64,000 nucleotides of DNA. It comes from Candidatus Zhuqueibacterota bacterium. Lineage in GTDB: Bacteria > Zhuqueibacterota > Zhuqueibacteria > Residuimicrobiales > Oceaniaggregativiventaceae. The stretch lies in assembly GCA_014728115.1 (NCBI GenBank), contig WJME01000125.1, positions 1-64,000 on the forward strand. Reading direction: 5' to 3'. Positions 1-64,000 of the stretch are shown here, piece by piece. The notes beneath the pieces were generated by a model, which saw only the letters and a list, made by a program, of their open reading frames with translations, was not told where the DNA came from and searched no databases. The stretch's first letter is position 1; every line of letters begins with the position of its first letter. The translations under genes and the position numbers were made by a program.

Positions 1-1
1 G

Positions 2-715
2 ACCAATTATGATTTGTTTTTGTCATTTTATGGCAACCGGTTAGGACTGTTGACATTGGGCGGATTTTACAAAGAGATCGAGGATTTGATATTCAGACGA
101 GAGGGTCACAAGATCCTGAACGCGGAAAAAGAAGGTTTTCCCCAGAATTTGCAGGGCTTTTGGCTCGACCGTCCTGAAAACAATCCTTATACGACCGAGG
201 TGCGGGGATTCGAGATCGAGTGGCAAACCAATTTGAACTGGTTGCCGAGCCCGTTTGACGGCTTTGTGATCAATGCCAATTATTCGCACATCTGGTCAGA
301 GACGCGTTTCCCACGTTCCTTTGTGATCTCTGAAAAGATTCCTGTGTTTCCGTTTGTCGAGACCACGGTGATCGATACTTTTCGGGTAGGAGATATGCCC
401 GACCAGGCCGATGATATCGCCAACCTCGCATTGGGCTATGACAAGGGCCCGTTATCTGCACGGCTGTCCATGCTTTATCAGGGTCGCACGCTCTCCCGTG
501 TCGGCGAACGTCCTGAACAGGATGGCTTTACTGCCGATCTGTTGCGCTTCGATCTCTCGGTGAAATACCGCCTGACGCCTCAAATCGGATTGTTTATGAA
601 TTACAACAATATCACCAACGAACCGGACGAATCGTATATGCTGAACCAGAGATATCTGACCGCGCGTGAATATTATGGCTGGACCATGGATTTGGGCATC
701 GGCTATGCGCTCTGA
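2..715 (+). CDS. TonB-dependent receptor, C-terminal part (5' truncated by window edge)
   Basis: The reading frame is open to the left edge, so only the last ~237 residues of a larger protein are present. They alternate polar and aromatic beta-strands in the style of the last strands of a TonB-dependent receptor barrel: GFEIEWQTNL, GFVINANYSH, LALGYDKGPLSARLSMLY, and a final segment with FMNYNNITNEP followed by an aromatic-rich last strand. The NNITNEP turn is characteristic of SusC-like and other TonB receptors. The likely role is active import of oligosaccharides or another large substrate across the outer membrane. The glycosidase block just downstream fits a saccharide substrate, but that is context only. 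The track start (TTG at 14) is an artefact of the window edge. A strong hairpin follows the stop. Confidence 0.8.
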   Translation, partial: TNYDLFLSFYGNRLGLLTLGGFYKEIEDLIFRREGHKILNAEKEGFPQNLQGFWLDRPENNPYTTEVRGFEIEWQTNLNWLPSPFDGFVINANYSHIWSETRFPRSFVISEKIPVFPFVETTVIDTFRVGDMPDQADDIANLALGYDKGPLSARLSMLYQGRTLSRVGERPEQDGFTADLLRFDLSVKYRLTPQIGLFMNYNNITNEPDESYMLNQRYLTAREYYGWTMDLGIGYAL

Positions 716-744
716 CAAAAATGGTCAGACGTTCGGGGCAATTA

Positions 745-781
745 CCATAAACAGACCCTGTTTTACAGGGTCTGTTTATGG
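745..781 (+). terminator. Strong hairpin after the TonB receptor gene
   Basis: A perfect 16-bp inverted repeat (CCATAAACAGACCCTG / CAGGGTCTGTTTATGG) with a 5-nt loop lies 30 bp after the receptor stop and about 100 bp before the next start. There is no long T tract. It is probably a terminator, or an RNA-stabilising hairpin separating receptor and glycosidase expression. Confidence 0.7.
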
Positions 782-883
782 TCTGTGTTCATGATAAAGA
801 GATCGAAAACCTTTCTTGACATAGTGCCGATACTCATGGCCTGCTTTAATCTGACCTGCGGGTAATTTTGGGATGGAGTCAAC

Positions 884-2377
884 ATGCTGAAAAAAACCAT
901 TATTGTTTGTCTTTTGTTCGTCTCTAGTCTTCAACTCTTTGCTCAGGATACACGACATGATGCCGTGCAAAGCGTTCGCGAACGCTATCCCGATGGCGTC
1001 GGCCGCTGGTGGGAGCTGTTTTTAAATGATGACCATCTCGTCGAGTCGACGAGGAACATCGAGATTGTCTCTGCCCAGGCACTCAAAATCGTCTCCGAGC
1101 CGGTGGTAAAGCAGGACAAGCCCTGGGAACTGGATCGGATCGGCTATACCAATGTGATCTATGATGCCGAAGAAAAGCTCTATAAAATGTGGTATCATAT
1201 CAAGACCGCTTTTTTCCCTTACGAGCCTGCCGGAGGGGTGCCAGGTGAAGAACTCTCTATGTGCTATGCCATATCCAGAGACGGCATTCATTGGGAAAAA
1301 CCCGAGCTCAATGTCATCCAACATGACGGGCAGCGCACCAATATTGTCTTCAGCGGTATCACCGGCATGAAGGCTGGTGCCTATTTTGTTCTCAAAGACT
1401 ATTCCGAGCCCGATCCCGGTAAACGATATAAAGTCTTGTTTAACTTTTGGGATTTCCAGGGCCGCGGTTTAGGTGTCGGCTGGTCTCCCGATGGCATCCA
1501 CTGGCAAGCCCCGCATCCCTATACCCTGATTCAGGGAGGATTCGATACGCATAATATCGCCTTTTGGGACAAAAAGTATGGCTGCTGGGTGGCCTATACC
1601 CGCCGCTGGCAATATGGTAAACGGCATATTTCACGCGCCACCAGTCCGGATTTGTTTCATTGGTCCCAGGATGTCACGGTCGAAGGACCGGACGAACGTG
1701 ATGATCCTGATGAGGACTTGTATACACCGGCCTGTTTCCAGCTCAAAGAAGCTCGTAATGTCTATATTATGGTAACAGGTGTATCCAATATCGAAGAGAA
1801 TATTGTAACGCCTCAACTGGCAGTGAGCCGTGACGGCATGGACTGGCATCGCTTTCGCAAGCCCTTTATTCGCAGGGGTAAGCCGGGCGAATGGGACAGC
1901 GGCGGCGGATATCCAATGGCTGCAGAAATCCCCTCCGGTGAAGATATGCTGTTCTATTATATCGGGTCAAAAGTGGCGCACGGAAAAGATCCGGGGGCAG
2001 GTATAGGCATTGCCTCGATCAAGCGGGATCGATATGTGGGGCTCAAAGCAGGTAAAGATGAGGGTCTCATTACGACACAACTGTTGGCCCTGACCCACCA
2101 TGGCGGAAAAATGCCGGACCGCGGTGTCCTCTGTGTCAATGCAAATGCCAAAGACGGCTATTTTAAAGTTGAAATTTTGGATCACAATGGCCATCCCATA
2201 CCCGGCTATGCTGCTGAGGATTGTATTCCCCTCAGCGGAGACAAGCTCGAACAACGTGTACGCTGGCAAGATCACAGAAATCTCTATCCGGTCCTCGGCA
2301 AACCGGTTCGATTGCGGTTCTATCTTAAAAATGCAACGATTTATGGATTTCATGTGGAAAGACATGATCGAAATTGA
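884..2377 (+). CDS. Secreted five-bladed beta-propeller glycosidase-like protein (copy 1)
   Basis: 497 residues with a Sec signal peptide (MLKKTIIVCLL...LFAQ, cleavage near residue 20). The body carries regularly spaced blade motifs of GH32/GH43/GH130-like propellers: SRDGIHW (~132), SPDGIHW (~201), TSPDLFHW (~252) and SRDGMDW (~315), with YTPACF and KMWYH between them. I infer a periplasmic or surface glycosidase, but no established family can be assigned by eye and the catalytic acids are not identified. The C-terminal ~100 residues look like a small beta-sandwich. A purine-rich GGATGGAG precedes the ATG. It is followed after 86 bp by a close paralog (2464-3954), so the two are a tandem duplication. 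They probably share an mRNA with the polysaccharide-lyase gene that follows. Confidence 0.65.
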   Translation: MLKKTIIVCLLFVSSLQLFAQDTRHDAVQSVRERYPDGVGRWWELFLNDDHLVESTRNIEIVSAQALKIVSEPVVKQDKPWELDRIGYTNVIYDAEEKLYKMWYHIKTAFFPYEPAGGVPGEELSMCYAISRDGIHWEKPELNVIQHDGQRTNIVFSGITGMKAGAYFVLKDYSEPDPGKRYKVLFNFWDFQGRGLGVGWSPDGIHWQAPHPYTLIQGGFDTHNIAFWDKKYGCWVAYTRRWQYGKRHISRATSPDLFHWSQDVTVEGPDERDDPDEDLYTPACFQLKEARNVYIMVTGVSNIEENIVTPQLAVSRDGMDWHRFRKPFIRRGKPGEWDSGGGYPMAAEIPSGEDMLFYYIGSKVAHGKDPGAGIGIASIKRDRYVGLKAGKDEGLITTQLLALTHHGGKMPDRGVLCVNANAKDGYFKVEILDHNGHPIPGYAAEDCIPLSGDKLEQRVRWQDHRNLYPVLGKPVRLRFYLKNATIYGFHVERHDRN

Positions 2378-2463
2378 GGAGGATTCTGACGTCATTGTTT
2401 TTAGTGCATGATTAAAAGAACTTTTCAATACACGCATCCACTTTTTGTTGATTTGGAGAATAT

Positions 2464-3954
2464 ATGACCATTAAAAGAATTGTACTGATTTGTTTGCTCA
2501 CCGGCCTGGGAATTCAGGGCTTAAGCCAGGAAGCATCCGCACCATTTGATGAACAGTTTCCCGACGGGATCGGCAAGCACCGGGAACTCTTTTTACATGA
2601 CGACAAAATCGTGGAATCGCGTGAAAATGTTCAAATCGTGATCGCTCAGGCTGAAAAAATAACGCAACAGCCCGTTGTCAAACAAGATCAGCCCTGGGAG
2701 TTGGGGCATCCCAGGTGGATCAATGTGTTGTATGATGCTGAAGAACAAATGTATAAAATGTGGTATCAGTGCCTGGTGGAATATGAACCCTATTCGGCTG
2801 ATCCCGCAAAACGACTGGCCCTGCTTTATGCGACATCCAGGGATGGCATCAACTGGGAAAAGCCGCGATTCAACATCATAGAGTTTCAAGGAAAACCCAC
2901 CAATATCACGTTTTTTGCCGTACAAACGAAACAGGATTTCCGTGCCCCCTATGTGATCAAAGACTATTCCGATCCCGATCCGCAGGCTCGTTACAAAGCG
3001 CTTTTTCATTGTTGGGATTTTCGCGGACGCGGCCTGGGAGCAGCCATCTCTCCGGACGGGGTGCGATGGTCTGCTCCTCATGCTTATACAGTCATGCAGG
3101 GTGGTTATGATACCCATAACACTTTTTTCTGGGATCCGCATTATGGCAGTTATGTTGCCTATGTACGCCGCTGGCAATATGGCAAACGCCATATCGCGCG
3201 TGCCACGAGTCCGGATTTCTTTCACTGGTCCCATGATGTCACGGTGATGGGACCGGATGAACGCGATGCCCCGGATGAAGACTTGTATACGCCGGCGTGC
3301 TTTCGGTTAAAAGAGGTTCGAAATGTTTATATCATGGTGACCGGGGTGTTTGACGGTAAAAAAAATATCGTCACGCCCCAGCTCGCAGTCAGCCGTGACG
3401 GAGTGAACTGGACCCGGTTCAGGCAACCCTTTATCCCTTTCGGCAAGCCGGGAACCTGGGATGATGCCGGAGGCTGGCCCAGAGCCAGGGAAATTCCTGC
3501 CGGAGAGCATCAACTGTTCTATTATCAGGGGGTGCGTGCAGCCCATGCCGATCCTGACGATCATGGAAGTCAATCAGGGGTTGGGGTTGCTAAAATCAAA
3601 CGAGATCGCTATATTGGCCTCTCTGCCGCACAAAAGGGAACAGTGACAACAAAACTTGTCCGGTTGACCCATCATGGCGCCGTAGAACCCGACGGAGGCG
3701 TGATGGCCCTTAATGCAAGCGCTGTAAATGGCCAGATTCGCGTCGAAGTGCTGGATAGCGATAACAAGCCGATTCCAGGATTTTCTGTCATAGAGTGTTC
3801 ACCGATTACAGGAGATCAAACGGATTTTTATGTGCGGTGGAATAATCATCAGAATTTGTCTCCGGTGATCGGTAAACCTGTAAAATTGAAATTTTATTTA
3901 GAAAATGCAACTATTTATGGATTTCAGATCCTGCGAGATGATCCGGAACTTTAA
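2464..3954 (+). CDS. Secreted five-bladed beta-propeller glycosidase-like protein (copy 2)
   Basis: 496 residues, Sec signal peptide (MTIKRIVLICLL...GLSQE) and a GGAG ribosome site before ATG. It matches copy 1 along its whole length, including the blade motifs SRDGINW (~125), SPDGVRW (~197), TSPDFFHW (~248) and SRDGVNW (~309), and the nearly invariant stretch GPDERDxPDEDLYTPAC. The two clearly arose by duplication. Differences cluster in the region after the first blade motif (GKPTNITFF versus GQRTNIVFS) and in the last third, which would fit related but distinct substrates. The activity is inferred from fold only; it could equally be a non-catalytic sugar-binding propeller. Confidence 0.65.
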   Translation: MTIKRIVLICLLTGLGIQGLSQEASAPFDEQFPDGIGKHRELFLHDDKIVESRENVQIVIAQAEKITQQPVVKQDQPWELGHPRWINVLYDAEEQMYKMWYQCLVEYEPYSADPAKRLALLYATSRDGINWEKPRFNIIEFQGKPTNITFFAVQTKQDFRAPYVIKDYSDPDPQARYKALFHCWDFRGRGLGAAISPDGVRWSAPHAYTVMQGGYDTHNTFFWDPHYGSYVAYVRRWQYGKRHIARATSPDFFHWSHDVTVMGPDERDAPDEDLYTPACFRLKEVRNVYIMVTGVFDGKKNIVTPQLAVSRDGVNWTRFRQPFIPFGKPGTWDDAGGWPRAREIPAGEHQLFYYQGVRAAHADPDDHGSQSGVGVAKIKRDRYIGLSAAQKGTVTTKLVRLTHHGAVEPDGGVMALNASAVNGQIRVEVLDSDNKPIPGFSVIECSPITGDQTDFYVRWNNHQNLSPVIGKPVKLKFYLENATIYGFQILRDDPEL

Positions 3955-4010
3955 AAATCTGCCAGCTGTCCGCTTTTGCTGTCCAAACGATATTTTGAAA
4001 GGTTATAGGG

Positions 4011-6473
4011 ATGATCCGGTTAAAGAATGATTTATCACATCAAACACACCATAATCTGTGTTGCAGAGCGGTAAATGAACGCCTTTGTCTGTATGGCTTT
4101 TTTTGTATAGTAATGGTTTTCATCGCGATGATTTTGCCAACCACAAGTTTGGCCCAACCTTTTCCCAAATCTCCGCACCCATGGAGAGCGGAATATGATA
4201 TTTCTCTGGAAAAATTTGAATTCAGCCATCCGATGACGGTGTTGAATCAGACTGAGCTTGAGACAGTCCGCCAGCATATTCAGAATGATATTGACCCCCA
4301 ATCTTCAACGTTCGACCTGATGATTCCAAAGGCAGATGAATTCCTTGAATTTGAACCCGACGCACCTGTGACGATGGATATCATGGGAGGATATGAGCCC
4401 AACTCCAATCTGGATGAAATGAGAGAGTGGCTGTGGCGCAACAGTCATGCCGCCTATACCTGCGCACTGGCCTATGCCCTCACCGATGAATCGAAATATG
4501 CTGAAAAGGCCAGAGAAGTGATTATGGATTGGGCCAATACCCATACCACCTTTACCGGAGGCGACAGGGGATTGCAGCTGGGATCGTGGTTTACGCCGTT
4601 ACTGGTCGCCGCCGATCTCATCTGGGATTATTCCGGATTTACACTCGCAGACAAGCAACAACTGCGAGACTGGGTCCGTATCAAGTGGCTCGACCAGGGG
4701 GATGTGCTCGACGTCATGCGCCGAAAAGACAACAACTGGAAAGACGCAGCACTCAAAGGCGTGTTTACCGCTGCCGTGATTCTGGAGGACAAAGAGCTGT
4801 TACAAGAAGCGATTGTACAGTTGATGAGTTTTTTCTATTCCCGCACCGATGCCTTTGTCAGGATTCCTGGTCCCGGATGGAAAATCAACAAGGACGACAG
4901 GGGAGTCCATTTGCCGCGCGAGGTCGTCCGCAATAATGGCCGAAGCGGAATCACCTATACCGCCTATGCATTGACGACCATGGTGCAAAATCTGGAAATG
5001 GCCAGATATGCCGGATTTGACTTTTGGCATAAAGAAACCGAACAAGGGGCAACCCTCAAAGAGGTGATCGAACAATATTTTCGATGGAACAGCCTCAGAG
5101 AGCGTTTCCCATGGGATCCGGGGGCCAAGAGGACCGATAAACGGTTGAATGCTTATGAGCTGGCCAATACCCATTTTTTGGTCGATGAACAGATGAAATC
5201 CTGGATTGAAAGCCAAAGACCGTTGAGAGGCAGGGAAGGGGATGCATGGATTACCCTGACCAAGGGCGATTTGCCCCTCACGCCGTTCGGCAGAATCATG
5301 TCGCCTGCAGAGGATACAGGTTTCCTGAGAACAGATACTCTATATATTGATATATTCGCCAATAACCCTGTGGATACACTCGAGTTGTTTATCGATGACA
5401 GTCTGGCTACCCGGGTCATCGATGCTGAGGGTACTCGATTTGAGACTCCTGTATTGCTGGAGAACTTGTCCGGCGGTGATTATTCTCTAAGGGCCAGGAT
5501 CGTCGACGAGTTGAACAATGTGTTTATCGATTCTGTTTCGTTTCGTGTGGGGTCTGCCTTTTATTCCATTACCGATTTATCAGACCCCAGTCTGGGCCGT
5601 ATCGCAATGGATCCCCCAGGCGGAACCTACCTGGACGGTACTGTGGTGTCGCTCACTGCTGTTCCCAAGCCGGGATACGAGTTTATCCATTGGGCGGGTG
5701 ATGTGAACTCGTGGACAGATACGCTTACAGTGGTCATCGAGTCGAATCTGACCCTAGAGACCACCTATCGCTGGTTTATACAAAAACTGCAATCCTTTAC
5801 ACTCCAGGCAGAGGATCAGACTCTTGCAGGGGGCGCTACCGCGGAGCAGAGTCATGAGGGATTCAATGGCTCGGGGTTTGTTTCATTTCCCTCGAGTGGC
5901 GGACAGGTCATCTATGAGAATATTCGTGGCGGCAACGGCGGAAGTGCCCGGTTAACGGTTCGCTGGGCAAACGGCGATGCTGGCCAAACCGGAATCCTGG
6001 TTGTGAACCAGGATACGTTAGATATTGAAATGAATACCACCGGCGGATGGGATGTCTGGAAAACACAGGATATTCCCATTATGCTCAATCCGGATTCTTT
6101 GAATGTTATCTCTTTCCAGTCCACCGGTGAAAGCTTTGCATTGCTGGATGAAATCACATTGACCTTGTCGACCCTGGTGGGTGTGAAAACGTCACCCAAC
6201 GCATCGGTGCACACATTCACTCTTGCCCAAAATTATCCCAATCCCTTTAATCCGGTCACCCAAATCGCCTTTGCTCTGAATAGCCGTCAGCATACACGCC
6301 TCAATATTTACAATACCCGTGGGCAACTCGTGAAAGAGTTGTTGAATAAACCCATGGATGCCGGTCAGCATATCATCACCTTTGATGCGCATGATTTGCC
6401 TTCAGGAGTCTATTTTTACAGACTTGCTACCAACAATTCGTTTCTGGAAAAAAAGATGTTATTGCTCAAATAG
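4011..6473 (+). CDS. Modular alginate-lyase-like secreted protein with CBM and sorting domain
   Basis: 820 residues. An extended N-region precedes a hydrophobic segment ending TTSLAQP (~50). Residues ~50-430 resemble the alginate lyase superfamily alpha/alpha barrel (PF05426-like): an NSHAAYTCALAYALT helix, an AREVIMDWA helix, GLQLGSWFTPLLVAADLIWD, and later an RNNGRSGITYTAYALT segment. Then come an Ig-like region (~440-515), a bacterial repeat (GTYLDGTVVSLTAVPKPGYEF, ~530-560), a CBM6/35-like module starting QAEDQTLAGG (~598-720), and a sorting domain (AQNYPNPFNPVTQIAF to KKMLLLK, 736-820). The expected product is a surface or secreted lyase acting on uronic-acid polysaccharide by beta-elimination. 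The substrate is not proven. No internal Met gives a better start. Confidence 0.75.
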   Translation: MIRLKNDLSHQTHHNLCCRAVNERLCLYGFFCIVMVFIAMILPTTSLAQPFPKSPHPWRAEYDISLEKFEFSHPMTVLNQTELETVRQHIQNDIDPQSSTFDLMIPKADEFLEFEPDAPVTMDIMGGYEPNSNLDEMREWLWRNSHAAYTCALAYALTDESKYAEKAREVIMDWANTHTTFTGGDRGLQLGSWFTPLLVAADLIWDYSGFTLADKQQLRDWVRIKWLDQGDVLDVMRRKDNNWKDAALKGVFTAAVILEDKELLQEAIVQLMSFFYSRTDAFVRIPGPGWKINKDDRGVHLPREVVRNNGRSGITYTAYALTTMVQNLEMARYAGFDFWHKETEQGATLKEVIEQYFRWNSLRERFPWDPGAKRTDKRLNAYELANTHFLVDEQMKSWIESQRPLRGREGDAWITLTKGDLPLTPFGRIMSPAEDTGFLRTDTLYIDIFANNPVDTLELFIDDSLATRVIDAEGTRFETPVLLENLSGGDYSLRARIVDELNNVFIDSVSFRVGSAFYSITDLSDPSLGRIAMDPPGGTYLDGTVVSLTAVPKPGYEFIHWAGDVNSWTDTLTVVIESNLTLETTYRWFIQKLQSFTLQAEDQTLAGGATAEQSHEGFNGSGFVSFPSSGGQVIYENIRGGNGGSARLTVRWANGDAGQTGILVVNQDTLDIEMNTTGGWDVWKTQDIPIMLNPDSLNVISFQSTGESFALLDEITLTLSTLVGVKTSPNASVHTFTLAQNYPNPFNPVTQIAFALNSRQHTRLNIYNTRGQLVKELLNKPMDAGQHIITFDAHDLPSGVYFYRLATNNSFLEKKMLLLK

Positions 6474-6489
6474 CCAAAGAGTAAACTTT

Positions 6490-8298
6490 ATGTCCTTTGT
6501 TAAAACTCTTTCTCGCCGTTCGTTTATTTCTCATACCGTTCGCGGTCTTTTTTTGTCTGCCTTGACTCCACTGGTGGGCTTGACAAAATCGCCAATGGGT
6601 AAATCAACCGTACGAACAGCTAAAAAACTGTTCGCTACCACAGATTATTTTGGCAATATTTTCAAGTATCAATCCTTTATGGATGAGGCCCAATTGGATG
6701 ATTTGCATCGAATCCTTGCCTCTCTGGGAGTGACCCGGCATGAATGGCTGGTTGATACCACCGAAGGCATCTATGACCATTATCCGCATGGATTCGATCT
6801 CCTGGCCAAAGCGGTCGAGTCGGCTCATGCACATGGAATCGAATTTTTTGCCGTGGTCAAACCGTTTGAGGATGGTGGGTATCCTCCAATCCTGCCTTTG
6901 ACCATGCCTTTTCCCGAGGGTGCCGTAGCATTCAAAGATATGCGAGGTATTTCTCCGGTTGCCCGTCCCTTTGCAGCACAACATCCGTATACGAGTCTGA
7001 AACGGCGTCCGGGCACAGCAGAATGCAGGGGCCCGGTAAAGGCTATTCGTCTTGTCAAGAGCAATGACCAGCCTACACGGATAAAAGCAGAGCACCTGTC
7101 CATATGGACGAGTACCTCGAATAATGGCTTTGAGCGTTATCAGGGTACGGTTTCGTTTCGCGAACGCATTGAATGGCGCTTTCGGTTTCCCAAATGGCGG
7201 CCATGCAGGGTTCTGGCGTTGGAGGGATTAGAGATCCCCAAAGAACACGCTTATATTCTGGTGCGTTGTGCATTGGCTGATGGTGGAGGTGATTTTAGCA
7301 ATGAAAATGGTAACATCATCGAGCTCGTCGGAGCGGATGAAAAAATTCTACCCCATACCCTGAGCAGTGGCTCCATTTCCTGGGAAGATCATAAAACTAT
7401 ATATCACTCTGACATCATGAAACAATTGTTTCGCTATTTGCAACTGCCCGAGGTGCAGGCAGAAATTCGTGACACGGATAAAATGCAGGAGCATTATCGA
7501 GACTATTTCAGCTTTTACGAGAGTGATTTGGAACTCAGGGATTGGACCACCCTGGATCAAACCGGCTATGTCGCTGCAGCCTGTGGTAAACCGGAATATA
7601 TGCTGGGCAATCTTCATCCTATCTATCCGGAGGTGCGTGAGCATTGGCTCGAGCTGACCCGGTATTGCCTCGATCGTGGGGTGGATGGCGTCCATTTCAG
7701 GGTTGCAAACCATACCCGATCCCCTGAATACTGGGATTATGGGTTTAATGAACCTGTTCTGGAGGCTGCCAATGGCAAGACCGATACAGCCACGGTCAGC
7801 CGGATCAATGGCAATGCCTATACAGCCTTTCTTCGCCAGGCAGCAGAGCTTGTAAAAAGCCGGGGAAAGGCAATAGGGGTTCACCTGAATCCTCTCATGC
7901 TCAGGCCTGATGATCGCGATCGGCCGCCAGCGCTTCCTCCCAATTTCGAGTGGCAGTGGGACACCTGGATACGTGAGATAGCCGATGAATTCGAATTCCG
8001 GGGGGGCTATATGCAAAGGCCCTGGAACTTGAAAAAAGTGCTGGATATTTTCAGCCATGCAACGCAAGCTGCGAATAAACCTCTATATTATCAAAGCGAT
8101 TTTCATAGCATGACCAATACGGAAGGGCGCCTTCAGCGACGGATACAGGAAATCGAGCTCGTCAAAACGTATCCGGGGCTGGATGGCTATGTCTTGTATA
8201 CCACAAATAATTATACAAAAATCAATGAAAATAGAGAAATCGAGCTGTTGCCGTTTATGGAAAAAGCGATCAAGAATCACTATACAAGTAAAGAATAA
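6490..8298 (+). CDS. Tat-exported TIM-barrel-like protein of unrecognised family (copy 1)
   Basis: I start at ATG 6490, giving 602 residues, rather than the track start inside the previous gene. The new N-terminus is a twin-arginine leader (LSRRSFISHTVRGLFLSA). The body alternates strands and helices like a glycoside-hydrolase barrel: DDLHRILASLGVTRHEWLVD, FDLLAKAVESAHAHGIEFFA, then DGVHFRVANHT (~398) and GFNEPV (~417). A beta-rich inserted region lies at ~183-303. The Asn-Glu-Pro triplet is conserved in copy 2 and recalls the acid/base site of clan GH-A enzymes; that assignment is inference. QSDFHSM (~535) near the last strands is also conserved. I recognise no named family. The gene begins 16 bp after the lyase gene, so co-transcription is likely. 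Confidence 0.65.
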   Translation: MSFVKTLSRRSFISHTVRGLFLSALTPLVGLTKSPMGKSTVRTAKKLFATTDYFGNIFKYQSFMDEAQLDDLHRILASLGVTRHEWLVDTTEGIYDHYPHGFDLLAKAVESAHAHGIEFFAVVKPFEDGGYPPILPLTMPFPEGAVAFKDMRGISPVARPFAAQHPYTSLKRRPGTAECRGPVKAIRLVKSNDQPTRIKAEHLSIWTSTSNNGFERYQGTVSFRERIEWRFRFPKWRPCRVLALEGLEIPKEHAYILVRCALADGGGDFSNENGNIIELVGADEKILPHTLSSGSISWEDHKTIYHSDIMKQLFRYLQLPEVQAEIRDTDKMQEHYRDYFSFYESDLELRDWTTLDQTGYVAAACGKPEYMLGNLHPIYPEVREHWLELTRYCLDRGVDGVHFRVANHTRSPEYWDYGFNEPVLEAANGKTDTATVSRINGNAYTAFLRQAAELVKSRGKAIGVHLNPLMLRPDDRDRPPALPPNFEWQWDTWIREIADEFEFRGGYMQRPWNLKKVLDIFSHATQAANKPLYYQSDFHSMTNTEGRLQRRIQEIELVKTYPGLDGYVLYTTNNYTKINENREIELLPFMEKAIKNHYTSKE

Positions 8299-8328
8299 AG
8301 TTTGTTTATGATAAATAAGGACTGCTCT

Positions 8329-10128
8329 ATGTCAAAACCATCGAATCAGATCAACCGCCGTTCATTTTTAAGCCGCTCGTTATGCGGGATGGGAGCTCTG
8401 GCTGTTGGCCAGACCTCGGGATTGTTTGGCCGCACAGCTCTTGCCAGATCCAATTCTCATTCCAAAGCCTTGTATGCGACTTCAGATTATACCGATAATA
8501 TTTTGATCAACAGCGCCTTTATGGATCGGCAACAGCTGGATGATTTACACAAATGCCTGGCCGAAATAGGCGTGACCCGACACCAATGGATCGTGGATAC
8601 GTTCTGGAATATTTATGATGATTATCCACACGGATTCGATCTGTTAGCCAATGCGGTCGAATCGGCCCATGCGCATGGCATCGAATTCTATGCAGAAATC
8701 AAACCCTTTGAGAATGGGGGGTTTGGTGTCGCCTTTCCTCATTCCATGCCCTTTTCTGAGGATATGCAAGCGTTCAGGGATCTGCGAGGCATCTTTCCGG
8801 TTGCCGGACCCTTTGCCAGCCAAAATCCACATTTGTGTTTGAAGCGCAAGCCAGATACGCACAAAGTCGATGGCCCTGTCAAAACCATTCGACTGGTAAA
8901 ATGGAATGATTCTCCCACGCGCGTCAAGCCAGAACATCTCTCTATATGGTCGAGTTCTGCCAATAATCATTTTAAGCAATATAACGGACCCGTAGAGTAC
9001 AAGGAAACCATTGACTGGCGTTTTCGCTTTCCCAAATGGCGGCAATCCCGCATCCTGTCTATGGAAGGTCTGGATCTGCCTGAGGATCATCACTATGTTC
9101 TCATCAAATGTTCTTTGGCTGATCGAGGCGGTGATTTTAGAAACGAATGCGGTAATATCCTCGAACTCGTGAATGGAGATGGCGAGTTGATACCGCATAC
9201 GCTCGGCACAGGCAGGGGATCTCTGGAGGAGCATAACAAGGGTTTTTATCAGTCTGAATTTATCAGCCGGATGTTGCCCTATCTTCAAAATAAAAGGGTG
9301 CAACAGGAGATTCGTGATCCTCAAAAAATGCTCGATCATTACCGCGAGTTTTATAATTTTGGAGAGTATTATCGCATGGATGACTGGATCACCCTTGACC
9401 AGGAAGGCGTGCTGGTCGCGGCGTGTAGCAAGCCTGAATATATGCTGGGCAGTCTTCATCCCATCTATCCTGAGGTGCAAAACCTTTGGCTCGACCGGGT
9501 ACGCTATTGCCTGGATCGTAATGTGGATGGAATGAATTTCAGAGTCGCCAACCACACCCGGCTGGCCAATTACTGGGAATATGGATTTAATGAACCGGTT
9601 CTTGAAAAAGCCAATGGCAAGACCGATTATACCACGATCAGCCGAATCAATGGTGATGCCTATACGCAATTCCTGCGCAAAGCCCGACAGATGATCAAGG
9701 CCAAAGGTAAAGGATTGACTATCCATCTTCACGCCGGCATGTTGAGACCTGATGACCGGCCCGGACGCCTGAGTTCCCTGCCACCGAATTTCGAATGGCA
9801 GTGGAAGACCTGGGCCAAAGAAATCGCCGATGAGCTGGAATTCCGGGGTGGGTTCATACTCAGACCCTGGAACAAAGATCAGGTATTGGATATCTACAGC
9901 TCGTATGCAGATAAAGTGAACAAGCCGTTTCATTACCAGAGTGACTTTCACAGTATGACCAATGACGAGGGCCGCAGACAATGCAAGCAACACGAGGTCG
10001 AGCTGGTCAAAAGCCATCCAGGCATCGATGGATTCGTGCTATACGAGACAGCCAATTATACCCGGCTGAATGAAAAGGGGAGGATTGAAAATAAACCGTA
10101 TATTGTGGAGGTCATGAAAAACTATTAG
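8329..10128 (+). CDS. Tat-exported TIM-barrel-like protein of unrecognised family (copy 2)
   Basis: 599 residues from ATG 8329, chosen because AAGGA lies 7-9 bases upstream. The TTG (8302) and ATG (8308) starts lack this. The leader is NRRSFLSRSLCGMGALAVG, a clear Tat signal. It aligns end to end with the preceding gene: SAFMDRQQLDDLH, HGFDLLANAVESAHAHGIEF, the inserted beta domain, the MNFRVANHTR strand, YGFNEPVLEKANGKTD, and HYQSDFHSMTNDEG. The shared, duplicated Glu of GFNEP and Asp of QSDFH are the best catalytic candidates. The tandem arrangement and position beside a lyase and two propellers point to polysaccharide catabolism. No biochemical function can be read directly. Confidence 0.65.
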   Translation: MSKPSNQINRRSFLSRSLCGMGALAVGQTSGLFGRTALARSNSHSKALYATSDYTDNILINSAFMDRQQLDDLHKCLAEIGVTRHQWIVDTFWNIYDDYPHGFDLLANAVESAHAHGIEFYAEIKPFENGGFGVAFPHSMPFSEDMQAFRDLRGIFPVAGPFASQNPHLCLKRKPDTHKVDGPVKTIRLVKWNDSPTRVKPEHLSIWSSSANNHFKQYNGPVEYKETIDWRFRFPKWRQSRILSMEGLDLPEDHHYVLIKCSLADRGGDFRNECGNILELVNGDGELIPHTLGTGRGSLEEHNKGFYQSEFISRMLPYLQNKRVQQEIRDPQKMLDHYREFYNFGEYYRMDDWITLDQEGVLVAACSKPEYMLGSLHPIYPEVQNLWLDRVRYCLDRNVDGMNFRVANHTRLANYWEYGFNEPVLEKANGKTDYTTISRINGDAYTQFLRKARQMIKAKGKGLTIHLHAGMLRPDDRPGRLSSLPPNFEWQWKTWAKEIADELEFRGGFILRPWNKDQVLDIYSSYADKVNKPFHYQSDFHSMTNDEGRRQCKQHEVELVKSHPGIDGFVLYETANYTRLNEKGRIENKPYIVEVMKNY

Positions 10129-10410
10129 GCCAAGAGGGGCAGACAGAGTTCTTTTGCAAACAGACCTGACTGCCCGGTGGTCAGGATGAATGCCTTTAGA
10201 TGTGTTGCAGATCAGAGTCAAACAGGGGAATCGAAAGGAGATTATTCGTTTTGATGCCAATATCCGGTATCAGGCAGATAATTTGGTCGATTTTGCGTCG
10301 ATCCTCTGGCAACCACGTTTCATACTCGGGAGTTTATATTTATAAAAACTTTGCTTTCATTCTCTGAAAAAATTTAGTACAATAGGAGAATTATTTTTCA
10401 GAGGAGTGAT
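10129..10410. other. Intergenic region with a possible short gene remnant
   Basis: 282 bp between the TIM-barrel gene and the next ORF. It contains a 51-codon open frame (10190-10345, +, starting MPLDVLQIRVKQG and ending FILGSLYL) preceded by GGTCAGG. It has no recognisable domain and could be a small gene, a decayed fragment or chance. The stretch just upstream of 10411 is AT-rich and probably carries the promoter of that gene. Confidence 0.3.
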
Positions 10411-11988
10411 ATGCAAAGACCGATCGTGTTATGGATAATTCATGTTTTTTTATTTGCGACCACGCTTTGCTGGTCGGGCGAGTATTCGACAAGGTATGGT
10501 CAAATTGCAACAGAGTGCGTCAAGACGCTTATGCAATACGGTACCGACCGCTATGGCCCGCAATCCGCTCCGGTTCTGGTCAGTATCCTCGATACCCGGA
10601 CCCTGGAATGTCCGGCTGATCCCGAATCCTGTGACGAATATTTCCGCGTCACCCGGCGGGAACGCCGTAATCCTGCCGGGGCAAATCTGCTTTTTGATAT
10701 GCCTCTTTTGAAAACCATGAAGGTCATGGCCAACCTGAGCCATGATGATTCTATCACTGCGTTTATGAATGAATATGTGCGCTATTACCTGGAAAATTTT
10801 GTTGATGACAAGGGATTCTTTTGGTGGGGCTGGCATCGACATGTGGATGTCTATACCGACGAGATGACCGGACATAGCGGCAGACATCACGAGATTCATG
10901 CCATTCACGGGATCGATTGGGATCTTTTGTGGCAGATCGATCGTCAGGCCGTCATCCGTGAAATCGAGGCGATCTGGCAGTGGCATGTGATCGATAAATC
11001 GACCGGCGAAATCAACCGGCATGGCGATGGAAAACCGGGATGCGATTTCAGCATGAGTGCCGGCGCTTTTATGGAAGCCTTTGCGTTTCTCTATAGCAAA
11101 ACCAATGATCCGGCATGGCTCGAACGAACCCACCTCATCGCAAATTATTATTGGCAACGTCGCAACCCTGAAACAGATCTGTTCCCTGAACGACCCAATG
11201 CCGGTCAGTACCGTTTTGACGGCAGCAGCTTTGTCACTTCGATTACCGGTCCCTATTGTCATTCTCTGTTCAGGGTCTATGAATATACCGGTCAGGAGTG
11301 TTTTCGGGATCAGGCTAAAGCTCTTCTCAGTGCCTATGCAAACCTGGGATTCGATCCACAGAGCGGAAAATTCTGGGGTGCCTTGCAGCTGGATGGATCC
11401 CCCATTCCCGGTCCACGAATCTATACGGAGAACCTGGACTCGGCCGAAGGATATGCCGCAGCCCAGCCTCGCGGTTTTCTCGATCTGTGGGAACCCTATA
11501 TCGCCGGCTATCAATACCCGATCTATACCGCACAAAATTATGCCAATGCCTATCGGATCACAGGAAACGAGCTGTTCCTGGATCGGGCTAAACGGTTTGC
11601 AGACTGGATCGAGCGGGTTCCTCCGGGCAGTCCGGAAACAGAACAATCATGGTATCAGGAATACAGCCGCGGCCCAGGCCAGCAAGGCACATACGCAGGT
11701 AAATACGGCCGGGCTATCTCGTTTTTTCTGCAAATGTTCGCCCTTGCCAATGAACAGCGATTTATCGACTCTGCCAGGTCTTTGGCTGACGAGGCGATCG
11801 AAAAATTGTATGCAAACGGATTGCTAAAAGGCCATCCGGCCAAGCCAACCTATGAAGCCGTGGATGGTGTAGGGTATTTGCTCTATGCCCTCATCCAGCT
11901 CGATCAGATCATTGAGATGATTAACAGTACGGATCATCAACAAGAGGTTAATCTGAGCGGGTTAGAGATAGAGCTCGATAACTGGTAG
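10411..11988 (+). CDS. Secreted alpha/alpha-barrel (six-hairpin-like) carbohydrate-active protein
   Basis: 525 residues. A signal peptide (MQRPIVLWIIHVFLFATTLCWSG) is preceded by AGAGGAG at ideal spacing. The rest is a series of paired helices with aromatic and acidic tips: GFFWWGWHRHVDVYTDE, HHEIHAIHGIDWDLLW, SMSAGAFMEAFAFLY, TGPYCHSLFRVYEY, GTYAGKYGRAISFFLQ. This is the pattern of six-hairpin glycosidases, lyases and epimerases. I cannot assign a family. A lyase or unsaturated-uronide hydrolase would fit the neighbours, but this is inference. The single gene is transcribed with the block but separated from it by 282 bp. Confidence 0.6.
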   Translation: MQRPIVLWIIHVFLFATTLCWSGEYSTRYGQIATECVKTLMQYGTDRYGPQSAPVLVSILDTRTLECPADPESCDEYFRVTRRERRNPAGANLLFDMPLLKTMKVMANLSHDDSITAFMNEYVRYYLENFVDDKGFFWWGWHRHVDVYTDEMTGHSGRHHEIHAIHGIDWDLLWQIDRQAVIREIEAIWQWHVIDKSTGEINRHGDGKPGCDFSMSAGAFMEAFAFLYSKTNDPAWLERTHLIANYYWQRRNPETDLFPERPNAGQYRFDGSSFVTSITGPYCHSLFRVYEYTGQECFRDQAKALLSAYANLGFDPQSGKFWGALQLDGSPIPGPRIYTENLDSAEGYAAAQPRGFLDLWEPYIAGYQYPIYTAQNYANAYRITGNELFLDRAKRFADWIERVPPGSPETEQSWYQEYSRGPGQQGTYAGKYGRAISFFLQMFALANEQRFIDSARSLADEAIEKLYANGLLKGHPAKPTYEAVDGVGYLLYALIQLDQIIEMINSTDHQQEVNLSGLEIELDNW

Positions 11989-12121
11989 AGATGCAGACTC
12001 TTGTGAAAGCATTCACTAAACCCGAATAATTGATATTCAAAACAGTACTTTTTTGCACAATTGATGAATTTCGGAGCAAGAGTTCAAATAATCATAAAAC
12101 AAACCTTTATAGCAAGCACTC

Positions 12122-12200
12122 GGTCCATCGGGACCTAGAGGACATAACACCTTAAATCATATTAAATACCTGAATTTGCGTTTGGTGTCCCTAGTGGACC
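12122..12200 (+). promoter_or_regulatory. Imperfect inverted repeat upstream of the GH1 gene
   Basis: GGTCCATCGGGACC (from 12122) and GGTGTCCCTAGTGGACC (to 12200) are imperfect reverse complements about 50 bp apart, ending about 35 bp before the GH1 start. It could be a regulator site, a leader structure or the terminator of the preceding gene. Nothing else is seen in the 247-bp gap. Confidence 0.25.
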
Positions 12201-12235
12201 ATTCAGGCTTTTGAATTCGACCAAAGGAAGGAACA

Positions 12236-13624
12236 ATGACTGAATTTCCAAAGCATTTTATCTGGGGAACCGCCACCTCGAGCTATCAAATCGAAGGGGC
12301 CTGGCTGGAAGGCGGTAAGGGATTGAGTATCTGGGATGCATTTTGTCATACTCCTGGAAAAATCAAGCATGGGCAAACAGGGGATGTGGCCAGCGATTTT
12401 TATCATCGCTATAAAGACGATATCGCCCTGATGGCACAGCTGGGATATAAAAATTACCGGTTTTCACTTAGCTGGCCACGCATCCAGCCCACCGGATATG
12501 GCAAGCCCAATCCCGAAGGAATACGCTTCTATTCTGACCTGATCGATACCCTTCTCGAACACGGGATCACCCCCTGGATCACGCTTTATCACTGGGATCT
12601 GCCGTTGGCGCTGCAATTAGAACACCATGGATGGCTCAATCCCAAAACCGCTGAATTTTTTGTTGACTATGCCGATATTTGCTTTGAGCACTTTGGCGAC
12701 CGGGTCAAGCATTGGATCACCCTGAATGAACCGTGGGTAGTGGCTATTCTGGGATTTCACGATGGCGCCATGGCCCCAGGCCGGTCTTCGAATCATGAGC
12801 CCTATCTGGTCGGTCATCAACTGCTTCGCGCCCACGGCCTGACCGTCGAACGCTATCGCCAAAAATTTCAGTCCCGCCAAAAGGGCATGATCAGCCTGAG
12901 CAACAACTGTGACTGGCGTGAGCCCCTGACCGATTCACCCCAGGATCAGGCAGCTGCACAACGGGCTGTAGAATTCTTTTTGGGTTGGTTCGCAGATCCG
13001 GTGTTTTTAGGAGACTATCCGGAGGTGATGCGGTCACGGCTCGGAGATCGACTGCCGCAATTTACCGATAAAGACCGAGAGTTGATCCATGGCTCCGGTG
13101 ACTTTTTTGGTCTCAATCACTATACAACCCTGTATTGTGCGCAGCGCAAAGAAGGAGAAGCTGTGGATCCGTTTACATTCGGAAACGGCGGCATCATGGA
13201 GGATCAGGATATCAAGCTGGTTCTCGATCCCTCCTGGGAAACGACCACCATGGGCTGGGCCGTGGCCCCCTGGGGCTGTCGCAAGCTGTTGAACTGGATC
13301 GATAAACGATATGATCATCCCCCGATCCTTTTGACGGAAAACGGCTGCGCTTTACCCGATCAGGTCAAAGAGGGCAGGGTCAATGACCAGAAACGCATCG
13401 AATTCCTGAAATCCTATATCCTGGAATGTCATCAGGCAATACAGCAGGGAATCGATTTGCGAGGGTATTTTTGCTGGTCTTTTATGGATAATTTTGAATG
13501 GTCTTTGGGATTTTCACAAAGATTTGGATTGGTTTTTATCGATTATAACAATCTCAAACGCTATCCCAAAGACTCTGCGTTTTGGTATGGAAATGTCATT
13601 CGTAATAACGTGATTCAAGCATAG
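12236..13624 (+). CDS. GH1 beta-glucosidase
   Basis: 462 residues, the usual length of bacterial GH1 enzymes, without a signal peptide, so cytoplasmic. Hallmarks: the N-terminal FIWGTATSSYQIEGA signature, YRFSLSWPRI, the acid/base motif LNEPW (Glu ~165), and the nucleophile motif LLTENGC (Glu ~368). The C-terminal WSFMDNFEWSLGFSQRFG motif is intact. It retains beta-D-glycosides of short oligosaccharides as likely substrates; glucose versus galactose or fucose specificity is not predicted. An AAGGAAGG ribosome site precedes ATG 12236. It likely completes intracellular breakdown of sugars released by the upstream secreted enzymes. Confidence 0.93.
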   Translation: MTEFPKHFIWGTATSSYQIEGAWLEGGKGLSIWDAFCHTPGKIKHGQTGDVASDFYHRYKDDIALMAQLGYKNYRFSLSWPRIQPTGYGKPNPEGIRFYSDLIDTLLEHGITPWITLYHWDLPLALQLEHHGWLNPKTAEFFVDYADICFEHFGDRVKHWITLNEPWVVAILGFHDGAMAPGRSSNHEPYLVGHQLLRAHGLTVERYRQKFQSRQKGMISLSNNCDWREPLTDSPQDQAAAQRAVEFFLGWFADPVFLGDYPEVMRSRLGDRLPQFTDKDRELIHGSGDFFGLNHYTTLYCAQRKEGEAVDPFTFGNGGIMEDQDIKLVLDPSWETTTMGWAVAPWGCRKLLNWIDKRYDHPPILLTENGCALPDQVKEGRVNDQKRIEFLKSYILECHQAIQQGIDLRGYFCWSFMDNFEWSLGFSQRFGLVFIDYNNLKRYPKDSAFWYGNVIRNNVIQA

Positions 13625-14391
13625 TGACAAATTTTTGTCCAAAATCACTCTTGTCCAAAATAGATTTTATATATCCTGCAAGAAAACCACAGAGGTCATA
13701 GAGGAACACAGAGAAAATGAAAGCTGGAAATTTATTCTGACTCGATACAATTAAGGTATCCACAGTTTATACTAAAGCGAGCAAAAATAAAGAATAGAAT
13801 TTGTTTCTTTGGAAATTTTTGGTTGTAATGAACGGGTGGTGCAATATCTTTATATTTTTAGGTTTTTTCTCTGTGCTCTCTGGGTGCTCTGTGGTGAATT
13901 CTATTGACCTGTATTTGATTATATCTGCAAGGACTATTAAATCTAGTATTTTCTATTTAAAAATCTGATTTTTCTAATTATTTTGGATAGCAGTGGTCCA
14001 AGATAACAAAGACTAACGCAGAGAATGCAGAAAAATCGCAGAGGTTCCTAAGAAAAGAAAAAAGCTAAAACCAGCATGAAAGCGTTGGGCTCTTGTCCCC
14101 AATGAATGTTTTTTAATCATATGGCAAATGAAGCTAACGAAAATTAATGCTTGATCAATGGATCACAATAGTATAACTTTTGGCTGTATAATCTCGATTC
14201 ACCTTTGCGTTCTCTCTTTTTTGTCATTGCGATCTCTGCGTTCCGCTTTCTCTGAAATCATTGGTCTGAATGATCCACGAATTACACAAAGGGCAAGAAT
14301 GGGAACGATTGAAAAACCATAACGTATAAAACTATCACGTTTGCTTTTATCTCTGGTTTTTTTCTTGCAGTTTTTACGATTGGATGAAAAT
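13625..14391. repeat. Non-coding region with two pairs of degenerate inverted repeats
   Basis: About 770 bp without a supported gene. AACCACAGAGGTCATAGAGG (from ~13685) faces its imperfect complement CTCTGTGCTCTCTGGGTGCTCTGTGGTG (to ~13896). A second pair, AACGCAGAGAATGCAG (~14012) and CTCTGCGTTCCGCTTTCTCTG (~14231-14251), also runs in opposite orientation. Such ACAGAG/ACGCAGAG-rich elements look like dispersed non-coding repeats. Related motifs occur at 52.85-53.02 kb and 61.1 kb. Mobility or function is not established. Confidence 0.55.
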
Positions 14392-17100
14392 ATGCGTCTT
14401 TTGATCTTTTTTCTGTTGGCTGGTTCTTATATCACTGGATTTGCGGGTGAGATTTATCTGGTTCTGGGCTCGGATACCGCCATTTGGCAGGGGATGAACA
14501 CCTCCAGGTATCATTGTGATTATGTACCGGATCTGTATACGGTGCCCAGTGAAAACGCCTATCAGGTGATGGATTCTGCTTATCGAAACCGTTTACTGGA
14601 TTCTTATGATACGCCCCTCAAATTGACCTGGTGGATGATGGCGGGGAACATCTTTCGCTATGCCAACAATACCAACATTCCCCTTGCCAATATCATGACA
14701 CTGTATCTCATGAAAGAATATCATGGAGAGCAAATTCAGACGTTTGGAGACGAGCTTTCCCTGCATTACCATACTTTTCACTGGTTCGATTATGACAATG
14801 ATGGCAGGGCGTATTGGAATCAATCTCAGACCTTTATGGATTGTTTCGATGATTTCAATGTCACTCTGGCGCAGTTTCTTTTGGAAGAAGAGATCTTTCC
14901 GGTGTCTTTTCGCAGCGGCTGGCACTATATGGACAATGGCTGGCAGAATTATCTGGATGATCGTATCCTGCCGTTCAGCATGCATAACGATTATCCGGCC
15001 AAGCGCAATGATACCACTGAACCCCTGGATAATATCTTTGACTGGTCCGAGGCGCCTTCCGCGTTTGTGCCCTATCATCCCAACAGAGAAAATTACCAGA
15101 TTCCGGGTCAGCTAAACGGCTGGAATGTTCGTTCCGCTCATCTGACGCGGGTCTTGAGCAGGGATTTGCTGGATACCTTGTTCGTTCAGGCCAGCAACGG
15201 ACAAGATCAGGTGGCCTGTTTTTGGGGCCATTTGCCGGAAACCGATTTTTTGGAAAACGTTGAAAAAATTCACCAACGCGCCCAACAACTGGATAATCAA
15301 TATCCGGATGTCAAATTTCGTTATTGTACAGCGATCGAAGCCATGCAGCGCTGGCTGCAAACCCCTGACCAAACGCCACCGCAACTGACCATGAAAGAAC
15401 AACGCACATCGCATGGCGTGCAATTCATCGTCGAAAGCGATAAAGCCATTTTCCAGCAACAACCCTTTGTGGCGATCAAAGATATCTATGAACGATATCA
15501 GGTCCTCGACTGTGACCCTGTCGGTCCGCTGACCTGGGTGACCCGTACTTCTGTACCCGGCGAACTGTTGGCTCGTGCAGGTGCTGCTGTGTGCGATAGC
15601 GTGGGGAATCTTGCGATGACGTTTATCGATGCCCTGCCACGGGATCTCTATATCGACAATCAGGATCCTGGATACATGGAAATTGCAGGCACATGGTCAC
15701 TCTCTGACCAGGCTGCATGGGGAACCGATTCGCGGACAACTGTATTGACAGAGGGCGATAGTGCAGCCGCGCAATGGTCTTTTGAAACCGGACAAGCAAC
15801 GCTTTATCAAATCTTTTTGCAGCAGCCTGATGTAAATCACCGGACTGATACCGCTGTGGCGAGAATCTTTTATAATGATATTCTGTATGATGAAATCCCG
15901 TTAGAGGGGTCTTTGCCGGCAGAGCAATGGATTTACCTGGCTACCCTGGAAGGCAGGGAGGGAGGTCAGGCAAGGGTGGAGCTGAGTGCGAAAGCACAAG
16001 GGAGCGATCCCCAGGTTCTGGCTGCGGATGTGATCAAAGTATCGGCCCTGGTAAGGCCCATAGATCTCTATTTACACCAGTCGTTCGTTGACCTGGGAAA
16101 AGTGATAATTGAAGAAAAGCAATCCTTTGAGATGGTTGTCGGCAATTCCGGCGTAAACCATTTACAGATCGAGGCCATTGAATCGGTTTTGGGGTATACC
16201 GCTGTTGCTGAGGATATGCCGATACGGATCGAGCCTATGAGTCAGACATCCATTGTTCTGGAATTTTCACCCCAGGTGTTGGGGGCACTCGAGGATACTC
16301 TGATCATCAAGAGCAATGATCCCATACAGCCGGACACCCGAGTGGTTGTCAAGGCACACGGTATGAACTATTTTACCATCGTGGATAATGAAAATGCGGA
16401 TCATTATACAGAAAGCGGTGACTGGCACACCAGCAATGCCCAGGCGTTTGGCCCCAGCAGCCGGTATGCGTTTTTATATCGTTCCCCCAAACCATGGGCA
16501 GAGTTTAGTGCGGTTCTGCAAAAGAGCGGCTTGTATGAAATTTCCATTATTGTTCCCAAAACCGTCAATGCTGCCGAGAACGCCTTGTATGAAATCTCTG
16601 TGGATGGCGTTCCCCTTGATTCGGTCCATGTCGATCAAAACCAAAATAGCGGTGACTGGGTGCCGATAATACAGGTGTCACTACCACAGGGCAAACCCGT
16701 GCAAACCCGGGTGATCGACGACGGCTCTAACCAGAACGGTACAGTCTTGCGGGCTGATGCGCTTCAGTATGCCTCGATAGAGGAACGGGTGGTATCGGTT
16801 GACGAATGGAATGATTCAGTGCCATCCGAGTTTGAGCTGGGACAAAATTATCCCAATCCGTTTAATTCAATGACCACTATCCCGTTCACCATTCCCGAGG
16901 ATGGTCGGGTGTTGATCGAAATCTATAATATTCTCGGAGAGCGGGTTTTTACAATGCAAACGCACTTTACTGCAGGCTCTCACTCTTTTTCATGGGATGG
17001 ATCCGATCTCTCCGGGAAAACCGTTGCTTCAGGAGTCTATACCTATCGGATTCGGACCCACGAGACCAGTCAAATGAAAAAAATGCTGTACCTGCGATAA
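14392..17100 (+). CDS. Large secreted modular protein: deacetylase-like domain, golvesin-like modules, sorting domain
   Basis: 902 residues from ATG 14392, chosen over the track TTG because it directly begins the signal peptide MRLLIFFLLAGSYITGFAG. The N-terminal ~330 residues resemble a polysaccharide deacetylase/GH57-like barrel, with FGDELSLHYHTFHWFD supplying histidine and acidic candidate metal ligands. Then come a golvesin/xanthan-lyase-type beta module (~420-560), a Hydin/ASPM-like module (FVDLGKVII ... IKSNDPIQPD, ~558-660), a second golvesin-like module (~660-800) and a sorting domain (GQNYPNPFN to KKMLYLR, ~811-902). It likely acts at the surface on a polysaccharide or glycan; the activity is uncertain. 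Its stop codon abuts the convergent stop of the next gene. Confidence 0.65.
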   Translation: MRLLIFFLLAGSYITGFAGEIYLVLGSDTAIWQGMNTSRYHCDYVPDLYTVPSENAYQVMDSAYRNRLLDSYDTPLKLTWWMMAGNIFRYANNTNIPLANIMTLYLMKEYHGEQIQTFGDELSLHYHTFHWFDYDNDGRAYWNQSQTFMDCFDDFNVTLAQFLLEEEIFPVSFRSGWHYMDNGWQNYLDDRILPFSMHNDYPAKRNDTTEPLDNIFDWSEAPSAFVPYHPNRENYQIPGQLNGWNVRSAHLTRVLSRDLLDTLFVQASNGQDQVACFWGHLPETDFLENVEKIHQRAQQLDNQYPDVKFRYCTAIEAMQRWLQTPDQTPPQLTMKEQRTSHGVQFIVESDKAIFQQQPFVAIKDIYERYQVLDCDPVGPLTWVTRTSVPGELLARAGAAVCDSVGNLAMTFIDALPRDLYIDNQDPGYMEIAGTWSLSDQAAWGTDSRTTVLTEGDSAAAQWSFETGQATLYQIFLQQPDVNHRTDTAVARIFYNDILYDEIPLEGSLPAEQWIYLATLEGREGGQARVELSAKAQGSDPQVLAADVIKVSALVRPIDLYLHQSFVDLGKVIIEEKQSFEMVVGNSGVNHLQIEAIESVLGYTAVAEDMPIRIEPMSQTSIVLEFSPQVLGALEDTLIIKSNDPIQPDTRVVVKAHGMNYFTIVDNENADHYTESGDWHTSNAQAFGPSSRYAFLYRSPKPWAEFSAVLQKSGLYEISIIVPKTVNAAENALYEISVDGVPLDSVHVDQNQNSGDWVPIIQVSLPQGKPVQTRVIDDGSNQNGTVLRADALQYASIEERVVSVDEWNDSVPSEFELGQNYPNPFNSMTTIPFTIPEDGRVLIEIYNILGERVFTMQTHFTAGSHSFSWDGSDLSGKTVASGVYTYRIRTHETSQMKKMLYLR

Positions 17101-18105
17101 TTAAAATTGTGTTCCCCTGGCGACCCCCTTGACTCGGCAGAGGTACATGTCAGCAGTGATATAGAGCTCATTGCCATTCTCGCCTCCAAAACAGCAATTG
17201 GAGGTGGCAACACCGGTTTCTATGGTCGCGATATGCCGGGCATCCGGGGTGATCACCAGCACGCCGCCAGGACCCGTGGCCCACAGGTTCCCTTGATTGT
17301 CCACTGCCATGCCATCGCATCCGCCTCGTTTGCCCTGTTCGCTGATCGGGGTGGCATCGAAAAACAGACGGCCATTCGTGGCTGTACCGGTTTCTGTAAT
17401 ATCAAACGCCAGCCAAATTTTTTTCTTGCCCGAGTTGGCGACATATAACGTTTTTTCGTCAGGTGAAAGGGCAATGCCGTTCGGGCGATCGAGTTCGGTG
17501 GTGATCAGATTGAGCTGTCCTTGCGGCGTCAAATGATAAACACCATTGAATTCAAGCTCCTTACCCGGGTAATCCGGACCCTTTAAGCCATAGGGCGGAT
17601 CAGTGAAATAGATGTGGCCGTCAGAGCGGATGACCAGGTCGTTCGGACTGTTGAGTCGCTTGCCATTGTATTGGGAAACGAGGATACGTTTGACCCAATA
17701 GTCTGTATACAATTCTGCTACACACCGGTTGCCATGATCGCAAAAGATGATCCTTCCTGTCTGTGGATGCACGGCCAGACCGTTGCTGCCCAGCTCTTTG
17801 CCCGGTGGCTGTGTGCCAATGGCATAGCCGGCGGGTCGTAAAAAGATGCTCAACCCCTGCGTCTCGTGCCATTGCCAGGTGGTATTCTGAGGGATATCAT
17901 TGAACAGCAGAACTCTTTCTTGTTTGACCCAGACAGGCCCTTCACTCCAGTCGAATCCCTGGGCTAACACCTCGATTCGAGCCTCAGCCGGAATGAGTTC
18001 ATCTGCCAGAGCATCATGACGATGAATGGTGCCGATTGTTTTTTGAGCGGATTGTTGGCTGAACAGGCTGGAGAAAATCATCAAGACGAGTGCATATCTT
18101 TTCAT
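17101..18105 (-). CDS. SMP-30/gluconolactonase/LRE family protein, exported
   Basis: 334 residues with a signal peptide (MKRYALVLMIFSSLFSQQSAQ). Six-bladed propeller motifs of the SMP-30/lactonase family are intact: SEGPVW (metal-ligand Glu), LNSPNDLV (Asn), ITTELDRPNGIALSPDEKTLYV and GGCDGMAVDNQGNLWAT (metal-ligand Asp). Family members hydrolyse aldonolactones or related esters using a divalent cation. Here the enzyme would be periplasmic and might process sugar lactones. Its TAA stop (17101-17103) is immediately adjacent to the stop of the convergent gene, so no spacer exists between them. Confidence 0.85.
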   Translation of the reverse strand: MKRYALVLMIFSSLFSQQSAQKTIGTIHRHDALADELIPAEARIEVLAQGFDWSEGPVWVKQERVLLFNDIPQNTTWQWHETQGLSIFLRPAGYAIGTQPPGKELGSNGLAVHPQTGRIIFCDHGNRCVAELYTDYWVKRILVSQYNGKRLNSPNDLVIRSDGHIYFTDPPYGLKGPDYPGKELEFNGVYHLTPQGQLNLITTELDRPNGIALSPDEKTLYVANSGKKKIWLAFDITETGTATNGRLFFDATPISEQGKRGGCDGMAVDNQGNLWATGPGGVLVITPDARHIATIETGVATSNCCFGGENGNELYITADMYLCRVKGVARGTQF

Positions 18106-18274
18106 GAATGATCCTCAAGTTTGTATGGATGTTTCTTGTTTCTATGAATCATACCTAAATTTCGGCTATTAATCAAGAAGATAATCCAGTGGAAAATTTA
18201 CTAAAATCTAGAGTCCGATGCACAATTTGCAGGATCATTTTTTGAAAGATATGTATAGACTCGATGACAGGAAC

Positions 18275-19084
18275 CTATTGTAAATCATCGATTCTTATAA
18301 CCTGCCCCACACCGAGGTCTATGGCCCGTTCTTTATACGTGTTGGCAAAGGCTTTTATTGCCTTGTCTCCGGTGCAGTGAGAAGCTCCGACATAGTTCAC
18401 CCCAAGCGATTGAAAATTCTGAATAATGTCCGCGATTTCTGTGTCATTTTTATCACGCAGATGAAATCCACCCATAACGAGAAAGATCTGTTTGGATAAA
18501 AGTGTTTTGGCTTGTTTGACAATATCGACAATGCCGGGATGGGCACATCCGGTGATCACGATCAGGCCTTTAGAGGTGTCGATGATCAGCGATTGTTCTG
18601 CAATTCGGCTCCCCATTTTGCCGGTGGTATAGACATGCTCACAGATTTTTCGGGATTCTAAAGAACGATGTGCTTTGAGATTGGGAAACCGTTCATTGGC
18701 ATCCAGGTCCTGGGAAAAAGAATCCAGGAGGTAAAGATCTACCCGGTCATTTTGTCCGAGAAAGGCTTGTAATCCGCCGGTATGATCCCAATGGTCATGG
18801 GAAATCACAAGGGATTCGATTTGCTGTGGATCCAAATTCATTTTTTCCATATTGCGTAGCAGGATATCACCATCTGCACCGGTATCGAAAAGCAGTGTGT
18901 CTTCCATACCTTGTATAACACAGGCAAATCCCCAGGAAGTTTCGAGTCCTTGTTTGTATTCATAATTATCAAAGACCACGGTGATGGTGAGTGAGTCCTG
19001 TGCTTTTGCTTGATCAGGCATAAAGAATCCTCCCGTTAATATCACTAGACTTGCAACCCAAAAAAATATCCGAGGAGCGGTCAT
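18275..19084 (-). CDS. Metallo-beta-lactamase-fold hydrolase, exported
   Basis: 269 residues from ATG 19084, whose first base is the last base of the upstream TGA stop (TGATG). A GGGAG motif sits at proper spacing; GTG 19087 is the alternative. Signal peptide-like N-terminus, MTAPRIFFWVASLVILTGG ... AKAQ. The metal-binding motif SHDHWDHTGG is intact, and VITGCAHPGIVDIV and GGFHL supply further ligands. This combination is typical of the MBL subgroup annotated as dihydropterin-ribofuranosyl-aminobenzene-phosphate synthase-like. The substrate is unknown and the exported location is unusual for that biosynthetic label. It is translationally coupled to the DUF89 gene. Confidence 0.75.
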   Translation of the reverse strand: MTAPRIFFWVASLVILTGGFFMPDQAKAQDSLTITVVFDNYEYKQGLETSWGFACVIQGMEDTLLFDTGADGDILLRNMEKMNLDPQQIESLVISHDHWDHTGGLQAFLGQNDRVDLYLLDSFSQDLDANERFPNLKAHRSLESRKICEHVYTTGKMGSRIAEQSLIIDTSKGLIVITGCAHPGIVDIVKQAKTLLSKQIFLVMGGFHLRDKNDTEIADIIQNFQSLGVNYVGASHCTGDKAIKAFANTYKERAIDLGVGQVIRIDDLQ

Positions 19085-19959
19085 CACGTCTCCCTTACTT
19101 TAACGTTGGACCTGTCAGGCTTTTGGTAAAGGATAAAGTCACCGGTTTGCGCGCCGATCCGATTGCCGATGACCGGGCATTTGACGGTCAGGAGAAAATA
19201 AATGGATTTGTCAATATCCAACAGTCCTTCCAGATTTCCCTGACCTTTGGCAATGACAACATCCGCGTTGCTGACCTCTTGTTTGAATTCATCCGAGGTG
19301 AATTCCCAAACCGCTCCCGGCGAGTCGTCACCGGTGGTCATGACTCGTGCCAGCTTGCCGAGTTCAATTGTTTGCGCGTCCTCGAGCGTCGCATCATTGA
19401 TCGTGGGCCCGGAACGCACGACGAATGTGAGATGGGGATGATTCAGGGTTTCGATAAACAATTTGTCGAGCACGATCTCACCGCAATTATCCCCTATATA
19501 GAGAACAGATTCTGCTGCTTTCAATTCAGTTGCGAGGCTCTGGGAATCGTCTATGGCCAGGGTCGCGTGCATGACTTTTTCAATGGTCTCGATGAGATCC
19601 AGTTGATTTTGCGGTCCGAAATCGATGACATTGCCGGCGATGGCCAGTCGCATGACGGTATTCAGAGGGTTTGGGGAATCTTTTACCCGCTGTTTGAATT
19701 CCTCATAAAGACCGAGCATTTTTTCGTTACTCTGTTTCTTGATCTCCTGATAAGGATCCGGGTCCTCGAGAATGGTTCGTATCATACGATGCATCTCGCG
19801 TCCGATGGCCGGCGGTGATTGAGTATAGTCTGTCCGCGCCAGAAATCCCAGTAATTGTCGCATCGCCTCTTGTTTTTTGTCATCCGGAACGAGTCCGTTT
19901 TGCAATAATCTCAACAGACTATTGACAATGCAGGGTATACAATCGAGTGAAAGGTGCAT
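19084..19959 (-). CDS. DUF89/ARMT1-like metal-dependent phosphatase family protein
   Basis: 291 residues, start ATG 19959 with AAAGGA upstream. It shows the DUF89 signatures: an N-terminal LDCIPCIVNSLL cysteine motif, LYIGDNCGEIVLDK (the DNxGE metal/phosphate site) and ADVVIAKGQGNLEGL. Family members use Mn, Co or Ni to hydrolyse phosphometabolites (damage-control phosphatases). The bacterial/archaeal Cys-containing subgroup is less well characterised. It overlaps the downstream MBL gene, and the ~200 bp upstream contains the folded RNA candidate described separately. Confidence 0.85.
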   Translation of the reverse strand: MHLSLDCIPCIVNSLLRLLQNGLVPDDKKQEAMRQLLGFLARTDYTQSPPAIGREMHRMIRTILEDPDPYQEIKKQSNEKMLGLYEEFKQRVKDSPNPLNTVMRLAIAGNVIDFGPQNQLDLIETIEKVMHATLAIDDSQSLATELKAAESVLYIGDNCGEIVLDKLFIETLNHPHLTFVVRSGPTINDATLEDAQTIELGKLARVMTTGDDSPGAVWEFTSDEFKQEVSNADVVIAKGQGNLEGLLDIDKSIYFLLTVKCPVIGNRIGAQTGDFILYQKPDRSNVKVRET

Positions 19960-20041
19960 AAAAATCCTTTGGGAAACGATAAAGAATCATTCAAGAGTCA
20001 AACTGCCAAAATACAAGGCAAAACGTATTCGTTGGAATTAA

Positions 20042-20130
20042 AACACCAGCCCCGCGATCGGCTCATGCCGTTCATGAATCCTTGAACAACAACCGGAAGG
20101 AGAGGTGTTGAAATGTTGTTCTCGCGGGGC
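20042..20130 (-). ncRNA. Candidate structured RNA: three-way junction with possible pseudoknot
   Basis: Read on the minus strand, the segment between the DUF5320 stop and the DUF89 start can fold as follows. P1 is GCCCCGCGA/UCGCGGGGC (9 bp, 20122-20130 with 20049-20057). P2 stacks directly on it: GAACAACA/UGUUGUUC (8 bp, 20114-20121 with 20084-20091). P3 is a CGGC-AUGA-GCCG hairpin (20059-20070). The P2 loop contains AACACC (20104-20109), complementary to GGUGUU just 3' of P1 (20042-20047), which would form a pseudoknot. The P2 loop also holds CCUCUCC, complementary to a ribosome-binding sequence. It may be a leader of the DUF89-MBL operon or a 3' structure of the PadR operon. I do not recognise a known riboswitch. 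Confidence 0.5.
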
Positions 20131-20156
20131 ATGGCATCTCTTATGGAAGAACAGAG

Positions 20157-20513
20157 TTATTCGTTTTCTGATTTTGATTCCAGATCCTTGATACGGCTCT
20201 CGATATTTTTGAGAGCGGATTGTAAATGATCAGCCTCATTCTTTAGCTCTTGTAACTCGTGTTCTTTTGTGAGATATTCAGGCGCAGGGGCGTCTTGCCA
20301 ATAGGGACCGGCAGCCCATCCCGGAACACCGGTCGTATAATAGCGATGACGAAATCCCCGGCCATGGCCTCGACCGAATCCCATTCCCATTCCCCGGCCA
20401 CGACCAAATCCAGGATTGGCGAATCCGGGGGATCTGTATCCTGAGCAATATCCCATTGCCCGTCCTGTTCTGGATCCCATTCCTGCGGGACCGCTTCTAT
20501 CTCCACCTGGCAT
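20157..20513 (-). CDS. DUF5320-type small Gly/Arg-rich protein
   Basis: 118 residues. The true start is ATG 20513, five bases after an AGGAGG site; the track ORF runs far upstream through the neighbouring gene. The N-terminus MPGGDRSGPAGMGSRTGRAMGYC is the usual opening of DUF5320 proteins. A Gly/Arg/Phe/Met-rich stretch follows, then a coiled-coil tail (TKEHELQELKNEADHLQSAL, ~80-115). Such proteins are found beside NifX-like and MinD-like Fe-S/Mo proteins in anaerobes, but no function is established. Last gene of the PadR-led cluster. Confidence 0.8.
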   Translation of the reverse strand: MPGGDRSGPAGMGSRTGRAMGYCSGYRSPGFANPGFGRGRGMGMGFGRGHGRGFRHRYYTTGVPGWAAGPYWQDAPAPEYLTKEHELQELKNEADHLQSALKNIESRIKDLESKSENE

Positions 20514-20556
20514 CATAACCTCCTTGTTTTTTTTAGTTCTATTTGATCTCCAGTGG

Positions 20557-20883
20557 TTATGCCTTTTGATCTTTGTTGAGAAACGATTCCACGGCTTTTT
20601 TGACCGTACCTGCAGCGTCTGTGACGATCTCGATGCCAGCTGTATCGAGAGCTTGTTTTGCTTTATGTCCCACCTCTCCGGTGATGACGACCTGAGCACC
20701 ATTTTTAGAGATTTCCCGGGCAGCAGCAGGACCCGCGCCACCACTTGCTTCGCTGGCAGGATTGGAAAAGGCACTGAATTTCATGGTCTCTGAATCGACG
20801 AGAACAAAATAGGCACAACGTCCGAATCTCTGATCAACCTGAGCCGATAGAGATCCTCCTTTGGCGGTTACGGCAATTTTCAT
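20557..20883 (-). CDS. NifX/NifB-type (dinitrogenase iron-molybdenum cofactor) domain protein 1
   Basis: 108 residues, essentially one PF02579 domain: MKIAVTAKGG, VDQRFGRCAYFVLVD, GAQVVITGEVGHKAKQAL and GIEIVTDAAGTVKKAVE. Members bind Fe-S or Mo-containing clusters, including FeMo-cofactor precursors in NifX/NifB and a Mo-Cu cluster in the orange protein of Desulfovibrio. No nitrogenase gene is nearby, so nitrogen fixation is not implied. An ORP-like or metal-trafficking role fits the cluster better. AAAGGTAA precedes the start; 43 bp separate it from the DUF5320 gene. Confidence 0.88.
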   Translation of the reverse strand: MKIAVTAKGGSLSAQVDQRFGRCAYFVLVDSETMKFSAFSNPASEASGGAGPAAAREISKNGAQVVITGEVGHKAKQALDTAGIEIVTDAAGTVKKAVESFLNKDQKA

Positions 20884-20926
20884 TTTCGTTTACCTTTGAT
20901 TTATTTTTCAACAGATTTCCATTGGA

Positions 20927-21280
20927 TTAGTGATCGCATGCATTTTGTCCTGTGGTTAATGTTCCTCGTGCATGTTCGAGAACAATGATTTCCGGATTTT
21001 CGGCATCTGCGCCGGTAATTACATCGATCCCTTGCTGGCTAAAGAGCTCTTTTGCCCGCATTCCCATCCCCCCGGCAATGACCAGGTGTACCTTTTCCTG
21101 GGCAAGCCATTGGGGCAGAATCCCGGGCTCATGCGGGGGAGGGGTTTTTAATTGTGAATTTAGAATTTTGCCGCTCTCTGCATCGAGGTCAATGATTGCA
21201 AACTGTTGGCAGTGACCAAAGTGTTGGCATAATCGTCCGTCAATGACCGGTAGGGCATAACGGCGAATAGAATTGGACAT
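20927..21280 (-). CDS. NifX/NifB-type domain protein 2
   Basis: 117 residues, a second PF02579 domain: YALPVIDGRLCQHFGHCQQFAI, HLVIAGGMGMRAKELF, GIDVITGADAENPE, and a C-terminal NACDH. The CQHFGHC region and terminal Cys-Asp-His supply extra thiol/imidazole groups that could bind a metal cluster. The start ATG is placed directly after the stop of the upstream ATPase (TGAATG), with its AGGAGG inside that gene, so the two are translationally coupled. It differs enough from copy 1 to suggest a separate role. Confidence 0.87.
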   Translation of the reverse strand: MSNSIRRYALPVIDGRLCQHFGHCQQFAIIDLDAESGKILNSQLKTPPPHEPGILPQWLAQEKVHLVIAGGMGMRAKELFSQQGIDVITGADAENPEIIVLEHARGTLTTGQNACDH

Positions 21281-22168
21281 TCAAGCCTCCTGGTTGATGG
21301 GTTCTTTTACCTGTATTCTCGCGGATAAGGATTGCCACAATTGTACAAACAGATCCTGTAAAGGTCCGTTATCGAATTCTGTGATGGTCTTTCCTGCGAT
21401 TTGGGCTTTCGTGAGCGCCGAGTCGTAGGGGATTTTGCCAGCGACTACAATCCCATTGTCCTGACAAAAGATTTCGATTGACCCGGTCAGCTCTTTATTG
21501 ATATCTGCTCTGTTGATGCAAACCGTCATGGGGATCTTGAAATGGTTGCATAACTCAATCGTTCGCTTCATATCATGAATGGCTGAGCGAGACGGCTCGG
21601 TCACAATAAGGGCATGGTCTGCTCCTCCGATCGCAGCAATCACCGGACACCCGATTCCCGGGGGTCCATCAACCAACAGAAACTCTGCTTTCTGTTTTTC
21701 TGCAACCTCGCGTGCTTGCTTGCGCACTTTAGTCACCAGTTTGCCCGAGTTTTCTTCAGCAATTCCCAGTTTGGCATGAACCATGGTGCCGAAACGGGTT
21801 TTGGAAATGAACCAGTCTCCGCTTTTTCTGGGATTGAAATCGATGGCTTTTTCCGGACAATTCCAAACACAAACTCCACAGCCTTCACAGGCAATGGGTT
21901 GAATGCGGAAATCCACTGTAATCGCATCAAAGCGACACACCTGCAGGCATTGACCACATTGGCTGCATCGCCTAGGATCGATCTCTGCAACCTTGCCTCC
22001 GATAAAGGATTCTTGTTGCACCACTTTGGGTGCCATGACAAGATGTAAATCAGCAGCATCGACATCACAGTCTGCCAGAACCGCATGTTTGGCCAGACCG
22101 GCGAATGCAGCCGTGATGCTGGTTTTTCCCGTGCCTCCTTTACCGCTAATGATGACCAGTTCTTTCAT
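21281..22168 (-). CDS. MinD-superfamily P-loop ATPase with inserted ferredoxin domain (1)
   Basis: 295 residues from ATG 22168; the track TTG at 22180 is less likely. It has a deviant Walker A ISGKGGTGKTS at the N-terminus and a 2[4Fe-4S] ferredoxin insert with motifs CSQCGQCLQVC and CEGCGVCVWNC (~65-110). The Walker-like VDGPPGIGCPVI follows. This MinD/Mrp-ferredoxin architecture is found in anaerobes next to orange-protein and NifX-type genes and is thought to assist Fe-S or Mo cluster assembly using ATP. The 5' end overlaps the upstream paralog by 23 bp, so co-expression is tight. Confidence 0.9.
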   Translation of the reverse strand: MKELVIISGKGGTGKTSITAAFAGLAKHAVLADCDVDAADLHLVMAPKVVQQESFIGGKVAEIDPRRCSQCGQCLQVCRFDAITVDFRIQPIACEGCGVCVWNCPEKAIDFNPRKSGDWFISKTRFGTMVHAKLGIAEENSGKLVTKVRKQAREVAEKQKAEFLLVDGPPGIGCPVIAAIGGADHALIVTEPSRSAIHDMKRTIELCNHFKIPMTVCINRADINKELTGSIEIFCQDNGIVVAGKIPYDSALTKAQIAGKTITEFDNGPLQDLFVQLWQSLSARIQVKEPINQEA

Positions 22169-23021
22169 GAGGGCTTTCAATTTTTAAGTGATCCTGTATG
22201 TCTGTAAAAAGGGTTAAAAACTGCTTTTCATACTCGGGACAAGCCTCGACCAGTAACCGTCCTGCAGAGTAGGCCTCTGCAATCGCGCGTTTTTCCGGAA
22301 TCTGCATGAGAATGGGAATCCTTTTCATGTTGCAGTATTCTATGACGTGTGAATCCCCGGAATCCGCCCGGTTGACGAGTACACCAAAAGGACGCTCCAG
22401 TTTTTCCACCATCTCTGTCGCCATGACCAGGTCATTGTAACCAAAGGGAGTCGGTTCGGTCACGAGCAAGACAAAATCCGCGTCCTGGGTTGCCTCTACG
22501 ACCGGACACGAAGTGCCCGGCGGGGCATCGATAATGACGATCTTGCTATGGATTTCTCTTTTCACTTCTTTGATGACTGGTGGAGCCTTGGCTTCACCGA
22601 TTGCCAGCTCTCCCTGGACAAATGACAAATTCTTTGCTGTTCCGAAACTGACGGTTCCTGTACGATGCCTGATTTCATGAATTGCATTTTCCGGACACAC
22701 CTGTGTGCAACCTCCGCAGGCGTGACACAGTTCAGGGAAAACCATGACTGATTCTCCCAGAACCATGATCGCGTTGAATTCGCAAATCTCCGAACAACGG
22801 CCACACAAGGTACACAGACTCTCATTCACCTCTGGGATCAGCAGGTCGACCGCTTTTTGTTGATCGAATTCGGGTTCGAGGAACAAATGACCATTGGGTG
22901 CTTCGACATCTGTATCACAGAGCGTGATATCATATCCGTGTTTTGCCAGAGTCACGGCCAAATTGGTGGCGATCGTGGTTTTGCCGGTGCCGCCTTTGCC
23001 GCTTGCGATGGCTAGCTTCAT
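22146..23021 (-). CDS. MinD-superfamily P-loop ATPase with inserted ferredoxin domain (2)
   Basis: 291 residues. It begins MKLAIASGKGGTGKTTIATNLA with a perfect deviant Walker A and carries CTLCGRCSEIC and CHACGGCTQVC ferredoxin motifs (~70-115), then IIDAPPGTSCPVVEA. It is paralogous to the downstream ATPase and probably forms a heterodimer with it, as such pairs are nearly always adjacent. The likely role is ATP-driven metal-cluster handling. Start ATG 23021 lies 6 bp after the zinc-ribbon stop, with GGAAAGG upstream (inside that gene). Confidence 0.9.
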   Translation of the reverse strand: MKLAIASGKGGTGKTTIATNLAVTLAKHGYDITLCDTDVEAPNGHLFLEPEFDQQKAVDLLIPEVNESLCTLCGRCSEICEFNAIMVLGESVMVFPELCHACGGCTQVCPENAIHEIRHRTGTVSFGTAKNLSFVQGELAIGEAKAPPVIKEVKREIHSKIVIIDAPPGTSCPVVEATQDADFVLLVTEPTPFGYNDLVMATEMVEKLERPFGVLVNRADSGDSHVIEYCNMKRIPILMQIPEKRAIAEAYSAGRLLVEACPEYEKQFLTLFTDIQDHLKIESPHERTGHH

Positions 23022-23027
23022 TGCCGG

Positions 23028-23243
23028 TTACCTTTCCCGTGTCATTTGGGCCCCACATTTGGGACACGTCATCTCGTAGCAGGGATGTCCCTGTTCATGC
23101 GGTGCAGTGGCTCCGCATTGCGGGCACAGACAATGGCCTGCAGGCCCCATATTGAACCCTTGATTGCGTCCCTGGCCGCCTCGGCGACCCTGACCGCGAC
23201 CTGCGCCGCCGCCAGATCCTCTTCCACCTTTTCTTCCTGGCAT
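23028..23243 (-). CDS. Small zinc-ribbon protein
   Basis: 71 residues from ATG 23243, with GGAGG at correct spacing; the track start at 23303 lies inside padR. The N-terminal half is Gly/Arg-rich (MPGRKGGRGSGGGAGRGQG). The C-terminal half has two CxxC knuckles (CLCPQCGAT and MTCPKCGAQM) with His nearby, i.e. a zinc ribbon. It sits between padR and the MinD ATPases. A nucleic-acid or metal-handling role is possible, but no named family is recognised with certainty. Confidence 0.8.
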   Translation of the reverse strand: MPGRKGGRGSGGGAGRGQGRRGGQGRNQGFNMGPAGHCLCPQCGATAPHEQGHPCYEMTCPKCGAQMTRER

Positions 23244-23259
23244 ATTCAATCCTCCGATG

Positions 23260-23625
23260 TTATAAAAGATTGTCCAGTTTTTGCAAAAATGCATCCAGTG
23301 CATTTCGTCGCTGCCGAAGAGATTCGGACCAGAGCTGTAAATGATCCCGTCCTAACTCTGTGAGAGAGTAAATCCTTTTGGCCGGTCCCGGGCCAGTGGT
23401 ATCCCACTCTGACAGCACCAGACCTGATTCTTCCAAATGTCTCAGGGTACGGTAAATCGCTCCGGGATCGGGGGAACCATGGATAAAACCCAATTCCGGT
23501 ATCTGGGTCATCAATTCATACCCGTGTTTTTTTTCTTGCCATAACAAATAAAGTATCGAAGGCTCGATCCACCTGTTATGGCGTTCCTGGTGACATCCAC
23601 ATCCCCGACGGTGACGATTCCTCAT
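23260..23625 (-). CDS. PadR-family transcriptional regulator
   Basis: 121 residues. The winged-helix core is clear: ILYLLWQEKKHGYELM, DPGAIYRTLRHLEESGLV and RIYSLTELGRDHL. These are the PadR signatures of helices 1-3 and the wing. The basic His/Arg-rich N-terminus (MRNRHRRGCGCHQERHNRW) includes CGC, which might sense metal or redox; that is speculation. AAAGGAAG precedes the start. A perfect palindrome 20 bp upstream is the likely operator, so the gene probably represses itself and the six genes downstream. Confidence 0.92.
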   Translation of the reverse strand: MRNRHRRGCGCHQERHNRWIEPSILYLLWQEKKHGYELMTQIPELGFIHGSPDPGAIYRTLRHLEESGLVLSEWDTTGPGPAKRIYSLTELGRDHLQLWSESLRQRRNALDAFLQKLDNLL

Positions 23626-23644
23626 GCACTTCCTTTATAATGTT

Positions 23645-23667
23645 TATATATGTTTCAAACATATATA
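23645..23667. promoter_or_regulatory. Perfect 23-bp palindrome, probable PadR operator
   Basis: TATATATGTTT-C-AAACATATATA, with 11-bp arms and a 1-bp centre, lies just upstream of padR. PadR-family operators usually contain ATGT/ACAT half-sites, as here. Its position and perfection support autoregulation of the operon. Confidence 0.75.
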
Positions 23668-23689
23668 ATATACATGAGAATAGAGTGGA

Positions 23690-23944
23690 ATGCAAGGATT
23701 TTTTTATGGAAACCGCTTGAACCGATGGCAGGAGGGCACTGTGGAAATGAAAAATGTTCAGGATGAAACGATTGCACGTTTAAATGCAAACATGCTCGGG
23801 AGAGTGTCAGGAGGATTGGCAAATGAACTGAAAAACCTGCCAGGGATATTTATGCTCGATCCAGAGCCGATCAAACACAGGGATATGAGCAGATCCGGTT
23901 TAAAAACTCGATTCACTCGCCAGATTCGGTCATTTCACGTATGA
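23690..23944 (+). pseudogene. Possible remnant of a histidine-kinase HisKA segment
   Basis: This 84-codon + strand ORF lies between padR and the 3' end of the TolC gene, which it overlaps by ~30 bp. Its middle (NANMLGRVSGGLANELKNL) loosely recalls a phospho-acceptor helix, with Asn where His would be expected. No other kinase motif follows. It could be a decayed fragment or a spurious ORF; I would not call it functional. Confidence 0.2.
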
Positions 23945-25205
23945 TGCCACCGGTGATTTTTAACAAAGCCTGTTCGGCCTCGATCAGATCATAGATCGCA
24001 TCCAGTCGACTGACCGCTGCGTTGAGAAAGACCAGTTGGACATCGCGAAAGTTGAAGGAATTGATCGCGCCATTGCGAAATTTTTCTTCGGAAATCTGTA
24101 AATTGAGCTCTGCTGCTTCAAGAGATTCTATAGCCACCTGCAACAACTCTTTTCTGACCCTATGAGTCTCATAGAGATCGATTAAACGGTTGCTGAGACT
24201 GTGTTTCATGCTCTCTATTGAGATTTGTCCGGCCCGGCGATCTATTTCAGCGATGTCAATGGCCCGGCGGCGATTGCCGCCATTGAAAATCGTCCAGGAC
24301 AGCGTGAGTGACGCAAATGCATTTCCCCGGTCAAATGTTGTGGGATCTCCTGTGGCATAACTCAGCTGATTCTGAGCCTTTTCATAACCGGCACGAAGAT
24401 TCAGACTGGGCAGCCATTCGCTTTTCGCCAGGGCTTTTTGGCGCTCGAGCAGGGATTGGGTGATATACTGGTTCTTTAGGTTGCGGTTGCTTGAAAGCAT
24501 TCTTTGCTTTAGGGCATCGAGATCAAAGGTTCTGGAATCTGTTTCGAACGCTTTGGTTAATCGAAATTGCGATGGTTCCTGAATGCCCATCAGATATGTC
24601 AACTCTCGCCGGGCATTGCGGGTGTTTTGTCGTTGTTGCAGAAACCTCCCCTTGTCTTCAAGGAATGCATTCTGTGCTTGTAATAATTCGTATTGCGTCT
24701 GTGCTCCCAATTCATGGCGTTGCTGTTCATGGTCATAGCGATCCTGAGAAAGCTCCATAACTTGTCGCAATACCTCGAGTTTTTCCTGCTGCAACAGTGC
24801 ATTATAATAGGAAAGAATGACTGATTGCAAGGTATTTTCAATGATCAATGTGGTATTGCCATTCGAAAGCTCTTCAAGATCGTCGAGTCTCGATTTGCGG
24901 ATCGATATGGCAAACCCATCGAACAGCAACCAGTTCATGCTCACCGTGCCGGCCAGAGTGCGTTGCTCGCTATCACCTGTTTGCTCATAATTCCACCTGT
25001 CTGTCGCTGACAGATCGATTCCCAGCGTTGGAAAGCGCCCGGCATTTCCCCAGGCATTATTCACCTCGGCTATTCTTTGATCTGCCCGTTGTAACCGAAT
25101 ATCATAATTGTTTTCAAGAGCCAGGTTGATGGCATCTGCCAGACTCAAATCCTGCGCAGCAACCATGGATCCTATGGAGAGGATTAAAAAAATAAAATGT
25201 CTCAT
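23913..25205 (-). CDS. TolC-family outer-membrane efflux protein
   Basis: 430 residues from ATG 25205, with GGAAAG upstream; the track start at 25244 lacks it. Signal peptide MRHFIFLILSIGSMVAAQ. Two TolC-type repeats of long helices and beta segments are visible: LSLADAINLALENNYDIRLQRADQRI, SYYNALLQQEKLEVLRQVMELSQDRY, and later LSLTWTIFNGGNRRRAIDIAEI and IEAEQALLKITG. It forms the outer-membrane exit duct for the adjacent RND pump. It is the last gene of the MFP-RND-TolC operon, 129 bp after the pump gene. Confidence 0.92.
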   Translation of the reverse strand: MRHFIFLILSIGSMVAAQDLSLADAINLALENNYDIRLQRADQRIAEVNNAWGNAGRFPTLGIDLSATDRWNYEQTGDSEQRTLAGTVSMNWLLFDGFAISIRKSRLDDLEELSNGNTTLIIENTLQSVILSYYNALLQQEKLEVLRQVMELSQDRYDHEQQRHELGAQTQYELLQAQNAFLEDKGRFLQQRQNTRNARRELTYLMGIQEPSQFRLTKAFETDSRTFDLDALKQRMLSSNRNLKNQYITQSLLERQKALAKSEWLPSLNLRAGYEKAQNQLSYATGDPTTFDRGNAFASLTLSWTIFNGGNRRRAIDIAEIDRRAGQISIESMKHSLSNRLIDLYETHRVRKELLQVAIESLEAAELNLQISEEKFRNGAINSFNFRDVQLVFLNAAVSRLDAIYDLIEAEQALLKITGGIIREMTESGE

Positions 25206-25334
25206 GATCTTTCCAAAATATTTTCCTGAAATCTGTCGCATCACATCAAGTGATTTTTAAACTCTGGATTTTATATTCTCAATTCATGAACATTGATTAG
25301 ATCACGCCTTTCTGCAAGGAGAAAAGGGTGTTGT

Positions 25335-28300
25335 TCAAGCCTGCAATTCCCGTTTGCGGTGCATGACAGCGATTTCCACTTCTTCCGGTTGAGGCCGGTG
25401 GCCGGTCCATAACCACCATGCGCGGCACCGCAGATCGCTGAGCACATGAATCAATACCGGAAAAAAGATCAAAATAAACATCGTGCCGAATGCCACGCCA
25501 TAGGCCAATGAAATGGCCATGGGAATGAGAAACTGTGCCTGGTGACTTTTTTCCAGGATCAGCGGAAACAGTCCGATCGTGGTCGTCAGGGTCGTAAGGA
25601 TGATGGGTCGTAAACGTGCCTTGCCAGTTTCCAGAATCGCCTTTTTAATATCGGCGCCTGCGGCAACCAATGAATTATATTTGGATAAAAAGATCACGGC
25701 ATCGTTGACAATGACCCCGGTTAGAGCGATCATGCCGAGCACACTGAGCAATGAAACGGGCTTGCCATGTAACCAGTGGCCCCAAAAGGCTCCGAGTAAT
25801 GATAGGGGAATCATAAAAAGAATGATCACGGCTTGCAACAAGGATTTAAAGTGAATCATCAGCACAAGAACGATCAAGGCGAATGCGATGAGAAAATAGG
25901 TCTGTAATTTGTCCACAGCAATACGGCTTTCGCGCTGTTGGCCCTGATATTGTACATTGATGCCGGGATATTGCGATTTGATTTGAGGAATAATCCGAGA
26001 GTTTACCTGGGCCAGAATATCGGGTACCGAGGCATAGGGATCGACGAGATCGGCTTCGATACGAATTTCGCGCTGACCGTTATAGTGCTGAATGCCCACG
26101 GGTCCCCGTTCGAGTTGATAATCTGCCAGCTCGATGAGCGGGTATTCGCCTTGTGGAGTCTGGATTTTCATTCGTTCCAACTGACCCAGATTGAGCCGGT
26201 CCTCTCTGGGAAAGCGTACCCAGATGCGTAGTTCATTGCGGCCCTGCTGTAGCCGCTGCGCTTGTCCGCCATAAAAAGCGCGGCGAACCTGACCGGCGAT
26301 ATCATTTTCATCGAGTCCGAGAAAATAGGCTTTGGGTTTGAGTTGCAACCGTACTTCTTGTTTGCCTTGTGCGTTATTGTCTACCACGTCTTTGAGAATG
26401 GGCATTTCTTTTAACTGTTCCATCAGCATCGTCTTGGCAGCATCCAATTCTTCGAGATCCCGGCTCAAAAGACTGATCGCGACCGGCGAGCCCCAACGAT
26501 TGCGACCGCCCACGGTAAATTTTTCAGCTTCAGGAACCGGACCGATTTTCTCTCTTACCCTTTGGGCAATCTGCATGCCGGTAATATCGAGGTTTGTCAG
26601 ATCTCTTGGCCATACCGACAGCTCACCGGCATGAGCGCCTCGTTCCCGGCCCGAGAACGCGCTTCCCACCCGCAGACGGGTATGGTCGATGAGCGGCACG
26701 CTGTCGTTCATGCTTTGCATGAGTTCATCATTGACTTGCCAGACCGCATCTTCAAAGCGATGTAGATATTCATACGTCTGTTTCTCTCCCGCTCCCGGAA
26801 CGAATGCCACATTGATTTCAAAACTGTCAAAATCGACCACCGGGAAATAGGTGTTTTTGATAAATCCTCCAACAAACAGTCCAATGGTAATCATGAACAG
26901 AGCGACCGGAGTGCCGATCATGATCCAGCGCCACTTTAAAAGCCAGTGCAATGCCCGTCCATAGATGTTTTCCCGCAGCCAGATAAAAAAGGCTTCCGTG
27001 TATTTGCGTACATTAAATGTGCTTTGTTTGGCTTTACGATATTTGAGAACATGTTTATTGCCGACATGTGCAGGAAGAATAAAAAAGGCCTCCACAAGAG
27101 AGAGAAGTAAAGAGACAATGACGATAAAGGCCATTTCCCACTGGGCTTCAAACTGTGTCCCCTGCATAAATAACAGGGGTGCAAAGGCTATGACCGTGGT
27201 CGAAATAGAGGTCACCACAGCGGGCGCGACCTCCAGAGTGCCTGAAACCGCTGCGTGATGCGGAGATTTTCCCGCCTCAAAATGGGAATAAATGTTCTCA
27301 CCGATCACGATCCCGTCGTCAACCAGAATACCGATGACCAGAATCATACCAAACAATGACATCATGTTTATGGTGATCCCATAGAGATTGGCCAGGATAA
27401 ACATGGCCAAAAATGATGCCGGGATTCCCCAGGCCACCCAAAAAGAGACGCGAAAATTGAGAAAAAGAGTCAGGGAGAGCATCACCAGCGTAAATCCGAT
27501 CAGTCCGTTATTGAGCAAGACATCGAGACGGCTGTTCAGAATTTCCAAAAAACTGAAATTCATACGCAGCTCGACTCCCGGATTCCTTTCATTAAAACGT
27601 TCAATGTATTCATTGACATAATCGGTGATTTCTTTGAGATCTTCTTCGGGCAGTTTTTCCACCATAATGGAAACTGACTTGATGCCATTGCCATAGGTGG
27701 GATAAAAGTTTTCCGGTTCTTTTTTCTTGACAACGGCCACATCCCGCAATCGTAAAAATCCGCCCGTCTCTGAGCCGCGGATGATGATATTGCTGATCTT
27801 GTCAGGATCAGCACTGCGCGACCGCAACCGAATGAGCACTTCCTGGGATTCGGATTTGATTTGTCCGGCTGAAATATCCCGGTTATTGTTCAGGATAGCT
27901 GAGCCGATTTCGTTGATAGAAAGATTATAACGCAACAAATCGGCTTCACTGATTTCCACCGATATTTCCGGATCCGGTGCACCATACAGACTCACCTGGC
28001 TGATGACTCCTGAATTGAGAAGATCATCCTCGATCTGGTAGGCATATTCTTGTAAGGTAAAAATATCGGTATCACCCGCCAGGTTGAGAAACAGGGCTCT
28101 GGATGTATTGCGCTGCTTATAGACCACCGGTCGTTCCGCTGCACTGGGAAATCCGGATATCCCGTCCACCGCATTTTTGACCTCCATCAGGACTTCGTCG
28201 ATATCGTATTGACCGGTCGTCTCGATGGTGACACGGGACGAATTTTCAGATGACGTAGAGGTGATTTCCTTGATGCCCACGATACTGCGCAATGCGGCTT

Positions 28301-28508
28301 CGATGCGGGTGGTGATGCCTTCTTCCATTTCAATGGGGGACGCCCCCGGGTAATACACCGAGATGGAGATAAAACGTGACGTTCGTTCAGGGAAAAACGA
28401 TTTTTTCAGGTTTGCCAATGAAATCAAGCCTGCAATCACAATAAAAGCAATGAGCAGGTTGGCATAAAACGGAAATGTCACAAAAGTGGCTACGAGTTTT
28501 CTGAACAT
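25335..28508 (-). CDS. RND-family efflux transporter (AcrB/HAE-1-like)
   Basis: 1057 residues, the usual RND length, with 12 predicted membrane helices and two large periplasmic loops. TM1 follows MFRKLVATFVTFPFYANLLIAF. The proton-relay helix GILVDDGIVIGENIYSH carries the paired acidic residues of TM4, and the TM10 counterpart is GVIVNDAVIFLSKYN. The first loop contains YYPGASPIEMEEGITTRIE. The pump exports toxic compounds or metabolites using the proton gradient. Substrates are unknown, but the sequence looks more like the HAE family than a heavy-metal CusA pump. It is co-transcribed with its adaptor (50 bp upstream) and TolC partner. Confidence 0.93.
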   Translation of the reverse strand: MFRKLVATFVTFPFYANLLIAFIVIAGLISLANLKKSFFPERTSRFISISVYYPGASPIEMEEGITTRIEAALRSIVGIKEITSTSSENSSRVTIETTGQYDIDEVLMEVKNAVDGISGFPSAAERPVVYKQRNTSRALFLNLAGDTDIFTLQEYAYQIEDDLLNSGVISQVSLYGAPDPEISVEISEADLLRYNLSINEIGSAILNNNRDISAGQIKSESQEVLIRLRSRSADPDKISNIIIRGSETGGFLRLRDVAVVKKKEPENFYPTYGNGIKSVSIMVEKLPEEDLKEITDYVNEYIERFNERNPGVELRMNFSFLEILNSRLDVLLNNGLIGFTLVMLSLTLFLNFRVSFWVAWGIPASFLAMFILANLYGITINMMSLFGMILVIGILVDDGIVIGENIYSHFEAGKSPHHAAVSGTLEVAPAVVTSISTTVIAFAPLLFMQGTQFEAQWEMAFIVIVSLLLSLVEAFFILPAHVGNKHVLKYRKAKQSTFNVRKYTEAFFIWLRENIYGRALHWLLKWRWIMIGTPVALFMITIGLFVGGFIKNTYFPVVDFDSFEINVAFVPGAGEKQTYEYLHRFEDAVWQVNDELMQSMNDSVPLIDHTRLRVGSAFSGRERGAHAGELSVWPRDLTNLDITGMQIAQRVREKIGPVPEAEKFTVGGRNRWGSPVAISLLSRDLEELDAAKTMLMEQLKEMPILKDVVDNNAQGKQEVRLQLKPKAYFLGLDENDIAGQVRRAFYGGQAQRLQQGRNELRIWVRFPREDRLNLGQLERMKIQTPQGEYPLIELADYQLERGPVGIQHYNGQREIRIEADLVDPYASVPDILAQVNSRIIPQIKSQYPGINVQYQGQQRESRIAVDKLQTYFLIAFALIVLVLMIHFKSLLQAVIILFMIPLSLLGAFWGHWLHGKPVSLLSVLGMIALTGVIVNDAVIFLSKYNSLVAAGADIKKAILETGKARLRPIILTTLTTTIGLFPLILEKSHQAQFLIPMAISLAYGVAFGTMFILIFFPVLIHVLSDLRCRAWWLWTGHRPQPEEVEIAVMHRKRELQA

Positions 28509-28558
28509 CTGGGATTGACCTGTAAGGTTAATGACATGTATATAATTCTGACAGAGAA

Positions 28559-29728
28559 TCAGAGTTTATCAGGGGATCCATCCCGGTCCAGAATCTTGAC
28601 CGGGGTGTTTTCCGAGACATTGATCAGAGGCTGCACAACAATCCGGGTCCCTTCCGGTAATCCCCGAAAGACAAGAGACTCTTCGTTGATCTTGATGATT
28701 TCGATCTGTTCCTGTCGTAATTTTCCCTCTTGTACCACAAAGATTTGATCATAATTAAAGACGGCCTTGCGGGGGATCTCCATGGCTTGTTCTATGGTTC
28801 CGCCGTGAAATTCACAATTCAGATATTCGCCTGCATAGAGCTGTTTCTGGCCATGTAAAGGAACACTCACATAGACCGGACGTGTCTGCGTATTTGGATC
28901 CACAAAATCGGATATCCTGACCACTTGACCTGTCCAGGTATGACGACGGTCTGTTGAAAAGAGCTTTACAGACTGGCCTGTCTGAATCCATTCTGTAAAT
29001 CCGTTTTCCACAGGAATTTCGACTTCGACGGTATCGGTATGAATGATGGTCGCAATTCGTCCTCCGGTGTTGGTATACGCTCCGGCCTGCAGATTGACCC
29101 GCACAAACGTACCGTTAAATGGAGCATAAAGGGTGTGCCTGGATAACTGTTTTTCCAGCTTTAGCAGCGAATAATAGTCGCTGAGAAGGTTTCGGCTGGC
29201 CAGGTAGATCTTTAATTTTTCTCCTTCTATTTCCGGCAAGGGGGGCAGATTTTTATCCAGATCGATGGCATTGAAAAATGATCGAAAATCCTGAAATCGT
29301 TCGGGAAAATCGATTTTTATATCTGGCAAGAGGTTGGCCAACGTATTGAGGAATTGGCTCTTTTGGGCTTTGAGCGCCAGTTCCATTTCATCCTTGTAAA
29401 TCGTCAGGAGAACATCGCCCCTTGAAAAGGATTGGCCTTTTTTCAAGGGGATGGCTCCTGCAGAGATCTTTCCCGATGCTTCAGCGACGATCTCGACCTC
29501 GGCACTGGATACGACCCGTCCTTTGCCACTGATGGTCGAATGAATGGTTGTATATTCGACGGGTGTGGCAGCAACATACCGGTCGCCTGCCTGTGGTGGT
29601 TTTTGGACAAATTCTTTTTTTTGTGCCATGAGGAACCTCATGACCAGAAAACTGCCGGAAATCATCACCAGCAGCGAAACAATAATGATCAACTGTCGTT
29701 TTTTCACAAGACCTCTATGAATAGTCAT
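28559..29728 (-). CDS. RND periplasmic adaptor (membrane fusion protein, HlyD/AcrA-like)
   Basis: 389 residues with an N-terminal membrane anchor (RQLIIIVSLLVMISGSFLVMRFL). A lipoyl/barrel-sandwich half is seen in SGKGRVVSSAEVEIVAEASGKI and SFSRGDVLLTI; after the helical hairpin the second half is LYAPFNGTFVRVNLQAGAYTNTG. A beta-barrel domain (VRISDFVDPNTQTRPVYVSV) follows. It links the RND pump to TolC. First gene of the three-gene operon. No local regulator is visible; the ~220 bp upstream contains the divergent EcsC start. Confidence 0.92.
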   Translation of the reverse strand: MTIHRGLVKKRQLIIIVSLLVMISGSFLVMRFLMAQKKEFVQKPPQAGDRYVAATPVEYTTIHSTISGKGRVVSSAEVEIVAEASGKISAGAIPLKKGQSFSRGDVLLTIYKDEMELALKAQKSQFLNTLANLLPDIKIDFPERFQDFRSFFNAIDLDKNLPPLPEIEGEKLKIYLASRNLLSDYYSLLKLEKQLSRHTLYAPFNGTFVRVNLQAGAYTNTGGRIATIIHTDTVEVEIPVENGFTEWIQTGQSVKLFSTDRRHTWTGQVVRISDFVDPNTQTRPVYVSVPLHGQKQLYAGEYLNCEFHGGTIEQAMEIPRKAVFNYDQIFVVQEGKLRQEQIEIIKINEESLVFRGLPEGTRIVVQPLINVSENTPVKILDRDGSPDKL

Positions 29729-29953
29729 TTTACAATTCAGCGATTATCTGATTTGAATACGGAAAGAGGATAGGCTTTTTGAATCCTGTTGTTTATACAA
29801 GTGAGGTTGGGTTACAAAAACCTTCCTTTTAAATCCAATAAATAATGAACGAATTTTTTTTCAAAAATGCAAAATAATAGTTGTGCATAAAGATGTTTAG
29901 GAACTAGACGTTTCCAGTGCCTAAAGGTTCCCAGTATTCTATAGGAAAAACCC

Positions 29954-30748
29954 GTGAATGATTCAAAATTATCAGCCGACGACATTGCCCGTCTGAGAAG
30001 AGCCAAGAAAATTCTCGAACACCCCAGTTTCCTGGCCCGAATAACCCATGTCCTGGGAAAGCCTGTCGAACAAGGCTTTCGCATGCTGCCCGGCAACTGG
30101 CTCAAACTGGTCAACAAAGCAACGGAAAAATCTCTGCGAATCGGACTCGAGGTCGCGGTGTCGAGTCTGCAATCCAAACCTCGCACCCGTCCCCGTAATG
30201 GTTTTCACAAATTCGCAGTCACCGCAAGCGGTGTGGGAGGGGGAATGTTTGGCCTGACTGCCCTGAGCATAGAGCTACCGGTATCCACGACCCTGATGCT
30301 TCGTTCCATTGCCGATATCGCCAAAAGTCAGGGAGAAGATCTGTCACAAATGGAATCCCGTTTGGCTTGTCTGCAGGTGTTCGCATTGGGAGGACGTGCA
30401 CCCATGGATGATGCCAGCGATTCCGGGTATTTTGCGGTGCGTGCGGCTCTTGCCAAAGCTGTTTCCGATGCTTCAGGCTTTATCGCACAGCGAGGGTTAT
30501 CCCAAAAAGGGGCGCCGGTGATCGCGCGTCTGATTACACAGATTGCCGAGCGCTTTGGCATTGTGGTCAGCGAAAAAGTCGCCCTTCAGGCCGTCCCCGC
30601 GATCGGAGCTCTTGGCGGTGGCACTGTGAACCTTTTGTTTATCAACCATTTTCAGGAAATGGCCACAGGTCATTTTACTATCCGCCACCTCGAAAGACTT
30701 TACGGGAGCGAATTCGTGCAACAAGAATATCAGCGGCTGAGAATATAG
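29954..30748 (+). CDS. EcsC-family protein
   Basis: 264 residues starting at GTG 29954 with AGGAAAAA upstream; ATG 29958 is out of frame. The sequence matches the EcsC family (PF12787): LGKPVEQGFRMLPGNWLKLVNKATEKSL, GGMFGLTALSIELPVSTTLMLRSIADIAKSQGED, and later AVPAIGALGGGTVNLLFINHFQ. The Ala/Gly-rich helices suggest membrane association. Family function is poorly defined; it is related to EcsC of Bacillus ABC-transporter loci. It is divergent from the efflux operon and 149 bp upstream of the UGA-containing gene. Confidence 0.85.
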   Translation: MNDSKLSADDIARLRRAKKILEHPSFLARITHVLGKPVEQGFRMLPGNWLKLVNKATEKSLRIGLEVAVSSLQSKPRTRPRNGFHKFAVTASGVGGGMFGLTALSIELPVSTTLMLRSIADIAKSQGEDLSQMESRLACLQVFALGGRAPMDDASDSGYFAVRAALAKAVSDASGFIAQRGLSQKGAPVIARLITQIAERFGIVVSEKVALQAVPAIGALGGGTVNLLFINHFQEMATGHFTIRHLERLYGSEFVQQEYQRLRI

Positions 30749-30897
30749 TTCCTTCAATTGACCTGAATTGTCCACCAAGCCTGGTGTTTTCAAGAACGCT
30801 GTTTCTGCCTCATGATCGGCAAAATATCAACCCTGGGGAACAAGCATCGCCATCCTTCTGTTCTAATGACTATAGATCAAGAATATAAGGAAAGTGT

Positions 30898-31923
30898 ATG
30901 TATCTTTTTATTATAGTACTGTCGAGTTTGGTTCTATTTTTTTCTTCTCTTTTTTCCCAGTCATCCGGCCAACCATCCGCGTTTTCCACCGGACTCGATG
31001 TCGGGGATCAGGTCAGGGATTTTAAATTGCCTGACCAGAATGACAATGTGCTATCTTTGAGTAAACGAGTCGGACCAAATGGTGCTATTCTCAATTTTTT
31101 TCGCAGCGTGGTCTGGTGACCGTATTGCAAAAAGGAACTCGTAGAGTTTCATGAAAAATATACAGAATTCCAGTCCAGAGGACTGGAGATTATTGGTATA
31201 AGCTATGACTCTGTCGACAGTCTGCGGTCATTTGCCAGCCGGTTTGACATCGGTTATCCATTGTTGGCGGATTCCTCCAGTCGCATCATTCGTGAATTCG
31301 GTATTCTCAATGAGAATATTGAACCGGGGAGCAAGGCCTACGGCATTCCACATCCCGGATTGTATGTTATTGATGAAAATCTCATTGTTATAGAAAAACA
31401 GTTCCAAGCCGCTTATGATGAGCGTCCCAGCGGTGAATCCATTCTGGCTGTTCATTTTGATAAAAGCCTGCCGCATCAAAAACAGTTCAAACTGCCTTAT
31501 CTGAAAGGCTCTGTTGCCATAGCAGATACCACTTCCTACCCATCGCAAATGCATGCCGTACAAATCAAGTTTCAACTCGATCCGGGGATTCATGTCTATG
31601 GGCATCCTGTGCCGCAGGGATACGTTCCACTGACCATCACTCTGCAAACCCTTGCAGATGTCAGTATGGATTCCATAGAGGTTCCACCAACACGATCTTA
31701 TCATATAGAGTCTCTTGACGAGACGTTCAACGTCTTACCTGCTGAATTTACATTGCAAACCTATCTGAGAACCGTAAAAAAACCTCAGGCAGGTGATTTT
31801 GAACTGATATTCAAGATTGAAATGCAGGCCTGTGACAACAGAGTGTGTTTTCCTCCGGAGGAAAAAATGGTGAGATTTCCTTTTCATATCAGCAGGGCGT
31901 TGAAAGAACAGACTCGGAAATAG
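30898..31923 (+). CDS. Probable selenoprotein: secreted thioredoxin-like/AhpC-TSA domain with UPYC motif plus DsbD-alpha-like domain
   Basis: The track splits this gene into 30898-31119 and 31261-31923, but one frame runs throughout, interrupted only by TGA 31117-31119 (codon 74). The context is FFRSVVW-UGA-PYCKKEL, exactly where redox proteins have the first Cys of WCPYCKKEL. Sequence on both sides is intact, so I read UGA as selenocysteine (341 residues). Order: signal peptide (1-25), AhpC/TSA-type thioredoxin fold (~35-180), then a DsbD N-terminal-like beta domain (~195-335) with ACDNRVCFPPEE. The likely role is periplasmic thiol-disulfide exchange or peroxide reduction. A SECIS-like hairpin follows the UGA. 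The alternative, a single nonsense mutation, is less likely because the stop falls exactly on the catalytic residue. Confidence 0.8.
31117..31119 (+). other. In-frame UGA, candidate selenocysteine codon
   Basis: This TGA replaces the first residue of a CxxC redox motif (U-P-Y-C) in an otherwise continuous frame. Recoding would need SelA/B/C/D and tRNA-Sec elsewhere in the genome; none is in this window. Confidence 0.78.
31134..31150 (+). promoter_or_regulatory. Bacterial SECIS-like hairpin
   Basis: GGAACUC-GUA-GAGUUUC forms a 7-bp stem (one G-U pair) with a GUA loop starting 22 nt after the UGA. Bacterial SECIS elements are small hairpins at about this distance with a G near the start of the apical loop; this fits. 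It lies wholly within the coding sequence, as expected in bacteria. Confidence 0.65.
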
Positions 31924-32010
31924 AATTCAAACCCGAGTTTGCATTCAAATGTTTTCCCAAAACGATTACCCAGGTCGCTCTGGATGGTGCAATGATTCAC
32001 AGTATATTGC

Positions 32011-32047
32011 AAAAAATATCCCGGGCAAATGATGCACTACCCGGGAT
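32011..32047 (-). terminator. Rho-independent terminator of the heparinase-like gene
   Basis: ATCCCGGG (32018-32025) pairs with CCCGGGAT (32040-32047). On the minus strand the stem is followed by a U-rich run (AUAUUUUUU). It lies 20 bp after the minus-strand stop at 32068 and also separates it from the convergent selenoprotein gene. Confidence 0.85.
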
Positions 32048-32067
32048 TAAAGTCTGAAGATCATTTT

Positions 32068-34485
32068 CTACACGATCACGATTTCGCCTTTGATATCTCG
32101 TCCGCATAAAATAGCTGTTCCCTGCGCTACACCGGCGCCAAACGCTTCCGGCCCTGCAGTGTCGGGCTCGATCTGCATCCACCCTTCGACGGACCCAAAA
32201 TTTCCGCTGGCCTGAACACCGACCCAACCGGTTTGCTGTTGCAATTCCAGATCCATGGTCTCTCCCGGCCCGGTTACGCTCATCACGGCTGCGATTCGCA
32301 ATGTTTCAACCGGTCTGGTCGACCCGGCGGTCGTGTGCCAGTGATTGGCTTTATCCTCATAAAATTTTTCAGGGATGCCGGTATTAAAGGGCGGATCGAA
32401 TCGATTGGTCTGCGAGACAGACAAGGGTTGAGTGCTGGCAAGATGGACGTGCAAGGTTTTATCTTTTCGGCTGGAGACAATGTGTTGACCGTCGATACTC
32501 ATTTTTTCAAAACTGTGCAACAACCACTGAAACGCACTCGGTTGCGGTGCAGCCAGGTCATCCAGTATCAGAAACAGTCCGGGACGCAAAAACAGCACTG
32601 TTCTTTTCCAAAGGTCCAATGCTCCCTGATAGGCCTGTGTGGCGTCGCCAGCCACCAATGAATACCCCGGCGCCTCTTTGAATTCCGTGATTTTGCCTTT
32701 GGCCTGGGCAGAGCGCAATACCTGACCCTGACCATTGACCAAAATACAATTGTTCGCTTTTGTGGCACGGGTCCATTCGGCATGGTGGGGTTTGCCATAC
32801 GAAGGTCCATAATACCCCGACGGAATCGCCAGGGCGGTGCCGCCTTTCATTATGGCAAAGGCATTCTGGTCGCCATGGCTGTGCGAGACGCTGCCATAGG
32901 GACTGCTTTTGAAAATCATGACCGTATCGTTTTCAGGATCGGAAGGGTCGCTGTGTAATCCGGCCCATCCCACACTGGTAAATGCCCGGGAGCGAGGAAT
33001 ATCACGGGGTGGTTTCGATGGCAACTCGTCGGGATAGATCAAAGAGGTAAAATCCGCTCTGCCGCCCTCATAACCCGGGATCTGTTTTACCCACCAGCCA
33101 ATCACCGGATCATTATATCTGTGTGCGTGAAACGACATGAGCTCGGCATAGCCGCTGCCCTTGTTGACGCCGGGGCCGCCGCTCTCTGCACCATCACCAA
33201 ACGGACGAATTTCTCCGTGATTGGCTGTGCAGTAAAAAAAGAAGTGACGGACATTTTTGAAAAACGGACGTTGCCAGAGGTTGTAACCGCACAACTGTTC
33301 CAGACCCTGGAATGCCGGCATATAAAAAGTGTTATACCACAAGCCATAGGCTGTGCCTTCTGCCCATCCACCGTCCAGGCCCCCCCAATGCGGATAAATC
33401 GTGGTCAGGGCTTTGAGCGAATAGGTGAGCCAGGTCAGCGCGTCATCCGTCTCATGAGCAAGGGCCAGGGCCTGATCCGACAGATAAGCGATCAGCCGGC
33501 CATCATGGCTTTCACCCGGATAGGTGAGATAATTTTTGCGCTGCATGCGCCGCCAGGTTTGCCAGGCGCGTTCTTTGCACATGGTGAATATTTTTTGTTT
33601 TTCGCTCTCTGAAAAAGAGGGATAGAGCCAGTCATAGGCAATATGGGCGCATTTGGAAAACGAGAGTCCGGCTTCATCGCCCCATCTGGCATTGACCGAG
33701 GTAACATCGTCATCGTCGGTCGGCCAGGTTGCGATCTCTAGCAAAATCTTTTTGGCAGCATCGCTATAGCGGGCATCCTCGGTCATGAGAAATCCCAGTG
33801 CCAGATCCATGAGCGCGCCGTTGATGTATTTTCTGAAATACTGGAAATAGCGCACATATTCCATGCGCCTGGCTGAGCGATCCTCGATGAGGTGGTAGGT
33901 TGGATATTCGGGGACACCGATGTTCAGGGCTTTTTCTGCCGCCTGTTTGCAGGCTTGCCACGATCTTTTGCGGGTGGAGTCAAGCGTGGAACGAATGTCC
34001 TCGAGTCGTTCTTTGGGATACAGAATCCGGGGACGTTCGACCGGCACATTTTGCAAGAGCACCTGTGGATCGATCCAGGGAAGCTCGACGGCATCCGGAA
34101 GAATGGTGTACGACTGTACTCCCCGTCGTGCGATCTCTGTGCCCGATTCATCCAGTGCCAGTACATCCCATCGATAACGTCCGGGCGGAAAAACCTGAGC
34201 CGGCAAATGCACCGGATCCGGATCGATGGTTTGGGTATAAACTGTCGATCCGGACTGGTCCTCTATAACGACTTTGTAAGCTTTGGCTTGCTCACAGGGC
34301 AACCAGGCCAGTCCAACCGGCGTGATAGCGATCTGCGTTCCGTCTCCGGGCCTCGGAAAGAGCATCTTGTCGGATGTTTTCTCTTGCAGAAATGTGGCAT
34401 CCGCACCGGATCGGGCATGGCCGCAGCCGAATGTCAGACCCAGTCCTGCTGCGGTACTGCTTTTGATAAAATCGCGTCTGTTCAT
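32068..34485 (-). CDS. Tat-exported heparinase II/III-like polysaccharide lyase (DUF4962-type)
   Basis: 805 residues with a Tat leader (MNRRDFIKSSTAAGLGLTFGC); the Cys at ~21 might be lipidated, but the lipobox is weak. An N-terminal Ig-like region (VGLAWLPCEQAKAYKVVIEDQ) is followed by an alpha/alpha barrel of DUF4962/heparinase type (RPRILYPKERLEDIR, SFSKCAHIAYDWLYPSFSE, GGLDGGWAEGTAYGLWY). The C-terminal half is the heparinase II/III beta-sandwich with SSPYGSVSHSHGDQNAF, whose His residues are the usual catalytic/metal area. It probably cleaves an acidic polysaccharide (alginate, glycosaminoglycan or similar) by beta-elimination. It is a single gene with its own terminator. Confidence 0.82.
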   Translation of the reverse strand: MNRRDFIKSSTAAGLGLTFGCGHARSGADATFLQEKTSDKMLFPRPGDGTQIAITPVGLAWLPCEQAKAYKVVIEDQSGSTVYTQTIDPDPVHLPAQVFPPGRYRWDVLALDESGTEIARRGVQSYTILPDAVELPWIDPQVLLQNVPVERPRILYPKERLEDIRSTLDSTRKRSWQACKQAAEKALNIGVPEYPTYHLIEDRSARRMEYVRYFQYFRKYINGALMDLALGFLMTEDARYSDAAKKILLEIATWPTDDDDVTSVNARWGDEAGLSFSKCAHIAYDWLYPSFSESEKQKIFTMCKERAWQTWRRMQRKNYLTYPGESHDGRLIAYLSDQALALAHETDDALTWLTYSLKALTTIYPHWGGLDGGWAEGTAYGLWYNTFYMPAFQGLEQLCGYNLWQRPFFKNVRHFFFYCTANHGEIRPFGDGAESGGPGVNKGSGYAELMSFHAHRYNDPVIGWWVKQIPGYEGGRADFTSLIYPDELPSKPPRDIPRSRAFTSVGWAGLHSDPSDPENDTVMIFKSSPYGSVSHSHGDQNAFAIMKGGTALAIPSGYYGPSYGKPHHAEWTRATKANNCILVNGQGQVLRSAQAKGKITEFKEAPGYSLVAGDATQAYQGALDLWKRTVLFLRPGLFLILDDLAAPQPSAFQWLLHSFEKMSIDGQHIVSSRKDKTLHVHLASTQPLSVSQTNRFDPPFNTGIPEKFYEDKANHWHTTAGSTRPVETLRIAAVMSVTGPGETMDLELQQQTGWVGVQASGNFGSVEGWMQIEPDTAGPEAFGAGVAQGTAILCGRDIKGEIVIV

Positions 34486-34638
34486 AATGACTCCAAATAG
34501 ATTGTCTGAAGATAAAACCTCCGGGAGGTCTGTAAAAGATAATTATTTAATCCTCTGCAAGCAAGAAAACAATAAAGAACTCGAGTTGATAATAAGAGAA
34601 TTTATGCTTATCTTGAAAAAAGTGCATTGAGAGAATTT

Positions 34639-37425
34639 ATGTCAAAATATACCATCGGACAACGATATATCAGCAGTATGGAACCCGAGCTGGGGCTGGG
34701 GATGGTCACCGAGGTGGATCAACGGATTGTACATATCCGCTTTCCGGCCACAGATCATGTACGCCAATATGCCATTGCTTCCGCTCCTCTTACCCGTGTA
34801 AGGTTCAAACCCGGCGATGAAATTCGCTCGAGAAAAGGCGAACGCTTTGTCGTACGAGATATCAAAGAGATCGAGGGTCTTTTGGTTTATCAAGGAACTG
34901 ACCGGCAACTCCCTGAAAAAGATCTCGCAGATACGCTGAGTTTTACATCTCCTTTGAACCGGCTTTTAGCGGGTCATATGGATTCGCAAAGCGATTATCG
35001 ACTTCGCCTGCAGGCACACGAGATAAAAGCCAGGATCTTGCATTCACGGGTCAGAGGATTCGTCGGTGGACGAATCGAGCTGATTCCGCATCAGCTCTAT
35101 GTCGCACATCAGGTTAGCCAACGGCAGATTCCAAGAGTGCTCTTGTCGGATCAGGTGGGACTGGGTAAAACCATCGAAGCCGGACTCATCATACACCGTC
35201 TGTTGTTGAACGGACGAATCAATCGCGTGATCATTCTGGTTCCCGATTCATTGGTACATCAATGGTTTGTCGAGCTGTATCGCCGGTTTAATCTCGTTTT
35301 CAGAATTTACGACCACGAGTACTGCGAATCCTTGGCTGAAACTGCAGAGGGAGGAAATATCTTTATGCAGGATCAGTGGATTCTGAGCAGCCTCGATTTT
35401 CTCGCTGCATCTCCGCAGTGGCAGCAGCAAGCGATTGCCGCTGAATGGGATATGCTGGCCGTGGATGAAGCACACCACCTCACTGAAGAGAGTGATGCCT
35501 ATCGATTCGTGATGGAGGTGGGCAAGGGTACTCCGGGAATGTTGTTGCTGACCGCCACGCCAGAGTTACATGGATTGTCAGGCCATTTTGCGCGTTTGCG
35601 TCTTTTGGATCCAGCCCGGTATCATGATTTTAATGCATTCCAGAGACAGGAACAAGACTATGCCAAAATTGCATCCATGGCCAACAAGATTCTCGATCAC
35701 CAGGCTCTGGAAGCGCAGGAAAAGCGCACCCTTGTTCAACTTTTGCCCGAATACCGTCAGGCGATCGAAACCGGTTTGGAGGATGATGCCCTTCGCACTC
35801 GTCTCATCGAGCGACTCATCGATCAGCATGGTATGGGCCGTGTATTGTTTCGTAATACCCGCTCAACGATCGCCGGTTTCCCGGATCGTGAGGTTCATCT
35901 GCTGCCATTACAGGCAGATTCGTCCTTACGGGAAAGAATCGACCGACAATTGCTGGAACCGGAGCTCAAACCGAATCTGGATGATGATCCTCGACTGGAC
36001 TGGTTGGTGTCATTTCTCAGGAAAAATCGTCAAAAAAAGATCCTGCTGATTTGCCGTTCCATTGCGACTGTTTATGCCCTGGCCGAAACCCTGCCGCATC
36101 GCATCAATATCCCGCTCGCCCTGTTTCATGAGCAACTCTCGATCTTGCAACGGGATCGTCATGCGGCCTGGTTTGCAGATCCCGAGGGGGCCCAGATTCT
36201 TATCTGCTCTGAAATCGGCAGCGAAGGCCGAAATTTTCAGTTTGCTCAAGATCTGGTTCTGTTTGATTTGCCCCTGGATCCCGAACTGCTGGAACAACGT
36301 ATCGGTCGTCTGGATCGCATCGGTCAAAAACACACCATCCAGATTCATGTGCCGTATATCAAAGAATCCTTGTTGGAGATTCTGGTTCGATGGTATCATG
36401 AAGGCATGAACGGTTTCAAAGAAACCATCCCCGGTGCCTTTCAAATCGACCAGGAAATGGGGCCCCGGGTGCGAGCACTGATCGATCGCAGAGATCTATC
36501 CGAACTCGATGCGGTGGTCAAAGAAACAGCAGCCCTTTATGAAAGCCTGACCCGTCAATTGCAGGAGGGAAGGGACCGGCTGCTGGAATTACACTCTTTT
36601 GATTCGCACGCTGCAGCTGATTTGGTTACCGATATCAAAAAACAAGATCAATCCGTGCAAGTCGACCGCTTTCTCTTGCAATTGTTCGATCGCTATGAAA
36701 TTCATTCCCATGAATTCCGGTCACGCACCATGATGCTCAATTTTGAACTGCTCTCTACGCCTCATTTTCCCAGACCGCCCATTCGTAAAGAAGATGAATT
36801 CCCTGCAACGTTCGACCGCAGAGTCGCTTTGGAACGTGAAGAGGTCGAGTTTCTCAGTCAGGATCATCCCATGGTCATTGGTGCCATCGATGCCTTGCTG
36901 GGAACTGAAACCGGCAACAGTACTCTGGCCTGGTGGCATGACGAGCAAAAAGAATCATTATGGCTCGAAACAGTCTTTGTCGCCGAATGTGTGGCCCCGG
37001 CACGCTTGCATGTCGATCGATTTCTGCCCCCGACACCTATCCGGGTGATGATCGATCACCAAATGAAGGATCTGACATCCAAAATAAAATTCGAGGTACT
37101 CGAGAAAAAATTGAAAAATGCCCGCAAGCATGATATTCTCGATAACCCTGATATCAGACAGCATCTTTTGCCCGCAATGCTCAAACAATGTCAAAAACGT
37201 GCTGCCATTCAACAAAAAACCCTGATTGATAAAGGCCTCAAAGAGATGCGCCAGGCCTATCAAAATGAAATCGAACGCCTGCTCACCCTAAAACGGGTCA
37301 ATCCTAATATTCGGAGCAAAGAAATCGAGGCCTGGCAATCCGAACAACAGGAACTGGAAAAGAGCCTTTCTTTGGCCAGACTGCGCCTCGATGCCGTACG
37401 CTGTATCGTTCGGGGGCCTCAATAG
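34639..37425 (+). CDS. rapA: RapA-like SNF2-family ATPase, RNA-polymerase recycling
   Basis: 928 residues from ATG 34639 (track TTG 34627 rejected), close to the ~970 of E. coli RapA. The N-terminal Tudor-like modules read IGQRYISSMEPELGLGMV ... RVRFKPGDEI. Helicase motifs: SDQVGLGKTIEAG (Walker A, ~170, with Gln where Glu is usual), VDEAHHL (~277), LLLTATPEL, and the C-terminal lobe ICSEIGSEGRNFQ and LEQRIGRLDRIGQKH. The C-terminal RapA-specific region is present. It is a cytoplasmic ATPase that releases stalled RNA polymerase. It lies alone on + between the heparinase gene and the RRM gene. Confidence 0.93.
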   Translation: MSKYTIGQRYISSMEPELGLGMVTEVDQRIVHIRFPATDHVRQYAIASAPLTRVRFKPGDEIRSRKGERFVVRDIKEIEGLLVYQGTDRQLPEKDLADTLSFTSPLNRLLAGHMDSQSDYRLRLQAHEIKARILHSRVRGFVGGRIELIPHQLYVAHQVSQRQIPRVLLSDQVGLGKTIEAGLIIHRLLLNGRINRVIILVPDSLVHQWFVELYRRFNLVFRIYDHEYCESLAETAEGGNIFMQDQWILSSLDFLAASPQWQQQAIAAEWDMLAVDEAHHLTEESDAYRFVMEVGKGTPGMLLLTATPELHGLSGHFARLRLLDPARYHDFNAFQRQEQDYAKIASMANKILDHQALEAQEKRTLVQLLPEYRQAIETGLEDDALRTRLIERLIDQHGMGRVLFRNTRSTIAGFPDREVHLLPLQADSSLRERIDRQLLEPELKPNLDDDPRLDWLVSFLRKNRQKKILLICRSIATVYALAETLPHRINIPLALFHEQLSILQRDRHAAWFADPEGAQILICSEIGSEGRNFQFAQDLVLFDLPLDPELLEQRIGRLDRIGQKHTIQIHVPYIKESLLEILVRWYHEGMNGFKETIPGAFQIDQEMGPRVRALIDRRDLSELDAVVKETAALYESLTRQLQEGRDRLLELHSFDSHAAADLVTDIKKQDQSVQVDRFLLQLFDRYEIHSHEFRSRTMMLNFELLSTPHFPRPPIRKEDEFPATFDRRVALEREEVEFLSQDHPMVIGAIDALLGTETGNSTLAWWHDEQKESLWLETVFVAECVAPARLHVDRFLPPTPIRVMIDHQMKDLTSKIKFEVLEKKLKNARKHDILDNPDIRQHLLPAMLKQCQKRAAIQQKTLIDKGLKEMRQAYQNEIERLLTLKRVNPNIRSKEIEAWQSEQQELEKSLSLARLRLDAVRCIVRGPQ

Positions 37426-37846
37426 GATGACCCTGGATCCCATCAGGAAAACCCTTAAAATACGAATTTCATAAAAGAATGAAACAATATCTGGGGTGCT
37501 AGTGTTACATAGGTTAGTGACCTACAGAAAATCCATCTTTCCTGTTTGATATAGATCACAAATATATAGTTTAATTACAAATTTATCTTGTTTTATTGCT
37601 CAGAAATGTGGATTTTATGTGTAACCCACCCGTCAGTCAACCATGAATGGGGTTAGGAGATCATCCTTTCAAAACAGTTCTTGCCAGACTATTAGGTCAG
37701 AACAATATCGATTGGCAAACCTTTTTACTTTAATCTTAATCTTCCCGGGAATCGACCCTAGTTTTGGATTGAGGCAGGCCGACCTCGGTTAGTCTTTTTT
37801 AAAATCAAAGTATTTTATTCTCTATTTTTAATTCAAGGAGTGATGT
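37426..37846. other. Gene-free stretch between rapA and the RRM gene
   Basis: 421 bp with no supported ORF. A short stem (TAGGT/ACCTA, ~37515-37530) and a TAACCC/GGGTTA pair (~37621-37655) are weak. A terminator-like hairpin, GGCCGA-CC-TCGGTT followed by T6, ends near 37800 and is listed separately. The rest may be a long leader of the RNA-binding protein gene. Confidence 0.4.
37777..37800 (+). terminator. Terminator-like hairpin upstream of the RRM gene
   Basis: GGCCGACCTCGGTTAGTCTTTTTT: a short stem (including G-U pairs) and a run of T. It is ~375 bp after rapA and ~50 bp before the RRM start, so it could terminate a leader transcript (attenuator) or readthrough from rapA. Confidence 0.4.
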
Positions 37847-38245
37847 ATGAACATTTATATCGGGAACCTTTCCCGGGATGTCGATGAACAAGAGCTTTCG
37901 GCTGAATTCGAAGTGTTTGGCCAAGTGACATCTGCCAAGGTGATAAAAGAACCTGAAAGCGGTATTTCCAGAGGTTTTGGTTTTATTGAAATGCCTAACA
38001 ACTCTGAAGCTGATGCCGCGATCAAAGCGCTTAATGGCAAGCAAATCAAAGGCCAGCGATTGAAAATCAGTGAAGCGTATTCTCGTTCCGATAAACGAAA
38101 AAGAGGTACTGGCAAGGGCCCAGGTGATCGTCGTAGCAATCGTGGAAGCACCGGTTCGGGTCCCTACAGGGGGAGTGGTCCCTATCGCGGCAGCGGTCTG
38201 TATCGCGGAGACGGTCCCTATCGCGGAGGCGGTTCCGGACGCTGA
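37847..38245 (+). CDS. RRM RNA-binding protein with Arg/Gly-rich tail
   Basis: 132 residues. One RRM at 1-80 has RNP2 (IYIGNLS) and RNP1 (RGFGFIEM), the aromatic RNA-contact motifs. The tail (~85-132) has repeated GPYRGSG-type units. Bacterial RRM proteins of this short type act as cold-induced RNA chaperones. AAGGAG stands before ATG. The long AT-rich leader fits post-transcriptional control, but this is not shown. Confidence 0.92.
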   Translation: MNIYIGNLSRDVDEQELSAEFEVFGQVTSAKVIKEPESGISRGFGFIEMPNNSEADAAIKALNGKQIKGQRLKISEAYSRSDKRKRGTGKGPGDRRSNRGSTGSGPYRGSGPYRGSGLYRGDGPYRGGGSGR

Positions 38246-38639
38246 CCCCCCTCATGCCGAGTCCCTGAAATCGTTTTGCCGGTATGATTGACGTATCGCC
38301 AAAAAATGATCCCTGACACGGAACAATCCCATATCAGGCTCTTGAATACAAGGCAATCCAATTTTCATTTTGCAGTCCTCCAAATGCACCTCACCGTTTG
38401 GGAGTGGTATCCTTTGGACTCGTTCCTTTTCTGTCTTTCGATGATTTTAACATAGAGTATGAGGTTGGGGACATGAATCCCTGCATGTAAAGCGAGAGAA
38501 ATATTATGGTTCCTCTTTTAGTTTTACTAAAGAGAGGTATGGATATCCGTCATCTATCCCTGCTCCATGGAAAATAACTCATTCGGGCATTCTTGTCCAA
38601 AAAACGAGTCGCAACGGACATTTGACCGCGAGGAAAATG
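38246..38639. other. Gene-free stretch between the RRM and epimerase genes
   Basis: About 390 bp. Short ORFs crossing it are shadows or lack start signals. I see no convincing repeat or terminator. Confidence 0.4.
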
Positions 38640-39569
38640 ATGAATATTTTTATCACCGGTGCAACCGGATATATCGGCTCCAGAGTAGCCCGTATTCTGA
38701 GAGGTGCAGGGCATGCTGTTTGGGGGATGACCCGCAACCCGGAAAAGGCCAATATCCTGGCACAATATGAAATAAATCCAGTGATCGCAGATATGAACAA
38801 TCCTGCCAGTTATCTACCTGTTGCCAAAAAGTGTCAGGTTTTGATTCATACCGCAAAGGACCCCGAGCATGATACGGCCGAGCTGGATAAAAAAACCGTG
38901 CAAACATTGATCACGGCTTCCGGAATAGACGATGACAAAAAGATGCTGATCTATACCAGCGGCGTATGGGTCTATGGAAATACCCAGGGCAAAATCGTGG
39001 ATGAAAAATCTCAACAGAAACCCATTTCCATGGTTTCCTGGCGGCCACAGGTGGAAGCCATGGTCCTACAATCACAAGATATTGATGGTATTGTATTGAG
39101 ACCCGGATGTGTCTATGGCAAAGAAGGGGGAATGACCGGATTTTGGTTTCAGGGAGCGGCACCGGACAATGATTTTCAAGTGGTGGGGGATGGCAGCAAT
39201 CACTGGGCGATGGTGCATGTGGATGATCTGGCAAAAGCCTATCTGGCGGCTGTTGAACGAAATCCCCGTGGCGAGATTTTTAATATTACCGATGGAGAAC
39301 GCCCGACCGTAAAAGAAATGGTGCAGAATGTCGCTCGTGCAAACGGTTATCAAGGAGATATTAACTTTTCTTCCCTCAAAGAAGCGAAAAAAGAGATGGG
39401 AGATTTTGCCGAAGCCCTGGCTATCGATCAGATTGTGGACAATCGTAAAGCCCACAGGCTCTTGCACTGGACTCCTCAACATAAAGGCTTTATCGACCAG
39501 ATCGCGTTTTATTCGATGGCCTGGAAAGCGTTTCATCGTGTCGAAGAAAAAACATTAATGACATACTAG
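38640..39569 (+). CDS. NAD(P)-dependent epimerase/dehydratase-like (extended SDR)
   Basis: 309 residues from ATG 38640, six bases after GAGG; the adjacent ATG 38637 is closer to the site and the track TTG is less likely. It opens with the Rossmann motif MNIFITGATGYIGSRVARIL. A YTSGVWVYG segment follows the usual active-site serine region, then VDDLAKAYLAAVE and FNITDGERPTVKEMV. It belongs to the atypical/extended SDR group (NmrA/epimerase-like). The substrate may be a nucleotide sugar or a small ketone/aldehyde; it cannot be told. Confidence 0.8.
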   Translation: MNIFITGATGYIGSRVARILRGAGHAVWGMTRNPEKANILAQYEINPVIADMNNPASYLPVAKKCQVLIHTAKDPEHDTAELDKKTVQTLITASGIDDDKKMLIYTSGVWVYGNTQGKIVDEKSQQKPISMVSWRPQVEAMVLQSQDIDGIVLRPGCVYGKEGGMTGFWFQGAAPDNDFQVVGDGSNHWAMVHVDDLAKAYLAAVERNPRGEIFNITDGERPTVKEMVQNVARANGYQGDINFSSLKEAKKEMGDFAEALAIDQIVDNRKAHRLLHWTPQHKGFIDQIAFYSMAWKAFHRVEEKTLMTY

Positions 39570-39749
39570 GAATGAGTGATCGCATAGAACAGACTGTTTT
39601 GGATATCATGAGATCAGGATTCTTTCAAGTGTTCCAGTCTCTTTTCATCTCTCCTGGTAAAATGCTCTATCATTTTTCACTTGCCGCCCTCTGTGCTTTT
39701 CATTACATTGTCCAAATGTACATTTTATATTCTCAACAGGATTCCGATC

Positions 39750-41393
39750 ATGAAAAAAACTGTCACTCTCGCTCTCCTGTTTGCGATGGTTATGGCAATG
39801 TTATTCTGTTCACAGAAAGACCAGGTATACGAGGCAGATCTCATCATCTATGGCGGCACCTCTGCCGGGGTTATCGCTGCAGCGCAGGCCGCCAAAATGG
39901 AACGATCCGTGATCATTGTAGGGCCCGATAAACACCTGGGCGGACTCACTTCGGGCGGTCTCGGCTTTACTGATGTCGGCCGTACCGGTGCGATCGGCGG
40001 TCTCGCAAGAGACTTTTACAAACGCGTTTACCAGCATTATAACCAACCCGGCGCCTGGAAATGGCAGAAACGCGAGGAATTCGGCAATGTGGGACAAGGA
40101 GCCAAAGCCTTTAACGACGAAGAAGAGGTGGGATGGCTGTTCGAACCGCATGTGGCAGAGGCGATTTACGATGGCTATGTGGAGGAATTCAACATCCCGG
40201 TCTATCGAGACGAATGGCTGGACCGCGACCAGGGCGTGCAGGTCAAGGACGGCCGCATCACGACGATTACCATGCTAAGCGGTAAGACCTTTAAAGGCAA
40301 AATATTTATGGATGCTACCTATGAAGGCGATCTCATGGCTGCAGCCGGGGTATCCTATCACGTGGGACGCGAAGCCAACAACGTCTATGATGAAACCTGG
40401 AACGGCGTACAAAAAGGTGTATTTCACCACGGCCATCATTTTTGGATGGATATCAGTCCGTATAACGACCCCGATGATCCCTCCAGCGGCGTGCTGCCAA
40501 GGATTTCGACCGAACCGCCGGGAGAACAGGGTGAGGGAGACCACCGTGTGCAGGCATATTGCTATCGCATGTGCCTGTCCAATCACCCGGATAACCGCAT
40601 TCCCTTTCCCAGGCCCGAGGGATATGATCCCGATCAATACGAGTTGCTGGTGCGTGTGCTGGACTCGGGATGGGATGCGACATTCAATAAATTCGATCTT
40701 ATTCCCAATCGCAAAACCGATACCAATAACCATGGTCCGTTCAGTACCGACAATATCGGCATGAGTTATGATTATCCGGAAGCATCCTATGAGCATCGGG
40801 CCGAGATTCTCAAAGAGCATGAAACCTATCAAAAAGGATTGATGTATTTTTATGCCAATGATTCTCGCGTGCCCGAGGATATCCAGAAAAGGATGAACAC
40901 CTGGGGACTGGCAGCAGACGAATTCACGGATAACGGCAACTGGCCTCACCAAATCTATGTCCGCGAAGCCCGGCGCATGATCGGGGACTATGTGATGACC
41001 GAACACGATGTGCTCGGCACACGTCCCGTGCCTGAATCGGTGGGCATGGGGTCATATACGCTGGACTCGCACAATGTACAACGCTATGTCACCGAACAAG
41101 GCACTGTGCAGAACGAAGGCGATATCGGTGTAAAGGTGCCCAAGCCATACCAGATCGCTTATGGCTCGCTCGTGCCCAAAAAAGAGGAATGCACCAATCT
41201 GTTCGTTCCAGTGTGCGTGTCGAGTTCGCATATTGCGTTCGGGTCCATTCGCATGGAACCGGTCTTTATGGTTCTGGGCCAGAGCGCAGCCACTGCTGCA
41301 GTGCTCGCCATGGAAAAAAGTATTGCAGTGCAGGATGTGAATTACGATGAGCTCAAAGAACGCCTGCTGGCGGATAAGCAGAGGATTTTTTAA
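39750..41393 (+). CDS. Exported FAD-dependent oxidoreductase
   Basis: 547 residues from ATG 39750 with AGGA upstream. Signal MKKTVTLALLFAMVMAMLFC could be a Sec or lipoprotein signal (Cys ~20). The FAD-binding Rossmann motif is IIYGGTSAGVIAAAQAAKM, then GGLTSGGLGFTDVG and a late FVPVCVSSSHIAFGSIRMEP and LGQSAATAAVLAME. This is the PF12831 FAD-dependent oxidoreductase family often seen in carbohydrate loci of FCB bacteria, in which it is thought to oxidise or rearrange sugars. The specific role here is unknown. Confidence 0.85.
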   Translation: MKKTVTLALLFAMVMAMLFCSQKDQVYEADLIIYGGTSAGVIAAAQAAKMERSVIIVGPDKHLGGLTSGGLGFTDVGRTGAIGGLARDFYKRVYQHYNQPGAWKWQKREEFGNVGQGAKAFNDEEEVGWLFEPHVAEAIYDGYVEEFNIPVYRDEWLDRDQGVQVKDGRITTITMLSGKTFKGKIFMDATYEGDLMAAAGVSYHVGREANNVYDETWNGVQKGVFHHGHHFWMDISPYNDPDDPSSGVLPRISTEPPGEQGEGDHRVQAYCYRMCLSNHPDNRIPFPRPEGYDPDQYELLVRVLDSGWDATFNKFDLIPNRKTDTNNHGPFSTDNIGMSYDYPEASYEHRAEILKEHETYQKGLMYFYANDSRVPEDIQKRMNTWGLAADEFTDNGNWPHQIYVREARRMIGDYVMTEHDVLGTRPVPESVGMGSYTLDSHNVQRYVTEQGTVQNEGDIGVKVPKPYQIAYGSLVPKKEECTNLFVPVCVSSSHIAFGSIRMEPVFMVLGQSAATAAVLAMEKSIAVQDVNYDELKERLLADKQRIF

Positions 41394-41403
41394 TCCTTTG
41401 ATC

Positions 41404-41466
41404 CTGGAAACTGGATACTGGATGCTGGATTCTAGATACTAGATACTGGGTACTGGATGCTGGATA
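41404..41466. repeat. Nine-copy tandem repeat of a 7-bp unit (CTGGATA)
   Basis: Consecutive heptamers: CTGGAAA, CTGGATA, CTGGATG, CTGGATT, CTAGATA, CTAGATA, CTGGGTA, CTGGATG, CTGGATA. It lies just after the FAD oxidoreductase stop. The 7-bp period is not a multiple of 3, and it is non-coding. Confidence 0.9.
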
Positions 41467-41473
41467 TACAAAG

Positions 41474-41550
41474 AATTAAGAATAAAGAATTAACGATGAA
41501 CAATTAACAAATAACAATGAATTTGCTCCATTAATTTTTTATTCTTAATT
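41474..41550. repeat. AT-rich inverted repeat before the helicase gene
   Basis: AATTAAGAATAAAGAATTAA (41474-41493) and TTAATTTTTTATTCTTAATT (41531-41550) are complementary at 19 of 20 positions. It sits 46 bp before the helicase start. It may terminate upstream transcription or be part of a dispersed repeat with the heptamer array. Confidence 0.65.
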
Positions 41551-41596
41551 TTTAATTCATTCTGGAATCATCACACTAAACATAATAGAAAAGAGT

Positions 41597-43069
41597 ATGA
41601 AAAACGATAAAACATCTCTAGAGCCATTAGCCGAAACAAGTCTGGACCAGCTTCCCCGGTCTATGCAAGAGGCTGCGGCAAGGGCAGGGTGGACCTCTTT
41701 GATGCCGGTGCAATCCAAAGCTATCCCGTATTTGCTCGCCAACAGAAATATGATGGTTCAGGCACGTACCGGCAGCGGCAAGACCGGTGCGTTTTTGCTG
41801 CCCATGCTGGAAAAGCTCGATCCCCAAAAGAATGTAGCGCAGGCTCTGGTGTTGGTGCCGACGCGCGAACTGGCCAAACAAGTCGTGAATGTGGCAGAGG
41901 TCATCTGCCAGCCGGCAGGCTTTCGCACGGTTGCTGTTTACGGGGGTGTGGGCTATGGTAACCAGATCAAAGCCCTGAAACAGGGTGCCCATATCATCGT
42001 GGGTACCCCGGGACGCGTGCTGGATCATCTGCTCAAAGGCACCATGAATCTGGATAAAATCCATATGCTGATCTTTGATGAGGCAGACCGTATGCTGTCG
42101 ATGGGATTTTATCCGGATATGAAGAAAATCAAAAATTATTTGCCCGACCGTTCCATTCACAACTGTCTGTTTTCGGCCACGTTTCCGTCCCAGGTCAAAT
42201 ATACGGCCAGTGAATTTATCCACAATCCGGAATTCATTTCACTCAGCGAAGGCCAGGTACATGTCACCGACACCGAACATGTGTTCTATACCGTACCGGG
42301 CATGGACAAAGACCGCAGTCTTGTCCGCATCATTGAAATCGAGAATCCCACATCAGCAATTATTTTTTGCAATACCAAGGCCGAGGTACACTATGTGACC
42401 GTGGTGCTGCAAAAGTTCGGTTATGATGCCGACGAGCTCACCTCGGATCTGGCGCAGTCCGGTCGCGAGCGCGTGCTCGAACGCGTGCGCCGGCGGCAGT
42501 TGCGTTTTCTCGTGGCCACTGATGTGGCAGCACGCGGACTGGATCTGCCCGAGCTGTCGCACGTGATCCAGTACGAGCCACCGGAGGATTTTGAGGCTTA
42601 TATCCACCGTGCCGGTCGCACCGGCCGCGCCGGTGCCGCCGGAGTGGCCATTTCGCTGGTCAACAATGTGGAGCGCTTTGCCCTGGACCGCATTGCCAAA
42701 CGCTATGATATCGACATGCAGGAACGCGAACTGCCCGATGACGAGGATGTGCAAGCGATCGTCTCCGAGCGTCTCACCGCTTTGCTGGAAGCCCGTCTGC
42801 GCGAACGCAACAAACTTCAGGCCGAGCGCAGCAAACGCTTTGTGCCCCTGGCCCGCGAGCTGTCCGAAAGCGAAGACGAATCCGCCATCATTGCCATGTT
42901 GCTGGATGATTACTATCAGCAGCTTTTGCACTCTGCCCCTCCGGGCCCCATTCCCGAACCCGAATCCGCCACTGACCGCAAACCCCCGAAACCACGGTCT
43001 TCCAGAAGCGGGGGACGACAACGACGACGATCGAAACGCAGTGGAAGAGGGAAAACTAAAGAGTCCTGA
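41597..43069 (+). CDS. DEAD-box RNA helicase
   Basis: 490 residues. All core motifs are present: ARTGSGKTGAF (I), PTRELAKQ (Ia), GTPGRVLDH (Ib), DEADRML (II), SAT (III), and in lobe 2 ATDVAARGLDLP (V) and HRAGRTGRAG (VI). The C-terminal tail (~430-490) is Pro/Arg/Ser-rich and basic, probably for RNA binding. It is a cytoplasmic ATP-dependent helicase of the CsdA/RhlE type acting in ribosome assembly or RNA decay. AAAGAG precedes ATG. Confidence 0.95.
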   Translation: MKNDKTSLEPLAETSLDQLPRSMQEAAARAGWTSLMPVQSKAIPYLLANRNMMVQARTGSGKTGAFLLPMLEKLDPQKNVAQALVLVPTRELAKQVVNVAEVICQPAGFRTVAVYGGVGYGNQIKALKQGAHIIVGTPGRVLDHLLKGTMNLDKIHMLIFDEADRMLSMGFYPDMKKIKNYLPDRSIHNCLFSATFPSQVKYTASEFIHNPEFISLSEGQVHVTDTEHVFYTVPGMDKDRSLVRIIEIENPTSAIIFCNTKAEVHYVTVVLQKFGYDADELTSDLAQSGRERVLERVRRRQLRFLVATDVAARGLDLPELSHVIQYEPPEDFEAYIHRAGRTGRAGAAGVAISLVNNVERFALDRIAKRYDIDMQERELPDDEDVQAIVSERLTALLEARLRERNKLQAERSKRFVPLARELSESEDESAIIAMLLDDYYQQLLHSAPPGPIPEPESATDRKPPKPRSSRSGGRQRRRSKRSGRGKTKES

Positions 43070-43077
43070 TGGAAAGT

Positions 43078-43164
43078 GGGGTCGGACCTCAGCGGTTTCA
43101 TAAAAACAATGTCTTAGGGTATGCAAAGGTCCATTTGAACCGGTTTAATGACTTGTTTTTGTCC
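43078..43164 (+). repeat. Dispersed repeat, copy 1
   Basis: Starts GGGGTCGGACCTCAG and continues through TTTGAACCGGTTTAATG to a T-rich end. It aligns with 44945-45031 in the same orientation over ~85 bp at roughly 85-90% identity by eye. No right-end inverted terminus is found nearby, so this copy seems truncated. The track ORFs starting MHTLRHCFYE and MHSLKHCFFE are translations of this repeat, not real gene starts. Confidence 0.85.
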
Positions 43165-43328
43165 TCCAGAGAGGGCCTGTTGGAGAACAATTTTGAAAAA
43201 CAGATCTTGTCGAAAAAGAATTGTATGACATGGGGGGCGATGATTTTCAAACAAACAGGTTGAAAAATTTTGCTTGCAAAATAAAGCATACATGGCGATA
43301 CTCTTTTAACGAGTATTTGGAGAGTGAT

Positions 43329-43544
43329 TTGGATCTTTCAATAAAATATTTATCTGATGAAAAGGGAAACAAAACTCAGGTCATTATCCCTATCAAGAAA
43401 TTCGAATCGCTTTTGCAAGACCTGGAAGATTTGGCGACTGCTCTTGAGAGAAAAAACGAACCCTCGTTATCACAGCAGGACTTTATTAAAAAAGCTCAGA
43501 GAAGATGGGCTCAGATCGGCTTGAATGGAAAAAGTAGGCTGTAA
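43329..43544 (+). CDS. Antitoxin of a RelBE/Phd-like pair
   Basis: About 71 residues from a probable TTG at 43329 (GAGAG upstream); the longer track start at 43221 gives an atypical N-terminus. Core: LSIKYLSDEKGNKTQVIIPIKKFESLLQDLEDL, typical of the Phd/RelB-like antitoxins that fold as a DNA-binding half plus a toxin-wrapping helix. Its last 40 bp overlap the start of the broken toxin. Start codon and family are not certain. Confidence 0.55.
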   Translation: MDLSIKYLSDEKGNKTQVIIPIKKFESLLQDLEDLATALERKNEPSLSQQDFIKKAQRRWAQIGLNGKSRL

Positions 43545-43768
43545 AGGAACTCTATTCTCTGCCCAAGCGAAAGGTTCCAAAAATTATACACAAAATCGAT
43601 ATTTTGGCATCCAATCCTTACCCCTCTGGCTGCAAAAAATTGATTGGCTCAGAACATACCTTTCGCTTAAGAGTCAATCAATATCGGATTATTTATACGG
43701 TCAAGGATGATATTCTTGTTGTGGAAAGAATCCGGATTTGCCGGCGAAAAAGTGCCTACAATAATTGA
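43505..43768 (+). pseudogene. RelE/ParE-family toxin interrupted by an in-frame amber codon
   Basis: Reading from ATG 43505 gives MGSDRLEWKK, then TAG (43535-43537), then AVKELYSLPKRKVPKIIHKI, SNPYPSGCKKLIG, FRLRVNQYRIIYTV and ILVVERIRICRRKSAY. Apart from the amber codon, this is a complete RelE/ParE-type mRNA-interferase fold, including YRIIYTV and the basic C-terminus. The amber lies at codon 11, so the toxin is probably not made. It is not in the supplied track. The overlap with the antitoxin is normal for such pairs. A sequencing error is the main alternative. Confidence 0.7.
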
Positions 43769-43835
43769 ACATATTTAGTAAGCACAAATCCTGTTCTTTG
43801 GAGGACCGCAAACTCCCGGAGGGATTCGCTTTCAG

Positions 43836-44924
43836 TTATTTCATCAACAAAAACTTGCCCCATTTGTCTTGACGGCTGCTTTGCACACGATACATATAGA
43901 CCCCGGAACTCAGTCCCTGACCATCGAATTTTATGTTCTGTTCTCCTGCTGAAAGATACGAATCGGCCAGCGTGCGGAGGTGCCGGCCATCAGCAGCAAA
44001 CACATCGATTCTGACCCGTGTTTCACGCTGCAACCTGAACCGGATGGATGTGGCCGGATTAAAGGGATTGGGATAGTTGCCCATCAACTCGAAATCCTGC
44101 ACCCGGGTTGGTTCGCCTGAATCGTGCACCCGGGTCGGCTGTAAAATTCCAAGACTCGTGGCCCCTTCTCTGTACAGCGCCTCTGCTTCCTGCGCACTCA
44201 GGGCCGCATCATATATCCGCACCTCGTCGATGGCGCCGTTGAAATAAAAAAAGCGGTTATCCATACCGTAACGGCCATAGCCGATGGCAAGACAGTCCTG
44301 CGAAGGTACAGAAGTAAAAAAATTGTGATAGGTAGAATCCGACCCGAGGTTGTAATGCCGGTCTGTCATGAGCTTGCCATCGAGATAACCGGTATTGCCC
44401 TGGTCGCTGACCACGGCCACAAAATGGTGCCATTCATTTTCGCTCAGATCTACATTGGAATCGAAACAAAATCTTTGATTGACAATCGTGAAATAGAGTT
44501 TGCGGTTAAACGGGTTGTTGCCATGACCCACTTCGATGATCAGGCTGTTATGGGGGGCATCCTCTTTAGATTCACCCATATAGATGATGGGCAGCATCAT
44601 ACCCTCGATGCTCATGTACTTGAACCACACTGAAATCGAGCCTTGCTCGAGCCCGGCGATGGCGGCCGGCGCCTGGATGCCTTTAGCAGGGATGTGTATA
44701 CCCCCGGATGCACTGTCGATCAGCGCAGCCTTGTTGAAGACCCCGTTACCATATACGCCGGATTCCCATTGGCCATGCAAGCCATTGCCTGACTCGTCGA
44801 TGACCGTGCCGGCCGAATCCCGGTCAAAGCTCCAGTGCGCCACCAGGTGTGATTCTGGGGATTGGGCATGGGTGGTATTCGCAAGTGTGAGCAGGATGGC
44901 TAAAAGCGTTGATATGTTTTTCAT
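43836..44924 (-). CDS. Secreted LamG/concanavalin-like protein with sorting domain
   Basis: 362 residues from ATG 44924 with AGGAGG upstream; the track start lies in the repeat. Signal peptide MKNISTLLAILLTLANTTHAQ. A LamG-like beta-jellyroll runs ~25-240: VAHWSFDRDSAGTVIDESGNGLHG, SISVWFKYM, NEWHHFVAVVSDQGNTGYLDG and FNGAIDEVRIYDAALSAQEAEALY. A sorting domain (MGNYPNPFNPATSIRFRL to KWGKFLLMK) ends the protein. Such proteins bind carbohydrates or act as surface adhesins. The gene lies between the two copies of the dispersed repeat. Confidence 0.87.
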   Translation of the reverse strand: MKNISTLLAILLTLANTTHAQSPESHLVAHWSFDRDSAGTVIDESGNGLHGQWESGVYGNGVFNKAALIDSASGGIHIPAKGIQAPAAIAGLEQGSISVWFKYMSIEGMMLPIIYMGESKEDAPHNSLIIEVGHGNNPFNRKLYFTIVNQRFCFDSNVDLSENEWHHFVAVVSDQGNTGYLDGKLMTDRHYNLGSDSTYHNFFTSVPSQDCLAIGYGRYGMDNRFFYFNGAIDEVRIYDAALSAQEAEALYREGATSLGILQPTRVHDSGEPTRVQDFELMGNYPNPFNPATSIRFRLQRETRVRIDVFAADGRHLRTLADSYLSAGEQNIKFDGQGLSSGVYMYRVQSSRQDKWGKFLLMK

Positions 44925-44944
44925 ATTTGGCTCCTCCTTTGTGC

Positions 44945-45195
44945 GGGGTCGGACCTCAGCGGTCTCAAAAAAACAATGCTTTAGGCTGTGCAAAGGCCCG
45001 TTTGAACCGGTTTAATGGTCTGTTTTTCCCGCCCTGAAATAACTTTTTCTTATCGATGAAATGTCTTGATATTGAACCCTTAAAACGAGCAAGATAATTT
45101 TTTTAGGCTTGTATTTTCAATGTTTTACGGCTTTGTGATTTTTCCTGTTTCTTTGCAAGTCCAATAAAAACAGACAGTTTCTGAGGTCCGACCCC
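44945..45195 (+). mobile_element. MITE-like element with 15-bp terminal inverted repeats (contains repeat copy 2)
   Basis: The left end GGGGTCGGACCTCAG (44945-44959) is the exact reverse complement of the right end CTGAGGTCCGACCCC (45181-45195). The 251-bp interior carries no ORF and is AT-rich. The left ~85 bp repeats at 43078. Size and ends fit a non-autonomous element, perhaps mobilised by a transposase elsewhere. No target-site duplication is obvious. The remaining 45196-45282 shows nothing clear. Confidence 0.65.
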
Positions 45196-45282
45196 AAGGG
45201 GGTGCCTTAAATAATAAAGCTAACTGGTCGTAGGACTATTGCCCGGCTCTTCCTGTAGGCAACGCTACAAACGAGAACCCGT

Positions 45283-47874
45283 CTATTCCAGCACTCTGAA
45301 TGTATCCTTTAGCCGGATATCCTGCGAGGATGCACCGACCATGATTTCGAAATCGCCCGGTTCCACCGTGTGGTTCATGTCAATGTCCCACATTTTCAGC
45401 TTTTCCGGGGTCAGATTAAAAGTGATCTCTTGCGATTCGCCCGGATCCAGCGTGACCCGTTTAAAGTCGCTCAACTTTTGCAAGGGCTGGGAAACGCTGG
45501 CGTAACGATCATGGATATAGAGCTGCGCCACCTCGTCGCCGGGCCGGTTTCCTGTATTATGCATGACAAACGAGAGCGTCAATGATTCTGTTTGGGCGAT
45601 TTCTGCAGCCGACAGGTGCAGATCGCTGTATTTGAATTGTGTATAGCTCAGACCATGTCCGAAACAAAACTCGGGATCATTGCCCACCCCGAGAAAGGTG
45701 ATGCTCTTTTTGCCCTTGGGCAGGCGGTTATAGTTGAGCGGAACCTGTCCCGTCACCTGGGGAAAGGTGACCGGCAGCTTGCCTCCCGGATTGACATCGC
45801 CAAAGATCGCCCCGGCAATGGCATGGCCGCCCTCACATCCCGGATACCAGGATACCATTACGGCATCCACTTTATCGATCCAGTCGCGCATAGTAATGAC
45901 CGTGCCGCTCTGCAGCACCACCACCAGAGGTTTATCCAGTTTCGCCAGCTCTTGGATGAGTGTCTCCTGTTCCGGTGCCAGATCCAGGTCAGCGCGATCC
46001 AGGCCTTCATTTTCATACATGCCCATGACCGCAATGATAGCGTCTGCATCACCGGCAACCTGTACGGCCTGTGGAATGTTTTCCTCGAGGTCGACATCCC
46101 AGCCCAGTTGGGCATACGCGTTAAATTCGCTGTCATAGTATTCCATTGTAAAATCGTAAATCCGGCCTTTTACCAGCCTGACCGTTGCCTCGGCCAGCCG
46201 TCGGGCACCGCCGGACCAGCGGTCGATGACCAGGTTGTCGTTGATCCACAATCTCGCGCCATCGTCTATAGTGGTACCAAAGGTGACGGTGCGGGTGACC
46301 GGACTCTTGAATTTCCCGCTCCAGCGGGCAGAGAAATGATCTTTGGGCAGGCCTTTAGGTGAACCGGAGTTCCAGTCGTGTTCGATACGGTTTTCCTGTT
46401 GAATCAAAGCGGGGTCTCCGGAGAGGTCAGGATTGGCATAGTATTCAGCCGTGATGGATCCTACCAAATGGGTCGAATCGATGGCAGGATAGGCAAAATA
46501 GCGCATGTCTGTGCCTTTGGCATAGGTGACCTGAGCATGGGGCAAGAGGCTTTTCACACCCTCGAGCACGGTGACCTCATGACGCCCATAGCCGCCGTAA
46601 TGACCCACCAGCAGCCAGTCGGCCAGGGGACCGACCACAGCGATCTTGTCTATCTCTTTGGAAAAGGGCAGGGTGTGGTGTTCATTTTTCAGCAAGACCA
46701 AAGATTTTCGTGCAATGTCCAGGGATTCCCGGCGGTGATCCGGATGGTTGTTCACTTGCACAGCCTCGTCAGGATCTGCATAGGGGCTCTCAAAGAGTCC
46801 GGTTTCGATTTTCTGCAAAAGAATACGATAGACAGCATCATCGATGCGCTCCTCTGATACGAGTCCGGCGTGCAGGGCGTTTTTCAGCGGCTCCTGAAAG
46901 AACCAATCCGGTGATGACTTGTCGCATCCGGCGTGCATGAGCGCCACGGCCAGTTCTTCAGGGGTTTCATAGATGCCGTGGTCGTCATAGATGAGCTGCG
47001 ATGAACCGCCGTCGGTGGAGACATAGCCTTGCAGCCCCCACTCGCCTTTGAGAATATCTGTGATCAGCCATTTGTGGGTGGCACAAGGAATGCCGTTCAG
47101 CGAGTTGTAGGCCATCATCACTGACGAGGCGCCGGCATCGATACAGGCCTTGAATGCGGGAAAATAAATTTCGCGTAAGAGGCGTTCCGAAAAATGAACC
47201 GGACCTGTAAACTGTCCGTCAAGTCCCATATTGGCGACAAAATGTTTGACCATGGTCTCCAAACCTGCGGCTTCCATGACACGGATATAAGCGCTGCCAA
47301 AGAGTCCGGATAAATAAGGATCTTCGCCATAGGTCTCATTGGCGCGTCCCCAGCGCGGATCACGGGTGAGATTGACCACCGGCGCCAATACGCGACGGAT
47401 ACCGCGGCTCTTGAGTTCCACGGAAAAGACCGTGGCCATGCGGCTGACACAATCGGGATCGAATGTGGCGGCCACAGCAATGGACTGTGGAAAGCTGGTC
47501 GAGCCGTTGCCCATATAGGCAAAGATGCCTTCGCCGGAGCGGGTGGCCGGAATACCGAGACGGGTATTTTCGATCTGATGGCGCTGCAGGGTGTTGTATT
47601 CCTCAACTGCCTCGCGAATGGGCAGGTGCATGCTCATGAACCCAAAAGTGCCCACACCCGGATCAGATTTGACCGGTTTCATGCTGCCGGTAAACTGAGC
47701 CAGTTTCTCTTCCAGGGTCATGCGGCTGACCAGATCCCTGGCCCGTTCTTTTGCGGTATAATCCGGATTTTGATAGACCGGGGTTTGTTGCAACTTTGGC
47801 GATTGAGGGGATTGTTGACAGTTTAAAAGGCAGAATAGACTCGTGAATATCAAGAGTATAGCGAGTTTGCGCAT
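45283..47874 (-). CDS. GH3 beta-glucosidase with PA14 domain, probable lipoprotein
   Basis: 863 residues from ATG 47874 (AAGGAA upstream; track start 47898 also possible). Lipoprotein signal KLAILLIFTSLFCLLNC. The GH3 N-terminal barrel (LVSRMTLEEKLAQFTG, RFL-type APVVNLTRDPRWGRANETYGEDP) carries the nucleophile motif YVSTDGGSS (Asp ~284). The second domain has DIARKSLVLLKNEHHTLPF and GVGNDPEFCFGHGLSYTQF, and between them a PA14 module (SITAEYYANPDLSGDP ... ARLWINDNLVIDRW, ~455-590). A fibronectin-III-like C-terminus ends the protein. It removes terminal beta-glycosides outside the inner membrane. Confidence 0.93.
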   Translation of the reverse strand: MRKLAILLIFTSLFCLLNCQQSPQSPKLQQTPVYQNPDYTAKERARDLVSRMTLEEKLAQFTGSMKPVKSDPGVGTFGFMSMHLPIREAVEEYNTLQRHQIENTRLGIPATRSGEGIFAYMGNGSTSFPQSIAVAATFDPDCVSRMATVFSVELKSRGIRRVLAPVVNLTRDPRWGRANETYGEDPYLSGLFGSAYIRVMEAAGLETMVKHFVANMGLDGQFTGPVHFSERLLREIYFPAFKACIDAGASSVMMAYNSLNGIPCATHKWLITDILKGEWGLQGYVSTDGGSSQLIYDDHGIYETPEELAVALMHAGCDKSSPDWFFQEPLKNALHAGLVSEERIDDAVYRILLQKIETGLFESPYADPDEAVQVNNHPDHRRESLDIARKSLVLLKNEHHTLPFSKEIDKIAVVGPLADWLLVGHYGGYGRHEVTVLEGVKSLLPHAQVTYAKGTDMRYFAYPAIDSTHLVGSITAEYYANPDLSGDPALIQQENRIEHDWNSGSPKGLPKDHFSARWSGKFKSPVTRTVTFGTTIDDGARLWINDNLVIDRWSGGARRLAEATVRLVKGRIYDFTMEYYDSEFNAYAQLGWDVDLEENIPQAVQVAGDADAIIAVMGMYENEGLDRADLDLAPEQETLIQELAKLDKPLVVVLQSGTVITMRDWIDKVDAVMVSWYPGCEGGHAIAGAIFGDVNPGGKLPVTFPQVTGQVPLNYNRLPKGKKSITFLGVGNDPEFCFGHGLSYTQFKYSDLHLSAAEIAQTESLTLSFVMHNTGNRPGDEVAQLYIHDRYASVSQPLQKLSDFKRVTLDPGESQEITFNLTPEKLKMWDIDMNHTVEPGDFEIMVGASSQDIRLKDTFRVLE

Positions 47875-47950
47875 CAGATTTTCCTTGTCTTTGATCATGA
47901 TCCCAAAATATACAAATAATGGAAGAACAAAATCCTTTCAGGTGTTTTAC

Positions 47951-48583
47951 CTACGCGATTCCCAAATCCCTGACCTCTTTTATCAACGTCTCTTTGATTT
48001 TGGGCCAGGATACAGGCTTTAGCATCAGAGGCATGGGTTGGTTTTCAGCATCCTCGAAATAGACAAGAGATTTTTGCAGGTGATAGAGATTGCCAAGGCC
48101 GGGACCAAATTTCTCTTCATATGCGGGTAATAAATCATCAAGTGAATAATGGCCTAGAATGAAATAGAGATCGATAAAATCCTTTTTTGCGCCTCTGCCT
48201 GAAATTGCCGCAAGTTTGGTCAGGGCGATATCGAAAATATCTGCAACGGAAACCAGCTGAAACAACCTTGAGGGTTTCAACAGGGGATAATCATACCTGA
48301 GAAAAGAGATCTTGATCTTGTCCAGTGCTCCATTAATCGTGCCGCTGGATTGATCAAACAGTTCAAATGAGCCAAACTGATTCAGGTCGGAGAGGAGGCG
48401 GTTCTGATCGAATTCATTAAAAGTAAAAAAATCAAAATCGATGGATTGCCGGTGTCCCAGATGCAATGCCAGAGCCGTTCCTCCCACGAGGTAAAATGGT
48501 CGAATCCACTGCTGTTCCGCCAGTCGGTGTAGTAACTTGCGTTGCTCCGGAGGAAGAACATTTAGGTAGAAAACGTTATTCAT
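47951..48583 (-). CDS. AbiEii/AbiGii-family nucleotidyltransferase toxin
   Basis: 210 residues. The nucleotidyltransferase core is FYLVGGTALALHLGHRQSIDFDFFT (Gly-Gly motif and DxD), followed by FDIALTKLAAISGRGAKKDFIDLYFIL. This is the AbiEii/DUF1814 group, toxin of type IV toxin-antitoxin/abortive-infection systems, which transfers nucleotides to tRNA or other targets. The partner gene overlaps it by 8 bp upstream. The system appears intact. Confidence 0.85.
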   Translation of the reverse strand: MNNVFYLNVLPPEQRKLLHRLAEQQWIRPFYLVGGTALALHLGHRQSIDFDFFTFNEFDQNRLLSDLNQFGSFELFDQSSGTINGALDKIKISFLRYDYPLLKPSRLFQLVSVADIFDIALTKLAAISGRGAKKDFIDLYFILGHYSLDDLLPAYEEKFGPGLGNLYHLQKSLVYFEDAENQPMPLMLKPVSWPKIKETLIKEVRDLGIA

Positions 48584-48818
48584 CGAGCATGATCCGCCAG
48601 TAATTACGGGTTTTTTTATCCAGATTGCGGCTGGATTCGAGGAGTTCGCTCAAAGCATTTTTATCTAATTGGCCGAGTAACCAACTAACCGAGGCACGAT
48701 TGCCAAAATTCAATATGCGTTCGGCGATAAAAAGACCATGATCGGCCATATTGAGCTGATCGAAATCACAGTCCCAGAAATATTTTTTATAGGCTTGCGG
48801 AATAGGATAATTTGGCAT
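48576..48818 (-). CDS. Small antitoxin-like partner of the AbiEii-type toxin
   Basis: 80 residues from ATG 48818 (track TTG 48869 is less likely). MPNYPIPQAYKKYFWDCDFDQL, ERILNFGNRASVSWLLGQLDK and a final ARG-rich segment (KKTRNYWRIMLDE) match the short proteins often found directly upstream of DUF1814 toxins. The 8-bp overlap implies co-translation. A regulatory or antitoxin role is inferred from position. Confidence 0.65.
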   Translation of the reverse strand: MPNYPIPQAYKKYFWDCDFDQLNMADHGLFIAERILNFGNRASVSWLLGQLDKNALSELLESSRNLDKKTRNYWRIMLDE

Positions 48819-48982
48819 AATCTCGTCCAGGGTGTCTGAAATAAAACATACGATATTCCGGGATTGCAATCAAGAGAGAATTCCTGGCAGAATACCCTCT
48901 TTCACCCTATCCTCAAAAAAGACAGATCAACTATACCCATCTCTTCGATATTCTTTGCATTATTTCATTATTTTATATATAT

Positions 48983-48997
48983 TCTAGACAGTCTAGA
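48983..48997. promoter_or_regulatory. Perfect palindrome upstream of the Phd/VapC-type pair
   Basis: TCTAGAC-A-GTCTAGA (7-bp arms) is located 17 bp before the antitoxin ATG, next to an AT-rich TTTATATATA stretch that may be a promoter. The location is typical of autoregulation by a Phd-type antitoxin. Confidence 0.65.
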
Positions 48998-49013
48998 CAT
49001 AGCAGGAGGGTTT

Positions 49014-49262
49014 ATGCAAACCTGGCAATTACAAGAGGCAAAAAACAAATTCAGCAACCTCGTTTCGAGTGCGCAAAGCAAAGGTCCTCAGGTGGTGACC
49101 CGCCACGGCCAAAAGGCTGTGGTGGTATTGTCCTATAAAGAGTATGAAAAGTTGACCGAGCCCAGAAAAGATCTCGTGTCGTTTTTACAAGAATCTCCAC
49201 TGAAAGGTGTGGAACTCGATGTTTCAAGACAAAAAGACACGACAAGGGAGATCGAGTTGTGA
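49014..49262 (+). CDS. Phd/YefM-family antitoxin
   Basis: 82 residues from ATG 49014 with a strong AGGAGGG; the track start is too far upstream. Core: WQLQEAKNKFSNLVSSAQSKGPQVVTRHGQKAVVVLSYKEYEKL, the Phd/YefM DNA-binding fold. The C-terminus (PLKGVELDVSRQKDTTREIEL) would cover the toxin. It overlaps the PIN toxin start by 4 bp (GTGA). It likely binds the adjacent palindrome and represses the pair. Confidence 0.93.
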   Translation: MQTWQLQEAKNKFSNLVSSAQSKGPQVVTRHGQKAVVVLSYKEYEKLTEPRKDLVSFLQESPLKGVELDVSRQKDTTREIEL

Positions 49263-49690
49263 GTTATTTGTTGGATAACTGTGTGATTTCAGAACTGGTT
49301 AAATCCGAACCCAATGATTCTGTTGTTAAATGGATTCGTGCTGTTCCGGATTCCGAGTTTTATCTGAGCGTGATCACCATGGGGGAGCTATATAAGGGGG
49401 TTGAAAAATTGGGGCAATCCAGGAGGCAGGTAACCCTGACAGATTGGATCGAGAGCAATCTCTTGAAACGCTTCGAGAACAGAATTTTGCACATCGATCT
49501 TTTGGTTATGCAAACCTGGGCAAAAATTCAGGCATCGGCAGAGGCCTCAGGTCGTAACATGCCTGCCATTGACAGTCTGATCGCAGCCACTGCCAGGGCG
49601 CATGACTTGATTGTGGTGACGCGCGATATCAAAGACATGCAGGCCAGTGGAGTCAAGCTGTTCGATCCGTGGACAACAGATACGGGCTAG
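49259..49690 (+). CDS. PIN-domain ribonuclease toxin (VapC/FitB-like)
   Basis: 143 residues starting at GTG 49259. The PIN acidic residues are in place: LLDNCVISEL (Asp), ITMGELYKG (Glu), PAIDSLIAATA (Asp) and VVTRDIKDM (Asp). It is a metal-dependent RNase neutralised by the upstream antitoxin. The pairing with a Phd-type rather than VapB-type antitoxin is common. Both genes look intact, so the module is likely active. Confidence 0.93.
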   Translation: MSYLLDNCVISELVKSEPNDSVVKWIRAVPDSEFYLSVITMGELYKGVEKLGQSRRQVTLTDWIESNLLKRFENRILHIDLLVMQTWAKIQASAEASGRNMPAIDSLIAATARAHDLIVVTRDIKDMQASGVKLFDPWTTDTG

Positions 49691-49701
49691 ACGATTCTCT
49701 G

Positions 49702-50268
49702 CTATTTTGCCATGGCCTGCCGTTTGATGGCAAAATTGAGGGCATCCCGGCATTCACTGGTCACGAGTTCCAGGCTGGCTTCGTTCCATTCTGTCACAGC
49801 TCTTTGTGCAATCTGTTCGCTGACGCCGCTGTTGCGGATCTTGTGGGTCAGCATCTCGGACAACACACGCTCATCCTTGCGACGCAACCCCTGCAGCCAT
49901 CGGGTTTCAAAGATCAACAGAACCTCGATCTGTTGTGCCAGCTGACTGGCTGTGGGCTCTCTTTGCAGGGCCTCGGTGATCAGCGCACCGACCTCATGTG
50001 ACATGGCCAGAATATACAATCCTTCCAGCTGTTCCGCCTCTTTAGAGGGTACCAGACTCTGTTCACTGACAATGATTTCACTCAGCGACATGACCGTCTG
50101 GCGCAATTCTTCATAGCGCTCTGCTTCCCGGGGCTGCATGATCAGCACATAATAGAGCACCAGAAACACGGCAAGACCGAATGTACCCACAAGTTGCACA
50201 GCAACGGACCAGCTTTTTGGCAACCCAGCAATCCCTGGTTTTTGGCCTTGATCGTCATGGTTTGGCAT
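49702..50268 (-). CDS. Hypothetical single-pass membrane protein with coiled-coil region
   Basis: 188 residues. One membrane segment (VAVQLVGTFGLAVFLVLYYVLIM, ~22-45), then a charged helical region (REAERYEELRQTVMSLSEIIVSEQSL) and a mainly helical C-terminal part. I recognise no family. It could be a small membrane-anchored scaffold. It ends 11 bp past the convergent PIN toxin stop. Confidence 0.65.
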   Translation of the reverse strand: MPNHDDQGQKPGIAGLPKSWSVAVQLVGTFGLAVFLVLYYVLIMQPREAERYEELRQTVMSLSEIIVSEQSLVPSKEAEQLEGLYILAMSHEVGALITEALQREPTASQLAQQIEVLLIFETRWLQGLRRKDERVLSEMLTHKIRNSGVSEQIAQRAVTEWNEASLELVTSECRDALNFAIKRQAMAK

Positions 50269-50392
50269 GATGCCTCCCGTTTGGTCAGATAGATTACCAA
50301 GCGCCTGCCAGTTTTATCTGACTCGACCCGCCATACAAAGTTTGAACCGGCAGGCGCCTATGAAAATTCTTTTTAAATAGGTTCATGCAGAC

Positions 50393-51817
50393 CTATTGCG
50401 GCATGATGAGAATCTCGATTTTGCCGGTGCCGCTTTCCAGGGGCTGCATGGCCTTGCCGATGATGGTTCCCACACGGTGTTCTGTGGCTTTCATGGCATG
50501 TCCCGGAATGGTAGAGCTGGTCAAAAGATCGCCTCGCAGGATAGGTCCGTTTTCTGCAGAGACTTTACAGGGCACAATGCCGGTGATGGCCACGGGAATT
50601 TCGTTGTCCTGGCGATCCTGCATTGGATGCACGGATCCCACGAATCCGGGTTTGGTGGAATAGACCCCGATGAGGCGGGTCGAATAGGGATCTGTGCTTA
50701 CCGTGACGGCTCTGTCCTTATCCTGACTGATTACCATGACATCACCGGGCTCGAATCGGTTGGCGAGTCCGTCGGTTTCGATCAGTTCGGCAAAATCCGC
50801 TGCGCCCTGCCAGCCACCGTCGGCATAGGCTGTGCCGTTATTGGTGACTCTGAATTGCGGATTCGCATCGCTTCCTGCATAGATATAATCGCCCGAGATA
50901 TTTTCATAGATATGCAGGCCATGCATTCCGGCCTTGATCACGCGTAAGCCATCATGTCCTGCTTCTATGACCTGTATCCCATTGCCCTTCACTTTGTCAA
51001 CCATCAGGGCATCATAAACCGCACTCACGATTCTGATGCCACTGCCGTCTGCAGAGTAGACCTGCAGACCATTGCCTTTTGTATGAGCGACATCAAAGCC
51101 ATGACCTGCCGCTTCCTTGATATGTACCCCGTGAGTACCGGCATTTTCTACATGGATTCCCGCTTTACCCGACATTGGGATATGAATACTGTGATTGTTG
51201 TCGCTTTTGCCCTGCAGGCCGTAGCCATTGACGCTGTGACCATATAGACCTACTCCGTTGCCCTGATTGGACAGACTCAGGACCGAATTATTATCATTTA
51301 CTGTAGAGTTTTCAGGCGTATCTTTTTGCAAATAGTTTCCGGAACCACCCCCTCCGGAGGGCAGGACGCTCGCAGGAAATTTTCCGCTGCCGTCCAGTGG
51401 TAGCAGCGTGTTCGGGGCCGGAGTCGGATTTACCGGAAAACCGGCGATGCTGTTGGTTTCTTCTGCGCGTAGGGCATAAGGCACCGATGCCAGAAACATT
51501 CGGGGCTGTAATTCAGGATCATTTCCGACTTTGATCCCCAAAAAATAAGGTTCATTAAAAGGCAAATTCAGAGGATTATTGCTTCCCAGAATGACATGAA
51601 AGAGTCCGCCTCCGATGAATACCGGATCATGGACTTCGGTCCACAAAGGATTTCCCGGTTCATCATACAGAGTAAATGTAAGCTTATAGTTACCTTCCGC
51701 TACCGGCATTTCATCTGTCCCCAGCAGCACACCCTGATAAGTGATCTCGCGGGGTACCTGTGCCTGCAGAAAATAGCTGCAGCACAGTATGATGAATATC
51801 AATAAAATGCGTTTCAT
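50393..51817 (-). CDS. Secreted repeat protein, tail-spike/fibre-like with autoproteolytic-type C-terminus
   Basis: 474 residues from ATG 51817 (GAGGTG upstream; GTG 51823 is the alternative). Signal peptide KRILLIFIILCCSYFLQAQ. The N-terminal ~110 residues form a conserved beta domain (PREITYQGVLLGTDEMPVAEG). Around 190-320, short repeats such as GIHVENAGTHGVHIKEAAGHG and GIQVIEAGHDGLRVIKAG suggest a triple beta-helix or stacked beta fibre. The C-terminus (ADFAELIETDGLANRFEPGDVMVI ... LIGVYSTKPGF) resembles the autoproteolytic peptidase G2/tail-spike domain. Likely a surface fibre, possibly trimeric. Part of a two-gene unit with the next entry. Confidence 0.6.
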   Translation of the reverse strand: MKRILLIFIILCCSYFLQAQVPREITYQGVLLGTDEMPVAEGNYKLTFTLYDEPGNPLWTEVHDPVFIGGGLFHVILGSNNPLNLPFNEPYFLGIKVGNDPELQPRMFLASVPYALRAEETNSIAGFPVNPTPAPNTLLPLDGSGKFPASVLPSGGGGSGNYLQKDTPENSTVNDNNSVLSLSNQGNGVGLYGHSVNGYGLQGKSDNNHSIHIPMSGKAGIHVENAGTHGVHIKEAAGHGFDVAHTKGNGLQVYSADGSGIRIVSAVYDALMVDKVKGNGIQVIEAGHDGLRVIKAGMHGLHIYENISGDYIYAGSDANPQFRVTNNGTAYADGGWQGAADFAELIETDGLANRFEPGDVMVISQDKDRAVTVSTDPYSTRLIGVYSTKPGFVGSVHPMQDRQDNEIPVAITGIVPCKVSAENGPILRGDLLTSSTIPGHAMKATEHRVGTIIGKAMQPLESGTGKIEILIMPQ

Positions 51818-51845
51818 AATCACCTCGTTCGTTTGTTCAAGTGAC

Positions 51846-52460
51846 TTATTTTATAAACACCATAGAATTAACCGCTCGAAATAACGTGGACGGTGATGCT
51901 GTTGTTGCAGCTGTGATACGGTAAAAATAGGTACCAGAACTCACTATGGTGCCCTGGTCATCATGACCATTCCAGGTGATCGCGTTCAATCCAGCGGGGT
52001 GGGGTTGTTCGTTCATTAACAGTCGTACTCTTTGTCCGTAGAGATTGATGATTTCGAGGGTGACATTGCAGGGCTGGTTCAGAGAATAACGTATCGTGGT
52101 CGCCGGGTTGAATGGGTTGGGGTAATTTTGCTGCAGTTCGAATTCGACAGGCACGGGCTTATCAGGTTCATTGTCGATCCCAACGGGCATGGAACGCCGC
52201 ATCATCCAAAAGCCGCTTAACAAGAGATGGTTTGCTCCCTGGCAATCTCCTGTCACAGATTGACCGGCGGTCGCATATTCATAGTGACTGCCGTTTGACC
52301 CGATCACCGCACCGGAACCGATCACACTTGGACCCAGCATATGATTGGTTTGCAAGGGCGCGGAATTTTCCGATTCACCGGGTGTGCCGGACTTGCTCAA
52401 TGTAAAAGTCAAAAACAGTACCAACAATACCGGAAAAAACCATATTGTGTCTGATTTCAT
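51846..52460 (-). CDS. Small secreted protein with sorting domain
   Basis: 204 residues. Signal segment (IWFFPVLLVLFLTFTLS), then a short GSGAVIGSNGSHYEYATAGQ region seen in many exported proteins of this superphylum. A sorting domain begins QQNYPNPFNPATTIRYSL and ends NSMVFIK (~115-204). No catalytic domain exists. It lies 28 bp upstream of the fibre-like gene on the same strand, so they may build one surface structure. Confidence 0.75.
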   Translation of the reverse strand: MKSDTIWFFPVLLVLFLTFTLSKSGTPGESENSAPLQTNHMLGPSVIGSGAVIGSNGSHYEYATAGQSVTGDCQGANHLLLSGFWMMRRSMPVGIDNEPDKPVPVEFELQQNYPNPFNPATTIRYSLNQPCNVTLEIINLYGQRVRLLMNEQPHPAGLNAITWNGHDDQGTIVSSGTYFYRITAATTASPSTLFRAVNSMVFIK

Positions 52461-53031
52461 CTTGTCTCACCTCCTTTCCTGTTCTCGATTATGACCTATC
52501 TATTTTGCAAATAGACAGAATTTTCCTATCGAATACAGCGAATGGTTAAACAGATGTAAACAAGGAACAGGTCTATTGCGGCGTCCAGGGTCGTGTTTCG
52601 ATGACCGGTCAGGCTCTGAAGAAATTCAGGGGATGATAGTAGAGGTTTTGATCATTGTAGGCAGTGTACGATCCCCGCTTTTATATTTATAAGAGATTTT
52701 TATTAAAGATGCAAGTCTTTTTGTATATAAATATTATTATTTTTAGATGTATGCAAAGGATGTGCGCAGAGTCCGCAAAAAAACTCAGAGGCCGCTTGGA
52801 CGATACAACAGTAAACCACAGGAAGATTTCTCCTGGTTACGCTTTTCGACCGCTAATAAACGCCAATGAACACAAATAAAGCACGCGCCAGGATGCACAA
52901 CGGTCGGGTATTTATTGGAAAAAAACTGCAAATTTATCTTGAATTAGAGCAAATAAAGCGAATTGGCGTTTATTTGCGTTCATTCGCGGTTCCGGTTCGA
53001 CCGCGAATGAACGCAAATGCAAAGAGTTGAC
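52461..53031. other. Intergenic region with nested inverted repeats
   Basis: 570 bp. ATTTGCGTTCATTCGCGGT (52972-52990) and ACCGCGAATGAACGCAAAT (53000-53018) are a perfect 19-bp inverted repeat with a 9-nt loop, 14 bp after the stop of the GH67-like gene. An outer pair, ATAAACGCCAAT (~52856) and ATTGGCGTTTAT, gives 12 further matched bases. The hairpin may act as a terminator but also belongs to a dispersed repeat type (compare 61.1 kb). The short ORFs here look spurious. Confidence 0.7.
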
Positions 53032-55392
53032 CTATCGTTTGATCAACCACACATCCGACACGTGCGAATAGTCGCGCCAGTTGAGATGCGACTCTTCCGG
53101 CTGGTCAAAGGTCAGCCGCATCTTGCCATCCCGGGTGATATGTTTGGGAATGACAAACTCTTTGAATTCGCCGATGCCTTTCTCATATTTGATCGGTTCC
53201 AGCCGCTCACCATCCACCCGCACCAGGGCATCACCATAGCCGCTGACGCGTAACAGATACCGGCCTTTGAAATCGAGGTTCTCGTATTCCAGTACCGGAT
53301 CGGTCTGAAAGAGCTGGGACGACAGGCGCTTGCGGCTAAAACCACCGTCCCACCAGGCCACATCTGTGGCATCATAAGAGGTGGTCAGTACGCGCGGACC
53401 CGTTTCAATGTTGGAGACATTGTCATAATAGCTGCCTTTACCCGGATTCTCCCAGGTGCGGATCACCTTCAGTCTGGATATCCTGTCCTCCTCGTTCTCC
53501 ATCTGCCGGATGTTGGCAAATTCGTCTTGCAGCCACCAGCGGTTGTTCAGTGGATGATCGACAAAATCGAGGATACAGCCACGCTGGGCGCTGGAAGCCT
53601 GGTATTTTTCCACACTGGTCTGCAAACCACAGGAGCGGAACAGCTCGTCGCAATAATGCACAATCTGGGCGCGCAGGTCCCGGGCGACAGGGGTGGTATC
53701 CGCTTTGTTGACGATGTCCAGAGCTATGGTCATGGCTTTATCACTGCCAAGGGTTTTGGCCTGTGCGAGGATATTGTTTGCCTGTGTCTCCAGCCCGGTT
53801 TCATAGATCTTGCGGCGGCGTTGATAGGTGTCGTAATAGGCGCGCAGCACCAGCATCTGCCAGCGCCAGTTATTGCTTAGCTGTGGATTTTCTTTTTCGA
53901 GATCCTGCCAAAAATCCAGGGTCATCTCGATCGCACCGTTCTGCCTGATGGGTCCGATCCAGTTCTGTTCCAGCGCAAAAATACCGTCGGCTGCGGATTC
54001 GGCCAGATCCGGACCGAAAAAGAAACGGCAATATTTGGTCATGATCTCGCGCACCGGCTTTTGAAGATCCCAGCCGCGCATGCTCCAGACGACCTTGTTG
54101 ACGTCGTCATGGCAGCCATCTGAATAGGCCACAAAGCCGTCAGTAAACGGGGCATAGGTGCCGTGGATCTGTGCATAATAATTGGGCTGCGGATTGATCC
54201 CTTCGCGTCCGATGGTGAGCGCATAAGCCTGATCGAAATTCAGAGCCGGATAATCGCAACGGACATTATGCGTGATATCCGGATAATGACGGTGTCTGTA
54301 TTTATCCGCCAGCCGGTGGCGGGTGTCCGCGACAAGCGGACTACTGGGTCCGGAGACCACGCCCATGAGCCAGTCCGGTTCATGCTCTTCCAGATAGGTA
54401 TAAAAATAGTCGATCTGCTCGGCACTGAAGCCCTGCAAAGAGATCCAGATGCCGGCCTCGGGATGGTATTTGACCAGCCGCTCGTGCAGATCTTTGAGAA
54501 AGGGCATGACGAGACGGGGATGATTGTGTCCCGGATCGCCGCCCGGGAAAAAGATATGGTCTAGTCTCGGCGTCGATTTGTAAAACTGTTCATGGGTGTC
54601 CAGCATGGCCTGACGTTTTTCGGTCTCTCTCAGATCGAATGTGGCCGGGGTCCATACCCAGTAATCGAGATCATAGGCTTGACAGATCTTGCTGATCTCG
54701 ATGTTCATCTCTTGTCGCGAGATGGGCATCAGTTCGCTGTCATTGCCTTTGCCGAAGGGAATATTTTCAACGGCATTGGTTCCGAACAGGGCCAGTTCGC
54801 GGATATACTGATCGTATTGTTCCACATCCCAGGCATCATAAGAGTTGGCGGTGTTGCGATACCCGAGCTGGTGACCGCGAACAGACTGTTCCGGGGCAGT
54901 GGCGATGTCGAGAGCCTGATTCAATACAACGCTGTTTTCTGACATGTTGACATGACGCAGGAGATGGCCAACGCCATAGACCGTTGCCCGGTCATCTGCC
55001 CCGATGATCCAGATAACGGGAGGGGTTGCATCGCTCTGTGTGACGATTCTGTATCCCTCGGGCCGGTTTTCCGGCAAATCCTTACCCTCTCCAAGGGGTA
55101 CGGTCCGGCCTGCCAGCTCTTTGTCTTTTGAGAGAACAATCGCTAGGGTGGGACCAGAGTCGTTCCACTGTTCAGCATGGCGCCATTCTAGGGCGGTTCG
55201 CCTGGCCACTTCTTCCTGTAAAATGTCGATAACGCTTTCCCGGACAGGCGATTCGATACTCGATGAGATGAGGATATCGGATCGACTGAGATCCATGGGT
55301 GCGGATAATACAAACGAAAATAACATCATGATCAATAGAATTGTTTTTCGCAAATCCATTCCTTTCGTCTTGTGCTGATTTTTCTTTATCAT
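53032..55392 (-). CDS. Secreted GH67/GH20-like glycoside hydrolase (alpha-glucuronidase-like)
   Basis: 786 residues; a hydrophobic signal segment is TILLIMMLFSFVLSAP. ATG 55392 is used because the AAAGGA before ATG 55359 has no spacing, but the latter cannot be excluded. The N-terminal ~150 residues resemble the alpha/beta domain preceding GH67/GH20 barrels (PEGYRIVTQSDATPPVIWIIGADDRATVYGVGHLL). A TIM barrel follows (SVRGHQLGYRNTANSYDAWDVEQYDQYIRELALFGTNAVENIP; WVWTPATFDLRE; FPGGDPGHNHPRLV; SDGCHDDVNKVVWS). The C-terminus has a small beta domain. The likely reaction is removal of glucuronic acid or hexosamine side groups; the family is not certain. Confidence 0.65.
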   Translation of the reverse strand: MIKKNQHKTKGMDLRKTILLIMMLFSFVLSAPMDLSRSDILISSSIESPVRESVIDILQEEVARRTALEWRHAEQWNDSGPTLAIVLSKDKELAGRTVPLGEGKDLPENRPEGYRIVTQSDATPPVIWIIGADDRATVYGVGHLLRHVNMSENSVVLNQALDIATAPEQSVRGHQLGYRNTANSYDAWDVEQYDQYIRELALFGTNAVENIPFGKGNDSELMPISRQEMNIEISKICQAYDLDYWVWTPATFDLRETEKRQAMLDTHEQFYKSTPRLDHIFFPGGDPGHNHPRLVMPFLKDLHERLVKYHPEAGIWISLQGFSAEQIDYFYTYLEEHEPDWLMGVVSGPSSPLVADTRHRLADKYRHRHYPDITHNVRCDYPALNFDQAYALTIGREGINPQPNYYAQIHGTYAPFTDGFVAYSDGCHDDVNKVVWSMRGWDLQKPVREIMTKYCRFFFGPDLAESAADGIFALEQNWIGPIRQNGAIEMTLDFWQDLEKENPQLSNNWRWQMLVLRAYYDTYQRRRKIYETGLETQANNILAQAKTLGSDKAMTIALDIVNKADTTPVARDLRAQIVHYCDELFRSCGLQTSVEKYQASSAQRGCILDFVDHPLNNRWWLQDEFANIRQMENEEDRISRLKVIRTWENPGKGSYYDNVSNIETGPRVLTTSYDATDVAWWDGGFSRKRLSSQLFQTDPVLEYENLDFKGRYLLRVSGYGDALVRVDGERLEPIKYEKGIGEFKEFVIPKHITRDGKMRLTFDQPEESHLNWRDYSHVSDVWLIKR

Positions 55393-55430
55393 AACAGATC
55401 TTCACGCAAATATAAAATTAACATACGAGA

Positions 55431-55487
55431 CGCCAGGCCACCAAGAAAAAAATCAGAAATTTTCTTGGTGGCTTTTATTCCTGGCGC
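55431..55487 (-). terminator. Long hairpin between sulfatase and GH67-like genes
   Basis: GCCACCAAGAAAA/TTTTCTTGGTGGC (13 bp, 55437-55449 with 55460-55472), extended by an outer CGCCAGG/CCTGGCG pair. It lies 20 bp after the sulfatase stop on the minus strand. There is no U tract, but the stem is long. Confidence 0.7.
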
Positions 55488-55507
55488 GAGAACAATCTCT
55501 TTATTTG

Positions 55508-57295
55508 CTAACTCACCCTTTTCACATCCGCCTGCCAGGGGCCTTTTTGTACCGATCCGAGTTCGAGTGTGGCTTTGAGGGAGGTGTCTCCCTTGACCAA
55601 AAGCAGATTTTTAAACACCAGTTCGGTTTGATCCCGGGTGATGGCCTGTTTCCATTCATTGTTGCCGATTCGCAGTATGGCCTGACCATCTTTTTGTTCG
55701 GAATGAAATCTCAACACCACATCATAGGTGCCCGACTCGGCGACATAGATCAGCCAGTGGCCATTGGAATCCTCGGCCCAGGGCCGGCCCTTGTCGTGCC
55801 GCCAGTCTTGTCTGGTCAAAGTAACCGGATTTTCATGCGGGGTGCCCACATGGATGCGCGGGGGGGCATAGTTGTCCGGTCGCGTGCTGCTGACCTCCTC
55901 GAACCACACCTCATAGGCCTTTTTCAGTTCTTGGACTTTATCCGGGTGTTGACCGGCGACATTGTTCATTTCATAGGGATCGTTTTGCATGTCATAGAGT
56001 TCGAATTGCGGGTCGCCCTCGAATGTCTCTTTGCCAAAGCCACTGTCGTGCAGCAGTTTCCAGCGTTGGCTGCGGATGGCAAAATTGTGAAATTTTACCG
56101 GTTGGTCCCCGCGGTGCGCCTGGATGACAATGGTACGATCCGGCCAGTCTACAGATTCGCCTTTGAGCAGAGCCCAAAAGCTCCTGCCATCCAGTTTGAG
56201 CGATTCCGGGATGCTCAGTTTGCAGGCCTCCATGACCGTAGGCAGGATATCGATATGCGCCACCACGCGGTCGTTCTGATGTCCGGCTTGCAGGACAGTG
56301 GGCCAGTGTGCGAACAGGGGAGAGCGGATCCCGCCTTCATAGACCGAAGCTTTGGCACCTTTGAATCCGGATACAAAGCGCCGGCCCTGCGGACCATTGT
56401 CCACCATGAACAGGACCAGGGTATTATCGGTGAGTTGCAGCTCGTTCAGTCGTTGCATCAGACGGCCTACATTTTGATCGATATTGGTGATCATGGCATA
56501 GAGCCGGGCCATGCGGTCCTGGTTGACCTCATGGCTGAGGGGATGGCCTTGATCCTGCGGAAACTGGTCGTTGCTCAGATCCATGGCTTTATAGTGTTCA
56601 TATAGCTCTTGTGGCACATCATGCAGTGGCGTGTGAGGAGCATTGGTGGGCAAATAGATGAAAAACGGTTGTTGTGGTCTGACGTTCTCCATCCATTGCA
56701 TGGCCTGATCGAAATAAATATCCGTGCAATAGCCCTGCATCTGTTTGGCCTCGCCATTGTGAAAGAGGATGGGATCGGTATATTTGTCTTCACCGCCCGG
56801 CGGATCCGAAGGTTGTCCAATGCCTCCGCCGCGGTGCACCAGCACCTCGTCAAAGCCCTGTTCCTGCGGTCGCATGGGATACGAATCTCCGAGATGCCAT
56901 TTTCCGAAAATGCCGGTGGCATAGCCGTTTTCATTGAGCAATTCGGCCAGGGTCACCTCTTCCGGCTCCATCATGGCACGGCCGATATAGGTATCGATGG
57001 CCCGGGTACGATAGTTGTATCGGCCGGTCATCAGACAGGCTCGGGTGGGTGCGCAGACCGGACTCACATAGTACTGAGTCATCTCGGCGCTCTCTTTGGC
57101 CAGCGCGTCCAGGTGGGGTGTTTTGATCACCGGATTGCCTTTGACACCCAGATCGCCATAACCCTGGTCGTCGGTGATGATGAGGATGACATTGGGCCGT
57201 TCGATCGACTCTTTGCGGCAGCCCATGGACAGTGGAAGGGAGGACGCAGCCGCGCCCATGGCCGCGGTTTTTAAAAATGCACGTCTTGAGATCAT
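55508..57295 (-). CDS. Tat-exported arylsulfatase-type sulfatase
   Basis: 595 residues with a Tat leader (SRRAFLKTAAMGAAASSLPLS). The formylglycine motif is CAPTRACLMTGR (Cys ~81), of the CxPxR type that an anaerobic or aerobic maturase converts. Metal ligands lie in VILIITDDQGYGDLG and in GKWHLG and MVDNGPQG. A C-terminal ~130-residue beta extension (APPRIHVGTPHENPVTLTRQDW...) is accessory. It cleaves sulfate esters, probably from a sulfated polysaccharide. AAGGAG is at good spacing. No maturase is seen in the window. Confidence 0.93.
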   Translation of the reverse strand: MISRRAFLKTAAMGAAASSLPLSMGCRKESIERPNVILIITDDQGYGDLGVKGNPVIKTPHLDALAKESAEMTQYYVSPVCAPTRACLMTGRYNYRTRAIDTYIGRAMMEPEEVTLAELLNENGYATGIFGKWHLGDSYPMRPQEQGFDEVLVHRGGGIGQPSDPPGGEDKYTDPILFHNGEAKQMQGYCTDIYFDQAMQWMENVRPQQPFFIYLPTNAPHTPLHDVPQELYEHYKAMDLSNDQFPQDQGHPLSHEVNQDRMARLYAMITNIDQNVGRLMQRLNELQLTDNTLVLFMVDNGPQGRRFVSGFKGAKASVYEGGIRSPLFAHWPTVLQAGHQNDRVVAHIDILPTVMEACKLSIPESLKLDGRSFWALLKGESVDWPDRTIVIQAHRGDQPVKFHNFAIRSQRWKLLHDSGFGKETFEGDPQFELYDMQNDPYEMNNVAGQHPDKVQELKKAYEVWFEEVSSTRPDNYAPPRIHVGTPHENPVTLTRQDWRHDKGRPWAEDSNGHWLIYVAESGTYDVVLRFHSEQKDGQAILRIGNNEWKQAITRDQTELVFKNLLLVKGDTSLKATLELGSVQKGPWQADVKRVS

Positions 57296-57587
57296 GATCA
57301 GGCTCCTTGGAGGGGGTTTATCAGTTTATAAGATGGACTCAACGTTAAGGCGCATGTGGGTGTAAGGTAGCGCCGAGATTGAAATATTGGGTCATGAACA
57401 ACTGTATATTTACTCGTCTCTATAAATTTTAATTTGTGTTTGGCAAAGATGGGTGTCGTTTTTTATTGATACGGGTTTTGGAGGAAATTTGCAAATAAAA
57501 AATCAAGATAATTGTCATCATGCTCTTTTTCCTTTTTTGGTGTTTTGGAAATTAGATCATGGGATAGAATTATTGGGTCATATGATA
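57296..57587. other. Gene-free AT-rich stretch
   Basis: About 290 bp between the sulfatase start and the LVIVD gene stop. It is AT-rich, without a convincing ORF or repeat. It probably holds the sulfatase promoter. Confidence 0.4.
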
Positions 57588-59717
57588 CTATTTGATTAAT
57601 AACATTTTTTTTCGTAAAACTTTAACGGGGGTACGCATTTCATAAAAATAGATACCACTCCCCAGAGTTCGATTTTCATAAAGTATCTCGTATGTTCCTT
57701 TCGATTGAAATTCATCAACCAGGTATTCAACAGGTCGTCCTAAAATATCAAATACACTCAACCGTACTTTTTGTGATTGATTTAAGGTGTATCGGATGGT
57801 AGTAGTTGAATTATAGGGATTTGGGTAATTTTGTTCTAGACTAAAAGAAATGGGGGATTGTGTCTGCACAGCTATATCTGTAATGTGGTCGATTCTATAT
57901 ACGAGTAAACCCATGGAAGATGTCGATATGAACATCATACCGTTAAAGATTTCAATGTCATAACAAGAATTTGCAACATCACAGGAGGTGATAATTTGAG
58001 GGTTTCCCGGATTAGATATATCAATTAAGAATATTCCGTTATTGTCTAATGTGATAACTATTGCAATATTGTTATTTAATTTTATTCTGAATGCCTTTTT
58101 TATCTGATCATATTTCCCTACTTCTTTAAGGGTAAATGGATCGTTAATATCCAGAATGCGCATTCCGGAATTAAAAGAAACAGTAAATATTAAATTTTCT
58201 TTAATGGCGATATCTTCTACTGGCTCCATATCATAACTGCTTATTATTGACATGTTCTTAGGGTCATTGACGTTTACCGAATATAACCCCATACGTCCGG
58301 AGGCTACAAGTGCCAGACTATCATGTAAAATAAAATTACCAAGAGAAATTGGAATTTCTTGCATACCAAGTATTTTCAAATTTTTCTGATCATGGACATC
58401 AAAAGCAACTAACCCACGTGTATTTATAGTCACATACAGGATGCTATCCCTCACTGCGAATTCGTATACATCATCTGAGCCCCTTGATCGTATAAACTTG
58501 CCGATTTGTTGGGGGTAAAGTGGATTGTTGATGTCAAAAAGGAAAAAACCCTGTGATTGATCAGCAACGATTGCCAAATTCTCATGGATATGAATATTTG
58601 TTGCAATACCAGGAATATCATAGATAGTGAGTAATTCTTGTTTGGTAGGACTATGAATATCATATACATATACACCTGCTTGGTGAGCTGCCAGGTAAAG
58701 CAAACCATCATGAATTACAAAATTTTTGCCAAAACCAGGAATTTGGTATGTTTCGAATATTTGAATATCTTTGGGATTTTTCATTTTTATTTTATGCAAG
58801 CCATACCACTCGTCCGCAATAAATATATTGTCCTCATTAACCGACATATCTATTCCATTGCCAGGTATTTCAACCGATCCTAATACAGCGGGTCTTTGCG
58901 GATTATGTAAATCGAGAACGTACAAACCATAGGGCCTTGTCTCTACTACATATGCGATTTTTCCTTTGATAGCGAATGTATTTACTTTTTCAATTACTCG
59001 ATAATTACTTATATATTCAGGAGATGCTGGATTGTTTGTGTCAAATATGATAATTCCATTTAATGGGTCCAAAAGATAAAGAATATTATCCAAATAAATG
59101 ACCTTCTTAGCAGAATACTCCACAGGTAAATGGCCGATTTGTTGAATTTTCTTAGGATCACTGGTATCGAGGATTTGAATTCCTTCCTGATCATCTGCAA
59201 CGTAGGCATAGTTTTCATGCAGGGCCACATCAAGTGCACTACCAGGTGTGTCAAATTCACCAATTTTTATCGGATGTGCAGGATTTTTTATATTCAGAAT
59301 GACAAGACCACCCCGGTAGCCATCAGCGATATAGGCCAGCGTGTCTTGGAGAGCCATATCATAGGCAAGCCCATCAGTATCGAAATGACCAATTTCTCGT
59401 GGATTCAGCGGATCTATCAAATCAATTATTCTGAGTCCTGCACCAAAGGCAGCAACGTAAGCATAGTGGCCTTGAACCTTGATCCCTTCCACTTGATCCG
59501 GTAAAGTAATCGAAGCTATTCGTTTGGCACGACATGTATCTGAAAATTCCAATATAGTAAGATTTGATCCTGCACCGATAAGAATATGAGACCCATAATT
59601 TTCCACAACCTTACATTTTATATCAATCGCTCCTAAAAGCTTACATCTTATATCTTCATTAGCGTATAGTGAATAAAAACAACATAATCCAATGTATACT
59701 ATCATCATACGTTTCAT
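57588..59717 (-). CDS. Secreted LVIVD-repeat protein with sorting domain
   Basis: 709 residues from ATG 59717. The signal segment is MMIVYIGLCCFYSLYAN. The body is at least a dozen ~40-residue LVIVD repeats (AYVAAFGAGLRIIDLIDPLNP, AYIADGYRGGLVILNIKNPAHP, AYVADDQEGIQILDTSDPKKI), each a propeller blade. A sorting domain (EQNYPNPYNSTTTIRYTL to KKMLLIK) closes it. A surface propeller for adhesion or ligand binding is likely. The gene is clearly more AT-rich than its neighbours. Confidence 0.87.
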   Translation of the reverse strand: MKRMMIVYIGLCCFYSLYANEDIRCKLLGAIDIKCKVVENYGSHILIGAGSNLTILEFSDTCRAKRIASITLPDQVEGIKVQGHYAYVAAFGAGLRIIDLIDPLNPREIGHFDTDGLAYDMALQDTLAYIADGYRGGLVILNIKNPAHPIKIGEFDTPGSALDVALHENYAYVADDQEGIQILDTSDPKKIQQIGHLPVEYSAKKVIYLDNILYLLDPLNGIIIFDTNNPASPEYISNYRVIEKVNTFAIKGKIAYVVETRPYGLYVLDLHNPQRPAVLGSVEIPGNGIDMSVNEDNIFIADEWYGLHKIKMKNPKDIQIFETYQIPGFGKNFVIHDGLLYLAAHQAGVYVYDIHSPTKQELLTIYDIPGIATNIHIHENLAIVADQSQGFFLFDINNPLYPQQIGKFIRSRGSDDVYEFAVRDSILYVTINTRGLVAFDVHDQKNLKILGMQEIPISLGNFILHDSLALVASGRMGLYSVNVNDPKNMSIISSYDMEPVEDIAIKENLIFTVSFNSGMRILDINDPFTLKEVGKYDQIKKAFRIKLNNNIAIVITLDNNGIFLIDISNPGNPQIITSCDVANSCYDIEIFNGMMFISTSSMGLLVYRIDHITDIAVQTQSPISFSLEQNYPNPYNSTTTIRYTLNQSQKVRLSVFDILGRPVEYLVDEFQSKGTYEILYENRTLGSGIYFYEMRTPVKVLRKKMLLIK

Positions 59718-59840
59718 ATATCTGAGGTGCTCCTCATCCAAAAGATCGAAAAGTTAGGAATATAATGGGTGTTGTTGGCTGTATCACTCGAAAGTATAGG
59801 AACTCTGCTTTTAAAAACCAAGACTGTTTTTGAAAAAATT

Positions 59841-60245
59841 CTAGACGTGCGCCAGGGCTGTCTTGCCCACAGGAAAGACATTGAATCCCATGTCATACAA
59901 TCGCTGATGGTCCAGGATATTGCGGCCGTCAAAGATAAAGGCCGGCTTGGGCATCGAGTCAAAGATTTTTTTATAATCCAGGGTTTTAAAGACATCCCAC
60001 TCGGTGAGTATTGCAATCGCATGGGCATCTTGTGCGGCTTTATAGGGATCCGGCTCCAGTTCGATACGATCCATGAGGTCCAGCAGATCGATCCGCGCAT
60101 TATCCAGGGCCTGGGGATCGGTGATGACGACCCTGGCCTGTTCCTGCACCAGTTGGCGGGTCACCTCTATGGCCGGAGATTCGCGTGTGTCGCCGGTATT
60201 GGCTTTGAATGCGAATCCGAACAGGGCGATGCGTTTTCCGACCAC
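59841..60245 (-). pseudogene. ugd: UDP-sugar dehydrogenase C-terminal fragment
   Basis: 134 codons covering only the UDP-binding C-terminal domain of UDP-glucose/GDP-mannose dehydrogenases: VGKRIALFGFAFKANTGDTRESPAIEVTRQL, VVITDPQAL, AIAILTEWDVFKTLDY, FIFDGRNILDH. The NAD-binding and central domains (~300 residues) are missing; homology ends just upstream, before a TAG. It is a 5'-truncated remnant without a good ribosome site and probably not functional. Loss may follow a deletion that joined it to the SDR gene region. Confidence 0.85.
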
Positions 60246-60333
60246 GGTAGAGAGGTGGCCAGAGTGCTATATGTAAAGAAATAAGATTATTCGAGGAATG
60301 CAAGCAAAAGCAATCCAAAAATTGACAGATATG

Positions 60334-61020
60334 CTAACCTCTTTTCAGCTGCAACATCCATTTTCTGAATTTAACCAGTGGAATGACGATTTTGGGAGCG
60401 GTATAGCGCACCGGCTGTTTGTCGATGCAGCGCATGAGATGGTTGACGGCCTGGTCCAGGCTCATCATGAACGGTTTGACATCACCTTGTGCCATTTTGG
60501 TATCCACGAATCCGAATCTGACATTGGTCACGGCCACACCGTCTTTTTTGAGTGCCAGCGCCAGACTTTCGAGATAAGCAGAGAATCCGGCTTTGGAAGC
60601 GTGATAGCTGGGCGCTTCCGGGGAGAGCATGTCATCGGCCACACTCGAGAGTCCGATGAGATGGCCCTTGCCCGTTGCGACCATGGCCGGGATAATGACC
60701 GCTGCGGTTTTGACCAGTCCCGTCAGATTGACCTCGAAAATGTTCACTTCGTTTTGCATATCCCGCGGATTCAGCAACTCGCCGATACCAGGGCAATAGA
60801 GGCACAGAGCCAAATCCGGGTGGTCTTTTAGTATCGACTGCAAAAGCGAGGTATATTCGGGCTGTTGCACCTCGATGACATGGTGCGTATACGGCTCGCC
60901 GGCAATGGGAGATTCGCTTCGAGAGACCCCGATGATGGTCCATGACCTGTTCAAGAGCTCGCGGGTGAGGGCCAGCCCGATGCCGTCGGAATTGCCGATG
61001 ATCAGGGCGGTGTTGGGCAT
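60334..61020 (-). CDS. Short-chain dehydrogenase/reductase
   Basis: 228 residues from ATG 61020 with AAAGGAG. NAD(P)-binding IIGNSDGIGLALTRELL (Asn-Ser in place of the common Ala-Ser), catalytic serine LSSVADD, and YHASKAGF (YxxxK). It is a classical SDR of cytoplasmic location. The substrate is not deducible. Confidence 0.9.
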   Translation of the reverse strand: MPNTALIIGNSDGIGLALTRELLNRSWTIIGVSRSESPIAGEPYTHHVIEVQQPEYTSLLQSILKDHPDLALCLYCPGIGELLNPRDMQNEVNIFEVNLTGLVKTAAVIIPAMVATGKGHLIGLSSVADDMLSPEAPSYHASKAGFSAYLESLALALKKDGVAVTNVRFGFVDTKMAQGDVKPFMMSLDQAVNHLMRCIDKQPVRYTAPKIVIPLVKFRKWMLQLKRG

Positions 61021-61243
61021 GATGTTCTCCTTTTGATATGACATTGATACGGGTTAGGGGTGGATTGGGTTTCAAATTCAGGATGGTGCATTTTTAGAAC
61101 CGCTAATGAACGCGAATGAACACAAAGGGTCGTTTTCAAGATATGAATGAATCCAAAGCGCCAAAAACAAAGGGCACGATGGGCACAAAGAGACGAGAAC
61201 AGAACAAACCGATCGTTGGTCATAATTTTTAGAGTTTGTGGCA
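61021..61243. repeat. Intergenic remnant of a dispersed repeat
   Basis: Contains ACCGCTAATGAACGCGAATGAACACAAAG (from ~61099), related to the inverted repeats at 52.85-53.02 kb. About 220 bp without a gene. Confidence 0.5.
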
Positions 61244-62566
61244 TTAAAAGAGATAATAGGATATTTTGAAATCGAATGTCCATAGTATAGGATTCAGGTA
61301 AATCAAGTTTTCATCATGTTTTATTGCAGAAACAGATCCGGTATATGAAAACCGGCTGTCAGCACGGGGAACATATTCCAGTCCGAGAGAAAATCGTATA
61401 TCCTGCAACCGTTTTTGTTTAATATTGACATGATCGTAGATCCACCTAAAGTAGCTGATTTGGTCGTGATGGGATTGGGTGGTCAAATAGAGCTGTTCGA
61501 CACCCGCGCCGATGAACGGGCGCAGTCCGGTTTTGTTTCGAAATCGGTACAATAAATACATTCTGAAAAAAGACCCATTGATTTGCAAATCTGAGAGATG
61601 AAATGAATAGGAATAATAGGGCGGCGCTTGGTTATCGAAAAAATCTTGTCTGACATCATAGAAAATTTTTTCATGATAGACCAAAAACCTTCCGACGTCG
61701 AGTCCTAACACAGCATTGTGAAAAATGTTATATTGCAGGCCCAGATTAAACCCGGGATAGTAAATCTGAGGTACATCTGAAGAATAGGTCATTTTTGATG
61801 TGAAATTTGGATTTTCACCCTGATAAGGGGAACGGTGCCTGAAATCAAATGCATCCACTTTATTCAGCGAAACACCTGTATTTAGAGAAAACCTGTTCCT
61901 GTATCTTGTCTTTGTAGAGAGTGCCATTTTGGTTTTTCTTTTTTCATAGATGATTTCCAGAGCGTGTTGAATCTCATTAAATTTTATGATTGCATCATTA
62001 TGAATAATACGGGAGGGTAACGAGTTGAGATACTTTATATTGGCGGTATGCAAAATCGAATCACATCGTTCCGGATGTCCCTTATATAACTCTTTTTTTG
62101 CCCGGTCCAAAAGCAAATTCAATTCTGGATTGTATTTATTGCGGAAAAAGTTAAAAATCCAAAAATATCGGTATGCCGTTTTATAACGACTATTGTTATA
62201 ATTGACAATCATTTTTTTTGCCGGAATATCCAGGGTGCTGTGTCCATACTCTATGAAAAGATTGGCTGATTCAAAGATGGTTTGCATCTGCTGTCTGATT
62301 TTGTCTGCTTGCAGACGATCCACGCGTTTGATTCTTTTAATCAGCAAAAGATATTTTTCGAATGCCTTGATATAGAACTCTTGCTCTATAGCGTTCGAGG
62401 TCTTTGACAAAAGTTCGATATCCTTTTTGATCAATTCGACCGTATTTCCAAACTCTCCACTTGTCAGTGTTGAATCAATTTCGTGAAACGAATAGGTGAA
62501 AAGGTTTGGTTGAGCGATTGCAGGCATAGAGACGAATAAAAAAATTGTTACAACAAGTCTGAACAT
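61244..62566 (-). CDS. Hypothetical outer-membrane-barrel-like protein (1)
   Basis: 440 residues from ATG 62566 (AAGGTG upstream). Signal MFRLVVTIFLFVSMPAIAQP. The N-terminal half (~20-215) is helical and charged (LTSGEFGNTVELIKKDIELL, YLLLIKRIKRVDRLQADKI). The C-terminal half shows alternating beta-strands ending in KISYYLF, with GLRPFIGAGVEQLYL. The design matches the next gene although sequence similarity is low. No family is recognised. Confidence 0.6.
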   Translation of the reverse strand: MFRLVVTIFLFVSMPAIAQPNLFTYSFHEIDSTLTSGEFGNTVELIKKDIELLSKTSNAIEQEFYIKAFEKYLLLIKRIKRVDRLQADKIRQQMQTIFESANLFIEYGHSTLDIPAKKMIVNYNNSRYKTAYRYFWIFNFFRNKYNPELNLLLDRAKKELYKGHPERCDSILHTANIKYLNSLPSRIIHNDAIIKFNEIQHALEIIYEKRKTKMALSTKTRYRNRFSLNTGVSLNKVDAFDFRHRSPYQGENPNFTSKMTYSSDVPQIYYPGFNLGLQYNIFHNAVLGLDVGRFLVYHEKIFYDVRQDFFDNQAPPYYSYSFHLSDLQINGSFFRMYLLYRFRNKTGLRPFIGAGVEQLYLTTQSHHDQISYFRWIYDHVNIKQKRLQDIRFSLGLEYVPRADSRFSYTGSVSAIKHDENLIYLNPILWTFDFKISYYLF

Positions 62567-62667
62567 CTTTTTCACCTTTTTTATTGAAAACGCGATTTTG
62601 TTTTCGGACGCCATTTAGTGCCGAGCCTGTATGGGCCCATGCCTCATTGGGTATCTTTAGCCAGTAG

Positions 62668-63927
62668 CTAAAACACCACCCCCACTGCCATGCCGACTGA
62701 AAAATCCATGGGTCGTATGAAATCATTGTGTTTGGCATTGTAATAAAGCGCAAAACAAGAGTGGATCATCACCGAATGCATGGTGCGGGGGATATATTCG
62801 AATCCGAATTGCACCAATCCCCTGGGGGTTTGCAGGGTTTCTTTATCGATAGCAAAGTGCTTGATCGTTTGCACGGTTTCGTCACCGACCTTGCGTTCTG
62901 TAAGAGCTGTCACATCGGTTGGCCGGCGTTCGGCGATGAGATAGCCGGCACCGGCACCGACATAGGGACGAATTCGTGTGGTATTGCGAAAGAGCCAGTT
63001 GACATGCACGTGGGTGTGTATTCGCCTCATATCGAATTGTAATGCAACGAGTGCCTGATCATTCTGGTTGTGATAGGGGAGAGAGGAATATGACATATCG
63101 GAGCCCAATATAAAGCGTCCGAGCCAATAGGTGTTCACCCTGGCTTGAATACCTGCGCCGACTCCTGCAGGTAGGGTGACACCGGTGAGGGGTTCATCGG
63201 GATAAGCTCCTTTGCTATGCAGGGTGAAATCGGCATTGGAAACGGGATTGCGCACACAGAGGCTGCCGCCTGCCAGCAGGGCGATACGCGGGTTGACAGG
63301 GATGTCGAGGTTCCAGTCCTGCCTCTCTTTTTGATCCAGCCGTTGCTTTAACTGATATTGCAGAAAATTCAGGCTATCGGCCAGCGCCTGCAGGCGCGTG
63401 TTGCGATCCGCAGTAAAGGTGACAGTATCGACAATGATCCTGGCACTGTCGAGCTGATTTCGGTGCAGCAGTTCATATCCCAGCTGCACCACCTTTCGGA
63501 TGTTCGCTATTCTTTGACGTTTGGCCCGGCTGTCAAAGAAATAGGCAATGGTATACCATTTATAGGCCTGGTCATAAGCGCCGTTCTCTTGTGCGTGAAG
63601 CGATTTTTGATAGAGTTCGATCGCGCGGTCGTGTTTGAATTGTTGTGCGACCCCCCTGAGTTGCTCGAGCCGTTGCTTGATATGATCCTCACTTTTTGTC
63701 GTGATGATCGTGTTGACGTGTTCGATGATGTGCAGATAAGGGCTCATTGGGTCAGCGGGCGGCCCGCTGCTTTGCACGGAATCGATAAATGTCCGAACGG
63801 CTGAAAAATCTCCCCGGGCCATGAGAGAGTCGAGATGAGCGATTTGCTGTGCAGACGGGTCATGCTGTGCAGCACGGGTGTGGCTGAAAACAAGACCAAA
63901 AACGAGGAACCAAAGAGCATATTTCAT
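62668..63927 (-). CDS. Hypothetical outer-membrane-barrel-like protein (2)
   Basis: 419 residues. Signal MKYALWFLVFGLVFSHTRA. The first half has helices reminiscent of tetratricopeptide-like repeats (QQIAHLDSLMARGDFSAVRTFID, RAIELYQKSLHAQENGAYDQAYKWYTIAYFF). The second half is beta-rich (RIRPYVGAGAGYLIAERR, RGLVQFGFEYIPRTMHSVMI) and ends in MDFSVGMAVGVVF. Together with 61244-62566 it forms a tandem pair of unknown function, likely surface or outer-membrane proteins. Confidence 0.6.
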   Translation of the reverse strand: MKYALWFLVFGLVFSHTRAAQHDPSAQQIAHLDSLMARGDFSAVRTFIDSVQSSGPPADPMSPYLHIIEHVNTIITTKSEDHIKQRLEQLRGVAQQFKHDRAIELYQKSLHAQENGAYDQAYKWYTIAYFFDSRAKRQRIANIRKVVQLGYELLHRNQLDSARIIVDTVTFTADRNTRLQALADSLNFLQYQLKQRLDQKERQDWNLDIPVNPRIALLAGGSLCVRNPVSNADFTLHSKGAYPDEPLTGVTLPAGVGAGIQARVNTYWLGRFILGSDMSYSSLPYHNQNDQALVALQFDMRRIHTHVHVNWLFRNTTRIRPYVGAGAGYLIAERRPTDVTALTERKVGDETVQTIKHFAIDKETLQTPRGLVQFGFEYIPRTMHSVMIHSCFALYYNAKHNDFIRPMDFSVGMAVGVVF

Positions 63928-64000
63928 AGGGCGTCTTTCTGATCGAGTGAATGATAATTTTTTCGAGTGCAGAGCGGTAGAGCAATTATTTATTAATACG

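Follow-up and report, generated by a model that had tools for sequence, protein, structure and literature searches.

A rare family of putative Tat-exported barrel proteins related to GHL10, with an inserted beta domain and different pocket residues

Two adjacent genes of Candidatus Zhuqueibacterota bacterium encode members of a rare, mostly Tat-exported family of predicted TIM barrels that appears to share its barrel ancestry with GHL10, from which it differs by a beta domain between strands 3 and 4 and by a putatively rebuilt active site. Profile comparisons indicate that the family barrel is homologous to, and a remote sister of, the GHL10 barrel; the latter is known, and new here is a sister family that differs in its pocket residues and carries an inserted domain. 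Barrel enzymes encoded in polysaccharide-uptake loci can mostly be assigned to numbered families. We somewhat favour the view that these proteins are periplasmic carbohydrate-cleaving enzymes that use the GHL10-derived barrel to act on anionic oligosaccharides, with catalytic carboxylates among D52, E127 and E571 and with K124, R404 and H408 as the binding residues for the charged group, the exact residues being less secure than the overall reading.

A tandem pair in a polysaccharide locus

The DNA analysed, referred to here as the window, is a stretch of 64,000 nucleotides (assembly GCA_014728115.1, contig WJME01000125.1, positions 1–64,000). The tandem pair of 602- and 599-residue proteins reported by the first-pass annotation is present as two open reading frames, P0001 and P0002 (Table 1), the products of which are 58% identical across 593 residues (E = 0). 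An AAGGA-like site lies immediately 5′ of the P0002 start, and an alternative in-frame ATG at 8308 would add seven residues. As the gaps are short (16 bases 5′ of P0001 and 30 bases between the two genes) and all genes from position 884 on lie on the plus strand, the arrangement suggests that the pair and the genes upstream share a single transcript. A chance origin is excluded by the five intact family copies in this genome, which lie on four contigs, and by the relatives in other genomes and phyla.

Tat export of the pair, also proposed initially, is probable, given an RR-x-F leader motif in both proteins and a TatC encoded in the genome; the match to the TIGR01409 leader profile is below its cut-off (11.2 versus 16.7 bits). 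TatC is encoded in all seven of the member-holding genomes that were checked. Several family members have no leader and may be cytoplasmic. In two arrays (L009:8291-11803 and L057:8374-11812), a leaderless member lies directly 5′ of one with a Tat leader, as if one copy acts in the cytoplasm and the other outside.

The lyase and propeller context read from the sequence was borne out by the flanking genes, which encode the end of a TonB receptor, two GH32N-like propellers, an alginate-lyase-family protein, a PL2/GH76-like protein and a GH1 enzyme. Elsewhere in the window are a DUF4962 or heparinase II/III-like protein (32068-34485) that may be another uronate lyase; a 786-residue open reading frame without any Pfam match (53032-55392) that adjoins a sulfatase (55508-57295); and a protein with an ARMT1-like damage-control phosphatase domain adjoining a metallo-beta-lactamase-fold protein (19084-22180), with a 4Fe-4S ParA-type ATPase near.

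Table 1. Features of the gene pair and its surroundings, in window positions
Feature	Position	Strand	Remarks
TonB-dependent receptor, C-terminal end (contig starts here)	2..715	+	Nearest, among loci compared, to member-adjoining receptors in G048/G049
GH32N-like propeller protein	884..2377	+	Homologue adjoins family member in L060
Second GH32N-like propeller protein	2464..3954	+	Itself without a Pfam match; resembles L060 homologue
Alginate-lyase-family protein, CBM6-like domain and type IX secretion tail	4011..6473	+	Possible homologue beside member in L059
P0001	6490..8298	+	602 aa; family member; Thr571, against Glu in the other 29 of 30 aligned members
Twin-arginine leader of P0001 (LSRRSFIS...)	6505..6585	+	From sequence; genome encodes TatC
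K124-P-F-E127, end of strand 3	6859..6870	+	Cwp19 equivalent N-P-Y-Arg132
Inserted beta domain of P0001 (residues 172-305)	7003..7404	+	Between strands 3 and 4; kept in distant relatives; no confident fold match
R404-V-A-N-H408, end of strand 4	7699..7713	+	Cwp19 Asp195-Asp196; R and H invariant in 30
Y570-T571 of P0001, end of strand 8	8197..8202	+	Y-E in all 29 other members
P0002	8329..10128	+	599 aa; family member; full conserved set including Glu571 equivalent
Twin-arginine leader of P0002 (INRRSFLS...)	8350..8430	+	From sequence; genome encodes TatC
Inserted beta domain of P0002	8845..9249	+	Between strands 3 and 4
Alpha/alpha-barrel protein	10411..11988	+	Matches Pectate_lyase_2, GH76 and GH127 models
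GH1 glycosidase	12236..13624	+	

A GHL10-related barrel with an inserted domain

GHL10 comprises glycosidases and lytic transglycosylases, some of which, Cwp19 among them, act on peptidoglycan, and includes DigH of Escherichia coli. Searched singly, P0001 and P0002 matched no family in Pfam or NCBIfam and gave no match to PF02638 (GHL10) at E ≤ 1, and P0001 alone retrieved only chance matches among PDB sequences; with 12 aligned members, Pfam and NCBIfam returned Tat-leader and chance matches and nothing else. A publication search that missed most subscription journals and did not cover CAZy found no description of the family.

Profiles built from the family recover a relationship. The best PDB sequence for a 22-member profile is Cwp19 (5oq2, GHL10; E 6.2e-6), and an insert-free family profile aligned by hhalign to six GHL10 proteins of the same genome at 98.7% (E 3e-16, 222 columns) with a score of 124, and none of 40 column-shuffled controls scored above 19. 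One distant relative, L044, exceeds the Pfam GHL10 cut-off (33.4 versus 27.9 bits) and is the sole one to pass. The barrels share their order over strands 1 to 6, an N/K-P-Y/F motif after strand 3 and a P-x-PEVR...DG signature ahead of strand 4; this family differs in its insert and in the lack of a direct Pfam match for P0001 and P0002. The insert and the divergence thus hide the GHL10 relationship from ordinary searches. The initial view that the pair belongs to no named glycoside-hydrolase family is supported by the single-protein searches of Pfam, NCBIfam and PDB, and the barrel has a remote sister in GHL10.

An AlphaFold2 model built on a 12-sequence alignment (pLDDT 81.4, pTM 0.81) predicts a beta/alpha barrel with strands 1–3 at residues 46-52, 83-88 and 118-123 and strands 4–8 at 400-403, 461-466, 500-504, 532-535 and 566-570. 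After strand 3 the barrel gives way to a region rich in beta strands (183-296) and then to helices (298-335), in agreement with the beta insertion at about 183-303 that had been called from the sequence; the whole insert between strands 3 and 4 is about 180 residues long. A discoidin or CBM32-type identity for the insert, considered from a by-eye likeness, is unproven: its model (pLDDT 78) gave no match at E < 0.1 and its profile retrieved no PDB sequence.

Foldseek comparison of the whole model with the PDB returned weak barrel matches, on top of which were GH14 beta-amylases, barrels with long loops (E 2.5e-5). These share only 8% identity and a TM score of at most 0.40 by query, and at strands 4 and 7 no Glu is conserved in the family. 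There is a weak local likeness to GH13 around the strand-4 DG motif (best E 0.0017 for Pfam Alpha-amylase and about 0.1 for neopullulanase), but the nucleophile Asp after strand 4 is R404 here and no E/D pair is conserved on strands 5 and 7.

Conserved residues and the candidate active site

Across 30 aligned members, K124, R404, H408, Y417, W490, D499 and Y570 are invariant, position 127 is Glu or Asp throughout, and D52 and E571 are each kept in 29. The pocket-type residues in this set are D52, K124, E127, R404, H408, Y417, W490, Y570 and E571, and the model places D52, K124-E127, R404-H408 and E571 at or just past strand ends. The invariant basic residues, together with the conserved carboxylates at the strand ends, suggest that the pocket receives an anionic sugar.

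The catalytic residues nominated by the first-pass annotation fare differently. Its GFNEPV and QSDFHSM motifs are indeed present in P0001 and P0002 but vary among relatives: position 421, the Glu of GFNEP, is E in 18 members, D in 6, K in 3, A in 2 and P in 1, and position 537, the Asp of QSDFH, is D in 13 of the 30, so that neither is conserved as a catalytic residue would be. With them goes the clan GH-A assignment. The N-E-P string does resemble the strand-4 motif of GH-A retaining glycosidases, in which its Glu would be the acid/base, but it sits in a loop after strand 4; strand 4 itself runs directly into R404 rather than an Asn-Glu pair, and strand 7 is followed by variable residues where the nucleophile Glu would stand. 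We regard a GH-A enzyme as highly improbable.

Comparison with Cwp19 points to a pocket of exchanged charge. The catalytic pair of GHL10 is unresolved (PMC5765458), and the authors of the Cwp19 study draw attention to Arg132, which follows strand 3, and to Asp196 together with Asp195, which follow strand 4 (PMC5765458). At strand 3, N-P-Y-R132 of Cwp19 corresponds to K124-P-F-E127, so that the family has an acidic residue in place of the Arg in every member. At strand 4, D-G-V-H-F-D195-D196 corresponds to D-G-V-H-F-R404-V405, with the Asp replaced by an invariant Arg; the equivalence of R404/V405 with D195/D196 is an ungapped reading of the alignment, into which HMMER puts a gap. With E127 opposite Arg132 and R404 opposite Asp195, both charges would therefore be reversed relative to Cwp19. 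At strand 8, Cwp19 has Phe367-Ser368 (PMC5765458) where the family has Tyr-Glu, and invariant His408 is an addition relative to GHL10. Among the six GHL10 proteins of the same genome, the strand-4 Asp is kept in five and the Arg132 equivalent is missing in most.

P0001 is the sole exception at position 571, with Thr for Glu. Its loss of E571, the loss of the GHL10 strand-4 Asp and the presence of three paralogues in some loci could indicate a decayed GHL10 barrel serving as a non-catalytic, surface or periplasmic scaffold for glycan binding. This seems improbable, as the nine pocket-type residues are nearly invariant across several phyla at pairwise identities down to about 21%, and the P0001 branch in the tree is no longer than that of P0002, so that P0001 appears to be under constraint despite its loss of E571.

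Distribution, neighbourhoods and possible function

The family consists of about 20 close relatives and a distant Planctomycetota branch of 450–850-residue proteins with lower scores. A single-sequence scan of genome contigs found no relatives, whereas alignment-based scans found them in Cytophagales, Membranihabitans maritimus, two Prolixibacteraceae and one planctomycete. Members occur in 3 of 82 genomes of the window's phylum (its own and two others), in 1 of 295 in a sample of one Bacteroidota order and clearly in 1 of 395 in a Bacteroidia sample, the positive genome in each of the latter two being the centre of its sample; weak Bacteroidia matches confined to strands 1-3 (E 1e-4 to 1e-8), probably GHL10 proteins, were left out of this count. 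Viral contigs held no relatives and hence give no sign of a phage link. More distant Planctomycetota proteins (L041:955-2307, L042:976-3129 and L046:967-3117) have GHL10-like barrels that lack the beta insert, and in two of these proteins the barrel is fused to HEAT repeats.

Two or three members lie in tandem at L007, L008, L009 and G049. Matching members recur across arrays in the tree (L007c/L008a/L009b and L007b/L008c), implying either old arrays or their transfer as whole units. Recent tandem duplication does not account for P0001 and P0002, as the partner of P0002 in the tree is a paralogue on contig C240 (support 99), with P0001 branching beside the two.

Around members in general lie SusC/TonB receptors, FecR-like regulators, SusD, GH43, GH92, GH2, sulfatase, BNR propellers and heparinase- or alginate-lyase-like proteins; the Bacteroidota loci combine SusC/SusD, FecR-like regulators, GH92, GH2, GH43 and heparinase-like proteins with phytase, a PHP-domain protein, a calcineurin-like phosphoesterase and GDPD. 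The SusC and FecR identities rest partly on similarity between loci and on our own reading. A conserved Bacteroidota locus (L007:2189-18405, L008:740-15605 and L009:1890-15509) contains SusC/SusD, an approximately 410-residue protein without a Pfam match, two or three members, a beta-propeller phytase, a calcineurin-like phosphoesterase and a PHP-domain protein, suggesting a phosphorylated glycan or inositol phosphate as its substrate.

A PF00149 calcineurin-like phosphoesterase lies within 6 kb of all seven testable clusters outside the window's own genome (expected, 0.03–0.09 each), a count that reflects association and not seven independent events because the loci are partly homologous. The window's own genome has no PF00149 gene near any of its four member loci, nor on their four contigs, so that a phosphate substrate is not general and a general phosphate link was rejected for this genome. 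The phosphatase neighbours (phytase, PHP, calcineurin-like phosphoesterase and GDPD) and the D/E/E/H set at the strand ends would suit a metal-dependent or phosphoester-acting barrel, such as an isomerase, epimerase or phosphodiesterase, working on a phosphorylated sugar or inositol-phosphate headgroup. Homology to GHL10 glycosidases, the own-genome loci without phosphatases and the lack of matches to metal-enzyme families make this quite unlikely.

A polysaccharide lyase, in which H408 or a tyrosine would be the base for beta-elimination of a uronic-acid glycoside and R404 and K124 would neutralize the carboxylate, draws on the invariance of these residues and of Y417 and Y570, on the alginate-lyase- or heparinase-like neighbours in the window, L006 and L059, and on Cwp19 being a lytic transglycosylase rather than a simple hydrolase (PMC6016235). 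We consider it unlikely, as the strictly conserved D52, E127 and E571 exceed the needs of a lyase and several loci have GH92, GH2 and phosphatases but no lyase.

In the carbohydrate-cleaving role that we prefer, the neighbouring TonB-dependent transporter would import anionic oligosaccharides, and the family enzymes would cleave their glycosidic bond, most likely in the periplasm. K124, R404 and H408 would bind a uronate, sulfate or phosphate group, and the catalytic pair would come from D52, E127 and E571. P0002 would be the complete enzyme, and P0001, without E571, would have an altered mechanism or be a binding or auxiliary paralogue. Because strands 4 and 7 lack a canonical acid pair, the reaction could be an elimination or another non-hydrolytic one. 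More tentatively, this may be a new glycoside-cleaving family of the GHL10 lineage that has exchanged its pocket charges (Glu in place of Arg on strand 3, Arg in place of Asp on strand 4, and a Glu on strand 8) and cleaves phosphorylated or otherwise anionic glycans by a non-canonical mechanism, its tandem paralogues being divided between active and altered forms. The new polysaccharide-active family first proposed for the pair thus stands as an undescribed family in polysaccharide loci but not as an isolated one, its barrel being a remote sister of GHL10, and cleavage is predicted.

The opposite charges at two strand ends of the GHL10 barrel would amount to a natural experiment on sugar cleavage by that barrel, and an array in which one member carries E571T provides an internal comparison. 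These proteins, if active, would form a new carbohydrate-enzyme family, the substrate class of which is suggested by its phosphatase, lyase and sulfatase neighbours.
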